A DNA stretch of 64,000 nucleotides from Colwellia sp. GTDB taxonomy: Bacteria > Pseudomonadota > Gammaproteobacteria > Enterobacterales > Alteromonadaceae. This document shows, one piece after another, positions 1 to 64,000 of this stretch (position 1 is its first letter; each line of letters starts with the position of its first letter). The translations under genes and the position numbers were made by a program. The notes beneath the pieces were generated by a model. That model had not been told where the DNA came from. It saw only the letters and a list, made by a program, of their open reading frames with translations, and made no database searches. The stretch spans positions 186,001 to 250,000 of the forward strand of contig JABSOW010000002.1 of assembly GCA_013215465.1 (NCBI GenBank). Direction: 5' to 3'.

Positions 1-149
1 GCTGTTTTTTCATATACATTTTACGCTAATTCAGGCAAAATACGCGGCATTAATTTAGCCCGTTATTGTACGGTACTCTTAATTGTATAGTTAAGGGTAA
101 GTATAGTCAGAACTTACAGCCTTCATGGTTGTTTATTTGAGGAAAAAAC

Positions 150-1409
150 ATGTTTACTCGTGATATGAATATTGCCGATTTTGATCCTGAGCTTTATCAA
201 GCAATGTGCAAAGAAGTGGTACGCCAAGAAGAACACATTGAGCTTATTGCTTCTGAAAACTACTGTAGCCCACGTGTACTTGAAGCACAAGGTTCACAAT
301 TAACAAACAAATATGCTGAAGGTTACCCCGGCAAACGTTATTACGGTGGTTGTGAATATGTTGATATTGCCGAGCAACTAGCTATTGACCGCGCGAAAGA
401 ATTATTTGGCGCAACATACGCTAACGTACAGCCACACGCTGGTTCACAAGCAAACGCAGCTGTTTTCCAAGCGTTAGTTACCCCTGGTGGAAAAGTGTTA
501 GGTATGAGTTTAGCTCACGGTGGTCACTTAACTCACGGCTCGCACGTAAACTTCTCAGGTAAGTCATATGAAGCTTTTCAATATGGCCTTCACCCTGAAA
601 CTGGCGATATTGACTACGAAGAGTTAGAGCGTCTTGCACACGAACATAAACCAGAAATGATCATCGGTGGTTTTTCTGCCTTTTCTGGTATTGTTGATTG
701 GGCGCGTATGCGTAAAATTGCTGATAGCGTTGGTGCATACTTCTTCGTTGATATGGCTCATGTTGCCGGTCTTGTTGCTGCGGGTCTTTATCCAAACCCA
801 GTGCCACATGCTCATGTTGTAACTACAACAACTCATAAAACACTAGCTGGCCCTCGTGGTGGTTTAATTGTTTCTGCTTGTGATGATGAAGCAATTTATA
901 AAAAACTAAACAGTGCAGTATTTCCTGGTGGCCAAGGTGGCCCATTAATGCATGTTATTGCCGCTAAAGCAGTAGCATTTAAAGAAGCGTTAGCGCCAGA
1001 GTTTAAAGTTTATCAGCAAGCTGTATTAGACAATGCCAAAGCTATGGTGGCAGTATTACAAGATCGTGGTTATAAAGTTGTTTCTAACGGTACTGATAAT
1101 CACTTATTATTACTTGACTTGATCGATAAAAACATCACTGGTAAAGACGCTGATGCGGCATTAGGTAAAGCGCATATCACGGTTAACAAAAATGCAGTTC
1201 CTAACGATCCACGTTCTCCGTTTGTAACTTCAGGCTTACGTCTTGGTACACCAGCGATAACCCGTCGTGGTTTTGGTGTTGAAGAAACTAAAGCGTTAAC
1301 TGGCTGGATTTGTGACATTATTGATGACATCACTAATGAAGAGGTAATTACACGTGTACAGGGCCAAGTTTCTGAGCTTTGTGGCCGCTTCCCTGTTTAT
1401 CAAAAATAG
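150..1409 (+). CDS. glyA: Serine hydroxymethyltransferase
   Basis: Cytosolic PLP enzyme that interconverts serine and glycine while loading one-carbon units onto tetrahydrofolate. The 419-residue length is typical of bacterial GlyA, and the N-terminus ([12 protein letters not shown]) matches the enterobacterial protein almost residue for residue. The PLP-lysine motif [14 protein letters not shown] is intact, placing the Schiff-base lysine at about K230. The start is an ATG preceded by a GAGGAAAA ribosome-binding site. A strong hairpin terminator follows, so it is probably monocistronic although nrdR and the rib genes lie just downstream on the same strand. No glycine riboswitch or PurR-like box was seen in the 149 bases upstream. 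Confidence 0.98.
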
Positions 1410-1455
1410 TTACGTTATTAACAAACTAATTCACTAAAGTAAGTGGATTTATATT

Positions 1456-1484
1456 AAAATGGCCGCAATTAGCGGCCATTTTTG
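1456..1484 (+). terminator. Rho-independent terminator of glyA
   Basis: A perfect 9-bp stem (AATGGCCGC / GCGGCCATT) with a 5-nt loop is followed by a T-run, 47 bases after the glyA stop. The stem is flanked by A-run and T-run, so it could also work on the opposite strand. Confidence 0.9.
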
Positions 1485-1505
1485 ATCTATATTTAGACCA
1501 TTAAT

Positions 1506-1530
1506 CCGTTCGTCCTGAGCTTGTCGAAGG
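1506..1530. repeat. Short dispersed intergenic repeat (CTGAGCTTGTCGAAGG type)
   Basis: The stretch CGTCCTGAGCTTGTCGAAGG lies between the glyA terminator and nrdR. I recognise it from general knowledge as a short repeat recurring in intergenic DNA of many unrelated bacterial genomes. There is only one copy here, so its repetitive nature cannot be shown from this window. Confidence 0.5.
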
Positions 1531-1553
1531 GCTATAACTTCCATAGGTAAATA

Positions 1554-2090
1554 ATGTATTGTCCTTTTTGTCGTGCAACAGAGACCAAAGTTATTGATTC
1601 TCGTTTGGTTTCTGATGGTCATCAAGTTCGCCGTCGTCGTGAATGCCTTGCTTGTCATGAACGTTATACCACTTTTGAAAGCGCTGAATTGGTAATGCCA
1701 CGTATTATCAAGCGTGATGGTACTCGTGAGCCATTTAATGAGGATAAGATGCGTAGTGGCTTCAGCCGCGCATTAGAGAAGCGTCCGGTGAGTACTGAGC
1801 AAGTTGAATTATCGATCAATAAATTGAAATCACAATTACGTGCTACCGGTGAGCGAGAAATTGCCAGTGAAATGTTAGGTAATTTGATCATGGCACAACT
1901 GAAAGAATTAGATAAAGTTGCTTATTTACGTTTCGCTTCGGTGTATTTATCGTTTGAAGATATCAGTGAGTTTGCCGATGAAATAGCGCGCTTAGGTAAA
2001 GAAAGTCTTAGCCGAGGCAGCCTTAGCCAAAGAAAAAACAGCGATAACCAAACGATAAAAATCTCAAGGCAAAGGAAGCAAAGTGTTTAG
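1554..2090 (+). CDS. nrdR: Transcriptional repressor NrdR
   Basis: Nucleotide-sensing repressor of ribonucleotide reductase genes. The N-terminal zinc ribbon is complete (CPFC at residues 3-6, CLAC at 31-34), followed by the ATP-cone ([18 protein letters not shown] onward). At 178 residues it is longer than the usual roughly 150. The extra length is a Ser/Arg/Lys-rich tail after the ATP-cone ([12 protein letters not shown]), whose coding end overlaps the ribD start by 8 bases, suggesting translational coupling. Its position ahead of the riboflavin genes is the standard proteobacterial order. The Shine-Dalgarno before its ATG is weak (TAGGTAA). Confidence 0.96.
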
Positions 2091-3258
2091 CCAACAAGAT
2101 CATCAATATATGGCATTAGCGATTAAATTAGCAAAAAAAGGCCAATACACTACTTCACCCAATCCAAGGGTAGGCTGTGTCTTAGTTGCTAATACCGCAG
2201 AGAGAACTCAAATTATTGGCACAGGCTTTCATAAAAAAGCCGGGCAAGGGCATGCAGAGGTTAATGCACTAGCGGATGCGACGCTTAATTACCCCAAGTT
2301 AATTAAGGGGGCAACAGCGTATGTTACGTTAGAGCCTTGCAGTCATTTTGGTCGAACACCACCTTGTGCCCAAGCATTGATAAATGCTGGCGTAAAACGT
2401 GTGGTGGCAGCCATGGTTGATCCCAATCCAGAAGTCTCTGGCCGTGGTTTAGCAATGCTAGAACAAGCGGGTATTAAAGCTGAATTTGGTTTACTTGAAA
2501 ATGAAGCCAAAGCACTGAATCTTGGTTTCATTAAATTGATGACGCAAGCTTTGCCTTATGTTCGACTAAAATTGGCGGCAAGCCTTGACGGTAAAACGGC
2601 AATGAAAAACGGTGAAAGTAAATGGATCACCTCAGCAGCAGCGAGACAAGACGTACAAAGATTAAGAGCGAGAAGTTGTGCCATAATTTCTGGCGCAGAC
2701 TCTATCCTAACAGACAATGCCAAAATGACCGTACGTTGGTCTGAATTAGGTGAGCTACAGCAAAGCTATAAAAAAGACGATATTCGCCAACCTGTGCGAG
2801 TAGTTATTGATAGCCAAAACCGCTTAACACCGGAGTTAGCTTTTTTTAAAATTAACTCGCCAATAATAATTATCAGCACTTTAAAAGATCAAGCCCTTGA
2901 AAACTTAACTGTTTGGCCTCATTTTGTAGAACAAGTACCATTACCGACTATTAAAAATAATGTTGGTGAGGATAAAGTTGATTTAACCAAGCTATTGATG
3001 ACGTTAGCCCAGCGTGGTTTAAACGATGTCTTGGTTGAGTCAGGTGCCAATTTAGCTGGCGCCTTTATTGAGCAAGATTTAGCTGATGAACTGATACTGT
3101 ATCAAGCACCAAAATTGATGGGTGGCGATGGTAAGAACTTGGTTGAGATGCCTAACATCACTGCCTTATCGCAAGCTAAATCGCTAGCCATTACTGATGT
3201 TCGGTTAGTCGGTAGTGATATTCGTATTACGGCGGCATTAAAAAAAGCAGCTAAATAG
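2083..3258 (+). CDS. ribD: Bifunctional diaminohydroxyphosphoribosylaminopyrimidine deaminase / reductase
   Basis: Catalyses the second and third steps of riboflavin synthesis (deamination, then NADPH-dependent reduction of the ribosyl side chain). The N-terminal cytidine-deaminase-like domain carries the zinc/proton-shuttle motifs HAEVNAL and [12 protein letters not shown]. The C-terminal reductase domain starts near [12 protein letters not shown] and includes [12 protein letters not shown]. The start is GTG at 2083, chosen because a good AAGGAAG site lies 4 bases upstream and the next ATG falls inside conserved sequence. It overlaps the nrdR end by 8 bases. The 391-residue length is near the family norm. 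Confidence 0.96.
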
Positions 3259-3296
3259 ACAGCACCTAAATAGATAATACCTAATAGAGAAGTAAT

Positions 3297-3968
3297 ATGT
3301 TTACCGGAATAATTGAAGCAGTTGGTAAAATTAAGGCAATCAATATAAATGCGCAAGGAGCACGTTTAGTGATTGCTACTAACAATCTTGATATGAGTGA
3401 TGTCAAACTTGGCGACTCAATTGCTACTAATGGTATTTGTTTAACGGTAGTGGCTTACGATCAGCACAGTTACAGTGCCGATGTTTCTAATGAAACTTTA
3501 CAGCGAACTGGCTTTGTTAATTACGGTGTTGGCATGGCGGTTAATTTAGAAAAAGCGATGTTAGCTAGTACCCGTTTTGGTGGTCACATGGTTTCTGGCC
3601 ATGTTGATGGAGTAGCTGAAATTCTATCTATTACTAACAATGGTAATAGCATAGAGTATTGGCTATCAATGCCTGCTGATATTGCTCATTACATTGCTGA
3701 AAAAGGCTCTGTTACCATTGATGGTACAAGCCTAACTGTTAATGCGCTAAGTGATAATTCGGGTAACGGTAAGTTCCGGTTAACTATTGTGCCACATACA
3801 GTAAAAGAAACTATTTTTGCCCACTACCAAGTAGGGACTAAAGTGAACTTGGAAGTTGACTTAATCGCTCGTTATTTAGAGCGTTTACTAACGAAAGAAA
3901 ATACAGTAGCTGAGCCCAAGTCAAATGTGACCGAATCTTTATTGCAAAAAGCAGGTTTTATTAAATAA
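3297..3968 (+). CDS. ribE: Riboflavin synthase, alpha subunit
   Basis: Dismutates two 6,7-dimethyl-8-ribityllumazine molecules to riboflavin. It begins with the hallmark MFTGIIEAVGKI and has the two lumazine-binding barrel repeats typical of the family (the second begins near GGHMVSGHVDGVAEI). It is 223 residues, with a short extra C-terminal tail. It lies 38 bases after ribD and 130 bases before the ribB-type gene, so it is probably co-transcribed. The gene is called ribC in some nomenclatures. Confidence 0.97.
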   Translation: MFTGIIEAVGKIKAININAQGARLVIATNNLDMSDVKLGDSIATNGICLTVVAYDQHSYSADVSNETLQRTGFVNYGVGMAVNLEKAMLASTRFGGHMVSGHVDGVAEILSITNNGNSIEYWLSMPADIAHYIAEKGSVTIDGTSLTVNALSDNSGNGKFRLTIVPHTVKETIFAHYQVGTKVNLEVDLIARYLERLLTKENTVAEPKSNVTESLLQKAGFIK

Positions 3969-4098
3969 ATTTAACTATTCACTCACTCTATAAAGTGCAC
4001 TATTCCGTCGGTTAATTATTACTTACATTCGTGTAGGGAAAATACCATCAGGGTACGTTAAGTGAATAAAATACAAACAAATATCCAAAGAGAAGCTA

Positions 4099-5208
4099 AT
4101 GAATTTACATACCCCACAAGAAATAATTGACGATATTGCTTTAGGTAAAATGGTTATTTTAATGGATGATGAAGACCGAGAAAATGAAGGTGATTTCATC
4201 ATGGCGGCTGAAATGGTAACGCCTGAAGCGATTAACTTCATGGCCACGCATGGCCGTGGTTTGATTTGTATGCCAATGACTCAAGAGCGTTGTCAAACGT
4301 TAAAGTTACCTTTAATGGTTGATAAAAATGATGCGCAATTTAGCACTAATTTTACTGTGTCTATTGAAGCGGCAACGGGTGTAACTACGGGGATTTCCGC
4401 AGGCGATAGAGCTAAAACTGTGCTTGCCGCTGTTGCTAAAGATGCGACGCATTTAAATATTGTGCAACCTGGACATATTTTCCCATTAATTGCTAAAGAT
4501 GGTGGTGTACTTAATCGTGCCGGTCATACTGAAGCTGGTGTTGATTTAGCACGCATGGCGGGTCTTGAGCCGGCGGCAGTGATTGTTGAAATTTTAAATG
4601 AAGATGGCACCATGGCACGTCGTCCAGATTTAGAAATTATCGCTAAAAAACATGATATTAAAATGGGCACCATTGCTGACTTAATTGAGTTTAGAAATGC
4701 CACCGAAACCACCATTGAACGTGTTTCACAATGTAAATTACCAACAACGTTTGGTGAGTTTGATTTAACTGTGTTTAAAGATACCATTGATGGTCAAGCG
4801 CACTTCGCCTTAACTAAAGGTGAAATTAAAGCAGATGAACCCACGCTAGTGCGCGTACATTTAGAAAACACCTTTAGAGACTTATTGTTTAGCCAACGTG
4901 AAAGCGTTGCTAAATGGCCAATGGCCAATGCACTAGAAAAAATAGCCAAAGAAGGTGGTGTGTTAGTGCTATTAGGCAAACATGAATCACCAATGGAATT
5001 AATTAACCTTGTTGAAAAATACGCTAAAATTGATGCCGGTGAAACTGTAAAAGAAGTAAGCCGTCATGTTGGCTCACGTAATGTTGGTGTAGGTTCACAA
5101 ATTTTGTCTAATTTAGGTGTTAGTAAAATGAGACTGTTAAGCTCGCAAACTAAATACCATTCACTGTCTGGTTTTGGTTTAGAAGTAGTTGAGTATATCG
5201 CGGAGTAA
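4099..5208 (+). CDS. ribBA: 3,4-dihydroxy-2-butanone 4-phosphate synthase fused to a degenerate GTP cyclohydrolase II-like domain
   Basis: Residues 1-205 form a complete RibB domain making the four-carbon riboflavin precursor ([30 protein letters not shown]). Residues 210-369 align with RibA, but the zinc-binding cysteine region is lost: the family's VRVHSECLTGD...CDC is here [14 protein letters not shown] with no cysteine. Cyclohydrolase activity is therefore unlikely. This corresponds to the RibBX variant described for Shewanella and other proteobacteria. A separate ribA would be expected elsewhere in the genome. It is the last intact gene of the cluster; ribH and nusB, usual next genes, are absent. 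No FMN riboswitch was found in the 130 bases upstream. Confidence 0.93.
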
Positions 5209-5214
5209 ATTTTA

Positions 5215-5266
5215 TTATTTGTAGGAGCGGAGCTTAGTCACGCAGAAAAATCGCGATTTAAGCCGT
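5215..5266. repeat. Partial GTAGGAGCG-type palindromic repeat
   Basis: GTAGGAGCGGAGCTTAGTC followed by AAAATCGCGATTTAAGCC resembles the dispersed palindromic elements with GTAGGAGCG ends found between genes in Alteromonadales. The right GCTCCTAC-like arm is missing, so the copy is incomplete. This is recognition from memory; no second copy is in the window. Confidence 0.4.
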
Positions 5267-5301
5267 TTTTTAATATGGATACTTCTGTTAAATGAAATTA
5301 G

Positions 5302-5337
5302 TGAGCGTTAACTATTCTATTAAATAGTTAACGCTCA
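5302..5337. repeat. Perfect 15-bp stem hairpin downstream of ribBA
   Basis: TGAGCGTTAACTATT and its exact reverse complement are separated by a 6-nt loop. It starts 94 bases after the ribBA stop. There is no T-run on either side, so it is not a canonical intrinsic terminator. It may be a transcript-stabilising hairpin or a palindromic repeat. Confidence 0.7.
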
Positions 5338-5540
5338 AGTTTAATGAAAAATCATGTACTTTGCTCAAGTTCAAGTCATCAGACTTTACTTTAAAGCTAA
5401 TATTGCTATGCTCCAATCCAAATTCTACGACACTAGTTTTTAAGTCATACCCTTACATGCCAGTTGATAACTTTTTCTCTACTACCGAACTTAATACGAA
5501 GAAAGTTAAAATTGTTGTAACGATACCATTGCTGTGCTAA

Positions 5541-5826
5541 TTACCAGCTTTCTAGATGATAGTTTAGCTCAAATAAATAACGATTTGGTCGTCTTTTAAT
5601 TTTCTTACGGTAACCATTAACGCCAGAAATTTTAGGGATAACATGGGTTTAGCCAATTGCATCGTAACTCACGCGATCAGTAAGTGCTGTTGCTTTAGTG
5701 TACGTTACCTCACGCCATCTAATATAACTAAATACATCACGTCCTTGAACATATAAAGACACTTTGTTTGTTAATTGCCAAAAAATGTCAATATCTACAG
5801 CCAAACCTTGCCCTAATATAGACTCT
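5541..5826 (-). pseudogene. C-terminal remnant of an outer-membrane beta-barrel protein gene
   Basis: Reading the minus strand, the ORF ending at 5649 continues in the same frame past a single TAA (5651-5649) for 35 more sense codons to a stop at 5543-5541. The joined translation contains QGLAVDIDIFWQL and KVSLYVQGRDVFSYIRW and ends RYLFELNYHLESW. Alternating residues, many aromatics and a terminal aromatic residue are typical of the last strands of an outer-membrane beta-barrel. The 5' part is missing where the IS630-like relic begins at about 5829. I cannot name the parent family. Confidence 0.55.
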
Positions 5827-5828
5827 TC

Positions 5829-6234
5829 AGATCGTTTTGGCAGCAGAATACGACGACACGGCTCTAGGCAGAGAAAGGGACAAGGCCGCGAGCGGTTAAA
5901 CAACAGCAATTTGATATATGCTTTATCTTTTTGGTGCTGTTTGTCCATCAACAGGAGCAACCGAAGCGCTGATTTCTCCTTTCATGAACATGGAAGTAAT
6001 GGAACAATATTTGGCTTTAATCTCACAAAAAACTAAAGACCGACGACATACAGTGATTATTGTAGATGGCGCAGTGTGGGGTTGGTTACGCCAACATCAT
6101 TTAGCGAATAGTTGTTTTAGGGATATGATGACATCCTCGATGCTTGTTCAGATGCATGGAGCTCATTCGTTAGTGATGCGAAGCGAGTAATGATAATGTG
6201 CAGTAGAGACTGGATTGAGGTGGGAAAAACTTAA
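5829..6234 (+). pseudogene. IS630-family transposase relic
   Basis: The pieces read, in shifted frames, RFG, QQNTTTRL, AEKGTRPRAVKQQQF, YLFGAVCPSTGATEALISPFMN, HTVIIVDGAVW, WLRQHHLANSCF and DDILDACSDAW...MCSRDWIEVGKT before a stop at 6232-6234. These match the IS630/Tc1-like DDE transposase C-terminal half, including the second catalytic Asp region (VDGAxW). At least two frameshifts, a stop codon and a deletion between VDGA and WLRQHHLA (removing the third catalytic region) make it non-functional. ORFs 5764..6036 and 5918..6190 are fragments of it. Confidence 0.8.
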
Positions 6235-6284
6235 GGTGGAATGGTATAACAGGTATGTATTATAAGTAATAAAAAACAAGCAAT

Positions 6285-6325
6285 AAAAAAGCGAAGATTA
6301 ACAGATGTTAATACTTCGCTTTATT
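6285..6325 (-). terminator. Terminator of the cold-shock gene
   Basis: Read on the minus strand, AAAGCGAAG and CTTCGCTTT arms (extended by TGTTAA/TTAACA with a one-base bulge) form a hairpin followed by six T residues, about 75 bases past the csp stop. Confidence 0.8.
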
Positions 6326-6397
6326 TTGCTATCTTTATTATTTTTTATTTTCTTAAAAGAAGATAAGAAAGTAATAAAGTAGAAAGTTAAGGTCTAA

Positions 6398-6607
6398 TTA
6401 AAGAGCTACAACGTTCTCAGCTTCAGGGCCTTTTTGACCTTGTTTAACACTGAACGATACTGCTTGACCGTCAGTAAGAGTACGGAAACCGTCTCCTGTG
6501 ATAGCGCTGAAGTGAACAAACACGTCAGGACCATTTTCTTGCTCTATAAAACCGAAACCTTTAGTTTCGTTGAAAAATTTAACTTTACCAGTAACTGCAT
6601 CAGACAT
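6398..6607 (-). CDS. Cold-shock-domain protein (CspA family)
   Basis: A 69-residue single OB-fold RNA/ssDNA chaperone. Both RNA-binding motifs are intact (KGFGFI and DVFVHFSAI), as is the family start [15 protein letters not shown]. It probably acts as an RNA chaperone in cold or general growth; sequence alone does not say which Csp paralogue it is. It lies downstream of valS on the same strand, separated by more than 400 bases with a hairpin, so it is probably transcribed from its own promoter with a long leader, as is common for csp genes. A terminator follows it. Confidence 0.96.
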
Positions 6608-7058
6608 ACTAACATTTTCCCGTATTCTTAAATATAATATTAATGTAGTGGTCCCTTAAATGGATTAATCCATAAGAGGTAACACCGTTTTTACCCGAGT
6701 AAATGCCCTCTACCATAAGTAGTACAGGAAGAGGAAGGAAACAAACCATATTCGTAACAAAGCGTAATTGGAACAAACATTTAGTTTGCATTGCCTAAAT
6801 CCGTTTGTTAAGAATACTCAAATACATAGCTATCTGATAATTCTAAAACAAAAGTTAGTATCAACCTTCATCTGCAACACAAAAACTCAACGCGGAAGCA
6901 GCATAACACAGAATTTTTTAATATGCTTTAGAAAAAGCTGAAAAAGTTCAATATTTATTCAAATAAATAAAAGTTACGGGCAAAGAAAGTTGCGAGTCAC
7001 GAAGAGCTCATACCCATAGTATGAGCTCTTGGTAACTAAAAACTCGTAACTTATCTTC
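6608..7058. other. Intergenic region between valS and csp; probable csp leader
   Basis: No convincing gene is present; the ORFs in the track here are short and lack family resemblance. On the minus strand it should contain the csp promoter and 5' leader. A perfect 12-bp palindrome (TGGATTAATCCA, 6661-6672) lies about 55 bases ahead of csp. I did not find a recognisable cold-box. Confidence 0.5.
7002..7030 (-). terminator. Hairpin downstream of valS
   Basis: A perfect 11-bp inverted repeat (AAGAGCTCATA / TATGAGCTCTT) with a 7-nt loop lies 29 bases past the valS stop. The minus-strand 3' side lacks a proper T-run, so termination here is uncertain. Confidence 0.5.
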
Positions 7059-9932
7059 CTATAGCGCGGCTATTTGCTGTTTTTGCGCTAACATTTTCGT
7101 TAGGGCTGATTCAGCTTCGTTTAGTTTGGCTTTTTCTTTGTCTATAACCGCCGCTGGCGCTTTACTAACAAAGTTTTCATTACTTAATTTTCCACGTGTT
7201 CTTGCAGCATCTTTTTCAATTTTATCAATGGCTTTATCTAAGCGAGCTAACTCTGCGTCTTTATCAATAAGTCCTGCCATAGGAATTAATACCGATAAGT
7301 CACCAACAACAGCGGAAGCACAAGCAGGCCCTTGCTCATCGTCACTTAGTACAGCAATGCTCTCTAATTTAGCTAAAGAGCTTAAGAACTGCTCATTTTC
7401 AGCTAAACGACGTTGATCAAGTGCATTAACGTTTTTAAGTAATACCGGCAATAGTTTACTTGGCGATATGTCCATTTCACCACGAATATTACGAATGGCA
7501 ATAATAAACTGTTTAACCCACTCTAAATCATCAATTGCTTGTTGATCACATTTATTGGCGTCAAACTGCGGGAATGCTTGCACCATAATTGAATCACCAA
7601 TTTTGCTAAAATCACTTAATGGTTGCACACGTTGCCAAATAGTTTCGGTGATAAAAGGCATAATAGGATGCATTAAGCGTAATAAACCTTCTAAAACATT
7701 CACCAAGGTATGACGTGTGCCACGTTGCTGGGCTTCATTTCCCTGCTCTTGATCTCTAGGAAATAATACCGGTTTGGTCAGCTCTAAGTACCAATCACAG
7801 AATTGGTTCCAAGTGAATTCATACAAAGCTTGTGAAGCAAGATCAAAGCGGAAGGTGTCAAAAGCTTCATGCACTGTTTTTACGGTTTGTTCAAATTGGC
7901 CGATGATCCAACGATCAGCCAGTGATAATTCCATTTCACTATCACCTGCTTGGCCGCAATCAAACTCCTCGGTATTCATTAATACATAACGACTCGCATT
8001 CCATAATTTATTGGTAAAGTTACGGTAGCCTTCAAGGCGTTTCATGTCCCAGCTAATATCACGACCTGTGGTGGCAACGGAAGTTAAGGTAAAGCGCAGC
8101 GCGTCAGTACCGTGAGCTTCAATGCCATTTGGAAATTCTTTTTTGGTTAGCTTGTCTATTTTCTTAGCAAGTTTAGGCTGCATCATGTTGCCAGTACGCT
8201 TTGCTAATAAATTTTCTAAAGAAATACCATCAATCATGTCTAAAGGATCAATAACATTACCTTTAGATTTACTCATTTTATCGCCATTTTCATCACGAAT
8301 AAGGCCGGTCATGTAGATTTTTTTAAATGGTATTTGCGCTTTACCATTCTCGTCTTTGTTAAAGTGCATAGTCATCATGATCATACGCGCAACCCAGAAG
8401 AAAATAATATCAAAGCCAGTGACTAAAACATCAGTAGGGTGAAAGGTTTTTAAGTCTTCTGTTTCTTTTGGCCAACCTAAAGTTGAGAAAGTCCAAAGAG
8501 CTGAAGAGAACCAAGTATCTAATACATCTTCATCTTGTCTAAGTTTACTATCGGCGGCGATATCATTGTTAGCACGTACTTCTGCTTCGGTGCGACCAAC
8601 GTATACTTTACCACTTTCGTCATACCAAGCTGGAATACGATGTCCCCACCAGAGTTGACGTGAAATACACCAATCTTGAATGTTGTTCATCCAAGCAAAG
8701 TACATGTTTTCATATTGCTTAGGTACAAATTCAATTTGACCATCTTTTACTGCGTCAACGGCAGGGCCGGCAAGCTTTTCAACACGCACATACCATTGAT
8801 CCGTCAATAAAGGTTCAATGATCACCCCTGATCTATCGCCATATGGTGCCACTAAATCATGATCTTTGACTGAAACTAATAGCCCCAGTTCATCAAATTT
8901 AGCGACAATTGCTTTACGGGCTACAAATCGGTCCATGCCAGCAAACTCTGCAGGGAGTTCGGCATCGTATACGTCACAAACTTCACCTTTAGTATCATAA
9001 ACTTCGGCAGTTGCTAAAATAGCAGCATCTTTATCTAGAATATTGATTTGTGGTAGCGCATGACGTTTACCTACTTCATTATCGTTAAAGTCATGGGCAG
9101 GGGTGATTTTTACACAACCGGTGCCTTTATCCATGTCGGCATGATCATCACCAACGATAGGAATTAAGCGGTTGACTAATGGCAACAATATTTCTTTACC
9201 AATTAAATCTTTATAACGTGGATCATTAGGGTTAACAGCAACACCGGTATCACCTAGCATGGTTTCAGGTCTAGTGGTGGCTACCACTAAATAATCAAGG
9301 CCTTCGGCCGTTTTTGCACCATGAGCAAGCGGGTAACGTAGTTCCCACATATGGCCTTTTTTATCTTTATTTTCTACTTCTAAATCTGAAATAGCGGTAT
9401 GGAATTTTGGATCCCAGTTAACTAAGCGTTTACCACGATAAATTAAGTCATCTTCAAATAAACGTACAAACACTTCTTGCACGGCTGTCGACATGCCTTC
9501 GTCCATAGTAAAACGTTCACGACTCCAGTCAATGGAGTTACCTAAACGACGCATTTGTTTACTGATAGTGCCGCCAGACTCTTCTTTCCACTGCCAGACT
9601 TTATCGATAAAACCTTCACGGCCATAATCATGGCGAGTTTTACCTTCTTCCGCAGCAATTTTTCGCTCAACTACCATTTGGGTGGCAATACCTGCATGAT
9701 CGCAACCTGTTTGCCATAAGGTGTTTTTACCCTGCATGCGTTGATAACGGATCAAGGTATCCATGATGGTTTGTTGAAAAGCATGTCCCATGTGCAAAGA
9801 GCCAGTGACATTTGGCGGTGGAATAGCAATGCTGTAACTGTCGCCCTCACCTGTAGGGCTAAAGTAACCTTGCTCTTCCCAGCTTGTATATAAAGATTGT
9901 TCAATGTCGGTGGGGTTGAATGTTTTTTCCAT
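7059..9932 (-). CDS. valS: Valyl-tRNA synthetase
   Basis: Class I aminoacyl-tRNA synthetase charging tRNA-Val. It has the HIGH-type motif [15 protein letters not shown], the KMSKS motif [10 protein letters not shown], an editing (CP1) domain between them, an anticodon-binding domain and a C-terminal coiled-coil arm ([22 protein letters not shown]). The ORF track starts 22 codons further upstream. I chose the second of two adjacent ATGs because [15 protein letters not shown] aligns with the E. coli start and GAGAAC sits at suitable spacing. The resulting length of about 957 residues fits the family. It is the last gene of the conserved pepA-holC-valS run. Confidence 0.97.
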
Positions 9933-10028
9933 CATGTTCTCAAAATAAAAGTGGTAAATTGTCGGTCGGCTTTTCGAATAAAAATATTCTGGTAACAACT
10001 TAGGGTTACGTTCAAAGTACGACCAACT

Positions 10029-10490
10029 TTATGGTGTGGTAGATACTGCTTGGTTATCAACTTGAAAGCCCCATTGGCGACAAGTTTTAAATCGTTCGCG
10101 AGCAAGTTGTTTCAATGCTTCGTCACAGGGGACAAAATCAACAATCAATTGAAACTGACTGGCAAAATCGGGCACTGTGTTAGATAAATTGATCAAAACT
10201 GGGCGACGACCACGGGGGGCTTGATGGCTAATTTCTACCGCCGCTCCTTGTTTAGGGCCTTCGCCAGACAAGTTGTGAGGCACAAAACTATCGCTGTCAA
10301 ATGCCCATAACATTTCATCTATTTGTTCGGCACTTTTTTGATCTTGGGTATAAATAAATACCCGTTGATTTTGCCGATAAAAGTAGCTAGCTTGCAAACA
10401 GGCCTGATAAAGCGCGGTGTTAGCATGAATATTGCTAGCATCGGTTTTATCTTCATCAGGGAGTATATAAAACATAACCTGTGTTTGCAT
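10029..10490 (-). CDS. holC: DNA polymerase III subunit chi
   Basis: The chi subunit links the clamp loader to single-strand-binding protein during replication. It is 153 residues, with the family features of an early TALYQACLQASYFYRQNQRVFIYT segment, DEMLWAFDSDSFVPHNLSGEGP and PVLINLS, ending in the LARERFKTCRQWGF region. It sits 35 bases after pepA and about 96 bases before the chosen valS start, the classical gammaproteobacterial order, so co-transcription is likely. Confidence 0.95.
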   Translation of the reverse strand: MQTQVMFYILPDEDKTDASNIHANTALYQACLQASYFYRQNQRVFIYTQDQKSAEQIDEMLWAFDSDSFVPHNLSGEGPKQGAAVEISHQAPRGRRPVLINLSNTVPDFASQFQLIVDFVPCDEALKQLARERFKTCRQWGFQVDNQAVSTTP

Positions 10491-10525
10491 TGCTACTTAT
10501 CTCTTTTCATTTTTCGAAGCTCGAA

Positions 10526-12034
10526 CTATTCGCCTTGCTCTTGTCCTGCTTTGTTAAGCAAAAATTGCGTTAACATACTAACAGGACGACCTGTTGAGCC
10601 TTTATCTTTACCACCACTGCGCCATGCAGTACCAGCAATATCTAAATGTGCCCAATTATATTTTTTGGTAAAACGAGCTAAGAAACAAGCGGCAGTAATA
10701 GTGCCTGCACCTTTGCCGCCTATATTGGCCATATCAGCAAATGGGCTTTCAATTTGTTCTTGATAATCATCCCATAAAGGTAAACGCCATGCCCTGTCAC
10801 CACTTTGCTCTGAAGCATTAAGTAACTCATGAGCAAGGGGATTATGTGAGCTTAATAAACCGGTAGCATGTTTGCCCAAAGCAACAACACAAGCGCCAGT
10901 TAATGTCGCAACGTCAATAACGGCTTCAGGATCGAAACGTTCAACGTAGGTTAACGCGTCACAAAGTACTAAACGACCTTCGGCATCAGTGTTTAACACT
11001 TCTACTGTTTGTCCTGACATCGTTGTTAAAATGTCACCGGGGCGATAAGCATTACCACCTGGCATATTTTCACAGCCGGCTAAAATGCCAATAACTTTAA
11101 GGGGTAAATTTAATTCAGCCAAAGCATGCATAGCACCTAAAACGCCAGCGGCTCCGCCCATGTCGTATTTCATTTCATCCATGCCAGCACCGGGTTTTAA
11201 TGAAATACCACCACTGTCAAAAGTCAGGCCTTTACCGACTAATACCAGTGGTTTAGAGTCATCGTCAATGCCATTGTAAGTGATGATACTCATCAATGAT
11301 TCGTTAACCGAGCCACGACCAACGGCTAAATAAGCGCCCATACCTAACGCTTCCATTTCTTGCTCATCCACTATGGTGGTTGTGACATTTTCATAGTCAT
11401 TAGCAAGAATTTTTGCTTGTTCAGCTAGATAAGCTGGATTACAAATGTTTGGTGGCATGTTAGCGACATTTTTACAGGTAGTAATACCTTCTGAAATGGC
11501 TAAGGCATGATTAATTGCCCGTTCACCAATGGGAAGTTCACGTCGCGTTGGTACATTGAAGACAATTTTACGCAACGGTCTACGAGGTTCTTCTTTGTGA
11601 GTTTTTAAACTATTAAAACTATACAAACCATCTTGAGTTGCTTCTACTGCTTGGCGAACTTTCCAATAAGTATCACGGCCTTTAACATGCAATTCAGATA
11701 AAAAGCATACTGCTTCCATTGAGCCAGTTTCATTGAGGGTATTAATGGTTTTATTGATTATTTGACGGTATTGGCGCTCATCTAATTCACGCTCTTTGCC
11801 ACAACCCACTAATAAAACACGTTCACTAAGAATGTTAGGTACATGATGCAATAATAACATCTGTCCTGATTTACCTTCTAAATCACCTTTACGCAAAAGA
11901 TTACTGATATAGCCTTCACTAATTTCATCGAGCTGTTCTGCTGTTGCACTAAGGCGACGTGGTTCAAACACACCCACAACGATACAGGCACTGCGTTGCT
12001 TTTCTGGGCTACCGCTTTTTATACTGAACTCCAT
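10526..12034 (-). CDS. pepA: Leucyl aminopeptidase (cytosol aminopeptidase PepA)
   Basis: M17 metallo-aminopeptidase; E. coli PepA also binds DNA in cer/ColE1 recombination and car regulation. The catalytic [10 protein letters not shown] signature and metal-binding region ([22 protein letters not shown]) are intact. The ORF track begins 14 codons earlier. I chose the ATG at 12034 because a strong AAGGAGAG site lies just upstream and [28 protein letters not shown] matches E. coli PepA from residue 1. That gives 502 residues, the normal length. It is divergent from lptF, as in enterobacteria. Confidence 0.97.
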
Positions 12035-12125
12035 GAGCTCTCCTTTTGCATAATAATTTAGTTTATTCTTGGCCATTTATTTACTAAAACTTGCTAAAAT
12101 AAGTAAAAAATAGCACTCTTGTCTA

Positions 12126-12153
12126 TTCAATTGATATCGCTAAGGGCTATAAT
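12126..12153 (+). promoter_or_regulatory. Candidate promoter for lptF-lptG
   Basis: TATAAT at 12148-12153 lies 133 bases before the lptF start in the divergent pepA-lptF space, with a weak TTCAAT -35 at 16-bp spacing. The -10 is part of the palindrome CTATAATTATAG, so it could serve either direction. Confidence 0.35.
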
Positions 12154-12285
12154 TATAGCTGCTTTACTCAATATAGCTGATTTACTGACTATATAGTTTA
12201 CTTACTAAAACGGCAAGTTTACTGAATATTTGCTGTAATGTCAGAAAAAACCATGTTTTATGGAAAGTTTTTATAGGATCTTTTT

Positions 12286-13464
12286 GTGATCATCTTTCGT
12301 TATTTATTAAAAGAAGTAGCTAAAACACAGCTTGCAGTATTTTTTGTGTTAATGACTATTTTTATCAGTCAAAAATTTGTTCGTGTACTAGGCGATGCTT
12401 CTGAAGGAAGTATTCCAGGACAGATGATAATGACATTTATTGCCCTTAAAATTCCAGATTTAGCGGGTATGATGTTGCCATTAAGCTTGTTTTTAGGGGT
12501 GCTGTTAGCTTACGGGCGAATATACGCTGACAATGAAATGACGGTATTACACGCCTGTGGTGTTAGTGAATGGTATGTAGTGCGAGTGACTTTAGTGCTA
12601 GCATTTATTACCGCTATTTTTACCGGTATTTTTACTTTGTATTTAGCGCCGATGGCGTCGGAATATCAATATCAGGTCAAAGATCAATTAGCCGCTGATT
12701 CAGGACTAAGTTCGTTAGTTGCTGGGCGTTTTCAAAAAACGGGTAATAAAAAAGCCGTTATTTTTATTCATGATAAAAACCGTGAAGATAATAGCTTTAA
12801 TAAGGTGTTTGTTGCGCAATTGCCTGATGACAATCACAGCGAAGAAAGTATTATTAATGCTAGTTTAGTTTACGCGAAGCAAGGCCAAGTGATTGAAGAA
12901 GAGTCAGGCTTACAACGTTTAGTATTATCTGATGGTACTCGTTATCACAGTGATGCCATTAATGGTGAATTTCAATCGGTTGCTTTTGATAAATATTATA
13001 TTCAAATTCAAGATCATGAAGTAGAACAAAAGCACAGAAAACTAAGCGCGTTACCGACCCAAACTTTATTTTCACCCACTGAAGGTAAATTAGAAGCCGA
13101 ATATGGCGCTACTATTCAGTGGCGCATTGCTTTTCCTTTGGCTTGTATTATTTTAATTTTTATTGCGGTGCCGTTAAGTGTCGTTAATCCTAGGCAAGGT
13201 AAATTTGCTAAAATGCTACCCGCACTAATGTTATTTTTAGGTTACTTTTTATTATTAACGGCAATGCGTTCAGGTATAGAGCGACAAGCGTTACCTGTAA
13301 GCGTTGGGCTTTGGCCCGTACATATCAGTGCTTTATTTTTAGGTATAATTTTACTGATGAAAGAACGACGTAGCGGTAAAAAATTCAAAGCGAAATTACC
13401 CCGTTTTAAACGAAGCAATGCCGATAAACCGAGTAAGAAAAACCAAAGTAGAGGGCAAGCATAG
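12286..13464 (+). CDS. lptF: LPS export ABC transporter permease LptF
   Basis: Inner-membrane permease which, with LptG and the LptB ATPase, extracts LPS and drives it along the Lpt bridge. The YjgP/YjgQ-type layout is clear: three N-terminal membrane segments (starting IIFRYLLKEVAKTQLAVFFVLMT), a periplasmic beta-jellyroll (about residues 135-255) and three C-terminal segments (LACIILIFIAVPLSV onward). It starts with GTG at 12286, preceded by an AGGAT-like site. It is 392 residues with a basic cytoplasmic tail. Its stop overlaps the lptG start by one base. Confidence 0.96.
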   Translation: MIIFRYLLKEVAKTQLAVFFVLMTIFISQKFVRVLGDASEGSIPGQMIMTFIALKIPDLAGMMLPLSLFLGVLLAYGRIYADNEMTVLHACGVSEWYVVRVTLVLAFITAIFTGIFTLYLAPMASEYQYQVKDQLAADSGLSSLVAGRFQKTGNKKAVIFIHDKNREDNSFNKVFVAQLPDDNHSEESIINASLVYAKQGQVIEEESGLQRLVLSDGTRYHSDAINGEFQSVAFDKYYIQIQDHEVEQKHRKLSALPTQTLFSPTEGKLEAEYGATIQWRIAFPLACIILIFIAVPLSVVNPRQGKFAKMLPALMLFLGYFLLLTAMRSGIERQALPVSVGLWPVHISALFLGIILLMKERRSGKKFKAKLPRFKRSNADKPSKKNQSRGQA

Positions 13465-14531
13465 TGCGAATTTTAGATGCATATATTGGTCGTATTATCG
13501 CTTCAACTACTTTTTTAACACTAGCAGTTTTTGTCAGTGTTAGTGGCATTATTAAATTTGTTGAGCAAATGCGCGCCGTTGGGCGAGGCAATTATGATTT
13601 AGCTCATGCCGCACTTTATGTGCTTTATTCTGTGCCAAGAGATGTTGAAGTATTTTTTCCTATGTCGGCGCTTATTGGCGGACTCATTGGTATTGGTATG
13701 CTCGCCAGTAATAGTGAGCTAGTGGTGATGCAAGCGGCGGGTTTGTCGCGGTTAGATATTATTAAGTCAGTGATGAAAACCGCTACTTTATTGATTTTTG
13801 TCAGTATGGCAGTAGGGGAGTGGCTTGCACCCCGAGGTGAAGCCACCGCAAGAGAAATTAGAGCTCAAGCTATCTCAGGCGGTAGTTTAATCTCGTCTAA
13901 AAATGGCGTTTGGGCAAAAGACGGTGATTATTTTGTTAATATTGGCGAAGTATTAGAGCAAGGTCAGCTGAAAAAAATTCAAATTTATCGTTTTAATGAA
14001 CAGTTAAAATTAGAAAGTTGGCTGAGTGCTGATAGTGCAATCTATCAAGATAATGCTTGGTTATTGTCTACCGTGGTTAATACTCAATTGAGCGAACAAA
14101 AAATCACCACCACCAAGGTAGAGCAACAAATATGGCAGTCGTCATTAACACCAAAGAAACTAGGCGTGGTCACGGTTACGCCTGAATCACTGTCGGTGAC
14201 GGGATTAATTGACTATTTAGACTATCTTAAAGCTAACGAGCAAGATCCTAGCCGCTATCAGCTCGCTTTTTGGCGTAAACTAATGCAACCTATTACTGTT
14301 GCCGTGATGTTGTTAGTAGCGCTGTCTTTTATTTTTGGCCCATTACGTTCAGTGTCAATGGGCGCGAGAATTATGATGGGTGTGGTCACCGGAATCTTAT
14401 TTTTTGTTTGTAACGAAGTGCTTGGCTCTTTAAGTTTAGTGTATCAATTTCCGCCATTTATCGGAGCCATTTCACCTAGCATATTGTTCATTAGTGTCGC
14501 CTGGTATTTTATCAGTAAGAAAGCGACTTAG
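13464..14531 (+). CDS. lptG: LPS export ABC transporter permease LptG
   Basis: Partner permease of LptF. It has the same architecture: N-terminal membrane segments (ILDAYIGRIIASTTFLTLAVFVSVSG), a periplasmic jellyroll containing GVWAKDGDYFVNIGEV, and C-terminal segments ending FISVAWYFI. It starts with GTG overlapping the lptF TAG (TAGTG), so translation is coupled. The length of 355 residues is normal. No clear terminator follows; instead an inverted/tandem repeat cluster separates it from the convergent RDD gene. Confidence 0.96.
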   Translation: MRILDAYIGRIIASTTFLTLAVFVSVSGIIKFVEQMRAVGRGNYDLAHAALYVLYSVPRDVEVFFPMSALIGGLIGIGMLASNSELVVMQAAGLSRLDIIKSVMKTATLLIFVSMAVGEWLAPRGEATAREIRAQAISGGSLISSKNGVWAKDGDYFVNIGEVLEQGQLKKIQIYRFNEQLKLESWLSADSAIYQDNAWLLSTVVNTQLSEQKITTTKVEQQIWQSSLTPKKLGVVTVTPESLSVTGLIDYLDYLKANEQDPSRYQLAFWRKLMQPITVAVMLLVALSFIFGPLRSVSMGARIMMGVVTGILFFVCNEVLGSLSLVYQFPPFIGAISPSILFISVAWYFISKKAT

Positions 14532-14537
14532 CCAAAG

Positions 14538-14662
14538 TGACGAGTATCGAGTTAATAGTTACGAAGACAACATAAAAGTAGTTATTAGTTTGCAACTATG
14601 AGTGCTCATTTGTTGTTTATTCGTTACTCGAAACTATTAACTCGAAACTATTAACTCGAAAC
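14538..14662. repeat. Inverted and tandem CGAGTTAATAGT-type repeat between convergent genes
   Basis: ACTCGAAACTATTA (14 bp) is tandemly repeated about 2.6 times at 14626-14662. The reverse-complement version (CGAGTATCGAGTTAATAG...) occurs at about 14540-14562, so the two arms can fold across roughly 60 bases. It lies between the convergent lptG and RDD genes and may serve as a bidirectional terminator or be a dispersed repeat. Confidence 0.7.
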
Positions 14663-14664
14663 GT

Positions 14665-15165
14665 CTATAGCCTACCTTTATTTGCTTCCAAAGATAACAC
14701 CACTACTTCGGTATTGGTTAATCTGTCTTGTAAGCTGAGTTTGTTTTTTCGATCAAAAATAACGGTTAAATTACCTAAGCCAAGTAGGGTAGGTATTAAA
14801 CGTTTTAAACCTGTTACTTTACTGATGCGTGTACCATCTTGATTTTGTAAACGTAACCGCCATGCTTTCATCCCTAAAGTTTGGCCACTTTTAGCCCAAA
14901 AGAAGACAAAGAAAAAACTCACCCATGCAAGCTTCCAAAATTCATTTGGCCACTTTAACCAATAGGTATGTGAGATAGTATCTGAAAAATGTTCATAGCC
15001 TTGCATGTTATACAAACCAATATAATAACCCAGGTATATTAATAAAAATGATACAGCTCCAGCCACCATATAAACAGCAAAAGCAATGAGAACATCATAT
15101 ACCCATGAGCCAAATCGGCGGCGAAAGCCAGCGCGGGGAAAATATTCTAGTTGGCTATCGTTCAT
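14665..15165 (-). CDS. RDD family integral membrane protein
   Basis: A 166-residue inner-membrane protein of unknown substrate. The RDD-family N-terminus is recognisable (RAGFRRRFGSWVYDVLIAFAVYM), with membrane segments at about residues 24-50 and 72-92 and the conserved SGQTLGMKAWRLRL stretch after them. RDD proteins have been linked to ion exchange in some bacteria, but nothing here fixes a substrate. It starts at ATG 15165, with AAGAGAAC upstream on its strand. It is a single gene convergent with lptG. Confidence 0.9.
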   Translation of the reverse strand: MNDSQLEYFPRAGFRRRFGSWVYDVLIAFAVYMVAGAVSFLLIYLGYYIGLYNMQGYEHFSDTISHTYWLKWPNEFWKLAWVSFFFVFFWAKSGQTLGMKAWRLRLQNQDGTRISKVTGLKRLIPTLLGLGNLTVIFDRKNKLSLQDRLTNTEVVVLSLEANKGRL

Positions 15166-15442
15166 AAAGTTCTCTTAATAAAGTAAAAACACAGTGAAAA
15201 ATTTTCGCTAGTCTAACAAAAGTAAGTATATAACAAAGTAAATAATTTTATTAAATCACAGATAACTGAAAGTATGTGCGGAGGTTGTTACTTTGTTTTG
15301 ACTAATGGTTTTAAGTGAAAGCTATTATTTTACCTCATTGTTAAAGCAAAAAAACTAAACTAGCGATTAAGGGAGTTGAAATGGTTAAGACAATCACTTT
15401 GTCTAAATAAGCAACATCTAATCAAGCAGACGATAAAAACAC
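15166..15442. other. Intergenic region upstream of the tRNA-Leu promoter
   Basis: This AT-rich stretch between the RDD gene and the tRNA promoter contains the RDD gene's promoter region. No gene, strong hairpin or repeat is visible. Confidence 0.4.
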
Positions 15443-15470
15443 TTGTCAACTAAGGGATTTCTCGTATAAT
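15443..15470 (+). promoter_or_regulatory. Strong promoter of the tRNA-Leu locus, with GC-rich discriminator
   Basis: A -35 TTGTCA (15443-15448) and perfect -10 TATAAT (15465-15470) are 16 bp apart, followed directly by the discriminator GCCCCC. A GC-rich discriminator is typical of stable-RNA promoters under stringent control. The next RNA gene is the tRNA-Leu at 15749. Confidence 0.75.
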
Positions 15471-15559
15471 GCCCCCACTTCTTTTTCGCTAGCACTCATA
15501 TCAAAAGAAAATGAGCATGACAATTACTGTAAGTTTTGCATGAAGTGATAGAAAGAAAT

Positions 15560-15604
15560 GCCAGCGTGATGAAATTGGTATAGATGGGGATTCAAAAAAC
15601 AAAG
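15560..15604 (+). pseudogene. tRNA-Leu-like 5' half (decayed)
   Basis: GCCAGCGTGATGAAATTGG, then TAGATGGGGATTCAAAA, follows the tRNA-Leu pattern (acceptor 5' strand, D-arm, anticodon-loop TTCAAAA) found in the intact gene 190 bases downstream. The 3' anticodon strand, variable arm, T-arm and acceptor 3' strand are absent. It looks like the 5' half of a former or partly deleted tRNA-Leu within the same transcription unit. Confidence 0.55.
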
Positions 15605-15685
15605 CGTATTCGCTGTGAGTTTTGATAAGTCCATGAAAAGCAATGTTATCTTGGTATGATAATTACCGCGATTTACTTGCAATGT

Positions 15686-15725
15686 TTTGCAAAGTTATTT
15701 GGAACGATTCAGAAAACTTTGCAAA
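15686..15725 (+). repeat. Hairpin between tRNA half and tRNA-Leu
   Basis: TTTGCAAAGTT and AACTTTGCAAA form a perfect 11-bp inverted repeat with an 18-nt loop, 23 bases upstream of the mature tRNA-Leu. It would be part of the primary transcript. There is no T-run after it. Confidence 0.6.
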
Positions 15726-15748
15726 GCTTAAATAGCTTGAATTCCTTT

Positions 15749-15833
15749 GCCGCAGTGGTGGAATTGGTAGACACGCCGGATTCAAAATCCGGTTTCGAAA
15801 GAAGTGACGGTTCAAGTCCGTCTTGCGGTACCA
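15749..15833 (+). tRNA. tRNA-Leu (anticodon CAA)
   Basis: An 85-nt class II tRNA. The acceptor arm is GCCGCAG pairing with TTGCGGT (two G-U pairs), the D-loop is GAATTGGTAGAC, and the anticodon stem CCGGA/TCCGG encloses loop TTCAAAA, giving anticodon CAA for UUG. There is a long variable arm, a T-arm GGTTCAAGTCC and an encoded CCA end. A terminator hairpin follows. Confidence 0.96.
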
Positions 15834-15840
15834 TTATATG

Positions 15841-15876
15841 AAAGCCCAGTTCTTAATTGAATTGGGCTTTTTTGTT
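15841..15876 (+). terminator. Terminator of the tRNA-Leu locus
   Basis: AAAGCCCAGTT pairs with AATTGGGCTTT (one G-U), followed by TTTTTGTTTTT, eight bases after the tRNA CCA end. Confidence 0.9.
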
Positions 15877-16234
15877 TTTAAATTCTTGAATTTTGATATG
15901 AATTTATTTCTTACTTTAATTTATGTTTGGTGTATTGCCTAGCATAATCCCGCCCTGGGTATTGTAACGAAACACTCTTAGTTCGATTTATTTTAAAATA
16001 CGCAGCTACACAAAGCTATTACAATGAATTTCAAGTTGAGTTGTAATTCTACTTTCGCCACTCAAATAGGATTGACCAGTGACTCTATTGTTACAAGGGA
16101 TATGAAAGATGGTTATCCCAATTTTTATCTCGAGTTGAGGTTACTTTACATAGATATTGCCTGTTAAATAAACTACTATGAGGACTGTTTCACTTTATTG
16201 TCGCCTTCCCTTAGTTGTAACAGCTTTAGAGTTT
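15877..16234. other. Intergenic region ahead of the sensor diguanylate cyclase
   Basis: No gene, RNA or clear repeat was seen. It should contain the promoter of the downstream gene. The ORF-track start at 16178 would place 19 extra residues here, but the codon has no Shine-Dalgarno. Confidence 0.4.
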
Positions 16235-19200
16235 ATGAGATATAGTTTATTGTTTTTCAATCGTTTTACCTGTTTTGTTATTTTGTTCGTTGGAATAATT
16301 AGTCCAGTTTATAGTAATGAAAGCTCTTTAGAGCTTATTAATGAATACTCCGTAGAGATTCTAACCGAGGAAGATGGCTTTGTTTCTTCTGAGATATATT
16401 CTATTATTCAGGATAATCAAGGGTTACTTTGGTTTGGCACTGCCGAAAACGGCATTATGCGTTATGATGGCCGAAAAGTAAGCCTCTTTGAATTTGATAG
16501 TCTAAACTCAAACGGTTTATCGCATAATGATGCCGGAAATCTCATGTTAGACCATAACGGAAAAATTTGGATTGGCACTTGGGGAGGCGGAGCTAACCTA
16601 TATGAACCAAAAACCGGCAACTTTCAGCACTTCATTAATGAGCCGCTGCGCAGTGATTCTCTCGGGTCTAACCGAATACAATCTTTATTTCATGACCAAG
16701 AAGGCTCTATTTGGTTAGGTTCGTATGATAAAGGTTTAAGTCGCTATCTTGGTAATAATAGCTTTGAGCGCATTGAGAAAACTGCTGAGGGTGAATCTAG
16801 TTTATCTCATAATAGAATATGGGCTATTGAAGACAACGATAGTGATAGCCTTTGGCTTGCAACTAGCTTTGGTTTAAATTTATATGATAAGCATAAGCAA
16901 ACTTTTGCTCACTTTTTTCCTGCTCCAAATAATCCCACGCCTACGGGCGCAAACGAAATCAGAAGTATTTTAATAACTTCAAAAGATAAATTTTATGTCG
17001 GTACGCAAATAGGTCCATTTAGCTTTGATAAACAAAAGGGCCTTTTTACCGCATTGAAAACCCTTAATGGTGAATATTTAGGACAAGTGAACTCTATGAT
17101 TGAGGATCAGGCCGGTTACGTTTGGTTTGTCACCAGCAAAGGTTTGTTTAGACAATCAAACTCAGGTGCTGAAATTGAAAAACTTGTCCTTGAGCATAAC
17201 AATGGCTTGAGAATAATTTTTGAAGATAGCTCGAGAACAATATGGGTTACTAGCGAAACTCACGGTATATATAAGATAGTGCCGCACCGTAAATTTAAGG
17301 CTATTAATAGTTCGGCACTAACAGCTCCCAATGCTATAACCGTTGATACTAATGGTGATTTACTCATTGTCTCTGCATCGTCTCAATTGTCTAAGTGGCA
17401 TGTATCATCACAAAAATTAGAAATATTATCTAACGCCATTTTTAGTGAAGAAAATGGTTATCTGGGTAATCATTTTATAGAAAGGCCAATTATATTTCTT
17501 GATGATAATGATGGTTTATGGGTGGCACAGGACGATAGACTAGCCCAATTCAACCTGAAAACTAAGCAGATTAATTTTTTAAAATATCCTAAATCAGATC
17601 CAAATTATGATGAATTTAGAGAATTACGAGCGCTTAATATTGATCAGCATGGCAACCTTTGGATTGGTACTTATAAGAATGGCATATATCGCTATGATCC
17701 TTTGACTAAATTTTTTTCTCATTTAGAGGCTTCTCTGGGATTATCTCACCCCGAAGTATTACAAATATTTAAAGATAGTGAGCAAAATATCTGGGTTGGC
17801 ACCGGAGATGGTTTGAATCTTTGGCATGATATCAAGCAACGATTTATTTCATTTAAGAATGATAATAATAAAGCGGATAGTTTATTAGGCAACACTGTTC
17901 AGGATGTGCATCAAGCTAGAGACGGAAAAATTTGGATTGCCACGCAAAAAGGACTCAATTTATATCTCCCAGAAACAAAAAGTTTTAAACATTTTAGCAA
18001 GAAAAATGGCTTACCTACTTCTTCGATACGTGCGATTGCAGACGATAAGCAGGGTAATTTATGGCTGACGACTAATAAGGGGATTTCAAAGTTAAATCCA
18101 TTATCGGGAGAAGTGACTAATTTTGATATTTATGATGGCTTATTAGGGTCAAACTACTATACCAATAGTCTGGTAAGAGGTGGAGATGACACTATCTTTA
18201 CTAGTAGTCAAAGAGGTATTGAATTCTTTAATACTTCAAAGATAGAAACCAATAACAGCGAGTTCAATGTTATTTTAACGGGATTTAATAAGATGGGCCA
18301 GCCAGTAAAGCTTGAAAAGCCTTATGCTTATGTAACAGATATTCAGTTATCTTATCTCGACTACTTTTTTTCTTTTGAATTCTCTGTTTTAGATTTTAGT
18401 TCCCCTCATAAAAACCAATATGCTTATAAGCTAGCAGGCTATGATGATAATTGGATTGATATCGGTAATCGAAATGTCGTTTCTTTTACTAATCTAGATG
18501 GTGGCTCATATAAATTTTTAGTGAAAGCGACTAACAGCAATGGTAAGTGGGGAAAACAATTACTGTCAATTAACTTGCATATATCTCTTCCTCCGTGGAA
18601 AACATGGTGGGCATATAGCCTATATGTGTTAGCAACAGTAGTTATCATCTTAGCCTTTATTCATTTTAGAACACGCTTACAACAGAGAGAAATAGCGAGG
18701 CAGAAGCAATTTGTTTTAGCACTTGAAGAACAAGTCGCTGAAAAAACAGCTTCATTAAATACCCAAGCTAGTGACTTACTTACAGCAAATAAGCAATTGC
18801 AAGTGCTTACCTATCAAGATGGCTTAACTGGGTTATATAATCGCCGTTATTTTGATAAAAACTTGACCATGGAGATCAACCGACACTATCGTCAAAAGCA
18901 ATCCTTGTCCCTCATTCTCAGTGATATTGACCACTTCAAATTATTTAACGATTATTATGGTCATGTGCAAGGTGATAATTGTCTTAAGCAAGTCGCCCAA
19001 TGTATTTGTACCAGCGTAGGCAGAATTACCGATGCAAACTGTCGTTATGGCGGCGAGGAGTTCGCTATTATCCTACCAGATACATCAATAGCACAATCGA
19101 CTCTTGTTGCTGAGCGTTTATGTTTGGCAATAGAAAATATGAAAATCCCTCATGAAAAATCTGAGACGAGCGCCTTTGTAACCTTAACTTTAGGGGTTGT

Positions 19201-19363
19201 CACTATTCTACCTGGGCAAAAAACATCCATTGATGCCATTGTGTTGAGTGCAGATAAAGCATTATACCTTGGTAAATCAAGTGGGAGAAATAGGGTTACA
19301 CGATCTAGTGGTGCCTATGCCATTAAAACAATAAATTCACAAAATCACGCTATGCTGCCGTAA
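16235..19363 (+). CDS. Reg_prop/Y_Y_Y sensor diguanylate cyclase
   Basis: A membrane-anchored sensor producing cyclic-di-GMP. A signal sequence (SLLFFNRFTCFVILFVGIISPVYS) leads into a periplasmic double propeller of Reg_prop repeats (recurring LWFGT, IWIGT, NLWLTTNKGI cores) and a Y_Y_Y-type beta domain ending near residue 785. One membrane helix follows (WWAYSLYVLATVVIILAFIHF, about 791-811), then a coiled coil and a C-terminal GGDEF domain with an intact RYGGEEF signature at about 939. There is no kinase domain: periplasmic sensing is wired directly to the cyclase. I chose ATG 16235 because the mature signal peptide begins there; the ORF track starts 19 codons earlier. The ligand is unknown; related propellers often sense carbohydrates. 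Confidence 0.93.
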   Translation: MRYSLLFFNRFTCFVILFVGIISPVYSNESSLELINEYSVEILTEEDGFVSSEIYSIIQDNQGLLWFGTAENGIMRYDGRKVSLFEFDSLNSNGLSHNDAGNLMLDHNGKIWIGTWGGGANLYEPKTGNFQHFINEPLRSDSLGSNRIQSLFHDQEGSIWLGSYDKGLSRYLGNNSFERIEKTAEGESSLSHNRIWAIEDNDSDSLWLATSFGLNLYDKHKQTFAHFFPAPNNPTPTGANEIRSILITSKDKFYVGTQIGPFSFDKQKGLFTALKTLNGEYLGQVNSMIEDQAGYVWFVTSKGLFRQSNSGAEIEKLVLEHNNGLRIIFEDSSRTIWVTSETHGIYKIVPHRKFKAINSSALTAPNAITVDTNGDLLIVSASSQLSKWHVSSQKLEILSNAIFSEENGYLGNHFIERPIIFLDDNDGLWVAQDDRLAQFNLKTKQINFLKYPKSDPNYDEFRELRALNIDQHGNLWIGTYKNGIYRYDPLTKFFSHLEASLGLSHPEVLQIFKDSEQNIWVGTGDGLNLWHDIKQRFISFKNDNNKADSLLGNTVQDVHQARDGKIWIATQKGLNLYLPETKSFKHFSKKNGLPTSSIRAIADDKQGNLWLTTNKGISKLNPLSGEVTNFDIYDGLLGSNYYTNSLVRGGDDTIFTSSQRGIEFFNTSKIETNNSEFNVILTGFNKMGQPVKLEKPYAYVTDIQLSYLDYFFSFEFSVLDFSSPHKNQYAYKLAGYDDNWIDIGNRNVVSFTNLDGGSYKFLVKATNSNGKWGKQLLSINLHISLPPWKTWWAYSLYVLATVVIILAFIHFRTRLQQREIARQKQFVLALEEQVAEKTASLNTQASDLLTANKQLQVLTYQDGLTGLYNRRYFDKNLTMEINRHYRQKQSLSLILSDIDHFKLFNDYYGHVQGDNCLKQVAQCICTSVGRITDANCRYGGEEFAIILPDTSIAQSTLVAERLCLAIENMKIPHEKSETSAFVTLTLGVVTILPGQKTSIDAIVLSADKALYLGKSSGRNRVTRSSGAYAIKTINSQNHAMLP

Positions 19364-19701
19364 GCTCACCTTTGATTGTACTTTTCATGTTCCTTCAGAA
19401 TTTTAGCTGGCTTGTTTGTGTTAAGTTCCATTGAGTTGAACCTATCCAAGGCAATGTTTTAGGATGATTTAATCATCTCTCTTTTCCTATTTATAAACCT
19501 TTCCAGATTATATTGCGGGCAGAAGCAGAGAAAAGCATAGATTTGATCCTCAACTTACAGACATACTTCAATAGGTAGTGGATAATTAAATTGCCGCTAA
19601 GGAATGTCGGAATAAAGGAAAATAAAGCATGAATAAAAGAAATAACTATCAGTATAAGACTCCGTGTCTTATTTACTCTACTAACGTTGTAACAAATTTA
19701 T
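19364..19701. other. Intergenic region between cyclase and exonuclease genes
   Basis: 338 bases without a supported gene or a strong terminator hairpin. Nothing further recognised. Confidence 0.4.
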
Positions 19702-20313
19702 ATGAATGCTAACTCATTAATCATTTTGGATTTTGAAACAACAGGTTTATCACCTAATAACGGAGATAGAGCTATTGAGATAGGTGCGGTTAAACTTGAA
19801 AATGGTGAGGTAACTGAGCGGTTTCAAGAGCTGATGAATCCCGGACGACCGGTGAGTTATTTCATTGAAGACTATACGGGCATCACTAACAAAATGCTCA
19901 GTAAAGCTGCGCCATGCGGTGAGGTGATGGGTCGTTTTGCTGACTTTATTCAAGGACAGAATCTTGTTGCCCACAATGCATCGTTTGATAAGCGTTTCTT
20001 AGATAGTGAGCTAAAGCGAATATCAAGCGGCTATGATGGGCAATTTGCTTGTTCGTTATTAGTTTCTCGTCGGCTATACCAAACAGCACCTAACCATAAG
20101 TTAGGTACGTTAATTAACTACAAAGGTATTGCCTCAAACGGTAGCTTTCACAGAGCATTATACGATTCTGAAATGACTGCAAAACTGTGGCTAGCTATGC
20201 TTGATGACATTCAACAACAAACCGATGTTGATGAGGTATCATTTTCTTTAGTTCAAAAACTAGCTAAAACATCGAAATCTAATGTGAATGATTTTTTAGC
20301 TAAATACAGGTAA
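19702..20313 (+). CDS. DEDDh-type 3'-5' exonuclease (DnaQ/epsilon-like)
   Basis: A 203-residue RNase T/DnaQ-superfamily exonuclease. Exo I is DFETTG (D10, E12), Exo II is VAHNASFDKRF and Exo III is FHRALYDSE with the catalytic His and Asp, so all DEDDh residues are present. No polymerase or extra domain is attached, and it is not the main replicative epsilon by context. It may act in DNA or RNA end trimming; the substrate cannot be told from sequence. Its ATG lies 338 bases after the cyclase gene, with a weak ribosome-binding site. It seems to be an independent gene. Confidence 0.9.
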   Translation: MNANSLIILDFETTGLSPNNGDRAIEIGAVKLENGEVTERFQELMNPGRPVSYFIEDYTGITNKMLSKAAPCGEVMGRFADFIQGQNLVAHNASFDKRFLDSELKRISSGYDGQFACSLLVSRRLYQTAPNHKLGTLINYKGIASNGSFHRALYDSEMTAKLWLAMLDDIQQQTDVDEVSFSLVQKLAKTSKSNVNDFLAKYR

Positions 20314-20507
20314 TTATGCTGATTTTGTTCAACATACATCTCAGCAAGTTCAATCGAGTTGAAGTAATAAAGTAGTATATTAATACGTTTTTGTTTAACA
20401 GGGAGCGGGATTTTTTCTCGCTGAATAATATCTAGCCATGCTTTGACGAGTGCCCACGGCGGAAGTTCTTGATTTCGGCAAGGAGAACAACCCTTCTCTT
20501 TAATCAA
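20253..20507 (-). CDS. Short unrecognised ORF, possible remnant
   Basis: On the minus strand a TTG-started frame reads IKEKGCSPCRNQELPPWALVKAWLDI, then KRINILLYYFNSIELAEMYVEQN. Composition and the CSPC pair look protein-like, and the frame continues upstream (LELETSLGKAL) until a TAG, without an ATG. Its 3' end runs 61 bases into the exonuclease gene. I do not recognise the family. It may be the end of a decayed gene or a chance ORF. Confidence 0.25.
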   Translation of the reverse strand: MIKEKGCSPCRNQELPPWALVKAWLDIIQREKIPLPVKQKRINILLYYFNSIELAEMYVEQNQHNYLYLAKKSFTLDFDVLASF

Positions 20508-20546
20508 TGCCTTACCTAAAGACGTTTCTAATTCCAGCTAAATCCG

Positions 20547-20576
20547 GCATCTTGAGGTAACATGGGTATAACATTA
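20547..20576. repeat. GCATCTTGAGGT repeat, copy 1
   Basis: GCATCTTGAGGTAACATGGG followed by TATAACATTA matches the sequence at 47705-47734 in 24 of 30 positions (first 12 identical). Both copies are intergenic. This is a probable dispersed repeat of this genome. Confidence 0.6.
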
Positions 20577-20760
20577 GGCGATTATCAAAGAACAAGCCAA
20601 TAACGTTATGAAAATTATGTTATGACTTATATCGTTTATAACTATTGTTGGTAATGCGACATAAAGCACAAGGCTCAAGTAACGATTTGGTTTCTGCTGG
20701 TAATTAAGTTAAGTACAGTAACCATTGTCCTATATCGATAGAGATGAAATTGTAAATATT

Positions 20761-21066
20761 ATGAATAAAATATCTAAAGAAACTCAAGAACAAGCGGTGA
20801 AAATAGCGAAGGGAATACAGCGACCTAATCAAACCAAAGAACAGACTAAACTGATATCTCAAGGAATTGAGAAAGGTATAGCTGAGTACAAAAAACAACA
20901 AAATAAGAAATCTCGAGAACGAGATAAAATACGTAAAGTAAATTTGAAATCAAGGGTAGATAAACCTGAAATTGTTGAGGTTGCTAAACCTAAGGTCAAT
21001 CGATTACCGTGGCTATTATTGGTGGTGAGTTGGATTGGTTTTGTAAGTTGGTATTTGCTTAACTAA
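20761..21066 (+). CDS. DUF2956 family protein
   Basis: A small protein of about 101 residues. An N-terminal charged helical region (SKETQEQAVKIAKGIQRPNQTKEQTKLISQGIEKGIAEYKKQQNK) matches what I remember of the DUF2956 family of Vibrio/Shewanella-type bacteria. It is followed by a basic linker and a single C-terminal membrane helix (LPWLLLVVSWIGFVSWYLL). The predicted arrangement is a tail-anchored inner-membrane protein with a cytoplasmic basic domain. Its function is unknown. I chose ATG 20761 over the track's TTG because family similarity starts there. It is a single gene. Confidence 0.75.
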   Translation: MNKISKETQEQAVKIAKGIQRPNQTKEQTKLISQGIEKGIAEYKKQQNKKSRERDKIRKVNLKSRVDKPEIVEVAKPKVNRLPWLLLVVSWIGFVSWYLLN

Positions 21067-21364
21067 ATATAGGGAGATCAGTTAAACAAATAGCTGATAA
21101 ATTTAGCCACGCGAGATTAGTAACTTAACTGCTATTACTCGACCATTTAAGTGGGCATTATCGAAACAAAGTCAGCCCATACTCGGATTATCTGACACTT
21201 TAAGGTGCCTTCTACACGTTGAGGGTATCACTGACTACCCTGAAATATTGTGGTAACACACTGATTAAGCGATTAAACATATTTTGTTATGTGCCTAGGT
21301 AGCCACGTAAATAGTGCTATAATCCAATGATGTTTTTAAAAAATATTTAACAGATTTGGCCTTT

Positions 21365-22168
21365 ATGATTCGATATATCATGTTAATTTTGCTTATTTTA
21401 TTTTCACTAAAATCAGCTGCAGCTGAGCGAGAGGAGCCTATTCTTGGGGTGATCGATTTTTTTCCGTTTGGGTATTCGCTTGAAGATAACATTCCTCGTG
21501 GGATGGTCTTCGATATAGAAGCTGTGTTGGAAGAAGTTTCTTCTTTGAAGATTGATGCTAGGTTAATGTCAGTAGCCAGAGCGCTTCGAAGTGCTTCTCT
21601 TGGTCAAAATGATCTGTTGTTTTCTTATCGAGACGAGCAAATGGTGCCTAATGTTATCTGGTTGGGTAATGTCGGTTGCTTAACGCCACTGGTTGTGTCT
21701 CACAAAAGAAGTGGCATTAAAACGCTGGATGATTTAGCGGGTAAACGCGTTGGCTTTGTTAGTTTAGGGTATTTTGATGTAAAGATGAAATCAAGATGGC
21801 CGATAAAACCTGTTTTACTCAATGACAACTTTATTATGTTGAAGATGTTACTTAGGGGGAGGTTAGATGCCATTATTCTTAATGATGGTGTGCTCAATGC
21901 GTATTTAGCCAATCAGAGCATTTTGGCAGAGCTCCCCGAATTCTGGCCAAAGCAGTTGGCGCCGCCATTAGCGTTGGAAACTTATGAAACCCATATCTCT
22001 ATGTCCAAGGATTCAGAGTTTCAAGCGTTGATACCGGAATTTAAGCAGGCAATTTTAAATGCTAAGCAACAGGGCCGATTTAAAGAGATATTCCAAAAAT
22101 ACGGTTCGAAATTAGGTGGATACTGCTTTACTAATGAGGAGCTAAAGTTACATAAATGGCTAGAATGA
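21365..22168 (+). CDS. Periplasmic solute-binding protein, family 3-like
   Basis: About 267 residues with a signal peptide (MIRYIMLILLILFSLKSAAA). It then has a type II periplasmic-binding fold of the SBP_bac_3 kind: PRGMVFDIEAVLEEV, the hinge SGIKTLDDLAGKRVGFV and the late PEFKQAILNAKQQGRFKEIFQKYG. There are no ABC transporter permease or ATPase genes nearby. Instead its end overlaps the start of a membrane GGDEF-EAL gene by 13 bases, so it more likely presents a ligand (amino acid-like or other) to that signalling protein. I preferred ATG 21365 over the track's TTG at 21356. Confidence 0.85.
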   Translation: MIRYIMLILLILFSLKSAAAEREEPILGVIDFFPFGYSLEDNIPRGMVFDIEAVLEEVSSLKIDARLMSVARALRSASLGQNDLLFSYRDEQMVPNVIWLGNVGCLTPLVVSHKRSGIKTLDDLAGKRVGFVSLGYFDVKMKSRWPIKPVLLNDNFIMLKMLLRGRLDAIILNDGVLNAYLANQSILAELPEFWPKQLAPPLALETYETHISMSKDSEFQALIPEFKQAILNAKQQGRFKEIFQKYGSKLGGYCFTNEELKLHKWLE

Positions 22169-24591
22169 TCGCTCTAAGTAACCAACTTTCAATAAAATTA
22201 GCCCGTTCCAGTGTCTATCTGGCATTTTTAATTGGCTTGTTGTTAAGTTCACTGCAGATGCTATTTGATTATCGTGATCAGGAAATTCTGATTGATCAAA
22301 CTATTGAACAAATCATGGTGGCAGGTCGACCTCCTGCCATTAGAGCGGTAAGTACCTTAGATAAAAAATTAGCGAGTGAAGTGGTTGATGGCTTGTTGAA
22401 ATATAACTTTATCGCACAAGCCACTATACGGGATGAATTATCTGAGGAATTAGCCGTAGCAATAAAATCATTTGGCTCTAGTAACACTCAGTGGTTAACT
22501 AGCGCTTTTACCTCGACCACCAAGACTTACCAAACCTTATTGGAACCTCAGGGTTATTTTAGTTTTAAGCCTGGAGTTATGGTGCTCAAGGTTAATATGG
22601 ATAGAGCATTAGCGCCTTTTTATGATCGGTCGTTGATGATATTTCTATCCGGACTTGCTCGGAATTTTTTCCTCTCATTTTTGCTGTTTATCTTGTTCTA
22701 TTATGTTCTGGCCAAGCCACTTAAAAAGTTAGCAATGCAATTCAGTGCGGTTGAAATTGGAGGCAAAACAAAGTTATCAGTGCCTCAAACCCACAAAAAT
22801 AGTGAATTGGGTTTGCTGGCCGATGCTGCGAATGGTTTTATCACTAAGGTAGAGCAGTTAGTGTTTGATCAAACTGAAGTCGAAGCGGCTTTGTTGCAAA
22901 GTGAACAACGCTTACTAAGCCTTATCGATCAAGTGCCGCAATTGATCCTAGCACAAGATGCTAAGGGAAAAATTCTCTTTACTAATAATGCCTTGGCAAC
23001 ATTCTATAATACTTCTACTGAATATCTTCAGGGGAAAACGTTTGCTGACATACATGCCCATTGTCAGGAAGACATCAATGAGCTGGAAATGTTGCGTCTG
23101 TCGGTATTACATCAACACCAAACTGTTCAGCAACAAGAAATAACACTCACATCATTAAGCGGTAAAAAGACTACCTTTGCCATACAGATAGCAATGCTTG
23201 AGGATAATAATCTGCATGCCACCTTATTGGTTGCCAGTAATATCGATGAACAAAAGAAAATTCAAAAGCATATTGAACAACTGGCAAGTCACGATACCTT
23301 AACAGGACTGCCTAACCGGTTGTTATTCAATGATCGACTGGAACATGCAATGGCTAGCAGAAAACGTGACGGCAAGTTGAATGCTATCTTGTTTCTAGAT
23401 TTAGACCATTTTAAAAATATCAATGATTCTTTGGGACATTCAGAAGGGGACAAGTTGCTAGTGTATGTGGCAAAGCTTTTACTATCTATGGTCAGAACTA
23501 ATGATACCGTCGCTAGATTGGGCGGCGATGAGTTTGTGATCTTGCTAGAAAACCTGCCAAAAGATCTACAACAGGCCGAGCGAGCGACCAAAGAAATTGT
23601 TGATAAAATAATAAATAGATTTATTGAACCAATGAATGTCGATGAATACCTTCATCATATAGGTGTCAGTATCGGCATAGTACTATTTCCTACCGCTGAG
23701 GAAAGTATCACCGACTTAATGCGTTATGCTGATATGGCAATGTATCAGGCTAAAGATAACGGACGAAAACAAGCGGTGCTTTATGAAACGGGTATGAGTG
23801 CCTTGATTGAAAATCAACAAAGTATGGAGAACCAGTTGCATCAAGCATTGAAAGAGCAGCAATTCGAAGTGCACTTTCAGCCACAGGTTACTAAATCGGG
23901 CACCGTTTATGGCTTTGAAGCACTTATTCGTTGGCAACACCCACAACGAGGTTTAGTGTATCCCAATGAGTTTATTTCTATTCTTGAGTCAAGCGGTTTG
24001 ATAATGCCAGTCAGTGATTGGTTGATTGATCATTGTTTCCAGCAAATTCTGGATTGGCAACAGTCCGGCTTTTGGCAAGAGGCCTGGCATATTGCTATAA
24101 ATGTCAGCCCGATACAGTTTTATCAAGAACGATTTGTGCAGAAATTGGCTGAAAATCTTAAAAATACCGGGCTAAAAGGGAGCTGCTTTTGCATCGAAAT
24201 TACAGAAACTGTCGCCATTAAAAATATTGAGTTTGCGTCTGCTAGGATAGAGGAGATCAAAACATTAGGGATGTCGGTGGCACTGGATGATTTTGGTACT
24301 GGTTACTCATCGCTAAGTTACCTTAAGGATTTGCCGATAGATATACTTAAGATTGATCGATATTTTATCAAGGAGTTAAGTGATGAAAATAACGATAAAT
24401 CAATTGTTGAAGCGATTATTGCCATGGCGAAAGTACTTAAACTTCTGGTTATTTGTGAAGGAGTAGAAACAGAGCAACAGATAAATATTGCCAGTAACTG
24501 TGGTAGTGAATATTTTCAGGGTTTTTATTATTCTCGTCCTATGATTGCTGATGCGTTAATGCCCTTTTATGGTAAAGATAAGCATATATGA
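22156..24591 (+). CDS. Membrane GGDEF-EAL cyclic-di-GMP protein with HAMP and PAS domains
   Basis: 811 residues. Two membrane helices (about 18-38 and 160-182) enclose a periplasmic sensor region. They are followed by a HAMP-like linker (LAKPLKKLAMQF), a PAS domain (about 250-370) and a GGDEF domain with intact RLGGDEF at about 456. The EAL domain has E588 in FEALIRWQHP, EITETV and the DDFGTG loop at about 711. Both catalytic signatures look intact, so it may make or degrade cyclic-di-GMP depending on input. Its ATG lies within the last codons of the binding-protein gene in another frame, implying translational coupling and a shared sensory role. Confidence 0.93.
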   Translation: MARMIALSNQLSIKLARSSVYLAFLIGLLLSSLQMLFDYRDQEILIDQTIEQIMVAGRPPAIRAVSTLDKKLASEVVDGLLKYNFIAQATIRDELSEELAVAIKSFGSSNTQWLTSAFTSTTKTYQTLLEPQGYFSFKPGVMVLKVNMDRALAPFYDRSLMIFLSGLARNFFLSFLLFILFYYVLAKPLKKLAMQFSAVEIGGKTKLSVPQTHKNSELGLLADAANGFITKVEQLVFDQTEVEAALLQSEQRLLSLIDQVPQLILAQDAKGKILFTNNALATFYNTSTEYLQGKTFADIHAHCQEDINELEMLRLSVLHQHQTVQQQEITLTSLSGKKTTFAIQIAMLEDNNLHATLLVASNIDEQKKIQKHIEQLASHDTLTGLPNRLLFNDRLEHAMASRKRDGKLNAILFLDLDHFKNINDSLGHSEGDKLLVYVAKLLLSMVRTNDTVARLGGDEFVILLENLPKDLQQAERATKEIVDKIINRFIEPMNVDEYLHHIGVSIGIVLFPTAEESITDLMRYADMAMYQAKDNGRKQAVLYETGMSALIENQQSMENQLHQALKEQQFEVHFQPQVTKSGTVYGFEALIRWQHPQRGLVYPNEFISILESSGLIMPVSDWLIDHCFQQILDWQQSGFWQEAWHIAINVSPIQFYQERFVQKLAENLKNTGLKGSCFCIEITETVAIKNIEFASARIEEIKTLGMSVALDDFGTGYSSLSYLKDLPIDILKIDRYFIKELSDENNDKSIVEAIIAMAKVLKLLVICEGVETEQQINIASNCGSEYFQGFYYSRPMIADALMPFYGKDKHI

Positions 24592-24620
24592 GTCCCCTAG
24601 CCATCCTAGTAAACCTAAGG

Positions 24621-24640
24621 TGTTATTTTCTTAAATAACA
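24621..24640. terminator. Weak hairpin between convergent genes
   Basis: TGTTATT and AATAACA form a 7-bp stem with a 6-nt loop, 30 bases after the GGDEF-EAL stop and 78 bases from the convergent sensor's stop. It has no strong T-run. Confidence 0.35.
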
Positions 24641-24717
24641 TCATCAATATCTTGCTGGCGGTAGCATACAACTTCAGTCTTCCGCCGTTATTGCAATATT
24701 GATGACCACTGTTAAGG

Positions 24718-27700
24718 CTATTTTGATTGTATATACTCGGAAGGTGTTTTGTTATATTCGAGTTTAAATCGCCTAGAAAAATATGCTAAACTTTCAAAAC
24801 CAACGGCATAGGCAATTTCGCTTATTGTTAAACGCTTTTCTTTTAAAAGTTTTGTTGAATGTTGCAGCCGAGTTTTTTGTATATATGCTTTAGGTGAAAT
24901 ACCTATTTCATCTCTGCACCTTCTGGTTAAAGTTTCTTTAGATAATTTCATTTCACTGGCTAATTGCTCTACTTTTACTTTCGGATCGCTAATATGTAGG
25001 GTAATAAGTTGATTGAACTGATTTAAAAAAGAGTTATATTCCCCTAAACCACTTTCTTTCGCTGCTTGGGTAAATTCAATGCTTTGCCTGATCATTTTTT
25101 GTGTATTTAAAAGTGCATTTACCCTCATAATTAACTCTGAAGTATCAAAGGGTTTAGTTAAATAATCATCTGCCCCTGAAGAGAATCCTTCAACTATTTC
25201 TCGTTTTGTTGTTTTGGCGGTGAGTAATAAAACGGGAATACATTGTATTTCAGTATTGTGTTTGATTTTTTTTGTCAACTCTAAACCATCCATTTCAGGC
25301 ATAGATACATCGCTAATGATTAAGTCGGGTAGCGCAGAACAAGCTAATTCATAACCCTTTATACCATTTTCTGCTTGAATTATTTGGAAGTTTCTACTTA
25401 GTCTCAGGCTGATAAAATCACGCAGTTCACTATTATCGTCGACCACTAATATTGTCGTAATATCTTCAAGGTCATGGTTAGTATGTTGTTCTTCAATTGC
25501 TACGGTATTATCTATATTCACTTCATCATGGCTGAGAATAATTGGCTCAATAAGCTCTGCAGAGTCAAAGTGATTTGAACCTTGTTTAAATATAAGGCTA
25601 AAACAGCAACCGCTACCTAGCTTACTTTCAGCAGAAACCTGGCCATGGTGAAGCTCTACCACTTCTTTGACTAAAGCTAAGCCAATACCAGTGCCCGGTA
25701 TTGTTGATTTTTCTGAGTTTTTTCCTTGGTAAAAGCGGTCAAAAATCAACCTTAGATTTTCTTTTGATAGTCCTTGACCATTATCACTTACTTTGAGCAC
25801 AATATGATGCTCTTCTAGTCGCAGCGATAATTTAATATGGGTGTTGTTACCACTATATTTAATGGCATTAGAGAGTAAGTTACTAAGGCACTTTTCCAGC
25901 TGCTCAATATCAACAAACGCTGTTATTTTGTTATTGCTCACCTCAATTGATATTTGTTGATTAAACTGTTTACTCCAAGGCTCAAACCTTATTTTTAACT
26001 CTTCTAATAGAGGGAGTATTTTGTATTCACTCACTCTTAGTTGTAGCTTACCTGCTTCTAAACGGTTCAAATCAAGCACCTGACCAATAAGGGCTAACAT
26101 TTTATTGGCATTTGACAGGGCCGTTTCGGCAAGCTTTTTTCCTGTAGACTTTAGCTCGCTACTATAGTCATCGAGTAATGCCCGTAGAGGGCCTATGGTG
26201 AGGGTTAGTGGCGTTCTAAATTCATGCGATATATTGGCAAAAAATCTATCTTTTAATTGTTGTTGCTCACGCAATTGCTCAACTTTCTCTTCAACTTGTC
26301 GTGTTCTTTGCGCCACTTTTTGTTGTAATTCTTTATTATGTTTGAGCAGTTGCTTACTGCGCCATTTTTGGCCGATATATATACTCAATAAAATAATGAG
26401 CAAAGCCAATAGTAAATAAACGAATTTTGCAGTGGTTGATAAATACCAAGAAGGCAAAACAGTAAAAGTTAGTTTTTCAGTATGTTTTCGTTGCCAGCCA
26501 TCAATTGCTTCTATTTCAAAAGTATAATTCCCTCCGGATAGGAGGGTGAAATCTTTAATGTTTTCACTTGACCATGGTGTCCAAAAATCATGTCCTTGGC
26601 CTAATAAACGGCTACGATACTTTACCGAGTCCAAAGAAGAGTAATCAGTTAAAGAAAAGCCGATACGGATAGAGTTATGTTCATTTTCTATTGCAGTGAG
26701 CAAACTGTTTGTTGATGAAAATTCAAGTAACTGGTTAGTATTAATAGGCTTAACAAAGCTTATTTTTAATGTTGCACCTTTAGGGTTGTTGCCAATAACT
26801 TGCTCATCAAATCTATATATTTTTGCTCCGGTTACTCCTATCCATATCGCATCATTAAAGTAGCTAAGCCCTCTAACGCCATTAACGCCATAAGGGTTTA
26901 ATAGTGTCTCGTCTGCTTGCCAAACGCCTTGTTTATCTTGATAAGCGATCCCCGCATCAAAGCCGGCTTGATACCAAAGTCTTTGTTTTTTATCTTCGTG
27001 TCCGATAAATATATTTTTATTGTTAGTTCTTAACGGCTCAGGGTATTGATTATCTAACGTAAATTTCACTTCTTGTTGAGGCTGGTATTTTAACATGCCA
27101 TTTTGAGTGCCTATGCGGATACCTTTTGCTGTATTAATGGGAACCACATGATCTTTTCCTAGGGGATAGTCTTCTGAGGAAAATTGAATAATTTCTTGGG
27201 CAATCCCCTGATTATCAATGTCAGAAATTTTATATAATTTTTGTTCTGTTGTAGAGACCCACAGTACATTCGGATACTGCTTATCGATAACCACATAATC
27301 CGCTTGTCCGTTAAAATTGACTAACGGTGTTTTTTCCCAATGTTGACCTTTTTTTTCTAAGCGAAAAATTTGCTCATCTTCACCAGCATAAACAATGTTT
27401 TTATGAGGGTGCTTTGCTAAGTCAACAAAAAACCTGCCAGCAAGTATTTTTTCAGGGGTTGATAAATTAAATTGGTTATCTATTAAAAAGCGGTAAACGC
27501 CATTTTCTGTACCTACCAGTAAATGGTTATCGACCTTAACTATATCCCAAATAAAATGATTAAAGTTGGCCACCCGTTTAAACTCTGGAGTGACAACTTG
27601 CTCATCTTTTGTTGATAAGTGATATAAGCCGGTACCAGAAAAGAACATTTGATCTTCAATTTTAAATAAGTTTTCAAAATCATTACTGTCTTCTGAGTTT

Positions 27701-28695
27701 AAAAATTCACTGCGTAAGTGTGGTGGCTGAAACACACTTATACTTGGGCTTCCAGCCAACCAAATGTTATCTTGTTTATCTATAAAAGTATGATAAATGG
27801 TTGTTAAACCAATTGAACTACGTTTGTTGTAATGCCTAACTAATGCAAAGCTTTCATCAAGAATATATAAACCAAAATTAACGGAGTTAATATAGTAATA
27901 ACCATCTTTAGCTTGAGTTGCGCTATATAAGCCGGCATTGTCTATTAGCTTGGAAGTGTTAATTTTGACAAATTTATTTTTAAAAAGTTTATATATACCG
28001 CTATACATTGATACGGCGATAATTTCATTTTTTTTATTTTTCATTAAACTTTTTATGTTTAATTTTGCAGGAACTTGCCAGGGTTTTTTAACTAGTTGGC
28101 CGGTATTGGTGAGTTGGTAGATTGAGCTTTTATTATTTGGCTTAAACAGGATCTCACCCTCTAAATTAAATAAACGAAATCTAAAGCTATTAATCCCTTT
28201 AATTTGTTTAATTAATTTACCATCCCACTGATATAAACCCGTATCAGTGCTAAAAGCAACTTGACTGGTATTGCTTGAAACTGACCATGTTTCATTGGTT
28301 TCATGATTTAGGTGAGATAAGTCGATAGCCTGATATTGTTTTTGGCCATTTTTATTCTGTTTAAAAAAACCTAGGGTATTAAAGCCACCGGCATAAATAT
28401 TGCCATCATGCCATTGAGAAATACTTCTTACTCGGGTGTTATTTGGTAAATTAGCATGCTGCCAATGTTCACCATCAAAGGTTGATAAACCATTAGCACC
28501 AGCAAAAATCATAGAGCCATCGTCAGCTTGATCTATCCACCACACCTGACTACCGTTTTGATGATGCATTGACTCATAAACAGTGGTTATCGGAATACCA
28601 ACAAATTTATATTTATCTACTAACTCACTGGCAACGCAAACCTGTGCGCTCAGAAGAATCAGCCAACAAAATGTAATGAAGCCCTTTAAAATCAT
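24718..28695 (-). CDS. Hybrid two-component system sensor/regulator (Reg_prop-Y_Y_Y-kinase-receiver-AraC)
   Basis: A 1325-residue one-piece signalling protein. Domains in order: signal peptide, periplasmic Reg_prop propeller (about 30-660), Y_Y_Y domain (about 675-740), membrane helix (VYLLLALLIILLSIYIG, about 757-775) and HisKA with SHEFRTP (H824). Then come HATPase with N (NLLSNAIKYS), G1 (DNGQGL) and G2 (GTGIGLALV) boxes, a receiver with D1129 in SDVSMPEMDG, and a C-terminal AraC double HTH ending EYNKTPSEYIQSK. All key residues are present, so it can sense, phosphorylate and bind DNA itself. This architecture is best known from Bacteroides polysaccharide loci. It is divergent from the giant autotransporter gene across 337 bases, making that gene a candidate target (inference). 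Confidence 0.95.
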   Translation of the reverse strand: MILKGFITFCWLILLSAQVCVASELVDKYKFVGIPITTVYESMHHQNGSQVWWIDQADDGSMIFAGANGLSTFDGEHWQHANLPNNTRVRSISQWHDGNIYAGGFNTLGFFKQNKNGQKQYQAIDLSHLNHETNETWSVSSNTSQVAFSTDTGLYQWDGKLIKQIKGINSFRFRLFNLEGEILFKPNNKSSIYQLTNTGQLVKKPWQVPAKLNIKSLMKNKKNEIIAVSMYSGIYKLFKNKFVKINTSKLIDNAGLYSATQAKDGYYYINSVNFGLYILDESFALVRHYNKRSSIGLTTIYHTFIDKQDNIWLAGSPSISVFQPPHLRSEFLNSEDSNDFENLFKIEDQMFFSGTGLYHLSTKDEQVVTPEFKRVANFNHFIWDIVKVDNHLLVGTENGVYRFLIDNQFNLSTPEKILAGRFFVDLAKHPHKNIVYAGEDEQIFRLEKKGQHWEKTPLVNFNGQADYVVIDKQYPNVLWVSTTEQKLYKISDIDNQGIAQEIIQFSSEDYPLGKDHVVPINTAKGIRIGTQNGMLKYQPQQEVKFTLDNQYPEPLRTNNKNIFIGHEDKKQRLWYQAGFDAGIAYQDKQGVWQADETLLNPYGVNGVRGLSYFNDAIWIGVTGAKIYRFDEQVIGNNPKGATLKISFVKPINTNQLLEFSSTNSLLTAIENEHNSIRIGFSLTDYSSLDSVKYRSRLLGQGHDFWTPWSSENIKDFTLLSGGNYTFEIEAIDGWQRKHTEKLTFTVLPSWYLSTTAKFVYLLLALLIILLSIYIGQKWRSKQLLKHNKELQQKVAQRTRQVEEKVEQLREQQQLKDRFFANISHEFRTPLTLTIGPLRALLDDYSSELKSTGKKLAETALSNANKMLALIGQVLDLNRLEAGKLQLRVSEYKILPLLEELKIRFEPWSKQFNQQISIEVSNNKITAFVDIEQLEKCLSNLLSNAIKYSGNNTHIKLSLRLEEHHIVLKVSDNGQGLSKENLRLIFDRFYQGKNSEKSTIPGTGIGLALVKEVVELHHGQVSAESKLGSGCCFSLIFKQGSNHFDSAELIEPIILSHDEVNIDNTVAIEEQHTNHDLEDITTILVVDDNSELRDFISLRLSRNFQIIQAENGIKGYELACSALPDLIISDVSMPEMDGLELTKKIKHNTEIQCIPVLLLTAKTTKREIVEGFSSGADDYLTKPFDTSELIMRVNALLNTQKMIRQSIEFTQAAKESGLGEYNSFLNQFNQLITLHISDPKVKVEQLASEMKLSKETLTRRCRDEIGISPKAYIQKTRLQHSTKLLKEKRLTISEIAYAVGFESLAYFSRRFKLEYNKTPSEYIQSK

Positions 28696-29032
28696 ACTTA
28701 CCTGAAATTACCATTACGGTAAATAGCACTAAAATAAAATTTAGCTTGTTAAGTCTTGTTCGCTATTTAAGCACACTTAAAAACAAATCACTATTAAAAA
28801 GACAAACCTTTGACTGAAAAATACAATAGGCAAATCAACAATTTAAAATATGATAGATCATTACGTAAGCATGATTAAAATTTTTTTTTGAAAAATAGCA
28901 TTGCTTGTTATTTTTCATTATCTATTTTTACCACACCTAGCCTTCCTGATTTATTTGTTACTTTAGGCAGCAATTAGGCGATGGCAAAATAGTGAATCAG
29001 GCTCTGTACCTAACATTAGTCAGTAATAATAA
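28696..29032. promoter_or_regulatory. Divergent control region between hybrid sensor and giant autotransporter
   Basis: This 337-base AT-rich region must hold both promoters. It contains a run of nine T (28881-28889) about 145 bases before the autotransporter ATG and several A/T tracts. I could not pick a convincing AraC-type direct repeat or -35/-10 pair by eye. Confidence 0.5.
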
Positions 29033-32000
29033 ATGGATTATATTTCAGTGAATCACTATAGATCTCAGTTAATGAACCCTCATATTCAGCAGTATCTCTC
29101 TTTTGGTTTTTATAAAAAACTCATCGCTTTTTGTTTGTTAACTATTCTGTTTTTTTGTGATTTCTTTATTTTATCTACTGCACTTGCGTCTCCCGTTTGT
29201 GTGAATGCTAATCCCACAGAAACGAGTGTGGCTGGTGACATTGTATTAGACCCCGTATCAGACACCTGTGTCACCGTCATGGGCATTATCAAATATGAAG
29301 ATGTTAATTGGGGAGCAAGTGAAGGGGTTACTGCATCTGACGTAGTTTATTTGGTTACCGAATCAGGCGATGCCATTCTTGTTCAAAATGATATTGGTGA
29401 CAAGGTTTTCATTATTGGTGATGATCCCATTGTTGAATACGAAATTAATGCCGTTACTGATGTAGATACCAATGGCTATCCTGAATCGGTAGAGTTAATG
29501 CCTAACGGAGCTGATCCGGCCGATAGTGGTACTGTATTTACTAACCTTATCAGCTCTGCACCTGCTGCAACCCCTGAAGGTGGAGGAGGTGGCGGTGCGG
29601 GTGATCCCGCTTTTAATCCAGCAACAACTACATCAGGCATTATTAACGAAGTACATACGGGATCAGGAGGTAGTGGTGGCAAAGACGGCTATGGTCTTCA
29701 AATATGTTGGCCCTGGCCGATCAGTTCTTGTACTTTATTCGGTTATTCCGGAACCAAAGGCGGTGATGGCGATGACGGGAGTAATGTTAATAGAACCGTT
29801 CTAACAGGCCATGGCGACATTTCTTCTACAGCGTCTAATACCAAGGGTATTAAAGTAGCCAGTGTTGGTGGAAAAGGTGGTAATGGTGGTGATGCTTATG
29901 GAAACTTTAAGGCTAAATCTGGTGGTGAAGGTGGTGAAGGGGGTAATGTAGTCCTTATCAATCATACTGATGTTAGCACTTCAAATAGTAAATCGGCAGC
30001 GATTCTTGTCTATAGCCAAAGTGGTAAAGGTGGCTCCGGTGGTACCGGTTATATTTTTGGCTCCGGTGGGGAAGGTGGTGCCTCAAAAGATGGTGGCAAT
30101 GTTAGTGTCGATAACGACGGTAGTTTATCTACCAATGGTAGTAATTCTCATGGTGTTCATGTCTTAACCAGTGGTGGCTCAGCCGGTAGTGGTGGTGCTA
30201 GTTGGGGCATTGTTGGCTCAGGTGGCAGTGGTGCCAATGCAGGTAATGGCGGTACAACATCAGTAACAAATGATGGCGATATTTACACCAAAGGTAATGA
30301 TTCTCATGGTGTTTTAGCACAAAGTATCGGTGGTACCGGTGGTGATGGCGGTAGCGCTGGTGGCATTGTTAGTTTTGGCGGTAGCGCCTCTTCAGGTGGC
30401 GTAGGTGGTAGTGTCAATGTAACCCTTGAAAGTGATTCTAATATTAGAACTGAGGGTAATGGTTCATCTGGTGTTTCTGCACAATCTATTGGTGGCGGGG
30501 GCGGAAATAGTGGCAGTAGTGGCGGTATTGTTAGTTTTGGCGCCTCTGGCGGTAGTGGTAACAATGCTGGCACCGTTACCGTTAATACTCATGTTGGAAG
30601 TCAAATATCTACCAAAGGAAACTATGCCAATGGTATTTCAGCACAAAGTATTGGTGGCGGTGGTGGCTCTGCTGGCGCTACTGGAGGCTTAGTTACTTTT
30701 GGTGGCACAGGAACTGGTGGCGGTAATGGTAATACAGCATCGGTTACTAATGCAGGAGCAATTACCACCGAAGGCACTTATTCACGCGGTATTCTTGCGC
30801 AAAGTATCGGTGGTGGTGGCGGTAACGGTGGTGGTGCTGGTGGTTTAGTAACCTTTGGTAGCAGTGGTGGATCTGGTGGTAATGGTGGCCAAGTTATTGT
30901 TAATAATGATGGCTCTAGCAGTGCAATTACCACCACTGGCGTTAGCTCCGATGCTATTTTTGCCCAGAGTATTGGTGGTGGTGGTGGTACTGCTGGAGCT
31001 ACTGGAGGCGCAGTTGCATTTGGGGGTTCATCTAGTAGTGGCGGTAATGCAAGCAATGTCTTTGTTACTAACGATGGAAACCTAAACACCAATGGCGATT
31101 ATTCACGCGGAATATTCGCTCAAAGTGTTGGCGGCGGTGGTGGCGCTGGAGCTGCTGCTGGCGGCATTGTAACCTTTGGTGGCTCTGCAGGATCTGGCGG
31201 TAATTCAGGTACGGTTAGTGTTAATAGTACTAGTACCGGTGTGATTACTACCCAAGGTCAATTTGCCGATGGTATTTTTGCGCAAAGTGTTGGCGGCGGC
31301 GGCGGCGCAAGTGGTACTGCCGGTGGCGCCGTTACCTTTGGTGGTAGTGGCGCAAGTGCAGGTAACGCAAAAGCTGTAACAGTCACTAATGCCGCTAATA
31401 TTAGTACTAATGATGATTTTTCAAGAGGTATTTTTGCTCAATCTATTGGTGGCAGTGGTGGTGCCGCTGGTAGCTCTGGTGGGGCGGTGACGTTTGGCGG
31501 CGATAGTGGCAGTGGTGGTACGTCAGGTGTGGTAACAGTCACTAACAATACAACGGGTGCCGTTATAACCACGGGTAATATATCAACAATAGGTGTTTTT
31601 TCTGACGCTATTTTTGCGCAAAGTATTGGTGGTGGCGGTGGATCTGCTGGCGCTTCAGGTGGAGTGGTTACACTGGGTGGCGGCTCAGGCGTTGGTGGTG
31701 TAGCTGGCGATGTTATCGTTAATAATCATGCAAACCTACTAACTGATGGCGAATATTCTCGAGGAATATTTGCGCAATCAATTGGCGGCGGTGGTGGTGC
31801 CGGTGGTATTGCCGCTGGCATTGTAAACCTTGGTGGTGATGGTGCTTCAGGGGGAGACGCTGGCTCGGTTGATATTGGCAATAGCGGATATATTAGTACA
31901 AAAAGTATTTTCTCCGATGCCATTTTTGCTCAATCAATTGGTGGCGGTGGTGGTTCAGCCGGTGATGCTGGTGGTGTGGTTAATTTAGGTGGCAGTGGTA

Positions 32001-35000
32001 GTAGTGGTGGTACTGCGCAAACAGTTACTGTGATTAACAGCGGCACATTAATTACTAGTGGTGATAATTCACGTGGCATTTTTGCGCAAAGTATTGGTGG
32101 CGGCGGCGGCACTGGCGGTGATGCTTTTGGTGTAATTAATATTGGTGGTACGGGTGATGCCGCTGGCGACGCTGCCGATGTTGATGTAACTAATAATGGC
32201 AGTATTCAAACTAACGGCAACAGAGCTGACGGTGTTTTCGCTCAATCTATTGGTGGCGGCGGCGGTAACGGCGGTAGTGCAATAGGTGTTGTTTCTATTG
32301 GTGGTAGCGCAAGCTCAGGTGGCTTGTCTGGCGAGGTAATCGCTATCAATGAAGGTCAAATCACAACCAATGGCGAAGATTCTCGTGGAATTTTTGCGCA
32401 AAGTGTAGGTGGCGGTGGCGGTAATGGTGGTGGTGGCACATCGGGCTCGTTATTTGTTGGCTTTTCACTGGGTGGAGAAGGTGGAAACGGCGGTGACGGT
32501 GACAAAGTAACAATCAATCTAGATAAAAATCAAAGCAGTTATAGTGACACCAGTTCAAGCATTTATACTTTAGGAGACCGAGCGACAGGTGTTTTAGCAC
32601 AGTCAGTTGGTGGCGGTGGTGGTAATGGCGGTGATTCAATTACGGGAAGCCTTGGCGCATTTGGTAGTGTATCGGTGGCTATTGGCGGCAATGCTGGTAG
32701 TGGTGGTGAAGGCGGTATTGTTTCAATGTCTGGTGCTGGTTCAATAGCAACCGAAGGTGATTTAGCCGCAGGTGTTGTTTTACAGAGTGTTGGTGGCGGC
32801 GGAGGTAATGGCGGCATGAGTATTGCTGGCTCTGCAGCTGCAGGTCCTGCTGGTGGAGCGGTTTCTGTTTCATTAGGTGGTGAAGGTGGCGATGGCGGTA
32901 TTGGCGGCACAGTTACCACATCAAACGCTGATATGAATATCACAACCAGTGGTGATCAATCATCAGGCTATATTGCCCAATCAGTCGGTGGTGGCGGTGG
33001 TAATGGCGGATTAAGTGTCGCGGCAACCGCAAGTGCTGGAGCGGTAGCAAGCGGAAGTATTTCAGTTGGCCTAGGTGGTAATGCAGGTGAAGGCGGTGAG
33101 GGTGGTACGGTAAATGTCGAATTTGGTGGTTTAGTCACAACCACGGGTGATCAATCTGACGCAGTATTGATTCAAAGTGTTGGTGGCGGTGGCGGTAACG
33201 GCGGGGTGACCGTTGGGGCGAGTGCTGCAGGTGCTGGCGTTGGCTCAGGAACTATTTCTGTTGGTCTTGGCGGTACTGGCGCTAAAGGTGGCAACGCTGG
33301 TACGGTTGATGCGGATATAACCGCCGATATTAGCACCGATGGCGATGGCTCAGATGGCCTTGTTATTCAAGCGATTGGTGGTGGTGGAGGTAACGGCGGC
33401 ATGTCAATTACTGCCGGAGTAGCTGGTGCTGGTGTCGGTGCCGCTTCGGTTGCAGTCGGACTCGGAGGTAGTGGTGATGAAGGCGGTGAAGCCAATGTTG
33501 TTACTGCAAATTATGATGGTATTTTACTTACCCAAGGTGATAACTCTACCGGCATACTGGCACAAGCAGTAGGTGGCGGTGGTGGTAATGGTGGTGGTAC
33601 GGTTACTGCTACATTAACTGGCGCCGGAACAGGTGCCGGTAATATTAATGTTGGGCTAGGTGGCAGTGCAGGTGGTGGTGGTATTGGTGGCGTATCAGGT
33701 ATTGATGTTGCGGTGTCATTAATAACTGCTGGTCAGGTGCAAACGTTAGGCAATAACTCCGCTGCTATTGTCGCTCAATCTGTAGGGGGTGGTGGCGGTA
33801 ATGGTGGCTTTATTATTGTGGCTGGTGGCGCCGGTGCTGGTGTAGGAGCAGCCGCTGTTGCTGTTGGTATTGGCGGGAGTGGTGGTGATGGTGGAGCAGG
33901 AAAAGACGTTGAGGCAACTATTGACTCAGATATTCAAACTCAAGGAGATAATTCCAGTGCGGTGATTGTTCAGTCTATCGGTGGCGGCGGTGGTAATGGC
34001 GGCATCCTGGTTTCTGCAACTATGGCTGCTGCAGGAACGGGTAGTGCAAGCGCTAGTGTTGGCATCGGTGGTAGTGGCGGTGGCGGAGGTAATGCAGGTA
34101 AAATTGACTCTGCTGTTACTTCAAATATTTTGACCCTAGGTGACAATTCAGCAGGAGTTTTAGCGCAAAGTGTTGGCGGCGGCGGTGGTAATAGTGGTTT
34201 GAATGTAACTGCAAGTGTTACTGCTGCGGGAACTGGTGCAGCGGGTGCAGCTGTTGGTATTGGTGGCTCTGGGGGTGACGGTGGTGATTCAGATTCGGTT
34301 GTCAGTGATGTCGTTGGTTATATTGAAACACAAGGAAATAATGCTAATGGTATCGTTACTCAGTCAATAGGTGGCGGTGGTGGTAACGGTGGTATTGTTA
34401 TTGCAGGTTCTTTAACCGCTGCGGGAACAGGATCGGCTGGTGTAGCCGTTGGTCTTGGTGGCAGTGGTGGTGGTGGCGGAGACAGCAACAATGTTACCAG
34501 TACAGTGGTTGCCAATGTTAACACCAGTGGTAATGGTTCAAATGGTGTTATAGCGCAATCATTAGGCGGTGGTGGGGGCACAGGTAGTCTTACCGTAACA
34601 GGCGTTGTTGCACTTTCAGGAACAGGGGCTGGTTCGGTTGGCGTGGGGCTTGGTGGCTCGGGCGGCGGTGGCGGTAACGCTAGCGTGGTAATAAATGATG
34701 TTACTGGCGATGTCACCACATTAGGCAATGATGCAACTGGTATTGTTGCCCAATCATTGGGCGGAGGTGGCGGTATTGGTGGTATTGCAATTACGGGTTC
34801 TTTAACCGCTGCGGGAACGGGAGCGGCCGGTGTAGCCGTTGGTATTGGTGGCTCAGGCGGTAGCGGAGGTATGTCTTCTACTGTAAATAATACCGTTACT
34901 GGTGATGTGTGGACACAGGGTATTGGCTCCGATGGTGTGCTTGCCCAATCTATCGGCGGCGGAGGCGGTAATGGCGGCATATCCATTGTTGGGACCGTTA

Positions 35001-38000
35001 GTTTAGTGGGTACTGGCGCAGGTGCTGTGGCTGTTGGTATTGGCGGCTCTGGTGGTTCAGGTGGAGTTTCTGATGCGGTTACTAATAATGTCATGGGCAA
35101 TGTGACCACGCTAGCGGCAGATTCATCGGCTATTGTTGCCCAGTCTATTGGCGGCGGTGGTGGTAATGGCGGCATTACCATTACTGGAACACTGACTGCC
35201 AGTGGTAAAGGGGCCGGGGGGGTTGCTGTTGGCATTGGCGGTTCAGGTGGCGAGGGTGGTCAGTCTTCTACGGTTGCTAATACGGTTGTTGGTAATGTTA
35301 GAACTGAAGGTGATACCTCGAGTGGTGTATTAGCACAAAGTGTTGCTGGCGGCGGCGGAAATGGCAGCATCTCGATCACGGCAGCAGTTTCTCTTTCTGG
35401 TACAGGCGCTGGTGCGGTTGCGGTTGGTCTTGGTGGTACTGGTGGTGATGGGGGTAATTCAGATGCCGTTACCAACAGTGTTACGGGCGACGTTATAACG
35501 CTAGGAAATGAGTCTTCGGGGGTTATCGCTCAATCACTCGGTGGTGGTGGCGGTAATGGTGGTATTTCTATTGCGGGCACGTTAGCTGCTAGCGGTAAAG
35601 GTGCTGGTGGCGTAGCGGTTGGTATTGGTGGCTCTGGTGGAACAGGCGGGCAGTCGTCAACCGTTGATAATACTATTGATGGAAATGTAATAACCGTAGG
35701 AAACGAGTCTAATGGCGTGCTAGCGCAAAGTATTGGTGGCGGTGGCGGCAACGGTGGTATTGCTATTGCCGGTGCTGTTGCACTTGCCAGTGATGGTGCT
35801 GGAGCAATTTCGGTTGGTATTGGTGGCTCTGGTGGCACCGGTAGTGCATCAGCAGCAGTAACTAACAATATTACTGGTGATATCACAACGTCAGGAAGTC
35901 AGTCATCTGCTGTGATAGCACAATCATTGGGTGGCGGTGGCGGCAATGGCGGTTTAACCATCGCTGGAGCTCTTACGGCAACTAAGAAATTTAGCGGCTC
36001 TGTTTCTGTTGGTGTCGGTGGTTCAGCTGGTGATGGCGGCACGTCTTCGACAGTTAATAATACCATTACCGGTAATGTAATTACTGCTGGTGATGAAAGC
36101 ATGGGCGTGGTTGCTCAATCAATTGGTGGTGGTGGTGGTAATGGCGGCATGTCAGTTACTGCAGGAGTCTCTTTAATTATTGATAGCTCAGGAACCTCGG
36201 GCGCTATTGGTGTTGGTGTTGGTGGCTCAGGCGGAAGCGGTACCGCGTCAGATGCGGTAATAAATAATGTTACAGGTGATGTCTCAACCACAGGAATTAA
36301 AGCTAGCGCTATAGTTGCTCAGAGTATCGGTGGTGGTGGTGGTAATGGTGGTATGTCTATCACTGGTACCTTGGCTATTTCAAAAAATAATAGTGGCTCT
36401 GTTGCGGTTGGCGTCGGTGGCTCAGGGGGAGACGGTGGCACATCATCAGCAGTAGATAATATTGTTATTGGCGATATAGCAACACTTGGTGATGAAAGCA
36501 TGGGAGTACTGGTGCAGTCAATAGGTGGCGGTGGCGGTAATGGTGGGCTGTCAATTGCGGGGGCATTATCCTTCTCTCTCGGTGATTCTGGTACGTCAGG
36601 TGCTATTGGTATTGGTGTTGGCGGCACTGGCGGAACAGGCGGTGCATCGGGTGCGGTAACGAATAGTGTTGCCGGTAACGTTAATACTAGTGGCGATAAC
36701 GCCTCAGCAATTATTGCGCAAAGCATTGGTGGCGGTGGTGGTAACGGCGGCTTGACCATTACTGCTGGTATTGTGGTGACAAAAAACAATGGCGGGGCTT
36801 TGGGTGTTGGTATCGGTGGCTCAGGTGGTGATGGCGGTGTCTCTTCAATGGTTAATAACACTGTTGTCGGTAATGTTAATACCGTGGGTGAAAATTCTAT
36901 GGGTATTCTTGCTCAATCAGTTGGTGGCGGTGGCGGAAATGGCGGCTTGTCAATTACTGGGGCCGTGTCATTAGCTGCCGACAGTGCTGCAGCACTAGGT
37001 ATTGGTATTGGTGGTACAGGTGGCTCAGGTGGTAATTCGGCAGTAGTAATAAATAATGTCAGTGGTAATGTTAGAACAAAAGGGTTGTCGGCCTCAGGCA
37101 TCGTTGCCCAATCTATCGGTGGTGGTGGTGGTACTGGCGGTATTAGTATTGCAGGCTCATTATCTGTTACTAAAAAGAATAGTGGCGCATTAGCGGTGGG
37201 CATTGGTGGCTTTGGTGGTGATGGTGGCCAGGCATCTACTGTCCTAAATACTGTTGTTGCTAATATCATAACCTCAGGTGACCAAGCCATTGGTATACTT
37301 GCTCAATCGGTTGGTGGCGGTGGTGGTGCAGGCGGAATAAATATTTCTGGTGCAGTATCTGCTTCGGTATCAGCTTCCAGTGAAGAAAGTATTGCTGCCG
37401 CAATAGGGCTTGGTGGTTTTGGCGGCGGCGGCGGCGATGCTGGCTATGTTTCCAATAACTTTACCGGCATTGCATTAACCTATGGGGTAGGTGCATCAGC
37501 TGTTATGGCACAAAGTGTTGGCGGCGGCGGTGGCGCGGGTGGAACAAATATTTCTGGCTCTGCATCATTTTCAATGGATGGTAGTAGTGCAGCCATTGGT
37601 GTTGGTGTTGGCGGTTTCGGTGGCGATGGCGGAGACGCAGGCAATGTAACAAGTATTGTTGCAACTAAATTAATTCAAACGATAGGAGCGAACGCGATAG
37701 GAGTAATAGCTCAGTCAACTGGTGGTGGTGGGGGTACTGGCGGCATAAATATTGCTGGTGCTTTAAATTTTACCGATGATTCTACTGGTGCGGCAATTGG
37801 TCTAGGTGTTGGTGGTTTTGGTGGCGGCGGCGGTAATGCGGGTAACACTGATTTAACCGTTATAGGAGACGTTAAAACATCTGGTGATGAAGCTCATGCT
37901 ATTGTGTCTCAGTCGGTTGGTGGCGGTGGTGGCGTTGGCGGGCTAAATGTTTCAGGTGCCGTGAGTTTCAGTAAAAATGATGCTAATACCACCTCTGTTG

Positions 38001-41000
38001 CCATTGGTTTAGGTGGTTTTGGTGGTAGTGGTGGTGACGCAGGTAATGCAAGTTTAGTGTATGAAGGAACGGTAAATGCTCCTTGGAGTTTCGTTAAGGA
38101 TGATTATTTAGCGCCATCAAAGCATAAGAGTATTACCGGTAGTCATGGGCTGGTGTCGCAAAGCATCGGTGGTAGCGGTGGTATGGGCGGCGTTAATATC
38201 AGTGGTGGTATTTCTTACTCAGGAAGTAATGCCGGTACATCTAATGGCAGTGGTAATAGCTTGGTATTAGGCATTGGTGGTTTTGGTGGTGGCGGTGGCA
38301 ACGCCGGCAGTGCCAGTGTAGTGGTTACGGGAGGTAATAGTATTACTGCTCATGGTGATGATGGCTCGGCTATTTTTGCCCAATCAGTGGGTGGTGGTGG
38401 CGGTGCGGGTGCTATCAATGTTAGCGCTGGAATTACCTCTGATACCCCGCTGATTTTTGGTGTTGGCGGCTTTGGCGGCGATGGCGGTACTGCCGGAAGT
38501 GTTATCGTCAATGCTGTTACTGATCTCTACGCCGATGGCAAAAATGCTACAGGATTAACCGCACAATCACTTGGTGGTGGTGGCGGTAATGGAGCCCTGA
38601 ACATTACCGGCGGGGGAAGTTATAATAGCGCTGGCTCTAACTCTTCAGTGGTATTTGGTGTCGGCGGCTTTGGCGGTGCCGGTAATATTGCGGGTGATGT
38701 TAACGTCAATCATACAGGTAGTATTAATGTACAAGGTCAATATGGACACGGTATTCTTGCGCAAAGTATATCGGGTGGTGGCGGTAATGGTGGCCTGAAC
38801 GTTTCAGGTAGTGCTAACTGGACTAGCGATACAGCAAGTAGTGCACAAAACTTTTCAGTTGTTGGTGGTATTGGCGGTTTTGCTGGCTCTGGTGCCGATG
38901 CTGGCAATGTTGTAGTAGAGTCTTCTGGCGTTATTATCACCAATGGTGATGGCGCCCGTGGTATTTTTGCCCAAAGTATTGGCGGCGGCGGCGGTACCGG
39001 TGGTATGAACATTACCACCAATATCAGTAAAGAAGCTAACCCTCTAACATTAGGCATTGGTGGCTTTGGTGGTGGCGGTGGACATGCCGGTAACGTTACG
39101 GTAACTCGAGGCAATTCACTAAATTTCGCAGGTTTGATTTTAACGCAAGCAACAGTGACAGGAACACTTGAGTTAAAAAATGATGATGATTCAACAGAGA
39201 TAATTGACCTGCTAGGTAGCGCCTCACACGGTATAGAAGCATCCAGTATTGGCGGTGGTGGTGGTGATGCGGGGATGAATTTTAACCTAACTTATTCATC
39301 AGCTGGTTCGACATCAAACGATGGCTCAGGGCAGGGTTCAGGCTCTGGCAGTACCTCAAGCACTGACCGTTCAGTGCCAAGTAGCACGGGTGTTGATGAC
39401 TCTGTTATCCCTCAATATAACGCGGTGCTTGCGGAGTTAGAAGGTCGTCAGTCTAGTAACAGTGCGACTGATACCCAACCAACAAAAGATGCATATTCGG
39501 CTAATTTGATGATTGGCGGTGCTGGTGGCGAAGCGGGTGATGGTGGTGTGGTAAGTGTTGAAAATTATGGCAATATTGAAACCCATAATAATAGTAGCTA
39601 TGGTATTTTAGCGCAAAGTATTGGCGGTGGTGGTGGTAATGCTACCTTTAATATTGCCGTTGGATACGCGCCGAATACGCGATCGTTGAATGTTGCCATT
39701 GGTGGCGCTGTTGGTGATGGTGGTATAGGCAAGAATGTTACCGTTGTTCAGGATGGTAATATTACCACCTTTGGTAAAGATTCTGTCGGTATATTAGCGC
39801 AATCTTTAGGCGGCGGCGGTGGTAATGCAGGAATGGATTTTGCTTACACTAACACCAGTGAAGGTAAGTTATCTTTCACCCTAGGTAGGCAAGGCGGCAC
39901 AGGTGGAGAGGGTGGTAATGTAGGCATTATCTCAGCGGGAAATATTTCAACATCAGGGGATAATGCTTACGGTATTCAAGCACAGAGTGTTGGTAATGGT
40001 GGCGGTAATAGTAGCGCTTATTCAGTATCAGGTGCTTTACCTGATAGTAATGGTGAGTCGGGGCAATCATTGAAGATTTCTGTTGGTATTGAAGGTGGTG
40101 TTGGCGGCTTTGCAGGCACCGTTGATGTTGATGCTGCAGGAGTAATCGCGACAACAGGTTACAAGGCCTTTGGTATTCTCGCTCAGTCTATTGGTGGCGG
40201 TGGCGGTAATGGCGGTACCGCCTCAGTAAAGGCTAGTTCATCTAATGTGTCATTGGTGCTTGGTGGTGTTGGTGGTGAAGGTGGTTATGGTAATGCGGTA
40301 TCTGTTATCAGTGATGCAGTCGTTACTACCGAGGGAGATAACGCAACGGGCATATTTGCCCAAAGTATTGGCGGTGGCGGTGGTACGGGCGGCTCAGTTA
40401 AAACTGCAGGTAAAGTAAGTGGTGGTAATAGTTTGGTGTTAGCTATTGGCGGCAATGGTGGTGTAGGAGCCACAAGTGATGTAGTTTCGGTTGACCATGA
40501 TGGTATTGTGGTCACTAAGGGCAGTAACGCTCATGGTATTTTGGCGCAGAGTATTGGCGGGGGTGGCGGTAACGCTGATTATATAAGAAGCTTCATTTAC
40601 AATCAAAATGTAACAAATACTTCTTCTAACGTGGTTTCTATCGCTGTTGGCGGCACTGGCGGAACAGGCGCTATTAGTGGCAATGTGATCGTTAATAATT
40701 CTGGTGGTATTGAAACATTTTTAGAAAAATCTATTGGTATTTTTGCGCAAAGTATTGGTGGCGGTGGCGGTAATGCCAATAAAATCTACTCAAGTATTAT
40801 ATCTAGCGGTGAAGGTACTAGTGCTAACATAGCACTAGGTGGATCGGGTGGTACAGGAGCAATGTCTGGTAATGTTGTCGTTACTAATCATGATGATAGC
40901 TCTATATTTAGCGGTGTTATTGTCACTCATGGTCATGGCTCTCATGGCATCGCGGCGATGAGTATTGGTGGTGGTGGTGGTGAATCGGCCAGCAATATTG

Positions 41001-44000
41001 CGGGTAATATGCGCGATGGAACAAATGGCAACGCCCTTGCGGTATCAATTGGTGGTAGTGGCGGTGATGGTGGCACATCAGGGACTGTTAATGTCTCTAA
41101 TGACGGCACTATTATTACTTATGGTGATGTAGCTCACGGCATTCTTGCCCAAAGTATTGGTGGCGGTGGCGGTAATGCTGCTTCTACTTATGCGACATCT
41201 CTTCGGGCGAATGAAAATTCTAATGCGGCTTATTCTATTGGTGGCCAAGGTGGTAGTGGCAACACTTCTGAAAATGTCACTGTGTTTAATTCAGGTACAA
41301 TCACAACTAATGGTACTAAATCTTACGGTATTTTAGCACAAAGTATTGGTGGCGGTGGTGGTAATGGCTCATTGTCAATCGCTGCGGCTTCAGGAACATA
41401 CAATAGCGCCTCTGGCAGCATTAAGAACTTTGCCATTGGAGGCTTTGGCGGTGCAGGTGGTGATAGTGGTGATGTGTTGGTTGATCATACGGGTGTTATT
41501 ACTGTTAATGGCGACCATTCATATGGTATTTATGCGCAGTCAGTTAGTGGTGGCGGTGGTTCTATGGGCTACTCTTTAAGTGCACCAGTAACATCGGTTT
41601 TAACTCACATATTGAAATTAACAAATGGTGGTGATGGCTCTGATGGCGAAGCAGGCACAATAACAGTTAACCTTGATGGTGATATTAATGTCAACGGTAA
41701 CAATAGCCACGCTGTATTTATACAGTCAGTTAACGGCGGCGGTGGCGATGTTGATATCTTTATGGATCTTAGCTTAGAAGCGCAATCAGCAGGTGAAGGA
41801 ACCGTTGATATTGAAGATAATTTATCTACCGTAGAGGAAATTATGGCGGCAATAGACAACTCTTTTGTTGGTATCGCTTTAGATTTTGGTTCAAATTTGG
41901 TTGATGAAGCAAACGGTGCCGTTGTTAACTTAATCCAAGAAGGTGAAGTGTGGCTTCTTGGCGAAGACTCTAGCGGAATAAGTGTTCAAACCGTAGGTGG
42001 TGGTGGTGGTTCTAATTATATAGATTTAACGGTATATGAACAACAAGAGGCCTCAATTGAGGTAAATATTGGTTCAACCGACTCAACAAATAGCTCAGGT
42101 GGTGATGTTGCTTATGAACGCAGTGGCAATGTTGTCATTCAAGGTGATGGCAGTGGCGGCGCTAATATTCAATCAATTGGTGGCGGTGGTGGTAGTTTGA
42201 CCATGGATATCAATGAATTAGGCATGCCTGTTGCTGTAAACTCAGAAAGTTCAGAAAGCTCAGTCGCATTGCGTTCTAGTGCCGCAGCCTCCGCGGAATC
42301 CGTAGGATTAATAACAGCACATACAGCGAACATTTCATTAGGTGCTACAGGTGGTTTAGCAAATAATGGTGGCACGATGAAGGTCAATTTTGTTGATGAT
42401 GTTATTACCACTGGTAATAGAGCTCCGGCAATTATGATTCAAAGTATTGGTGCTGGTGGTGGTGATCTCCGCTTATCTGGCCTTGATCAACTTGCCTTAA
42501 ATATTGGCGGAACTAAAGGAGCCAGCGGTAATGGTGGCGCGATTGGTTTTACCAATAGTGGGAATATTAGTACAGCAGGTTATTTATCACATGGCATTAT
42601 CTTGCAATCCGTAGGAGGAGGCGGCGGTTTTGTGCTAACAGATATTGATGAAAATGATATGTCTATCGTTTTGCAAGATGACAATGAAGGTAATGGTGGT
42701 GATATTAATTTAACCCAAACTGGAAATATTTATGTAGAAGGTGCTGGTTCAATGGGAATTGTTGCCCAATCCCTTGGCGGCGGTGGTGGCATAGTTGATG
42801 ACTATTTTGCCAGTTCTGCTGGTGGTGAAGGTACCTCAGGTAATATTAATATTAAGTCAACGGGTGATATTACCTCAATGGGAGATTATGGTAAGGCTAT
42901 ATTTGCACAATCAGATGGCACCGATGGTTCAGGTAATGTCACATTAGATCTTAATGGTAATATTGCAACTTATGGTCTTGATGGCAGAGGTGTATACGCT
43001 CGTTCAAGTAGTAGTAAAAAAGCTGCTGGGGATATTTTATTTCAATTAACGGGGAGTGCAATTGCCGGAGGTACTAGCAGTATTGGTATCGACCTATTGA
43101 CAATGTCAGCCTTAAAATCAAGTGATATTTCGGTGGTGTTAGATGCTGATATTGGCGCATTGGGCGATAATAGTCAGGGTATTTTCTTTCGTAGTATTAG
43201 CGACACTATATCAGGTGATATAGCGCTAAACTCTTCTGGCGCAGTGGTTGCTGCTGGAGAAGGAAGCACGGCTGTTAATATGTTAAGTCAAGGGAATGAT
43301 GCATCTTCGGTAGTACAAATAAACTTAATAGGTGATATCGAAGCCAGTGGTGTTAATAGTGCCGGTATTATAGCAAAAAGTATTAGTTTATCAGGTAGTT
43401 CTGAAAAGGTTATTTTTGAGCTGATCGGTAATGTACTTGCTACCAATGACAGTAGTACCGCCGTTACTTTGTTGAGTCAAGGTGACTCATCTTCCGGCCT
43501 TGTATCACTCCATGTTGATGGTGCAGTAGAAGCTTTTGGTAATAATGCGATAGGTATTGATGCACAAAGCTTAAGTAATAGTGACGCGGGTGATGTTTTT
43601 TCAAAGCTTGATGGCAATTTACTGGTTTCAGGAGCAGGTAGTCATGGGCTTTTGGCTTCAAGTGTTAGTGCTGGAAGTGCAGGGGATATTACTTTTGATC
43701 TTAAGGGGATTGCCTTGGCGGCTGGTGAAGGCGCTACAGCAATAGAGTTAATATCAAACGGTGGTATAGAATCAGGCGCAGTGACAATGTCTCTTGCTGA
43801 TAATTTAGTGGTAAATGGGAATAATAGCAAAGGGGTACTTGCTGCTAGTATAAGTAATAATATTGCGGATGCTGTTAGTTTCAATATGGCGGGCTCATTG
43901 AAAGTTAATGGTGATAATGCAACGGGTATTAATTTAATGAGTAATGGTGCTATGCAAAGTGGTGAGATTGTAGCATCACTTGATGGTAATACTATTGCAA

Positions 44001-46258
44001 TAGGTAAAAATGTTGTGGCAATTCAAGCCCATAGTCAAAGTGATGTACTATCTGGTGATGTTGTAGTTAATATATCTGGAGATGTATTTATTCTTAATAT
44101 TGATGATGCATTAGAAAGTGCTAGTTCATTAAATTCAATAGAAAAATATTCAGCAGGCATTGATCTGCAAAGTATAAGTGCGGATATTTCTGGTGATATT
44201 TCCCTTACCGTAAACGGTAATATTGACATGCGTAGCAATGGTCGGGCTGCTATTTTATTGTCATCAACGGGGGGCACTCAGTCGGGAAGCGTCACATTAA
44301 CTGTTACCGGTGATGTTATGGCAGTAGGAGACTCAATAAATGCTATTATTCTGGAAAGTATAAGTGATGATGTTGCGGGTAATATTACTTTTATTAACGC
44401 TGAAAATAACCGTATATATGCGGGTGATGGTGGAGTAGGGATTTCTATCATTGGCGGCGATCAAAATAATATTACGATAAACGGTATAATTCATACATCA
44501 GATAAATTGGGTGGTATGGCAATTCTTGGCTCTTCAGGCAATGATAATGTAATTAATAATAATTATTTTTATGGTCAGTTTGATTTAGGTGCTGGTGTAA
44601 ATAGTTTTATTAACAGTGAAAATGCAGTGTTTATCACTGGGGCAGAGTTAATACTTGAAGAGTCTGTTAGCGTAACAGAAGACTCAGAGGAATTATTATT
44701 AAGTGATGTTAGTCTAGCTAAGCCAGCTACTTTATCAGCACGTATTATTAGAAAATTAACAGAGGAAACCTTTGCAGAATTAGACTCTGCTACGAGTATT
44801 AGCGTAATGGAAAATTCTGGAGACTTGGTATTAAGTGATATTGATCTTGCTCAGTCGACTACCTTAACAGGAAGTTTTATCCAAAAATCAACAGGGAAAA
44901 CCTTCGCTGAATTAGACTTTTCTACGGATCTGATGGATCAATTTCTGGCTAGTGGTACAGCTGATCTTGATGGTGAAGTTTATATGTCGCTTCTTAACCC
45001 GCAGTTAATACCTGTTGGTACTTTTAGTAAGGTATTATTTGGTGGTGAAATGGGCGTGGTCGATAATGGACTAGTGTTATTTACCGCACCTTCGGTAGTG
45101 ATTAATTATGATCTTGATTATTCATCCGGTACGACGGCAAAGTTGAATTATAATGTTGACTTTGCTCCTCAATGGTTAAGTAAAAATCTTATCGGTGTTG
45201 GCGAACATTTTAATGAAATACAAAGGGCAGGTAGTTCGCCAGAGCTTTCAAATGTTATTATTAAGCTCATCTATGACGCTAATGAGGAAATTTATCGTAA
45301 TTCATTATCTCAAATATCCCCAGAACTTTATGGTATAGAGCAATCTGGACTTATACATAGCGCACAAAAATTTTCTTCACAAATGATGAGTTGTAGTGCC
45401 TCTGGGCAATATCATAAGCTAAATGGTGATACTTGTTTTTGGAGTTCTTATGGGAAAGAAAGTAGAAAACATGATGCTCATGGAGACTATAAAACCTTTA
45501 ATCAAGAACTTAGTGGTTGGTCAATAGGCGTTGAAAAGCCTTATAACAATTTTTGGTCTTTTGGTTTTGCTGGCTCGCAAATTACCGCTGACATTAATAG
45601 TGGTGATATTTGGAGTAGTGTCAGTGAAACCACTCAATATGGATTATCAGCTAACTATCGAGACGAAGATATTAAATTTTCTTCTAGTTTATCTTATGGA
45701 AAAAATGATTCCAAATCGCAGCGGAAAGGTTTTTTATTAGAATCATTTCAAACGCATTCGAACAGAAATATGACAGTATTAAGTGGCCTTTTAGGAATAT
45801 CGCACGACTTTAGCTTCGGCGTGATTCAACTCCGCCCTAAATTTGAATTTGGCTATAACCATTTACAAACTTCAGCGGCAAATGAAACAGGTGCTGAATT
45901 TCTAAATCTTAATGTAGACAGTAATTCGGAAACGTTTGTTTGGATTCAACCTGGAATTGAAGTAGGTTTTGAATATGAGTTTGAATCAAAGAACCGTTTT
46001 GGCATATTCTTTAATTTAGCAAGCCAACGTTATTTAGGTGAAAGCAATACTTATGTATTCTCAGGACTTGAAGGAGCCCCTATTGATGCTGATCCCATGA
46101 AAGTGGGTATTGATTTAGGAAAGTACTCACGAGTTGGTCAAATATCACTTAGCTTATTAACTAAGAGACACTGGCATCTACTTGCTACTTATAATTTATT
46201 AACGAGCGAACATTATCGTGCAGAAAGTGGAGAAGTGAAAATCTCAGTACCATTTTAA
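29033..46258 (+). CDS. Giant autotransporter (type Va) with Gly-rich repeat passenger
   Basis: One uninterrupted 17.2-kb ORF of 5741 residues. An extended signal peptide (hydrophobic LIAFCLLTILFFCDFFIL, cleavage near ALASP) is followed by a short unique domain to about residue 180. The passenger then has about 65 units with the core (F/L/V)AQS(I/V/L)GGGGG(N/S/A)GG. After about residue 4620 it becomes Gly-poorer SGDI-type repeats. A linker with a 45-residue duplication precedes a C-terminal beta-barrel from about 5466 (CFWSSYGKESRKHD...) that ends in Phe (KISVPF), as expected for BamA recognition. Two cysteines flank the barrel start (MSCSAS, DTCFW). It is probably a very long beta-solenoid adhesin or biofilm matrix protein. 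An alternative upstream or internal start (M14) is possible; neither has a clear ribosome-binding site. Confidence 0.93.
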   Translation: MDYISVNHYRSQLMNPHIQQYLSFGFYKKLIAFCLLTILFFCDFFILSTALASPVCVNANPTETSVAGDIVLDPVSDTCVTVMGIIKYEDVNWGASEGVTASDVVYLVTESGDAILVQNDIGDKVFIIGDDPIVEYEINAVTDVDTNGYPESVELMPNGADPADSGTVFTNLISSAPAATPEGGGGGGAGDPAFNPATTTSGIINEVHTGSGGSGGKDGYGLQICWPWPISSCTLFGYSGTKGGDGDDGSNVNRTVLTGHGDISSTASNTKGIKVASVGGKGGNGGDAYGNFKAKSGGEGGEGGNVVLINHTDVSTSNSKSAAILVYSQSGKGGSGGTGYIFGSGGEGGASKDGGNVSVDNDGSLSTNGSNSHGVHVLTSGGSAGSGGASWGIVGSGGSGANAGNGGTTSVTNDGDIYTKGNDSHGVLAQSIGGTGGDGGSAGGIVSFGGSASSGGVGGSVNVTLESDSNIRTEGNGSSGVSAQSIGGGGGNSGSSGGIVSFGASGGSGNNAGTVTVNTHVGSQISTKGNYANGISAQSIGGGGGSAGATGGLVTFGGTGTGGGNGNTASVTNAGAITTEGTYSRGILAQSIGGGGGNGGGAGGLVTFGSSGGSGGNGGQVIVNNDGSSSAITTTGVSSDAIFAQSIGGGGGTAGATGGAVAFGGSSSSGGNASNVFVTNDGNLNTNGDYSRGIFAQSVGGGGGAGAAAGGIVTFGGSAGSGGNSGTVSVNSTSTGVITTQGQFADGIFAQSVGGGGGASGTAGGAVTFGGSGASAGNAKAVTVTNAANISTNDDFSRGIFAQSIGGSGGAAGSSGGAVTFGGDSGSGGTSGVVTVTNNTTGAVITTGNISTIGVFSDAIFAQSIGGGGGSAGASGGVVTLGGGSGVGGVAGDVIVNNHANLLTDGEYSRGIFAQSIGGGGGAGGIAAGIVNLGGDGASGGDAGSVDIGNSGYISTKSIFSDAIFAQSIGGGGGSAGDAGGVVNLGGSGSSGGTAQTVTVINSGTLITSGDNSRGIFAQSIGGGGGTGGDAFGVINIGGTGDAAGDAADVDVTNNGSIQTNGNRADGVFAQSIGGGGGNGGSAIGVVSIGGSASSGGLSGEVIAINEGQITTNGEDSRGIFAQSVGGGGGNGGGGTSGSLFVGFSLGGEGGNGGDGDKVTINLDKNQSSYSDTSSSIYTLGDRATGVLAQSVGGGGGNGGDSITGSLGAFGSVSVAIGGNAGSGGEGGIVSMSGAGSIATEGDLAAGVVLQSVGGGGGNGGMSIAGSAAAGPAGGAVSVSLGGEGGDGGIGGTVTTSNADMNITTSGDQSSGYIAQSVGGGGGNGGLSVAATASAGAVASGSISVGLGGNAGEGGEGGTVNVEFGGLVTTTGDQSDAVLIQSVGGGGGNGGVTVGASAAGAGVGSGTISVGLGGTGAKGGNAGTVDADITADISTDGDGSDGLVIQAIGGGGGNGGMSITAGVAGAGVGAASVAVGLGGSGDEGGEANVVTANYDGILLTQGDNSTGILAQAVGGGGGNGGGTVTATLTGAGTGAGNINVGLGGSAGGGGIGGVSGIDVAVSLITAGQVQTLGNNSAAIVAQSVGGGGGNGGFIIVAGGAGAGVGAAAVAVGIGGSGGDGGAGKDVEATIDSDIQTQGDNSSAVIVQSIGGGGGNGGILVSATMAAAGTGSASASVGIGGSGGGGGNAGKIDSAVTSNILTLGDNSAGVLAQSVGGGGGNSGLNVTASVTAAGTGAAGAAVGIGGSGGDGGDSDSVVSDVVGYIETQGNNANGIVTQSIGGGGGNGGIVIAGSLTAAGTGSAGVAVGLGGSGGGGGDSNNVTSTVVANVNTSGNGSNGVIAQSLGGGGGTGSLTVTGVVALSGTGAGSVGVGLGGSGGGGGNASVVINDVTGDVTTLGNDATGIVAQSLGGGGGIGGIAITGSLTAAGTGAAGVAVGIGGSGGSGGMSSTVNNTVTGDVWTQGIGSDGVLAQSIGGGGGNGGISIVGTVSLVGTGAGAVAVGIGGSGGSGGVSDAVTNNVMGNVTTLAADSSAIVAQSIGGGGGNGGITITGTLTASGKGAGGVAVGIGGSGGEGGQSSTVANTVVGNVRTEGDTSSGVLAQSVAGGGGNGSISITAAVSLSGTGAGAVAVGLGGTGGDGGNSDAVTNSVTGDVITLGNESSGVIAQSLGGGGGNGGISIAGTLAASGKGAGGVAVGIGGSGGTGGQSSTVDNTIDGNVITVGNESNGVLAQSIGGGGGNGGIAIAGAVALASDGAGAISVGIGGSGGTGSASAAVTNNITGDITTSGSQSSAVIAQSLGGGGGNGGLTIAGALTATKKFSGSVSVGVGGSAGDGGTSSTVNNTITGNVITAGDESMGVVAQSIGGGGGNGGMSVTAGVSLIIDSSGTSGAIGVGVGGSGGSGTASDAVINNVTGDVSTTGIKASAIVAQSIGGGGGNGGMSITGTLAISKNNSGSVAVGVGGSGGDGGTSSAVDNIVIGDIATLGDESMGVLVQSIGGGGGNGGLSIAGALSFSLGDSGTSGAIGIGVGGTGGTGGASGAVTNSVAGNVNTSGDNASAIIAQSIGGGGGNGGLTITAGIVVTKNNGGALGVGIGGSGGDGGVSSMVNNTVVGNVNTVGENSMGILAQSVGGGGGNGGLSITGAVSLAADSAAALGIGIGGTGGSGGNSAVVINNVSGNVRTKGLSASGIVAQSIGGGGGTGGISIAGSLSVTKKNSGALAVGIGGFGGDGGQASTVLNTVVANIITSGDQAIGILAQSVGGGGGAGGINISGAVSASVSASSEESIAAAIGLGGFGGGGGDAGYVSNNFTGIALTYGVGASAVMAQSVGGGGGAGGTNISGSASFSMDGSSAAIGVGVGGFGGDGGDAGNVTSIVATKLIQTIGANAIGVIAQSTGGGGGTGGINIAGALNFTDDSTGAAIGLGVGGFGGGGGNAGNTDLTVIGDVKTSGDEAHAIVSQSVGGGGGVGGLNVSGAVSFSKNDANTTSVAIGLGGFGGSGGDAGNASLVYEGTVNAPWSFVKDDYLAPSKHKSITGSHGLVSQSIGGSGGMGGVNISGGISYSGSNAGTSNGSGNSLVLGIGGFGGGGGNAGSASVVVTGGNSITAHGDDGSAIFAQSVGGGGGAGAINVSAGITSDTPLIFGVGGFGGDGGTAGSVIVNAVTDLYADGKNATGLTAQSLGGGGGNGALNITGGGSYNSAGSNSSVVFGVGGFGGAGNIAGDVNVNHTGSINVQGQYGHGILAQSISGGGGNGGLNVSGSANWTSDTASSAQNFSVVGGIGGFAGSGADAGNVVVESSGVIITNGDGARGIFAQSIGGGGGTGGMNITTNISKEANPLTLGIGGFGGGGGHAGNVTVTRGNSLNFAGLILTQATVTGTLELKNDDDSTEIIDLLGSASHGIEASSIGGGGGDAGMNFNLTYSSAGSTSNDGSGQGSGSGSTSSTDRSVPSSTGVDDSVIPQYNAVLAELEGRQSSNSATDTQPTKDAYSANLMIGGAGGEAGDGGVVSVENYGNIETHNNSSYGILAQSIGGGGGNATFNIAVGYAPNTRSLNVAIGGAVGDGGIGKNVTVVQDGNITTFGKDSVGILAQSLGGGGGNAGMDFAYTNTSEGKLSFTLGRQGGTGGEGGNVGIISAGNISTSGDNAYGIQAQSVGNGGGNSSAYSVSGALPDSNGESGQSLKISVGIEGGVGGFAGTVDVDAAGVIATTGYKAFGILAQSIGGGGGNGGTASVKASSSNVSLVLGGVGGEGGYGNAVSVISDAVVTTEGDNATGIFAQSIGGGGGTGGSVKTAGKVSGGNSLVLAIGGNGGVGATSDVVSVDHDGIVVTKGSNAHGILAQSIGGGGGNADYIRSFIYNQNVTNTSSNVVSIAVGGTGGTGAISGNVIVNNSGGIETFLEKSIGIFAQSIGGGGGNANKIYSSIISSGEGTSANIALGGSGGTGAMSGNVVVTNHDDSSIFSGVIVTHGHGSHGIAAMSIGGGGGESASNIAGNMRDGTNGNALAVSIGGSGGDGGTSGTVNVSNDGTIITYGDVAHGILAQSIGGGGGNAASTYATSLRANENSNAAYSIGGQGGSGNTSENVTVFNSGTITTNGTKSYGILAQSIGGGGGNGSLSIAAASGTYNSASGSIKNFAIGGFGGAGGDSGDVLVDHTGVITVNGDHSYGIYAQSVSGGGGSMGYSLSAPVTSVLTHILKLTNGGDGSDGEAGTITVNLDGDINVNGNNSHAVFIQSVNGGGGDVDIFMDLSLEAQSAGEGTVDIEDNLSTVEEIMAAIDNSFVGIALDFGSNLVDEANGAVVNLIQEGEVWLLGEDSSGISVQTVGGGGGSNYIDLTVYEQQEASIEVNIGSTDSTNSSGGDVAYERSGNVVIQGDGSGGANIQSIGGGGGSLTMDINELGMPVAVNSESSESSVALRSSAAASAESVGLITAHTANISLGATGGLANNGGTMKVNFVDDVITTGNRAPAIMIQSIGAGGGDLRLSGLDQLALNIGGTKGASGNGGAIGFTNSGNISTAGYLSHGIILQSVGGGGGFVLTDIDENDMSIVLQDDNEGNGGDINLTQTGNIYVEGAGSMGIVAQSLGGGGGIVDDYFASSAGGEGTSGNINIKSTGDITSMGDYGKAIFAQSDGTDGSGNVTLDLNGNIATYGLDGRGVYARSSSSKKAAGDILFQLTGSAIAGGTSSIGIDLLTMSALKSSDISVVLDADIGALGDNSQGIFFRSISDTISGDIALNSSGAVVAAGEGSTAVNMLSQGNDASSVVQINLIGDIEASGVNSAGIIAKSISLSGSSEKVIFELIGNVLATNDSSTAVTLLSQGDSSSGLVSLHVDGAVEAFGNNAIGIDAQSLSNSDAGDVFSKLDGNLLVSGAGSHGLLASSVSAGSAGDITFDLKGIALAAGEGATAIELISNGGIESGAVTMSLADNLVVNGNNSKGVLAASISNNIADAVSFNMAGSLKVNGDNATGINLMSNGAMQSGEIVASLDGNTIAIGKNVVAIQAHSQSDVLSGDVVVNISGDVFILNIDDALESASSLNSIEKYSAGIDLQSISADISGDISLTVNGNIDMRSNGRAAILLSSTGGTQSGSVTLTVTGDVMAVGDSINAIILESISDDVAGNITFINAENNRIYAGDGGVGISIIGGDQNNITINGIIHTSDKLGGMAILGSSGNDNVINNNYFYGQFDLGAGVNSFINSENAVFITGAELILEESVSVTEDSEELLLSDVSLAKPATLSARIIRKLTEETFAELDSATSISVMENSGDLVLSDIDLAQSTTLTGSFIQKSTGKTFAELDFSTDLMDQFLASGTADLDGEVYMSLLNPQLIPVGTFSKVLFGGEMGVVDNGLVLFTAPSVVINYDLDYSSGTTAKLNYNVDFAPQWLSKNLIGVGEHFNEIQRAGSSPELSNVIIKLIYDANEEIYRNSLSQISPELYGIEQSGLIHSAQKFSSQMMSCSASGQYHKLNGDTCFWSSYGKESRKHDAHGDYKTFNQELSGWSIGVEKPYNNFWSFGFAGSQITADINSGDIWSSVSETTQYGLSANYRDEDIKFSSSLSYGKNDSKSQRKGFLLESFQTHSNRNMTVLSGLLGISHDFSFGVIQLRPKFEFGYNHLQTSAANETGAEFLNLNVDSNSETFVWIQPGIEVGFEYEFESKNRFGIFFNLASQRYLGESNTYVFSGLEGAPIDADPMKVGIDLGKYSRVGQISLSLLTKRHWHLLATYNLLTSEHYRAESGEVKISVPF
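29838..42830 (+). repeat. In-gene array of about 65 Gly-rich passenger repeats
   Basis: My hand count of QS-GGGGG cores is about 65 to 67. Units range from about 55 to 100 residues. Between 33776 and 36116 the CAA/CAG codon of thirteen successive cores is spaced exactly 195 bp (65 residues). Neighbouring units alternate between two versions, giving a 390-bp dimer. Copies differ mostly at third codon positions and in short variable loops. The repeat is coding, not CRISPR or satellite DNA. Confidence 0.9.
42880..44500 (+). repeat. Second repeat class in the autotransporter (SGDI / SxGI type)
   Basis: The Gly-run disappears and units of about 45 to 50 residues take over, with alternating SGD(I/V)xxxLxGxVxAxGxxSxGIxxxS patterns (for example AGDILFQLTGSAIAGG and SGDIALNSSGAVVAAG). 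This looks like the stem of the passenger next to the barrel, with shorter beta-solenoid coils. Confidence 0.7.
44660..44935 (+). repeat. Tandem 45-residue duplication before the barrel
   Basis: SVTEDSEELLLSDVSLA... ending TFAELDSATSI is followed directly by SVMENSGDLVLSDIDLA... ending TFAELDFSTDL. The two copies are clearly related and contiguous, and both contain KTFAELD or ETFAELD. Confidence 0.8.
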
Positions 46259-46657
46259 ATTAAGTTATGTTTTATTTCCTTCTTACCTTCTTTAAAGGGA
46301 TAACACTCTAGTTTGAAGTTAGTTCAAATGATCATAAGAAAATAAATTATTTATTTAAGTGGTTTTCGAGGAGATTACCGTATAACACAACCACTTTAGT
46401 TAATTGATCTTCCACCGATTTAAATATTATGAATTATCAGCATTAAGTGACAGTGATAGAGAAAATTTCATCAGGAAATTGGTAAAAATAAACCTACTCA
46501 ATTTAAGAGTAGGTTCTCTTGAAAAAGGCTCTTGATACCGCTTTAATTTATAATGATCTTGCTATGGATCCTTGAGCCGATACTATATACTTCTCTTGTT
46601 TGCTCAGGTATATTCTTGTTATCTTCGTTTTAAACACATTGTTTAGAGGTTATCCAA
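46259..46657. other. Intergenic region between autotransporter and LacI gene
   Basis: 399 bases without a supported gene. A 9-bp perfect hairpin (AACCTACTC / GAGTAGGTT, 46491-46515) has a T-rich side on the minus strand but not on the plus strand. The LacI promoter should lie in the last 100 bases. No copy of the ATACGTAT palindrome is present here, so no sign of autoregulation. Confidence 0.45.
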
Positions 46658-47680
46658 GTGAAAGAAAAAGCTACCTCTTTTGATATCGCCTATCAGGCGG
46701 GTGTTTCTCAGTCAACAGTATCTAGAGCACTACGAAATAGTCCTTTAGTTAATGAAGCAACGCGACAAAAAATTCAGGCTATTGCCAAAGAATTAAATTA
46801 CAAAGTAGACAAAAACGCGAGTAACTTACGCTCACAGCATTGTGACACCATTGCCTTGTTACTCTTTGAAGACCCTACTAATGATGACTCAGCCATCAAT
46901 CCTTTTTTTCTTTCTATGTTAGGTAGCATAACTCGAGCTTGCGCGGATAAAGGTTATGATCTATTAGTTTCTTTCCAACAAGCAAGTAATGATTGGCATG
47001 CTGATTTTGAAGACAGTAATAAAGCTGATGGGTTAATTTTACTCGGTTATGGTGATTATGTTGATTTTGAAGAAAAACTAATTAAATTGAGTGAACAAGG
47101 AACACATTTTGTGCGCTGGGGGGCAGAAGTCAAAAATTTACCCATTGTTTCTATAGGCTGTGATAATTATCTTGGTGGCAAAGAAATTACTGAGCACGTG
47201 ATTAAGCAAGGTCGAAAACACTTTGCTTTTTTAGGTAGCGCCTCTAGCCATGCACCCGAATTTTTTGATCGTTATAAAGGTCACTGCCAAGCACTTAAAG
47301 ATAATAACTTAGTTGTGAATAGCAATATGCAGTTTAATGCTCTGTATACTGAAGAAGCCGGTTATAAGGCTGCTTGTGAATTGATAGCAAGTGGTGAAAA
47401 ATTTGATGCAATTTGTGCCGCCTGTGATTTAATCGCGGTAGGTGCTATGCGAGCCTTACATGAGTGTCAGCTTTCAATCCCAGAGCAAGTCGTGGTCGTG
47501 GGCTTTGATGATATTGCTATTGCTAGTTTTACTTTCCCTCCTTTAACAACCGTTAAGCAAGATACTCAATTAGCCGGTGAGCTATTAGTGAACACCTTAC
47601 TTGAATCGATTAATGGTAAAGAGACTTCAACCACCTTAATATCGCCAGAATTAGTGATCAGGAAATCTTGTGGATGTTAA
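46658..47680 (+). CDS. LacI-family transcriptional regulator, probably of the alpha-glucan genes
   Basis: 340 residues. The N-terminal HTH is typical (SFDIAYQAGVSQSTVSRALRNSPLVNEATRQKI), with the hinge-helix region after it (VDKNASNLRS). It is followed by a periplasmic-binding-like sugar domain (GLILLGYGDY, AICAACDLIAVGAMRAL, VVVGFDDIAIASFTFPPLTTVKQD). The start is GTG at 46658 with AGAGGT upstream. Its gene faces the convergent sugar transporter and adjoins GH31/GH13 enzymes, so the effector is probably maltose, glucose or a related sugar. The likely operator is the ATACGTAT palindrome found four times in this locus (inference). Confidence 0.92.
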   Translation: MKEKATSFDIAYQAGVSQSTVSRALRNSPLVNEATRQKIQAIAKELNYKVDKNASNLRSQHCDTIALLLFEDPTNDDSAINPFFLSMLGSITRACADKGYDLLVSFQQASNDWHADFEDSNKADGLILLGYGDYVDFEEKLIKLSEQGTHFVRWGAEVKNLPIVSIGCDNYLGGKEITEHVIKQGRKHFAFLGSASSHAPEFFDRYKGHCQALKDNNLVVNSNMQFNALYTEEAGYKAACELIASGEKFDAICAACDLIAVGAMRALHECQLSIPEQVVVVGFDDIAIASFTFPPLTTVKQDTQLAGELLVNTLLESINGKETSTTLISPELVIRKSCGC

Positions 47681-47703
47681 CGATTCAGCTTCTCGCTGAA
47701 TCG
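47681..47703. terminator. Hairpin after the LacI gene
   Basis: CGATTCAGC and GCTGAATCG form a perfect 9-bp stem with a 5-nt loop, starting directly after the LacI stop codon. No T-run follows; the GCATCTTGAGGT repeat begins two bases later. Confidence 0.55.
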
Positions 47704-47704
47704 T

Positions 47705-47734
47705 GCATCTTGAGGTGGCTTGAGTATAATATGA
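47705..47734. repeat. GCATCTTGAGGT repeat, copy 2
   Basis: GCATCTTGAGGTGGCTTGAG followed by TATAATATGA matches 20547-20576 in 24 of 30 positions. It lies between the convergent LacI and MFS genes, immediately after a hairpin. Confidence 0.6.
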
Positions 47735-47743
47735 TTGACGTTC

Positions 47744-49255
47744 CTATTGCGCGGTTACTTCCTCTTTATCTGTAACGGATTTCTCTTCTACACCATCTTT
47801 GACAAAATACACTGACAGAGCCGCTAATACCATTGAGATACCAGCCATCATAATAATGTAAACCGCTTGGTTATCAAAAATGCTTGTTAATATCCAACCA
47901 GCAAAAATACCTGAAACAATTTGAGGGGCAGCAATAGTGAAGTTAAATATTCCCATATAAACACCCGTTTGTTTCACTGGTAATGAACCCGCCAAAATCG
48001 CGTAAGGCATCGCCAAAATAGCTGCCCAAGCCATACCAATACCCACCATAGGTAAAAATAACGTAACAGCACCTTGTGGCACTTCAATTTGAGTAATACC
48101 CAAGTTGACTATGGTTAGTTCTGGATTTTGTATCAGCATAATACTTAAGAAGCCAATACCGCCAGCCAGTAGTGATAGTGAATAAGTCAGCTTGCGACCA
48201 ACTTTGTTGGCAATTTTTGCCATAAACAATGAAGCAATAGCAGCAAAAAACATATAAGCTGCGAAGATGATACCCACCCAATCGCCAGCGGTGCCTTTCG
48301 CTTGAGCGATATGCTCAGGAATGGTACCAATGGACTCTAAGTAATGGGGATCAAACCATTTCGCCTCTATCCCCCAAATATGCTGAGTGATCGCCGGCGT
48401 GGTATAAACCCACATAATAAATAATGCAAACCAAGAGAAAAATTGCACTAAAGCCAGTTGTTTCATGGTGGTTGGCATAGTTTTCATTAAGCCAAAAAAC
48501 TCAGTTAATTTTTCACCAAGTGAGCGCTCTATATCACTTTTTTCTAATGGCGCTAACCCGTGGGTGCCAGGTGCATATTCTTTGGTTCTAAATACTGTCC
48601 ACAATACTGAGCCTAGCATTACTGAAGCGCCAATATAAAAGGCCCAAATGACCGATGGTGCCACACTGCCTGCACTAGCGGTATTATCTAAACCAATAAC
48701 ATTAGTTAATATAAATGGCATGATAGAGCCACAAACACCACCAATATTAATTAAGAAGGATTGAATTGAATAACCTACATTACGTTGCTCGCTTGGTACC
48801 ATATCTGACACTAAAGCGCGAAATGGTTGAAAAGCCAAATTAAAAGAGGCGTCCATTAATGCTAGCATCATAGCGCCAAAAAATAAGGGGGTAATAAAGC
48901 CGGCTAAGGTTGCTGAATTTGGCATTAATAACATGCCAATAGCGGCAGTAAACCCGCCTGCTAAAATGTAAGGATTACGTCTTCCTAAACGATTCCAGGT
49001 TCGGTCTGACGCAGAGCCGACGATTGGCTGGATTAGTAAACCCATGATGGGAGCGACTAACCAAAATAACGATAATGAATGTAAATCAGCACCTAAATCT
49101 GAAAGTATGCGGCTGGCATTGGCATTTTGTAAAGCAAAGCCAAATTGAACGCCTAAAAAGCCGAAACTGACATTCCATATTTGCCAAAAACTAAGGCGTG
49201 GTTTTTGATGTATTGTGTTTGTTCTTTTATTGGTATCGGCATCAGTCGTGGTCAT
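47744..49255 (-). CDS. MFS sugar transporter (SLC45/maltose-type)
   Basis: A 503-residue inner-membrane protein with about 12 membrane segments. The N-terminal SFWQIWNVSFGFLGVQFGFALQNANASRIL and the loop QPIVGSASDRTWNRLGRRNPYILAGG are typical of SLC45-like MFS sugar carriers found in bacterial maltose/alpha-glucan loci. It probably imports maltose or short maltodextrins by cation symport. It is on the same strand as the GH31 gene but is separated from it by 311 bases containing a terminator and a putative LacI operator, so it may have its own regulated promoter. Confidence 0.88.
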   Translation of the reverse strand: MTTTDADTNKRTNTIHQKPRLSFWQIWNVSFGFLGVQFGFALQNANASRILSDLGADLHSLSLFWLVAPIMGLLIQPIVGSASDRTWNRLGRRNPYILAGGFTAAIGMLLMPNSATLAGFITPLFFGAMMLALMDASFNLAFQPFRALVSDMVPSEQRNVGYSIQSFLINIGGVCGSIMPFILTNVIGLDNTASAGSVAPSVIWAFYIGASVMLGSVLWTVFRTKEYAPGTHGLAPLEKSDIERSLGEKLTEFFGLMKTMPTTMKQLALVQFFSWFALFIMWVYTTPAITQHIWGIEAKWFDPHYLESIGTIPEHIAQAKGTAGDWVGIIFAAYMFFAAIASLFMAKIANKVGRKLTYSLSLLAGGIGFLSIMLIQNPELTIVNLGITQIEVPQGAVTLFLPMVGIGMAWAAILAMPYAILAGSLPVKQTGVYMGIFNFTIAAPQIVSGIFAGWILTSIFDNQAVYIIMMAGISMVLAALSVYFVKDGVEEKSVTDKEEVTAQ

Positions 49256-49293
49256 GTAGCGGACTCTTATATAAATTATTTCAGCTAGTTTAA

Positions 49294-49320
49294 TAAAAAA
49301 AGCACCCGTTAAGAGTGCTT
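49294..49320 (-). terminator. Intrinsic terminator between GH31 and MFS genes
   Basis: On the minus strand AGCACTC and GGGTGCT (one G-U) form a hairpin followed by TTTTTTTATT. It ends about 40 bases before the MFS start codon and about 250 bases after the GH31 stop. Confidence 0.75.
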
Positions 49321-49441
49321 ATGGCCTAACAAAACAAGGCAAATATCAAACAACAAGGGGATCAAAATGAATAGGCATTAGCTAAGTCGAATCATTTCAA
49401 TAATCTCAATATACTAACTATCGCTAAGAACAGCTATCTCT

Positions 49442-49456
49442 TACATACGTATTCAG
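49442..49456. promoter_or_regulatory. Putative LacI-type operator 1 (upstream of MFS gene)
   Basis: TTACATACGTATTCA has the 10-bp core shared with three other sites in this locus, with a central CG as in LacI-family operators. It lies about 190 bases upstream of the MFS start, and the GH31-MFS terminator lies between them. Confidence 0.65.
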
Positions 49457-49566
49457 TAGTGTAATAAAGCTATTTTTGCTTTCAATATACAAAGCGATAA
49501 GCTCACTTAAGCTCAAAGGATAGTTAGTACCGTCAATGTCGGCAATTTAATTGACTATTTTTTTCT

Positions 49567-52071
49567 TTAATTCTCTATGCTTAACGTTAACGGTTGGTGT
49601 TGCCAAGTGAACCTCACCGTTAGGGTGTTTTTGGTCTTATCCCAATAAACATCAGATGCTGTGGTATTTGAGCCCACTTGCATTATTTTACCGGCAAGAG
49701 AGATGTTTTTTGGCGGATTAAGCCAATGATGAATGACTAATGAAATTTGTCTTTTTACCGGCATTTCGGGGTAACCATTACCCGTTCGATTAAAGGTAAA
49801 TATTATATTGTCTGCGCCTGAATTTTGTTTATTTTGTTTATTTTGTTTGGCAGTAAAGTGTAATATTTCATATTGATTTTGTGATAGTGATTGAAAGCTT
49901 TGACCGTCATCTTCATACATTTTGCCGGTACTGCTATTAACTGACTCGTCAGCATAATAGTGTAAAGTAAGCTTACTACTGTCGTAATCTTTAGTTGATT
50001 GCATATCGTTAACCATCGGGATAAATGAACCGGCGCGAACTAATACGGGTAGCGTTTCTAGGTTAGTTGCTAAAGAAATTATTTGCCCACCTTGATACTT
50101 TTTCTCAGTAAAGAAATCAAACCAAACGCCTTGAGGTAAAGGGATCGACACTGATGTTACCCCTGCATCAACAACGGGTGTTACTAAAAAGGCATCGCCC
50201 CATAAATAACTGCTAGCATTATCCATTACGTTGAGATTAAACTCATCTTCAAGCGCATATGCAAAGAAAAGCGGGCGCATCAAAGGCATGCCCGTAGTAC
50301 TATTTTGATAGGCTAAAGTGTAATTGTATGGGAGTAAGTTATATCTGAGTTTGATAAATTTTCGTAAAATATCTTGGGTGTCTTTATCATGAAAAACGAC
50401 TTCAGGGGCTATGTTATCTTGTGCGTGAGGACGGTAGATAGGTTGGAATACACCGTATTGTAACCAACGGATATATAGCTCTTTATTAAACACTTCGCCA
50501 CCGGCAAAGCCACCTAGATCTGAATGAGTATACCCCATGCCTAACAGCCCCATTTGCAGGCTAAGTTCTACTTGTGGCTTTAAGCCACCCCAAGAGCGAC
50601 TTACATCGCCCGTCCATGGGATCATGCCATAGCGTTGTGAACCAGCAAAGCCTGAGCGCATTAAAATAAATGGACGTTTGTTTGGCGCTAAACTTAGCTG
50701 GTTTTCAAAAACCATTTTAGCCCACTGATGGCCATAAACATTATGTATCGCATCGCCATTTACCACGCTGCCGTCGCTTAAAGTATGCAGGGTGTCACTA
50801 GGGTGTACTTCTGGTTCGCCTAAATCACCCCACCAGCCAGTTACACCTTGTTGGTATAAGGTTTTATAGATGTTATTGAACCAATTTTTTCCTTTATCAC
50901 TAAATATATCAATTAAGCCAGTATTGCCAAAATAAAAGTCAAAGCGCTTGGGGTTGCCATCAGCATTTTTTGCTAAAGCTTGGCTTTGCTCGGCATCAGC
51001 CCATTTTTTTGAAGTGGTTAATACAAAAGGCTCGGTGATTAATATCGTGTTCACTCCTTGCGCTTTAAGGTCACTGATCATTTTTGTCGGAGTGGGGAAT
51101 GCTGCTTTATCCCAAGCTAAATTGCCCATATGACCTTTGATATCTTTGCCAAACCAGTAAAGATCTAAAATTATGGCATCAAGCGGAAAGTCTAAATCGA
51201 TAAACTTATTAACCGTAGCTCGCACTTCTTGCTCAGAGCGATAACCGAACCGAGAGGCGTAGTTACCCAGCGCCCAACGCGGTGGCATCGGCTGCTTGCC
51301 AGTAATATCAACATAATTATTGATGAGTTCAGGGTAAGTATTACCAGCAAAAACCAGATAAGACATCCGGCCTGATACCGCTGAAAATTGCATAATGTTT
51401 GCTTCTGACTTTCCTAAATCCATCCAACCTTTAGCCGAATTATCAAATAATAAAATATATTTATTACTTGAGAATACTGCGGGTAAACTGAAATTCATTT
51501 GATTTGATTGTGTTTCATAACCGTAATGAGCACGGTTATAAAGCGGCAGACGATGGCCACGTCTATCCATGCCTAATACGCGTTCACCACCACCGAGTAA
51601 TTTTTCATTATCACTTAACTTAAAACGAAAGCCTTGTATCTGATGCTGTGTTTTATCTTCTAAGGTAGTGCCAGTAAAAAAACCAGCTTCTTCTGAAACT
51701 AGCAACTTTTCGCCATAATAGTAGCTAATATTAAAAGGGGACTTATTAATAACCGCGTTAAGTTTTCCTGCAGAGAGTAGTAGTTGCAAAGAGGTTTCTC
51801 TGACAGAAAAACCTTGCTTTTGGGCACGCTCTTTAATCGCAAATGAAGGTAAGAATGCGGCATTATTAAGTTTATTCTCATATTGATAAGTTGTTTCAAT
51901 AGCATTATCGCTATAGGCACTTAAGGTTAATTGTCCTAGTGTTGTATGAATGACTAAGCTTTGCTCTTTTAGATGATGGCTTAAGTAGCTATTCTTTTCG
52001 CTTGCTATGGTTTGGATAGCAAATAATAGTACCAACAGCAAAGTACTTTTTATCAGTAGAAGTGAACGCAA
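49567..52071 (-). CDS. GH31 alpha-glucosidase, exported
   Basis: 834 residues with an N-terminal signal peptide (LLIKSTLLLVLLFAIQTIASE), so periplasmic or outer-membrane-associated. An N-terminal GH31 beta-sandwich (EKLLGGGERVLGMDRRG) precedes the catalytic barrel (LDAIILDLYWFGKDIKGHMGNLAWD). The nucleophile is D416 in GWWGDLGEP and the probable acid/base is D489 in WTGDVSRSW. C-terminal sandwich domains follow. It releases glucose or another sugar from the non-reducing ends of alpha-glucosides. The 834-residue length and SLPLPQGVWFDFFTEKKYQGG are normal for the family. It is divergent from the GH13 alpha-glucosidase. Confidence 0.93.
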   Translation of the reverse strand: MRSLLLIKSTLLLVLLFAIQTIASEKNSYLSHHLKEQSLVIHTTLGQLTLSAYSDNAIETTYQYENKLNNAAFLPSFAIKERAQKQGFSVRETSLQLLLSAGKLNAVINKSPFNISYYYGEKLLVSEEAGFFTGTTLEDKTQHQIQGFRFKLSDNEKLLGGGERVLGMDRRGHRLPLYNRAHYGYETQSNQMNFSLPAVFSSNKYILLFDNSAKGWMDLGKSEANIMQFSAVSGRMSYLVFAGNTYPELINNYVDITGKQPMPPRWALGNYASRFGYRSEQEVRATVNKFIDLDFPLDAIILDLYWFGKDIKGHMGNLAWDKAAFPTPTKMISDLKAQGVNTILITEPFVLTTSKKWADAEQSQALAKNADGNPKRFDFYFGNTGLIDIFSDKGKNWFNNIYKTLYQQGVTGWWGDLGEPEVHPSDTLHTLSDGSVVNGDAIHNVYGHQWAKMVFENQLSLAPNKRPFILMRSGFAGSQRYGMIPWTGDVSRSWGGLKPQVELSLQMGLLGMGYTHSDLGGFAGGEVFNKELYIRWLQYGVFQPIYRPHAQDNIAPEVVFHDKDTQDILRKFIKLRYNLLPYNYTLAYQNSTTGMPLMRPLFFAYALEDEFNLNVMDNASSYLWGDAFLVTPVVDAGVTSVSIPLPQGVWFDFFTEKKYQGGQIISLATNLETLPVLVRAGSFIPMVNDMQSTKDYDSSKLTLHYYADESVNSSTGKMYEDDGQSFQSLSQNQYEILHFTAKQNKQNKQNSGADNIIFTFNRTGNGYPEMPVKRQISLVIHHWLNPPKNISLAGKIMQVGSNTTASDVYWDKTKNTLTVRFTWQHQPLTLSIEN

Positions 52072-52142
52072 GATAAAATCCTTAATTGAATTCTTTATTT
52101 TATTACCAGAATAATAACCCTAGTCAAGCTAACGTAGCATCT

Positions 52143-52157
52143 TGAATACGTATGTAA
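52143..52157. promoter_or_regulatory. Putative LacI-type operator 2 (GH31 promoter)
   Basis: TGAATACGTATGTAA, the reverse complement of operator 1 (identical over 15 bases). It lies 72 bases upstream of the GH31 start. Confidence 0.7.
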
Positions 52158-52311
52158 TACACGATTAATTTAATGACAATATTAATAGTACTAAGCCACA
52201 GTCAGCGGCATTATTTGTGCTTACATATAAACCTTAGCATAAGACGGTATGTGGTTTGTTATGAGTAAGAGAAAGCTTTTGGTAAAGCGTTGTATTTTTC
52301 CGCTCTTGTTA

Positions 52312-52326
52312 TTACATACGTATGCA
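52312..52326. promoter_or_regulatory. Putative LacI-type operator 3 (GH13 promoter)
   Basis: TTACATACGTATGCA. Its centre is 31 bp from the centre of operator 4, about three helical turns, so two dimers could bind on the same DNA face. Confidence 0.7.
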
Positions 52327-52343
52327 GAATTAAGGAAAATGAA

Positions 52344-52357
52344 TGCATACGTATGCA
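52344..52357. promoter_or_regulatory. Putative LacI-type operator 4 (GH13 promoter)
   Basis: TGCATACGTATGCA, a perfect 14-bp palindrome, the most symmetrical of the four copies. It lies 117 bases upstream of the chosen GH13 start. Confidence 0.75.
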
Positions 52358-52473
52358 AGGGCTATTCCCCACTAAATGAATTGCGTATTCTAAGTTGTAA
52401 TTATAAAAAATAATTCAGTCAAAAGTAGTGGTATCTACTTCAATGAATGCAAAATACAGTGTGGAGTTTTAGA

Positions 52474-54105
52474 ATGAGTGAACAACTGTGGTGGCGTGGT
52501 GCGGTAATTTATCAAATTTATCCGCGAAGCTTTTATGATGCTAATCAAGATGGTATCGGTGATTTACCCGGTATAATCAGTAAGCTAGATTATATTGCTA
52601 GCTTAGGTGTCGATGCTATTTGGATTTCGCCATTTTTTAAATCTCCGATGAAAGACTTTGGTTATGATATTAGTGATTATCGTAATGTTGATCCCATTTT
52701 TGGTAGTTTAGCTGATTTTGATGAGTTAATTGTTAAAGCGCATGAGCGCAACATTAAGATAATGATAGATCAAGTGTTAAGTCATACTTCAGATCAGCAT
52801 CAATGGTTTATTGATAGTCGAGAAGATCAAGTTAATGATAAGTCTGACTGGTATGTTTGGGCTGATGCGAAAGAAGATGGTACCGCGCCAAATAATTGGT
52901 TATCTATTTTTGGTGGCACAGGTTGGACATGGGAGCCTCGCCGTCAACAATATTACTTACATAATTTTTTATCTAGCCAACCAGATCTTAATTTTCATAA
53001 TCCACAAGTGTGCAACGCAGTACTTGATAATATTGAGTTTTGGTTAAAGCGCGGTGTTGATGGTTTTAGGCTTGATGCGATAAACTTCTGTTTTCATGAT
53101 GCTCAGCTACGTGATAACCCCGCTAAACCAAAAGAGCTAAGGCAAAGTATCGGCTTTGATGAGAAGAACCCTTATGCCTATCAGTATCATTACTTTAATA
53201 ACACTCAACATGAAAACTTAGCCTTTATTGAATCTATTCGAACGTTATTAAATCAATATCCGGGTACCGTGGCTTTAGGTGAAATATCTTCAGAAGACTC
53301 ACTAAAAACGATGGCAGAATATACTCAAGGTGATCAGCGATTACATATGGGTTATAGCTTTGATTTGCTCACTGATGAATTCTCCGCTGCTTATATTAAG
53401 CAAGTAGTACAAACACTTGAAGAACGTGTATCAGATGGCTGGCCATGTTGGGCAATTTCAAATCACGATGTACAGCGTGTAGTCAGTCGTTGGGGTAAGA
53501 GCCAAAATGCCGAGCAAAATACTGATTTAGCTAAGATGCTATTTGCCATGATTTCTTCTTTACGTGGCAGCATTTGTAGTTATCAAGGGGAAGAGCTTGG
53601 CTTAACGGAAGCAGAGATCGCTTTTGAAGATATTCAGGATCCTTACGGTATTACTTTCTGGCCACAATTTAAAGGTCGTGATGGTTGTCGTACTCCTCAT
53701 CCTTGGCAACATGATGAAATCAATGCCGGCTTCACTCAGGCTAAACCTTGGTTGCCGGTAGCGGCAGAACATCAAGAGAGATCAGTTGATCTACAAGAGA
53801 ATTCAGCTGACTCGGTACTAAATAGTTACCGTCATTTTACCAAATGGCGTAAACAGCATAGTGCTTTGCTTTATGGTGATATTGCTTTTGTCGATACCCC
53901 AGAGCCGATACTTTCTTTTATCCGAGAAGACGGCGTTGAAAAGCTGTTAGTTTGTTTTAATTTCAGTAATCAGGCGCAGGAATTATCACTGGATCTATTT
54001 ACTGACGAGCTGTTAGTACTGACTGATCATAACTTAACCACAGCTAGTGTTATTGACGGAAAAATCACCTTGCCAGCGTTTGGTTGTTTTTATGCTTCGT
54101 TGTAA
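52474..54105 (+). CDS. GH13 alpha-glucosidase (oligo-1,6/alpha-1,4 type), cytoplasmic
   Basis: About 543 residues, no signal peptide. It opens WWRGAVIYQIYPRSFYDANQDGIGDLPGI as in GH13 alpha-glucosidases. Catalytic residues are D201 (GFRLDAINF), E270 (ALGEISSED) and D332 (SNHDVQRV). It hydrolyses imported maltose or isomalto-oligosaccharides in the cytoplasm. I chose ATG 52474 because GGAG lies 7 bases ahead; the track's ATG at 52447 would add nine unlike residues. It is followed 19 bases later by the amylase gene, so they form an operon probably controlled by operators 3 and 4. Confidence 0.94.
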   Translation: MSEQLWWRGAVIYQIYPRSFYDANQDGIGDLPGIISKLDYIASLGVDAIWISPFFKSPMKDFGYDISDYRNVDPIFGSLADFDELIVKAHERNIKIMIDQVLSHTSDQHQWFIDSREDQVNDKSDWYVWADAKEDGTAPNNWLSIFGGTGWTWEPRRQQYYLHNFLSSQPDLNFHNPQVCNAVLDNIEFWLKRGVDGFRLDAINFCFHDAQLRDNPAKPKELRQSIGFDEKNPYAYQYHYFNNTQHENLAFIESIRTLLNQYPGTVALGEISSEDSLKTMAEYTQGDQRLHMGYSFDLLTDEFSAAYIKQVVQTLEERVSDGWPCWAISNHDVQRVVSRWGKSQNAEQNTDLAKMLFAMISSLRGSICSYQGEELGLTEAEIAFEDIQDPYGITFWPQFKGRDGCRTPHPWQHDEINAGFTQAKPWLPVAAEHQERSVDLQENSADSVLNSYRHFTKWRKQHSALLYGDIAFVDTPEPILSFIREDGVEKLLVCFNFSNQAQELSLDLFTDELLVLTDHNLTTASVIDGKITLPAFGCFYASL

Positions 54106-54124
54106 GCTGATTTAGAGAATATAA

Positions 54125-55924
54125 ATGATGAAAATATTGTTAACTATTTGTAGTTTACTTGCGCTAAACATAAGTGCTAATGCCACCGCGTTATCTGCCG
54201 GTTTAAGTCAAGATGAGACGGCAAAAGCGATTAAACTCGCGCCGTATCAACAACGAGATTTTCAAGATGAAGTTTTCTATTTTGTCTTACCTGACAGATT
54301 TTACAATGGTGATAAAAGCAACGATTTAGGCGCGGCAGCAGGCGATAAAAAGCGTGCTTTATCACGTGGTGGTTTAGATAAAACCCATAAAGGTATGTAT
54401 CACGGTGGTGATTTAGCCGGGCTGACAAAAAAACTGCCTTATCTTGATAATATGGGCATAACGGCTATTTGGTTAACGCCGGTTTTAAGAAACCAAGCCA
54501 TGCAAGCCGGAACATCAGGTTACCATGGTTATTGGATTTTAGATTTTACTGAAATTGATCCTCATTTAGGTAGCAATGCAGATCTAAAGCATCTTATCGA
54601 ACAAGCGCATAAGCGTAATATCAAAGTATTCTTCGATATTATAACCAACCACACGGCGGATGTTATTAAATATGAAGAATGCCACGGTAAAGATGGTTTA
54701 GGTTGGCTTGTTAAGGGTGATGATTGTCCATATAAATCATTAGCGCAACTTGTTGAGGGTGATGTTTATACGCCACTTATTCCCGTGGGTAGCGAGAATT
54801 TAAAGACACCAAGTTGGTTAAATAATATTGACGTTTACCATAATCAAGGTGACTCTCATTGGGCTGGCGAAAGTTCAATTCGTGGTGACTTTGCCGGTCT
54901 TGATGATATTGATACTAATAGTGATAAAGTGGTTGCGGGTATGGTTGATATTTATAAAGCCATTATTGATGAGTTCAAACCAGACGGTTTTCGTATTGAT
55001 ACGGTAAAGCACGTGAATATGGAGTTTTGGCAAGATTTTTCCCCTGCGTTAATGGCACATGCTAAAACGCAAGGGATTGATAACTTCTTTATGTATGGCG
55101 AGGTTTATAGCTTTGAACCTGAACTTTTAAGCCGTTTTACCGTCGAAGGAAAATTGCCATCAGTGCTAGATTTTGCCCTACAGGGTGCGTTGCAAAAAAC
55201 CTTGGTTGAGCAACAAGGTACTGATGTACTAGCGACGCTATTTGCTCAAGATCATTTCTACCAAACTACCCATGATGACATTGAAAATACTAATGCCAAC
55301 CAACTGGTTAACTTTACTGGTAATCATGACATGGGACGTTTTGCTTATTCATTAAAGCAAAGCAAGCATAACTATAGCGAGTTAGAGCAAATTCAACGTA
55401 ATTTGTTAGCGCACGCAATGTTATATTTTAGCCGTGGTGTGCCCGTTATTTATTACGGTGATGAACAAGGCTTTGTTGGTGATGGTGGTGATCAAGCGTC
55501 ACGTCAAGATATGATGCCCTCAAAAGTTGCGAGTTATAATGACGACGACTTGTTAGCAACGGATAAAACTACAGCTGCCGATAATTTTGACAGTAGTCAT
55601 TTGTTTTACCAAAGCTTTACGCAGTACGCTGAGTTATACCAGCAGTACCCCGCGTTACGTTTTGGTAAACAAAGTACGTTATATGCTCAAGATAAACCGG
55701 GTGTTTTTGCTATTTCGCGTACTCATAAGTTGTCGGAAAATGGACAAGATAAAGAGCAAGAATTACTTGTTGTTTTTAATACGGCAAACCATGTTGAATC
55801 ACTCAATGTGCTTGATAGCCATATTCATCGCGATAAGAATGCGAAGCTGCTTTATTTATCCAACGATAGTCAAGACGATGATAAAATAGCCCCGTTAAGC
55901 TTTGCTATTTATCAGTTGAAATAA
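54125..55924 (+). CDS. GH13 alpha-amylase, exported
   Basis: 599 residues with a signal peptide (ILLTICSLLALNISANATA). The GH13 barrel begins DEVFYFVLPDRFYNGDKSND. The catalytic triad is D292 (GFRIDTVKH), E326 (MYGEVYSF) and D402 (TGNHDMGRF), and ITNHT gives the conserved region I. It acts outside the cytoplasm on starch or maltodextrins, feeding the MFS importer and the intracellular glucosidase. It starts at one of two adjacent ATGs, 19 bases after the GH13 glucosidase. No terminator is evident straight after it. Confidence 0.93.
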   Translation: MMKILLTICSLLALNISANATALSAGLSQDETAKAIKLAPYQQRDFQDEVFYFVLPDRFYNGDKSNDLGAAAGDKKRALSRGGLDKTHKGMYHGGDLAGLTKKLPYLDNMGITAIWLTPVLRNQAMQAGTSGYHGYWILDFTEIDPHLGSNADLKHLIEQAHKRNIKVFFDIITNHTADVIKYEECHGKDGLGWLVKGDDCPYKSLAQLVEGDVYTPLIPVGSENLKTPSWLNNIDVYHNQGDSHWAGESSIRGDFAGLDDIDTNSDKVVAGMVDIYKAIIDEFKPDGFRIDTVKHVNMEFWQDFSPALMAHAKTQGIDNFFMYGEVYSFEPELLSRFTVEGKLPSVLDFALQGALQKTLVEQQGTDVLATLFAQDHFYQTTHDDIENTNANQLVNFTGNHDMGRFAYSLKQSKHNYSELEQIQRNLLAHAMLYFSRGVPVIYYGDEQGFVGDGGDQASRQDMMPSKVASYNDDDLLATDKTTAADNFDSSHLFYQSFTQYAELYQQYPALRFGKQSTLYAQDKPGVFAISRTHKLSENGQDKEQELLVVFNTANHVESLNVLDSHIHRDKNAKLLYLSNDSQDDDKIAPLSFAIYQLK

Positions 55925-56179
55925 CCTAGCAACCAATGTGAATAGACGCTAGTAGTGGATTATTTAAACAAGAAAGCCAAGTGAAACCAACTGTTTTAGA
56001 AGTCATAGTTCTTGAGCTAAATATTTTTAAACCACTTTTCTGTGCGCAAACCGGAGAAGAGCCTATTTTCTAATGAATTATTCGAGTCATATTTCTGAGT
56101 AGTCTTAGGAACAAATAAAACACTCTATCTTGACTCTAACGGATGAATTATGTGTAATAAAGCCAAATATTATGTTGAA
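55925..56179. other. Intergenic region after the amylase gene
   Basis: About 255 AT-rich bases with no supported gene, joining the alpha-glucan operon to the MITE-like element. Confidence 0.4.
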
Positions 56180-56316
56180 TATTAGAGGCTTTTCAGTAAT
56201 ATCCAAGTACTACCAAAAGTTCAAAATTTGTATTTCTTAATGTATGAAATTATGGGATATTATTATCAATTAAATAAAATTTATGGGATGGACATTACTG
56301 AGAAGTCTCCATAATA
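56180..56316. mobile_element. 137-bp MITE-like element with imperfect terminal inverted repeats
   Basis: TATTAGAGGCTTTTCAGTAA at the left end is matched in inverted orientation at the right end (TTACTGAGAAGTCTCCATAA), about 26-28 bases each with a 2-nt indel and several mismatches. The interior is AT-rich with no ORF. The size and structure fit a miniature inverted-repeat element, or a large imperfect hairpin upstream of the MaoC gene. No transposase with these ends is in the window. Confidence 0.5.
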
Positions 56317-56363
56317 AGCTGTTTTAAATGAATCAGTAAATTAAACCAAAGGAAAGTACTCCT

Positions 56364-56822
56364 ATGAATTCAAAAATGTATTTCGAGGATTTTTTAGAAG
56401 GATTTAGATTTGATTTTTCAGTCCCAGGGTTGACGGTCGATGAAATTACCAATTTCGCCGCATTGTATGATCCACAGCGATTTCATTTGGACGAGAACGA
56501 AGCGGCCAAAACTCACTTTGGCGGCATAGTCGCATCAGGCTTTCAAACTCAGTTGCTGTGCTTTAGGCCTTTTTGTGAAGAGGTTTTGCAAAATACCCAG
56601 GCAGTTGGCGCACCGGGCATTGATAGTCTTAAGTGGCTCAGGCCTTGGTATCCAGATGAAAAAATTGAAGCGAAAGTCACTCTAGTCAGTAAACGACTAT
56701 CATCAAACCGTCATGATCGCGGGTATCTGGGTTTCGAAATGAGGGCGAGTATCGAAGGTACTCCGATGCTGTCAATGGACTGGGTCGTTATAATGTTGAC
56801 GCGAGCGGGATTGAATAGCTAA
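56364..56822 (+). CDS. MaoC-like (R)-hydratase / hot-dog fold protein
   Basis: A 152-residue single hot-dog-fold protein. The MaoC-type (R)-specific hydratase motif is clear: YDPQRFHLDENEAAKTHFGGIVASGFQ, carrying the catalytic Asp and His, then the PWYPDEKIEAKVTLVSKR segment. It probably hydrates a 2-enoyl-thioester, but the substrate is unknown and no fatty-acid genes adjoin. It starts at ATG 56364 with AAAGGAAAG nearby. It is a single gene between a MITE-like element and a transposase relic, so it could have arrived by transfer. Confidence 0.88.
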   Translation: MNSKMYFEDFLEGFRFDFSVPGLTVDEITNFAALYDPQRFHLDENEAAKTHFGGIVASGFQTQLLCFRPFCEEVLQNTQAVGAPGIDSLKWLRPWYPDEKIEAKVTLVSKRLSSNRHDRGYLGFEMRASIEGTPMLSMDWVVIMLTRAGLNS

Positions 56823-56971
56823 GAAGATACATTATGCCAGGGTTCTCAAGAGAAAAATTTTTCACCCACCTTAAAATTTCATGCCTAGCAAAGTAAAAGT
56901 ACTGACCTTGATGGTAAAAAGTACAATCGATTAACGGGGTATTTAAAAGACTGTCGCGTGTGCCCCTTACA

Positions 56972-57151
56972 AAACAATGATTAAATGAAGATATCGCCCG
57001 AAAAGCCAATGAATAAGATAATTGTACTGGCTGTTTTTGGGAGGGGCGCTTTAAATCACAAGCCTTACTTGATGAAGCCGCGGTAATTTCCTGTATGGCT
57101 TTTGTTGACTTAAACCCAGTAAGAGCGAATATAGCCGCTACGCTCTGTTAA
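56972..57151 (+). pseudogene. REP-associated tyrosine transposase (Y1/IS200-like) C-terminal relic
   Basis: One frame reads LNEDIARKANE, stop, [20 protein letters not shown] and then [20 protein letters not shown] before a natural stop. [15 protein letters not shown]...[12 protein letters not shown] is a hallmark of the TnpA-REP/Y1 transposase family. The catalytic N-terminal part is missing and there is an in-frame stop at about 57014 (and a TGA at 56978), so it is dead. Confidence 0.8.
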
Positions 57152-57328
57152 AAAACGACAATAATTCCCTAGGCAGTGACGACAGGTTTTCCTTAAATTT
57201 TCCGTCTAATTCTGTTATCGCAGACAATAGTTTATCTACGTTAGGTAAACTCACTGATGAACACTCATTAACTGAATTTATGCTCTTAAACAAATATTTA
57301 ACAAAAAATAAAAAAATACATTGAATTA
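57152..57328. other. Intergenic region between transposase relic and Fur box
   Basis: About 180 bases, nothing recognised apart from AT-rich sequence leading to the receptor promoter. Confidence 0.35.
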
Positions 57329-57347
57329 TTTAATGAAAATCATTATC
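57329..57347. promoter_or_regulatory. Fur box upstream of the TonB-dependent receptor
   Basis: TTTAATGAAAATCATTATC matches the classical 19-bp Fur consensus (GATAATGATAATCATTATC) in 16 of 19 positions, 73 bases before the receptor start. It indicates iron-repressed expression. Confidence 0.8.
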
Positions 57348-57361
57348 ATTCGCATTAATTA

Positions 57362-57395
57362 TTTTATTATCGTGTTTTATTATCGTGTTTTATTA
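57362..57395. repeat. 13-bp tandem repeat in the receptor leader
   Basis: TTTTATTATCGTG is repeated 2.6 times without mismatch between the Fur box and the ribosome-binding site. It could change promoter-leader length by slippage. Confidence 0.8.
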
Positions 57396-57420
57396 GATCA
57401 CTTGTGAAGGATTTTTTTAA

Positions 57421-59562
57421 ATGAAATTTGGATGTTACTCCCTTGTTGCGCTAGCTGTAAGTACCGTTTTTAGTGCAAATGCCACTGAAGTTACCACTAA
57501 TAACAAAAATAAAGCTGATGCTTATGAGCGAATTATTGTTACTGGCAGCCGAATTCAAGAAAGTATTGATGAAGTACCTGCTTCTGTTTCTATTATCGAT
57601 AGGCAAACTATTAGCCAAGATTTACTCACCTCAGCAGAATTACAAACTATGCTAGCGCTGCATGTACCAGGTATGGGCGCACCTAGAGGAACTAATAGCA
57701 ACTCTGGACAAACACTACGTGGCCGTAGCGCTTTAATAATGATAGATGGCGTACCGCAATCGACACCGTTACGTAATGGTAAATTAGGTATTCGTTCATT
57801 AGATCCTAGTGTTATTGAACGCATAGAGGTAATTAAAGGGGCTACGTCAATTTACGGTAATGGTGCCGCTGGGGGTATCATTAACTACATCACTAAAAAG
57901 GCCAATGGCGATAAAGCCTTCTCTGGTCGCGTTGCCATTAGTAGTAACTTTTCTACTGTTAAATTAGAAGACAGTATTGGTCGACGCCTTGACCTTGCTA
58001 TAGATGGCACTATTGATAAATTAGATTATGTATTTAGTATTGTTAGTGATGAAAATGGCGTAATACGAGATGCTGACGGTGATGCGCTGGGCTTAACTTA
58101 TGGTTTATCAAATTTCAAGTCAGACAATTTATTTACCAAATTTAACTATTATTTTGATGATACTCATTCACTACAGTTTAGCTATAACTATTTTGAAGGA
58201 CAACAAAATTCAGATTATATTGCAGTAGAGGGCAATGTTAATAGTGGCATAAAAAGCCATGCTATTAAGAACACTGAAAATTTAGCTATTGCTGGTGACC
58301 CACAAGGTCCTCGCGGCAATCACAATGTAAAATTACAATATCGTGATATGGAGCTGTTTGCTAATACTGACTTTACCGCTGATGCCTATTGGCAAAAAAT
58401 AGAGAATGTTTTTTTCTATCATACAAAATTTAAAGATCCTAACTTAGACAATGTTGTGGGTGGTCAGTCAATGATCACTTCTGAAAAAACTGGCTTACGG
58501 TTAAATTTTAACAGTACTTTTGACTTTGAAAACCTAGAAACCACCCTAATTTACGGTGTTGATGTATTAAATGATGTTACCGCGCAACCATTAGTAGATG
58601 GCAGAATGTGGACACCTGAAATGGATATGGATAATGTTGCTGGCTATTTACAGGTCAAACTAGTATTTGCTAATAACTGGGTTGTTAAAGCAGGGGTTCG
58701 TCAAGAAGCCATCAAAATTGGCGTGGATGACTACACAACCTTAATGCTTTGTTATGACGGTAAACCATGCTCTGATACCAAGGATGTTATCGGCGGTAAT
58801 TTAGATTATGATGCCACCACTTATAATATTGGTCTGCGTTATAGTAATAACGAGCGCTTTAGTCCTTTTATCAGTTATTCTGAAGGCTTTGATATTGCTA
58901 ATATCGGCAGTATATTGCGCAGTGCTAAAACCTCTAAAATAAGTAACTTAGATACTGAGGCCTCAATAGTTAAAAACTCAGAAATTGGCTTTAGTAGTAT
59001 TTATCAAAATGTGCGTTTTGAAATGGCGGCCTTTTATTCAACCAATAACTTTGGTGGCAATATGATCGCTGACGAGAGTCTAGTGTATCGCTTAGAACGT
59101 GAGCCACAAAAGGTTTGGGGTTATGAAGCCGCCGTTGATGTAACCTTTACCGATGAACTAGATGGTGGTATCAGCTACAGCTGGGTTGAAGGTAAAAATA
59201 CCAAAAGTGATACTTACCTAGATGGTAACTCAATTAACCCACCTAAATTTACAGCTTATGTGAACTATCAAGCAACGGAAAACTTACACTTAGCTGCAAA
59301 CCTACTTGCCGTGCTTAGTCGTGATCGCTTTACTGCAGTAGATGGTAAATACAGCGGTAAAAAAGCACCTGTTTCAAGCTATAGCGTGGTTAATGCATCT
59401 GCCAGTTACAACGTCAACAGTGCATTAAAGCTATCTGCTGGTATCGAGAACTTATTTAACCGAGATTATTACCCACATGTTGCTCAATCTCATGCCTTTA
59501 CCGGTTGGAACATAAAAGGTAAAGGACGCACAATGAACTTAGGTTTAACTTATAGTTTTTAA
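57421..59562 (+). CDS. TonB-dependent outer-membrane receptor (probable siderophore receptor)
   Basis: 713 residues with a signal peptide (LVALAVSTVFSANA). A TonB box-like YERIIVTGSR leads into the plug domain (VPASVSIIDRQTI, LRGRSALIMIDGVPQ, IERIEVIKGATSIYGNGAAGGIINYIT), then a 22-strand-type barrel ending in Phe (MNLGLTYSF). Fur box and plug type both favour ferric-siderophore uptake. No siderophore synthesis or ABC importer genes are next to it. GAAGGA sits 9 bases before the ATG. The barrel includes a Cys pair (LCYDGKPC). Confidence 0.93.
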   Translation: MKFGCYSLVALAVSTVFSANATEVTTNNKNKADAYERIIVTGSRIQESIDEVPASVSIIDRQTISQDLLTSAELQTMLALHVPGMGAPRGTNSNSGQTLRGRSALIMIDGVPQSTPLRNGKLGIRSLDPSVIERIEVIKGATSIYGNGAAGGIINYITKKANGDKAFSGRVAISSNFSTVKLEDSIGRRLDLAIDGTIDKLDYVFSIVSDENGVIRDADGDALGLTYGLSNFKSDNLFTKFNYYFDDTHSLQFSYNYFEGQQNSDYIAVEGNVNSGIKSHAIKNTENLAIAGDPQGPRGNHNVKLQYRDMELFANTDFTADAYWQKIENVFFYHTKFKDPNLDNVVGGQSMITSEKTGLRLNFNSTFDFENLETTLIYGVDVLNDVTAQPLVDGRMWTPEMDMDNVAGYLQVKLVFANNWVVKAGVRQEAIKIGVDDYTTLMLCYDGKPCSDTKDVIGGNLDYDATTYNIGLRYSNNERFSPFISYSEGFDIANIGSILRSAKTSKISNLDTEASIVKNSEIGFSSIYQNVRFEMAAFYSTNNFGGNMIADESLVYRLEREPQKVWGYEAAVDVTFTDELDGGISYSWVEGKNTKSDTYLDGNSINPPKFTAYVNYQATENLHLAANLLAVLSRDRFTAVDGKYSGKKAPVSSYSVVNASASYNVNSALKLSAGIENLFNRDYYPHVAQSHAFTGWNIKGKGRTMNLGLTYSF

Positions 59563-59572
59563 TTGCTAATAG

Positions 59573-59998
59573 TCACTTATACCTTAAATAAATAAACCCC
59601 ACTTTCTTTAATAAGAGTGGGTTTAAATAAGTTATACCAGTTTCATTAATTAGCTTATCTATTTTATCCGTAGGAAAAACTGCCAAATACAAGGCATTTA
59701 TTTTAATAACTAGTTGTTCAGGACAATAACCTCCTGCATTGTCTAATAAGCTGCATATATGAACCCACTCCGTTTGCTCAAAAGTAGCCTGATACTTAAC
59801 GTCCTTACGGAGTAAAAAGTCTTTTTCCGACCTTCTTAATTGCAGCATATAAGTCTCAATGCTTTTTAGATCATTATTGATGCCAACCAAGTGAGACAGA
59901 GCGTTTTGGTTAGTCGTGTTTTGAATAAACAACGCCAAGTAACCAAATAATACCAACCCCACAATAAGGAATAATTTGTTTTTTATAGTTAGATTCAT
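59573..59998 (-). pseudogene. Truncated methyl-accepting chemotaxis protein, N-terminal relic
   Basis: The 141-residue ORF starts like a chemoreceptor: one membrane helix (LFLIVGLVLFGYLALFIQNTT) and a helical sensor start (SIETYMLQLRRSEKDFLLRKDVKYQATF), a pattern common in MCP ligand-binding domains. After about residue 75 similarity fades, and no second membrane helix, HAMP or signalling domain follows. It is therefore probably the broken 5' end of a chemoreceptor gene, and unlikely to signal. Confidence 0.65.
59594..59624. terminator. Hairpin between receptor and chemoreceptor relic
   Basis: AAACCCCACT and AGTGGGTTT pair with one bulged C and an A/T-rich loop, 32 bases after the receptor stop. 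T-runs are short on both strands. It may be a bidirectional terminator. Confidence 0.55.
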
Positions 59999-60079
59999 GT
60001 AAAAGATATCTTTACGTTAATTATTGGCTTTTAAACTTTAAAAACATACCTCACCATAAAGTAATATTGGCGCACATGC

Positions 60080-60160
60080 CCGTCATTCCCGCGGTTATTT
60101 AAGCGGGAATCTTAGTCTAAAGTGACGAGTTCTTTGGTTAAAACATCTCTAAGATGACGG
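60080..60160. repeat. CGTCATTCCCGC-type palindromic repeat
   Basis: CGTCATTCCCGC and GCGGGAATCTTAG form a hairpin (8-bp ATTCCCGC/GCGGGAAT stem), and AAGATGACGG near 60151 matches the left end in inverted orientation. Elements of this type are well known as dispersed intergenic repeats in proteobacteria. It lies between the chemoreceptor relic and the aldo/keto reductase gene. Confidence 0.6.
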
Positions 60161-60215
60161 CTATAATTAAATCCTGAGTAAACTACATTGGCATGTATTA
60201 AAATAATATAGCGAG

Positions 60216-61124
60216 TTAAGGCTGCGCATAACCATTTCTGGCTTCAAGCAAACGATACCAATCAGCATGGCTGTAGGCAATTGTTAAGGCTTGTTTAGCC
60301 GCAATAATACGCTCTGGTGTAGTTGAGCCAATAATAGGGCTAATGTTAGCAGGGTGCTTAAGTAACCAAGCTAAAATAAGTTGCCAAGGCAGACAGTTAT
60401 ATTTTTTGGCTTGCTGCGCTAACTCTATTTCAATACGTTGTTCATCGGCAGTAGAAAAAGTATTTCCCCATGCGGGATAAGCAACACCACCAAGCGGACA
60501 CCATGCAATAGGTGTAATGCCAAGCTGTTGGCATTGATCTAACGTGCCATCGGTTAAGCTAGTAATATTATGGATATTCACTTCTATTTGATTAACCAGT
60601 AATGGCTCATCTAACGCTGATTGTAATAAGCTAACTTGTGAAGGACTAAAATTGCTGACACCAAAGTGTTTTACTTTACCACTAGATTGTAATTGCATGA
60701 AGGTTTCGGCAACGTCTTCTGCATTGAATAAATAGTCAGGTCTATGTAGTAGAAACATATCTAAGTAATCGGTATTTAAGCGTTGTAATGAACTTTCAAC
60801 ACTATTAATAATATAGTTTTTTGCGAAATCATAACGCTGAGGATCGCGACGTATGCCCGCTTTAGAGGTGATAATCAGTTGTTCACGTATTGCTGGAGTT
60901 TCTTTTTTAAGTTCAGTAAGCAACTCCCCAAACAAACTTTCACAGTGACTATCGCCATAAATATCAGCATGGTCAAAATGTGTATAACCCGCATCTAGTG
61001 CGGCTCTTATTGCCAATTTTCCTTTGGCTTTGTCTTGAGCAGAGTTATCTCCGGCAATACGCATGCAGCCATAAATTAGCCGGGATGAAAATAAAGTGGT
61101 GTTCTTATAATGAATGTTTTGCAT
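60216..61124 (-). CDS. Aldo/keto reductase
   Basis: About 302 residues. NADPH-dependent oxidoreductase of the AKR superfamily (YdhF-like). The catalytic tetrad regions are present: HFDHADIYG (Asp, Tyr), ITSKAG (Lys) and MFLLHRPD (His). The NADPH-binding end is SPIIGSTTPERI. The track's start is a TTG overlapping the upstream halogenase by 8 bases; I prefer the ATG at 61124 with GGAAAA just before it. It follows the two halogenase genes closely on the same strand, so it is probably part of their transcript. The substrate is unknown. Confidence 0.9.
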   Translation of the reverse strand: MQNIHYKNTTLFSSRLIYGCMRIAGDNSAQDKAKGKLAIRAALDAGYTHFDHADIYGDSHCESLFGELLTELKKETPAIREQLIITSKAGIRRDPQRYDFAKNYIINSVESSLQRLNTDYLDMFLLHRPDYLFNAEDVAETFMQLQSSGKVKHFGVSNFSPSQVSLLQSALDEPLLVNQIEVNIHNITSLTDGTLDQCQQLGITPIAWCPLGGVAYPAWGNTFSTADEQRIEIELAQQAKKYNCLPWQLILAWLLKHPANISPIIGSTTPERIIAAKQALTIAYSHADWYRLLEARNGYAQP

Positions 61125-61134
61125 TTTTTTCCAA

Positions 61135-62631
61135 TTAATCAAATGGTTTGCTATGCTTGTTGAAATTAAGACTACAGCCGTTGAGAAAATCGTTTATATT
61201 TTTATCTTTATATAAATCGCCTGTGCCTGGTTGATTCGCAGCTAAAGGGGGGAAAGCGCCATACCCCGCAAGCAAGCAATGCCAAGAAACACTGTCAAAA
61301 TGATCGCTTAATTGCTGACGTTCTATTTCCGTAGCTAAATCTTCTCTTTTATACCAAACATCCAGTAACTGAATCAGTGAATCTGACAAGTGTGGGTTTT
61401 CTCTATTCGCACGCCAATACTCACTATCGTCTTTGGTATTAAGTTTGTAATGCGCCACAATATAATCTCTTACGCGATCAAATCGTAGTGCAACCTGACT
61501 ATTATAGTCATTCCTATTCTTATTGGTGAAGTTAGCTTCTTCAAATTGGTCAATGAACATTTCAATGCATATTTGTACTAAATGTAACGCAGTGGCTTCA
61601 AGAGGTTCAATAAATCCTTGTGATAAGCCTAAACCAATACAATTATGTGACCATTGAGACGCTAAACGCCCAACCTTCATTTTTAAGTGCTGCGCTTGTT
61701 GATCACCATCAAGGCAATTAAGTTTGCTGCGTAATTCTGTTTCGGCATCATCAGCTGAAATAAAATCACTACTATAAACATAGCCATTGCCAAATCTGTT
61801 ATTGAGCGGTATTTTCCAACACCAACCCGCGGACAATGCTGTAGATACCGTTTCTACAGGTATAATATCGTTCATTGGTGTTGGCATAACTACAGCGGCA
61901 TCATTAAATAAGTTTTCTTTGTAGCTCTGAAATTTAACGCCTAAAGTTTTTTGCATTAATACTGCGGCAAAACCAGAACAGTCAATAAAAAAGTCACCTG
62001 TGATAACATCACCAGTTTTAGTTTTAAGTGCTGCTATATCACCATTGTTATGTTGCTCTATTTCAACAATATGCGCGGTACGATGTTCTACGCCACGACT
62101 AATGGCAAGTTCAGCAAGAAATTTACCTAATAAATGAGAATCAAAATGATAACCATATTCCATTTTAAACGGAAAGTTATTTGGTGCAACGGGGCTTTTT
62201 CCTTGTTTTGCTAACAAGCCATTAAGTAAAAAGTCTTCTGGCTGGGTATGGGTAGCTAACCCTAAGCGCCGAGTACGGCAATTAACGGCAAAAGATCTTG
62301 ACGTAAACGTATCGACTTGTGAAGGAAAAGGATGGCCATAACTATTAATGCCTGATTTAGGGCTCCAGCCATCAAAGCGAATACTAACTTTATAGGTGGC
62401 ATTACAACGCAACATCCACTTCGACTCTGGTATCTCAAGTATTTCAAAAAAGCGTTTTAAGGTCGGTGTAGACCCTTCACCCACACCAATGATGCCAACA
62501 TCAAGTGATTCAACTAAGGTTATTTGTACCTTTTTATCGGCCCATTTTTTAACAAATAAATTAGCTGCCATCCAGCCCGCAGTACCACCACCTAAAATAA
62601 CAAGTTTCAACGGTTTATTGAAATCTCTCAT
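61135..62631 (-). CDS. Flavin-dependent tryptophan-halogenase-family protein
   Basis: 498 residues. FAD-binding GGGTAGW starts at residue 14, and GVGEGSTPTL follows. The catalytic lysine aligned with PrnA K79 is K81 (NATYKVSIRF), the active-site glutamate is E342 in IEPLEAT, and WCWKIP at 270-275 satisfies the WxWxIP halogenase motif. All residues needed for halogenation therefore appear present, although many marine members have unknown or sugar-linked roles. Its ATG overlaps the TGA of the preceding halogenase gene (ATGA), implying translational coupling. A flavin reductase partner is not seen in the window. Confidence 0.92.
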   Translation of the reverse strand: MRDFNKPLKLVILGGGTAGWMAANLFVKKWADKKVQITLVESLDVGIIGVGEGSTPTLKRFFEILEIPESKWMLRCNATYKVSIRFDGWSPKSGINSYGHPFPSQVDTFTSRSFAVNCRTRRLGLATHTQPEDFLLNGLLAKQGKSPVAPNNFPFKMEYGYHFDSHLLGKFLAELAISRGVEHRTAHIVEIEQHNNGDIAALKTKTGDVITGDFFIDCSGFAAVLMQKTLGVKFQSYKENLFNDAAVVMPTPMNDIIPVETVSTALSAGWCWKIPLNNRFGNGYVYSSDFISADDAETELRSKLNCLDGDQQAQHLKMKVGRLASQWSHNCIGLGLSQGFIEPLEATALHLVQICIEMFIDQFEEANFTNKNRNDYNSQVALRFDRVRDYIVAHYKLNTKDDSEYWRANRENPHLSDSLIQLLDVWYKREDLATEIERQQLSDHFDSVSWHCLLAGYGAFPPLAANQPGTGDLYKDKNINDFLNGCSLNFNKHSKPFD

Positions 62632-64000
62632 GAGACAGAACCTTTTAATATCGTTTGTAAAAACTCATCATGACTTGGCAAAGAAGCAATAGGTTCGTTT
62701 TTTGCGGCTTTAATTTTTTTCAACATATCTAGTAGAGCATCAGAAGAAACACTGTTAGCAATGGGATGATAATCTTTAGGTATTATACCTTGCCCAACCA
62801 TAACTTGTAGCCAAGAGCTATCAAGAAAAAGGTCATTTTGTTTTCTAAATAATCGTCCGCTTTCAGAAAAAATTTCTATTTTATGGGCTAAAGTATCCGG
62901 AATATCCATTGTACGCATGTCATGCCAAAAGCGACTATCGGTGCGCTGATTTGCATGGTAATGCAAAATAAGAAAATCCCGAATTTGTTCAAACTCAATT
63001 TTAGATTGATCATTATATGCAGAGACAAGCGCACTATTAACACCTTGGTGTGGAAATAAATTCACTAACCGAGTGATAGCTGATTGAATTAAATGAATGC
63101 TGGTTGACTCTAATGGCTCAAGAAAACCACTTGATAAACCAATAGCGATTACATTTTTGTGCCATTGTTTACGTCGACGTCCAGTAGTGAAACGAAATAA
63201 TTTAGGCTCACTCAAAACTTTAGAGTCTAAATTACTTAATAATAATTCTTTAGCTTGTTCATCACTATAATAACGACTGCTATAAACTAGGCCATTACCG
63301 TTGCGGTGCTGCAATGGAATGCGCCATTGCCAGCCAGCAGAATGCGCAATTGAACGAGTATAAGGTAACGTTTTTTCTAAACGTTCAGACGGCACCGCAA
63401 TAGCACGGTCACATTGTAACCAATGACTCCAATCTTCGTAGCCAGTTGATAGTTTTTCTTGAATCAGTAAACCTTTAAAGCCAGAGCAATCTATAAATAA
63501 ATCACCATTTATTTGGCTACCGTCTTTTAATTGTAATGCTTGGATATAACCAGTTTCATTACATTGCTGAACATGTTCAACCATGCCCTCAGTGCGTTTG
63601 ACTCCTATTTTCTCACTAAATTTTCTTAAAAAATTGGCGTATAAGCCTGCATCAAAATGATAAGCATGCGGAATTTCATAAAGTGGATTTTTACTGTTAA
63701 TATTGGCAAATTTACCTGCTTCAGCACATAAGTAATTTAAATCGTATTGCCAAAGTTGTTTGTCATCTTCAAGTTGATTGGCTCGTTTTAATAAGTGATG
63801 AAACTGACAAAAAGCTAAACTTCGACCGGCAGCACCAAAAGTATGGTAATAACTCTCACCTTGAACTTTCCAATTTTCAAACTTAATCGCAAGTTTTATG
63901 GTCGCTTTGGTCTCTCGTAAAAACTCAGCATCATCAATGCCTAAAACATGGTTAAATAACTTAATGGGGGGTATAGTTGCTTCGCCAACGCCGACCGTAC
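62628..64000 (-). CDS. Second flavin-dependent tryptophan-halogenase-family protein (5' end beyond window)
   Basis: The ORF track gives only 62628..63584, but the same frame stays open to the window end and reads VGVGEATIPPIKLF, then TIKLAIKFENW (catalytic Lys region) and IPHAYHFDAGLYANFL. It continues with FIDCSGF, AGWQWRIPL (WxWxIP motif) and FLEPLEST (active-site Glu). About 457 codons are visible; the FAD-binding N-terminus lies outside. It is a paralogue of the downstream gene, and both belong to one operon. The C-terminal tail is longer than in its neighbour. Confidence 0.92.
   Translation of the reverse strand, partial: TVGVGEATIPPIKLFNHVLGIDDAEFLRETKATIKLAIKFENWKVQGESYYHTFGAAGRSLAFCQFHHLLKRANQLEDDKQLWQYDLNYLCAEAGKFANINSKNPLYEIPHAYHFDAGLYANFLRKFSEKIGVKRTEGMVEHVQQCNETGYIQALQLKDGSQINGDLFIDCSGFKGLLIQEKLSTGYEDWSHWLQCDRAIAVPSERLEKTLPYTRSIAHSAGWQWRIPLQHRNGNGLVYSSRYYSDEQAKELLLSNLDSKVLSEPKLFRFTTGRRRKQWHKNVIAIGLSSGFLEPLESTSIHLIQSAITRLVNLFPHQGVNSALVSAYNDQSKIEFEQIRDFLILHYHANQRTDSRFWHDMRTMDIPDTLAHKIEIFSESGRLFRKQNDLFLDSSWLQVMVGQGIIPKDYHPIANSVSSDALLDMLKKIKAAKNEPIASLPSHDEFLQTILKGSVS

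Follow-up and report, generated by a model that had tools for sequence, protein, structure and literature searches.

Predicted MalR operators at alpha-glucan utilization genes of Colwellia and a probable class-II-like activator role for MalR

Introduction

The closest described counterpart of the locus analyzed here lies in Shewanella. The passages on maltose utilization in Rodionov et al. 2010 (PMC2996990) place the ompMal/malZ-glcP, susB and malT-cga operons of Shewanella sp. ANA-3 in the regulon of a novel LacI-type regulator, MalR; a MalR regulon is thus already known in that genus, and the Colwellia regulon adds to it. As far as those passages describe the Shewanella regulon, the two have in common an orthologous LacI-type regulator, the pathway, and the target classes (a GPH/MFS importer, alpha-glucosidases and a TonB-dependent receptor), but the Colwellia regulator gene stands in a cluster with its target genes, a GH31 enzyme and a pullulanase are among the targets, and the operators form pairs spaced by 31 and 40 bp. 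The maltose CUT locus of Xanthomonas campestris (XCC2469 TBDR) likewise combines a maltose-induced TonB receptor with alpha-glucosidases, a sugar transporter and a regulator of the LacI type whose annotation is that of a repressor (PMC1790865), although its gene order differs and it has a CGTase.

Two other LacI-family proteins bear comparison with MalR. Cra/FruR of E. coli activates from sites upstream of the promoter. As a member of the LacI family it can act both as a repressor and as an activator (PMC4052901), but it is global and has another motif, whereas MalR is a local sugar regulator. NagR of the Alteromonadales, Shewanella and Xanthomonas, described in passages of PMC3223726 and PMC2996990 as a LacI-family repressor, shares with MalR the protein family, the genomes and a fixed operator–promoter distance; unlike the MalR operator, however, its operator overlaps the −35 element and the spacer and lies 8–9 bp from the −10.

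Results

The window, by which we mean the whole 64,000-nucleotide stretch analyzed, corresponds to C12:186001-250000 of a 4.68-Mb Colwellia genome in 80 contigs. The genes concerned are the following.

46658–47680, plus strand: LacI-family regulator, ortholog of Shewanella MalR, GTG start, 340 amino acids (Pfam LacI and Peripla_BP_3)
47744–49255, minus strand: MFS sugar transporter, MalT-like (maltose/maltodextrin importer), predicted regulon member (Pfam MFS_1/MFS_2; upstream site kept in relatives)
49567–52071, minus strand: GH31 alpha-glucosidase, predicted regulon member (Pfam Glyco_hydro_31 domains)
52447–54105, plus strand: GH13 alpha-glucosidase, MalZ-like (GH13a), predicted regulon member (Pfam Alpha-amylase)
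54125–55924, plus strand: secreted-type GH13 alpha-amylase (Pfam Alpha-amylase)

Both the N-terminal LacI helix-turn-helix (PF00356) and the periplasmic-binding-like domain (PF13377) of the regulator score above the cut-off. The protein is 93% identical to that of Colwellia sp. C1TZA3, and the DNA-binding helix VSQSTVSRALR and hinge VDKNAS are nearly invariant among orthologs of 63–88% identity. The true start of GH13a is probably ATG 52474, since relatives begin at MSE.WWRG, and the alpha-amylase gene probably forms an operon with GH13a, given the 19-bp gap and the conserved order. The predicted targets for maltodextrin use comprise the MFS importer, the GH31 and the two GH13 enzymes in the window and, beyond it, a TonB receptor and a pullulanase.

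Other features of the neighborhood were also recorded. Directly upstream of malR lies a 5741-aa, repetitive, Gly/Ser-rich reading frame with an autotransporter-like barrel at its end (29033–46258, plus strand). Most relatives have a glucokinase gene between the MFS site and GH31. It is absent here, leaving 311 bp (49255–49567), and a glucokinase gene is found elsewhere in this genome (C2:45052-46005). On the minus strand, 60216–64000 holds two tryptophan-halogenase-like genes and one aldo/keto-reductase-like gene, assigned by sequence appearance, which separate the mal genes from the TonB receptor/pullulanase pair.

The original prediction was that four palindromes with a shared core define a probable LacI regulon. 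All four ATACGTAT octamer cores were found in the window (49445, 52146, 52316 and 52347), each within a 14-bp palindrome TGCATACGTATGCA with 0–2 mismatches; three of the starts given for the sites were exact, and the remaining one, 52312, is corrected to 52313.

49442–49455, minus strand: predicted MalR operator of the MFS gene, TGAATACGTATGTA (motif scan; position kept in relatives)
52143–52156, minus strand: predicted MalR operator of GH31, TACATACGTATTCA (motif scan)
52313–52326, plus strand: predicted distal MalR operator of GH13a, TACATACGTATGCA (31-bp spacing to the proximal site kept, spacer diverged)
52344–52357, plus strand: predicted proximal MalR operator of GH13a, TGCATACGTATGCA, a perfect palindrome (motif scan)

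The sites lie upstream of the MFS, GH31 and GH13 genes, as had been proposed, at 186, 71 and 116 bp from the respective starts (the last counted to the likely ATG 52474), and the pair before GH13a is spaced by exactly 31 bp, about three helical turns, a distance that recurs in relatives. An ATA-CG-TAT core is present in all sites, which makes them even palindromes with a central CG, as the LacI/GalR operator rule asks (PMC4052901); the literature found for the octamer ATACGTAT with LacI consisted of unrelated papers. A scan of the window allowing up to 3 mismatches to TGCATACGTATGCA gave no further site, so the claim that the LacI gene itself (46658) is not preceded by one also stands. The autoregulation seen in 72% of the LacI/GalR family, which is not a required feature, is accordingly not indicated in this genome, and in Cognaticolwellia two sites lie 230–280 bp upstream of the malR ortholog.

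A genome-wide scan for random spread, suggested with the prediction, gave a divided answer. The bare octamer is spread through the genome (46 copies, compared with 65 for its backwards control), and it was rejected as evidence on its own; in the window it occurs 4 times where 1.3 are expected, a count reached by 5 of 100 shuffles. The 14-mer TGCATACGTATGCA with up to 2 mismatches, on the other hand, occurs at only nine places in 4.68 Mb, six of which fall within 18 kb (C12:235442-253452; P ~1e-9). Two of the six, C12:253399 and C12:253439, lie 15 kb on, outside the window; spaced by 40 bp, they fall between the divergent genes for a TonB-dependent receptor and a pullulanase. The regulon as first predicted covered the targets in the window and missed these two genes.

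Conservation upstream of orthologous genes was borne out as well. In relatives within the genus, the gene order and the sites recur at the same places (one before MFS, one before GH31 and the 31-bp pair before GH13), and sites also precede TonB receptors, pullulanases and, farther off, alpha-amylases. Each of the 28 genus genomes with a strong regulator ortholog has 6–18 copies of the degenerate motif, compared with 0–4 copies in eight of the nine genomes scored as lacking one (Mann–Whitney p ~4e-5, or 9e-6 without genome G005, values that are overstated because the sites of related genomes are not independent); a stricter motif gave 0–2 copies in the five ortholog-lacking genomes tested. The ninth genome, G005, retains nine sites of the stricter motif. 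Its contig, however, breaks off within the MFS gene, immediately short of the expected position of the regulator, and the genome was rejected as a case of sites without a regulator. Around 80 named orthologs, none of the 256 eight-base palindromes is as strongly enriched as ATACGTAT (133 occurrences versus 15 expected), and TRMATACGTATKYA occurs 117 times versus 0 for its backwards control, counts that are not fully independent as two contigs are shared among loci.

The motif accompanies the regulator orthologs in Colwellia, Shewanella, Alteromonas and the Xanthomonadales (where it lies near the ortholog genes compared), and it follows the ortholog also where the gene neighborhood differs or the regulator is unlinked. 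Stray MalR-type sites at L077:1307 and L088:4988 precede genes not obviously of starch use, namely a dehydroquinate-synthase-like operon in G005 and, in G014, a region that has a PAS-chemoreceptor gene about 2 kb from the site.

In Shewanella sp. ANA-3, the regulator has a single close homolog (68–69% identity over the full length), whose gene is far from its targets, and the motif occurs between ompMal and malZ-glcP as well as upstream of susB and of malT-cga. Because the motif marks the published MalR operons, we call the window regulator MalR; the ANA-3 homolog, judged by its motif and targets, would be the published MalR, and the motif itself, given the shared operons, is presumably the published MalR motif. 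The prediction of a probable LacI regulon is thus upheld by the co-occurrence of motif and orthologs across the genus, by the first rank among 256 palindromes and by the ANA-3 operons. We regard it as almost certain that the sites are operators of the MalR encoded at 46658–47680. The link between regulator, motif and genes was established by comparison, and direct binding is inferred; the effector is presumably maltose or maltodextrin.

A sigma-70 consensus scan of the window performed no better than shuffles, and promoters were therefore located by alignment to the operator. A TAnnnT box lies 28–29 bp downstream of the gene-nearest operator at 47 of 90 non-redundant sites in other genera and at 39 of 64 in Colwellia-type genomes, against a background of ~2.2 per offset, while the sides without a gene carry it at only 7 of 60 and 6 of 45 sites, respectively. 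Outside Colwellia, 31 of the 90 operators are followed by a TTG at a distance of 5 bp, giving a −35/17–18/−10 promoter whose −35 starts past the operator end. At the −35 position of Colwellia, agreement with the consensus is at background level (2.74 of 6 matches compared with 2.65). In this genome, the boxes are as follows.

49408–49413, minus strand: predicted −10 of the MFS gene, TATATT (28 bp from the operator; no good −35)
52111–52116, minus strand: predicted −10 of GH31, TATTAT (26 bp from the operator; conserved in relatives)
52386–52391, plus strand: predicted −10 of GH13a, TATTCT, inside the conserved TTGCGTATTCT block (28 bp from the operator)

The predicted −10 of the TonB receptor is also 28 bp from its operator, and no −10 box was found at the operator alignment of the pullulanase promoter. 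As a control, operators matching the NagR pattern, which their clustering confirmed, were collected in the same genomes and analyzed in the same way. Their −10 peak was at 8–9 bp, i.e., on the −35/spacer, so the method puts a repressor where one is expected and puts MalR upstream of the hexamers. The NagR offset is fixed because its operator contains the −35 (TTGACA), which is not so for MalR; since NagR shows a fixed offset too, however, fixed spacing alone is not decisive on the mode of action.

Operator pairs within 75 bp of each other are spaced by 20, 29–31, 39–41, 50–51 or 73–74 bp, a further pair is spaced by 80 bp, and the spacers have diverged in sequence while keeping their lengths. 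A Rayleigh test for a 10.5-bp period was strong, counting relatives that are not independent. As a survey of the LacI family reports general pair-spacing peaks at 13, 22 and 32 bp (PMC4052901), we regard helical pair spacing as a trait of the family.

The leader of the MFS gene holds one further element.

49300–49320, minus strand: predicted intrinsic-terminator hairpin of the MFS leader (downstream of the MalR-linked promoter and upstream of the MFS start)

A hairpin with a U-run recurs at this place in most of the Colwellia genomes examined with unrelated stems (AAGCACTC..., GCACATTATTA..., GGCCTATTATT...), and the sister L096 has no terminator hairpin at its MFS leader. The hairpin may act as an attenuator, it may terminate the GH31(-glk) operon that precedes it, or it may mark where a short leader RNA ends; for such an RNA, the malK-leader small RNA Vsr217 of Vibrio (PMC8265627) offers a comparison. 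Rfam gave no match over 49150–52500.

Discussion

Could MalR switch these genes on? The fixed position of the operator beside the promoters suggests that it turns genes on and not only off. A MalR dimer on the gene-proximal operator would cover roughly positions −54 to −41 relative to the predicted start. Placed there, centered at about −47 and directly upstream of a −35 that is weak or absent, it would probably help RNA polymerase in the manner of a class-II activator, and a further dimer would bind the same face of the DNA at a distance of one or several whole helical turns upstream. Its targets would be the MFS importer, the GH31 and GH13 alpha-glucosidases, the alpha-amylase, the TonB-dependent receptor and the pullulanase. 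The geometry found is of the class-II type (a fixed site immediately upstream of a weak −35), with the transcription starts being predicted only. Taken as a whole, the statement that MalR has operators on alpha-glucan genes and acts there as a class-II-like activator is one that we favor with reservation.

The strongest alternative, possible but in our judgment rather unlikely, is that MalR is an ordinary repressor, which without maltodextrin would block polymerase or its alpha subunit at −47 and would be released by maltodextrin, the phased pairs aiding cooperative binding or looping. Most characterized LacI-type regulators act as repressors (PMC4052901), pair peaks at 22 and 32 bp are found across the family in general, and NagR also has a fixed operator–promoter offset; a regulator just upstream of the −35 can, moreover, repress through contacts with RNA polymerase. 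Activation is further weakened by the fact that the −10 boxes are predictions, with that of GH31 at a deviating distance and the pullulanase having none. However, the MalR operator stands outside the −35/−10 hexamers at a fixed 28–29 bp in several families, the Colwellia −35 is at background, and the cause of the NagR offset does not apply to MalR. The broken regulator of genome G009 was set aside as a clue to mode; its targets are split too, maybe through poor assembly, which makes it uninformative. In the literature on MalR and the LacI family we found no activator mode of MalR, and the MalR passages of PMC2996990 give no mode.

It is very improbable that the neighboring regulator is a bystander and that the sites are bound by a different LacI-family protein encoded in the genome. 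Five LacI-domain proteins score above the cut-off in the genome, and some relatives have a 38%-identical LacI paralog inside the cluster, but the presence of the motif tracks the MalR ortholog across genomes, unlinked cases included, and the gene of one of the remaining LacI proteins is itself preceded by the NagR motif. That a common octamer merely recurs here by chance can be dismissed: although the octamer is no more frequent than its control, the 14-mers cluster and are kept at orthologous promoters despite diverged flanks, and this conservation refutes the idea.

As to the paralog, a second LacI-family gene of ~38% identity lies a few kb from malR at L069:15216-16289 and in G008, G025, G007, G003 and G006; the L069 copy is beside an extra TonB receptor and has a different recognition helix (VSTSTASRAL).

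Returning to MalR as an activator, a broader version can be offered tentatively and with more doubt than conviction: MalR of the Alteromonadales and Xanthomonadales would be a LacI-family local sugar sensor and a genuine class-II-type activator of alpha-glucan genes, its helically phased dimers recruiting polymerase to −35-less promoters. From the Colwellia MFS promoter, a short leader RNA comparable to Vibrio Vsr217 would in addition be transcribed, ending at the conserved terminator.

The analysis ties a regulator to a precise predicted operator and an alpha-glucan regulon in Colwellia-type bacteria, with one operator common to Colwellia, Shewanella, Alteromonas and the Xanthomonadales. The spacing rules (28–29 bp to the −10 and whole helical turns between dimers) are directly testable. 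If MalR does act as an activator, LacI sugar regulators taken by default to be repressors in these groups may need the opposite sign, and predictions of when the starch genes are on would change.

Follow-up and report, generated by a model that had tools for sequence, protein, structure and literature searches.

Two adjacent flavin-dependent halogenase genes behind a TonB-dependent receptor in an alpha-glucan locus of Colwellia sp.

The window, a stretch of 64,000 nucleotides from Colwellia sp. (contig JABSOW010000002.1, positions 186,001 to 250,000), ends inside a halogenase gene. Both halogenase reading frames, HalA and HalB, lie where the first-pass annotation had placed them, HalA being open at the window end. 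That annotation had also called for a look at the sequence beyond 64000, which completes HalA and reveals a TonB-dependent receptor directly upstream, followed by a divergent pullulanase; the receptor, which is the most telling neighbour, lay just out of view. The features are as follows, positions beyond 64000 being window equivalents.

46658-47680, plus strand: LacI-family regulator, a candidate binder of the palindrome
47744-49255, minus strand: MFS sugar transporter
49567-52071, minus strand: GH31 alpha-glucosidase-type enzyme
52344-52357, no strand: operator-like palindrome TGCATACGTATGCA in the GH31/GH13 intergenic region
52447-54105, plus strand: GH13 alpha-glucosidase/amylase-type enzyme
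54125-55924, plus strand: GH13 alpha-amylase-type enzyme
60216-61142, minus strand: aldo/keto reductase (PF00248) with a TTG start and an alternative ATG at 61124
61135-62631, minus strand: HalB, second halogenase, of another clade than HalA (498 aa; PF04820)
62628 to past the window end at 64000, minus strand, ATG at 64142: HalA, flavin-dependent halogenase (504 aa; PF04820)
64326-67232, same direction as HalA: TonB-dependent receptor of the TIGR01782 class (968 aa), directly upstream of HalA
67399-67412 and 67439-67452: two further exact copies of the palindrome, upstream of the receptor
67528-70368, divergent from the receptor: pullulanase (946 aa)

The receptor, HalA, HalB and the reductase are all read in one direction. 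HalA and HalB overlap by four bases as ATGA (TCAT on the plus strand at 62628-62631), as had been noticed before. The reductase, likewise recognized earlier, is a PF00248 gene 3′ of HalB in the same direction; it overlaps HalB by 8 bases if read from the TTG and begins 10 bases past the HalB stop codon if read from the ATG. Five other loci (L086, L091, L105, L204 and L222) likewise carry a homologue immediately 3′ of HalB or HalA. Its family rules it out as a flavin reductase. The earlier remarks that neither a biosynthetic cluster nor a flavin reductase is visible hold for the ORFs of the 14 kb past the window and for the genes identified in the cluster, respectively; three PF01613 genes are present in the genome, all on other contigs.

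A tie to nutrient uptake, through starch or iron, had also been raised as a possibility. Its alpha-glucan part is well supported by the receptor upstream, the divergent pullulanase, a common palindrome and a cassette kept across genera. The iron part is not, since the siderophore-type receptor at 57421-59562 is convergent, separate and without the palindrome. Upstream of this receptor (window 57300-59562), the stretch ATGAAAATCATTATCATTCGCATT resembles a Fur box by eye, and the receptor is therefore probably iron-regulated and separate. Three other features were observed in the surroundings. First, a glycine-rich repetitive ORF of 5,741 aa with a C-terminus that looks autotransporter-like by eye occupies window positions 29033-46258. 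Second, a 255-aa, apparently truncated fragment of another TonB-dependent receptor (plug region) lies behind the pullulanase (L009:12545-13312). Third, near-identical segments with an AraC-type regulator and an AzlC-type gene occur twice within about 20 kb (L009:18994-19896 and L010:12373-13418), a local duplication.

Both proteins match the Pfam family Trp_halogenase (PF04820), scoring 412 and 561 bits where 21 is the cut-off, and contain the FAD motif GxGxxG. The catalytic Lys, Glu and WxWxIP motif reported for both are indeed seen in the two sequences, as ATIKL, FLEPLESTSI and GWQWRIP in HalA and as ATYKV, FIEPLEATAL and GWCWKIP in HalB. Both depart from the Fx.Px.Sx.G motif: HalA reads S-T-S, its Gly being replaced as in BrvH, and HalB reads A-T-A, with both Ser and Gly replaced. 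Because BrvH is active without that Gly, such a departure does not exclude activity. Ala in place of Ser after the catalytic Glu is a clade feature, GVGEGST and EPLEAT being found in 95 of 95 distinct HalB-type proteins; EPLEST or EPIEST is found in 93 of 101 distinct other halogenases. HalA is likely, and HalB fairly likely, to have halogenase activity, and the two are probably enzymes that put bromine or chlorine onto an aromatic compound.

HalA is 52.7% identical to 9luq, 47.6% to Xcc4156 and 44.0% to BrvH. It groups with the first two in the tree (support 87-96), apart from the free-tryptophan halogenases of the PrnA, RebH and PyrH type; BrvH itself stays unresolved near the base. Aligned with Xcc4156, HalA shows a single gap, of 4 residues near substrate-binding loop 1, and none in loop 2. 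HalB is only 34.5% identical to HalA and similarly far from every solved enzyme tested (36% at best). By score its nearest solved relatives are free-tryptophan halogenases, yet in the tree it forms its own clade with a support of 100, apart from the indole halogenases of the BrvH/Xcc4156 type and with an unsettled branching order. To our knowledge, no member of this clade has been characterized or assayed. The low identity, the separate clade and its specific motifs indicate that the pair is an old combination of two subfamilies rather than a recent duplication.

The order receptor-HalA-HalB is widely kept. It is found in 19 of 20 HalB-orthologue loci from family members, with HalA-HalB gaps of -16 to 53 bases; the exception, L080, has HalB alone behind the receptor. 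The counts given below for alpha-glucan enzymes, receptor-linked halogenases, palindromes and hairpins are of distinct (de-duplicated) entries. A scan of named genomes found relatives in Colwellia, Thalassotalea, Paraglaciecola, Alteromonas, Glaciecola, Cellvibrio, Pseudoalteromonas, Aliikangiella and sphingomonads. Enzymes of the alpha-glucan types searched for accompany a close HalB (at least 750 bits) in 23 of 26 loci, but a halogenase without HalB in only one of 25. They thin out with distance from HalB, being present in 6 of 20 loci at 650-750 bits and in 18 of 38 below that range. No second halogenase is seen in about one third of the HalB-type loci. In four loci (L101, L104, L106 and L110), a single receptor is followed by a run of three adjacent halogenase genes, of which the middle one is very divergent with long tree branches.

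Linkage to a receptor extends beyond this cassette. The genome has eight PF04820 genes in seven loci, and in every one of these a TonB-dependent receptor stands immediately before the halogenase on the same strand. About 65 plug-domain genes occur in an estimated total of some 4,000, so that by chance a given locus would have such a neighbour in about 1.6% of cases. A receptor lies within three same-strand upstream genes for 171 of 199 halogenases, a proportion not to be carried to all bacteria because the sample, drawn by halogenase similarity, consists mostly of Alteromonadales and HalB relatives. Several of the others are at contig ends or have a receptor farther off. On the receptor tree, halogenase linkage needs 7 changes versus 40.5 in shuffles, a contrast inflated by near-copies. 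By these counts the halogenases look like transport-linked enzymes rather than enzymes of secondary metabolism. Among the other loci of the genome, a further receptor-halogenase pair stands some 28 kb from the first (L010:14251-18788; C12:278251-282788); its halogenase is 58.7% identical to HalA, and the pair adjoins a sodium-symporter-type transporter and has no palindrome upstream. On contigs C15 and C45 (L013:8676-11818 and L014:9364-10920), receptor-linked halogenases with an altered WxWxIP (GWIWDIG, GWTWDIA) and Ala for Ser beside the Glu are followed by SapC (PF07277) and once by DUF6445 (PF20043). On contig C5 (L011:9040-11146), a receptor-linked halogenase adjoins a convergent NADPH-dependent FMN reductase (PF03358).

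The palindrome TGNATACGTATNCA is common to the receptor/pullulanase and GH31/GH13 intergenic regions. Its exact pattern has three sites in the whole 4.68-Mb genome, all at the alpha-glucan locus and two of them before the receptor; the reversed pattern, taken as a control, has none in the genome. Copies with one mismatch lie at 49442, before the MFS transporter, and at 52143 and 52313 in the GH31/GH13 region. Among close cassettes in which HalB has a HalA-type partner, 25 of 29 have the exact palindrome before the receptor; where the partner of a close HalB is HalC12b-type, none of 14 has it there, and nor does any of 16 HalC5-type loci. The HalC12b-type cassettes without it, together with the 6 of 20 loci at 650-750 bits, indicate that the cassette is not bound to starch. 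The palindrome is also found at 14 of 19 receptors without a halogenase, including second starch receptors. Thus, it goes with the sugar regulon and the halogenases with a receptor class, and starch uptake as such does not require a halogenase. We infer that the LacI-type protein binds the palindrome with maltose as effector. By direct folding, a terminator-like hairpin separates the receptor from HalA. Such hairpins stand behind the receptor, at a median of 59 bases, in 67 of 87 receptor-halogenase gaps versus 8 of 261 shuffled gaps. A simple consensus scan of the coding strand, which also left the hairpin unlisted, found no promoter between the hairpin and HalA. The hairpin likely means that much receptor and little halogenase is made.

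We therefore favour, with a probability of roughly 0.65, a reading in which HalA and HalB are co-regulated, transport-linked halogenases of the alpha-glucan locus, the acceptor being left open. As accessory enzymes of a starch/maltodextrin uptake locus, they would be controlled by the LacI-type protein together with the receptor, pullulanase and GH31/GH13 genes, and would be made at a lower level than the receptor by read-through of the hairpin. Following the chemistry of the family, a general flavin reductase would supply FADH2 to each enzyme, FADH2, O2 and bromide or chloride would yield HOX, and the catalytic lysine would steer HOX to an electron-rich aromatic ring, which would thereby be halogenated. 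Related enzymes follow receptors in loci that lack alpha-glucan genes, and the acceptor is for this reason more likely to have to do with the receptor system than with the glycan; that it is tied to the transport system at all is about an even bet. Points against this reading are the HalC12b-type cassettes and more distant loci that speak against a bond to starch, the second starch receptors without a halogenase, the lack of a flavin reductase in the cluster and that of the conserved Ser beside the catalytic Glu in HalB.

The alternative that survives best, possible although clearly less likely, is that a diffusible small aromatic such as indole or phenol is halogenated for detoxification, as a signal or in antagonism, and that this is induced along with sugar uptake. 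BrvH accepts free indole for bromination but not tryptophan, and Colwellia transcripts annotated as rebH/prnA have been read as a sign of competition (PMC11337851). However, the bromination of indole by BrvH is slow and its authors doubt that indole is the natural substrate (PMC5945002), and the position of the genes behind receptors would be left unexplained.

One or both proteins, HalB above all, might instead now be flavin oxidases or monooxygenases. The Ala found beside the Glu throughout the HalB clade and the altered WxWxIP of the SapC-linked receptor halogenases of this genome point that way, but Lys, Glu and WxWxIP are intact in the two proteins of the pair, and we regard such a change of function as unlikely.

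The pair might, like the peptide halogenase MibH, halogenate an aromatic residue of a protein that has yet to be exported, be it the co-encoded receptor or another; this is a live but minor reading and rather improbable. From the open active sites of BrvH and Xcc4156, the authors of both structures propose peptide substrates; if peptide halogenation is correct, the receptor becomes a candidate acceptor, and it is the one neighbour that stays the same from locus to locus. However, a comparison of linked with unlinked receptors reveals no aromatic residue that tracks halogenase linkage: Y726 and Y913, the only aromatics in at least 93% of linked receptors, are also present in 89% and 96% of unlinked ones. 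Moreover, Xcc4156 is only 26% identical to MibH (PMC7336383). It is more doubtful still that halogenation of the receptor or a co-exported protein would serve to mature a class of TonB-dependent receptors and would be what BrvH/Xcc4156-type enzymes do natively.

Secondary-metabolite pathways are the main known setting of PF04820 enzymes, but that HalA and HalB serve such a pathway elsewhere, their neighbourhood being incidental, is very improbable, because the receptor linkage of 171 of 199 halogenases and the common palindrome argue against chance and no biosynthetic genes lie nearby in the 14 kb past the window.

The reading of HalA and HalB as transport-linked halogenases concerns enzymes of a known kind, but the HalB clade and a transport-linked cassette with a palindrome appear, as far as checked, to be undescribed. 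In the searchable open-licence literature we found no description of a link between halogenases and TonB receptors or between halogenases and starch or polysaccharides; papers elsewhere may hold one. Since the arrangement recurs in many aquatic bacteria, it gives a lead on the purpose of such halogenases. Their conserved and apparently co-regulated tie to sugar-import receptors narrows the search for a substrate, pointing to growth on starch or maltose with bromide and to a candidate partner. It is also a warning that PF04820 matches in such bacteria should not be taken as secondary-metabolite genes by default.

Among known systems, the locus as a whole resembles the CUT loci, which serve carbohydrate utilization with a TonB-dependent receptor, such as sux of Xanthomonas and mal of Caulobacter (PMC1790865). 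As in these, the receptor, an inner-membrane transporter, a LacI-type regulator and glycan-degrading enzymes stand together in the Colwellia locus, and the palindrome provides a shared regulatory site. Halogenases, present here, are absent from the main text of that paper.

The relatives of HalA, BrvH and Xcc4156, are active brominating enzymes (PMC5945002; PMC7336383), and it is stated not to be known what BrvH and the Xanthomonas halogenases act on in nature (PMC7336383). BrvH (PDB 6FRL; Brevundimonas BAL3/Botany Bay metagenome) shares with HalA the Ser at the second halide-site position, and its gene also adjoins a second halogenase gene. However, the BrvH pair is 42.7% identical, versus the lower value for HalA and HalB, and the BrvH paper does not mention TonB. 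Xcc4156 (PDB 6Y1W, Xanthomonas campestris), placed with HalA in a supported part of the tree, has Asn at the second halide-site position, whereas HalA has Ser. PDB 9LUQ, annotated as a tryptophan halogenase, is the solved sequence nearest to HalA. For HalB, the best solved matches are the tryptophan 5-/6-halogenases (8FOV and SttH, 5HY5; 35-36% identity), which have CNATYK in common with it but differ in EPLEST for its EPLEAT and in SYVCMLLGLG for its SWHCLLAGYG.
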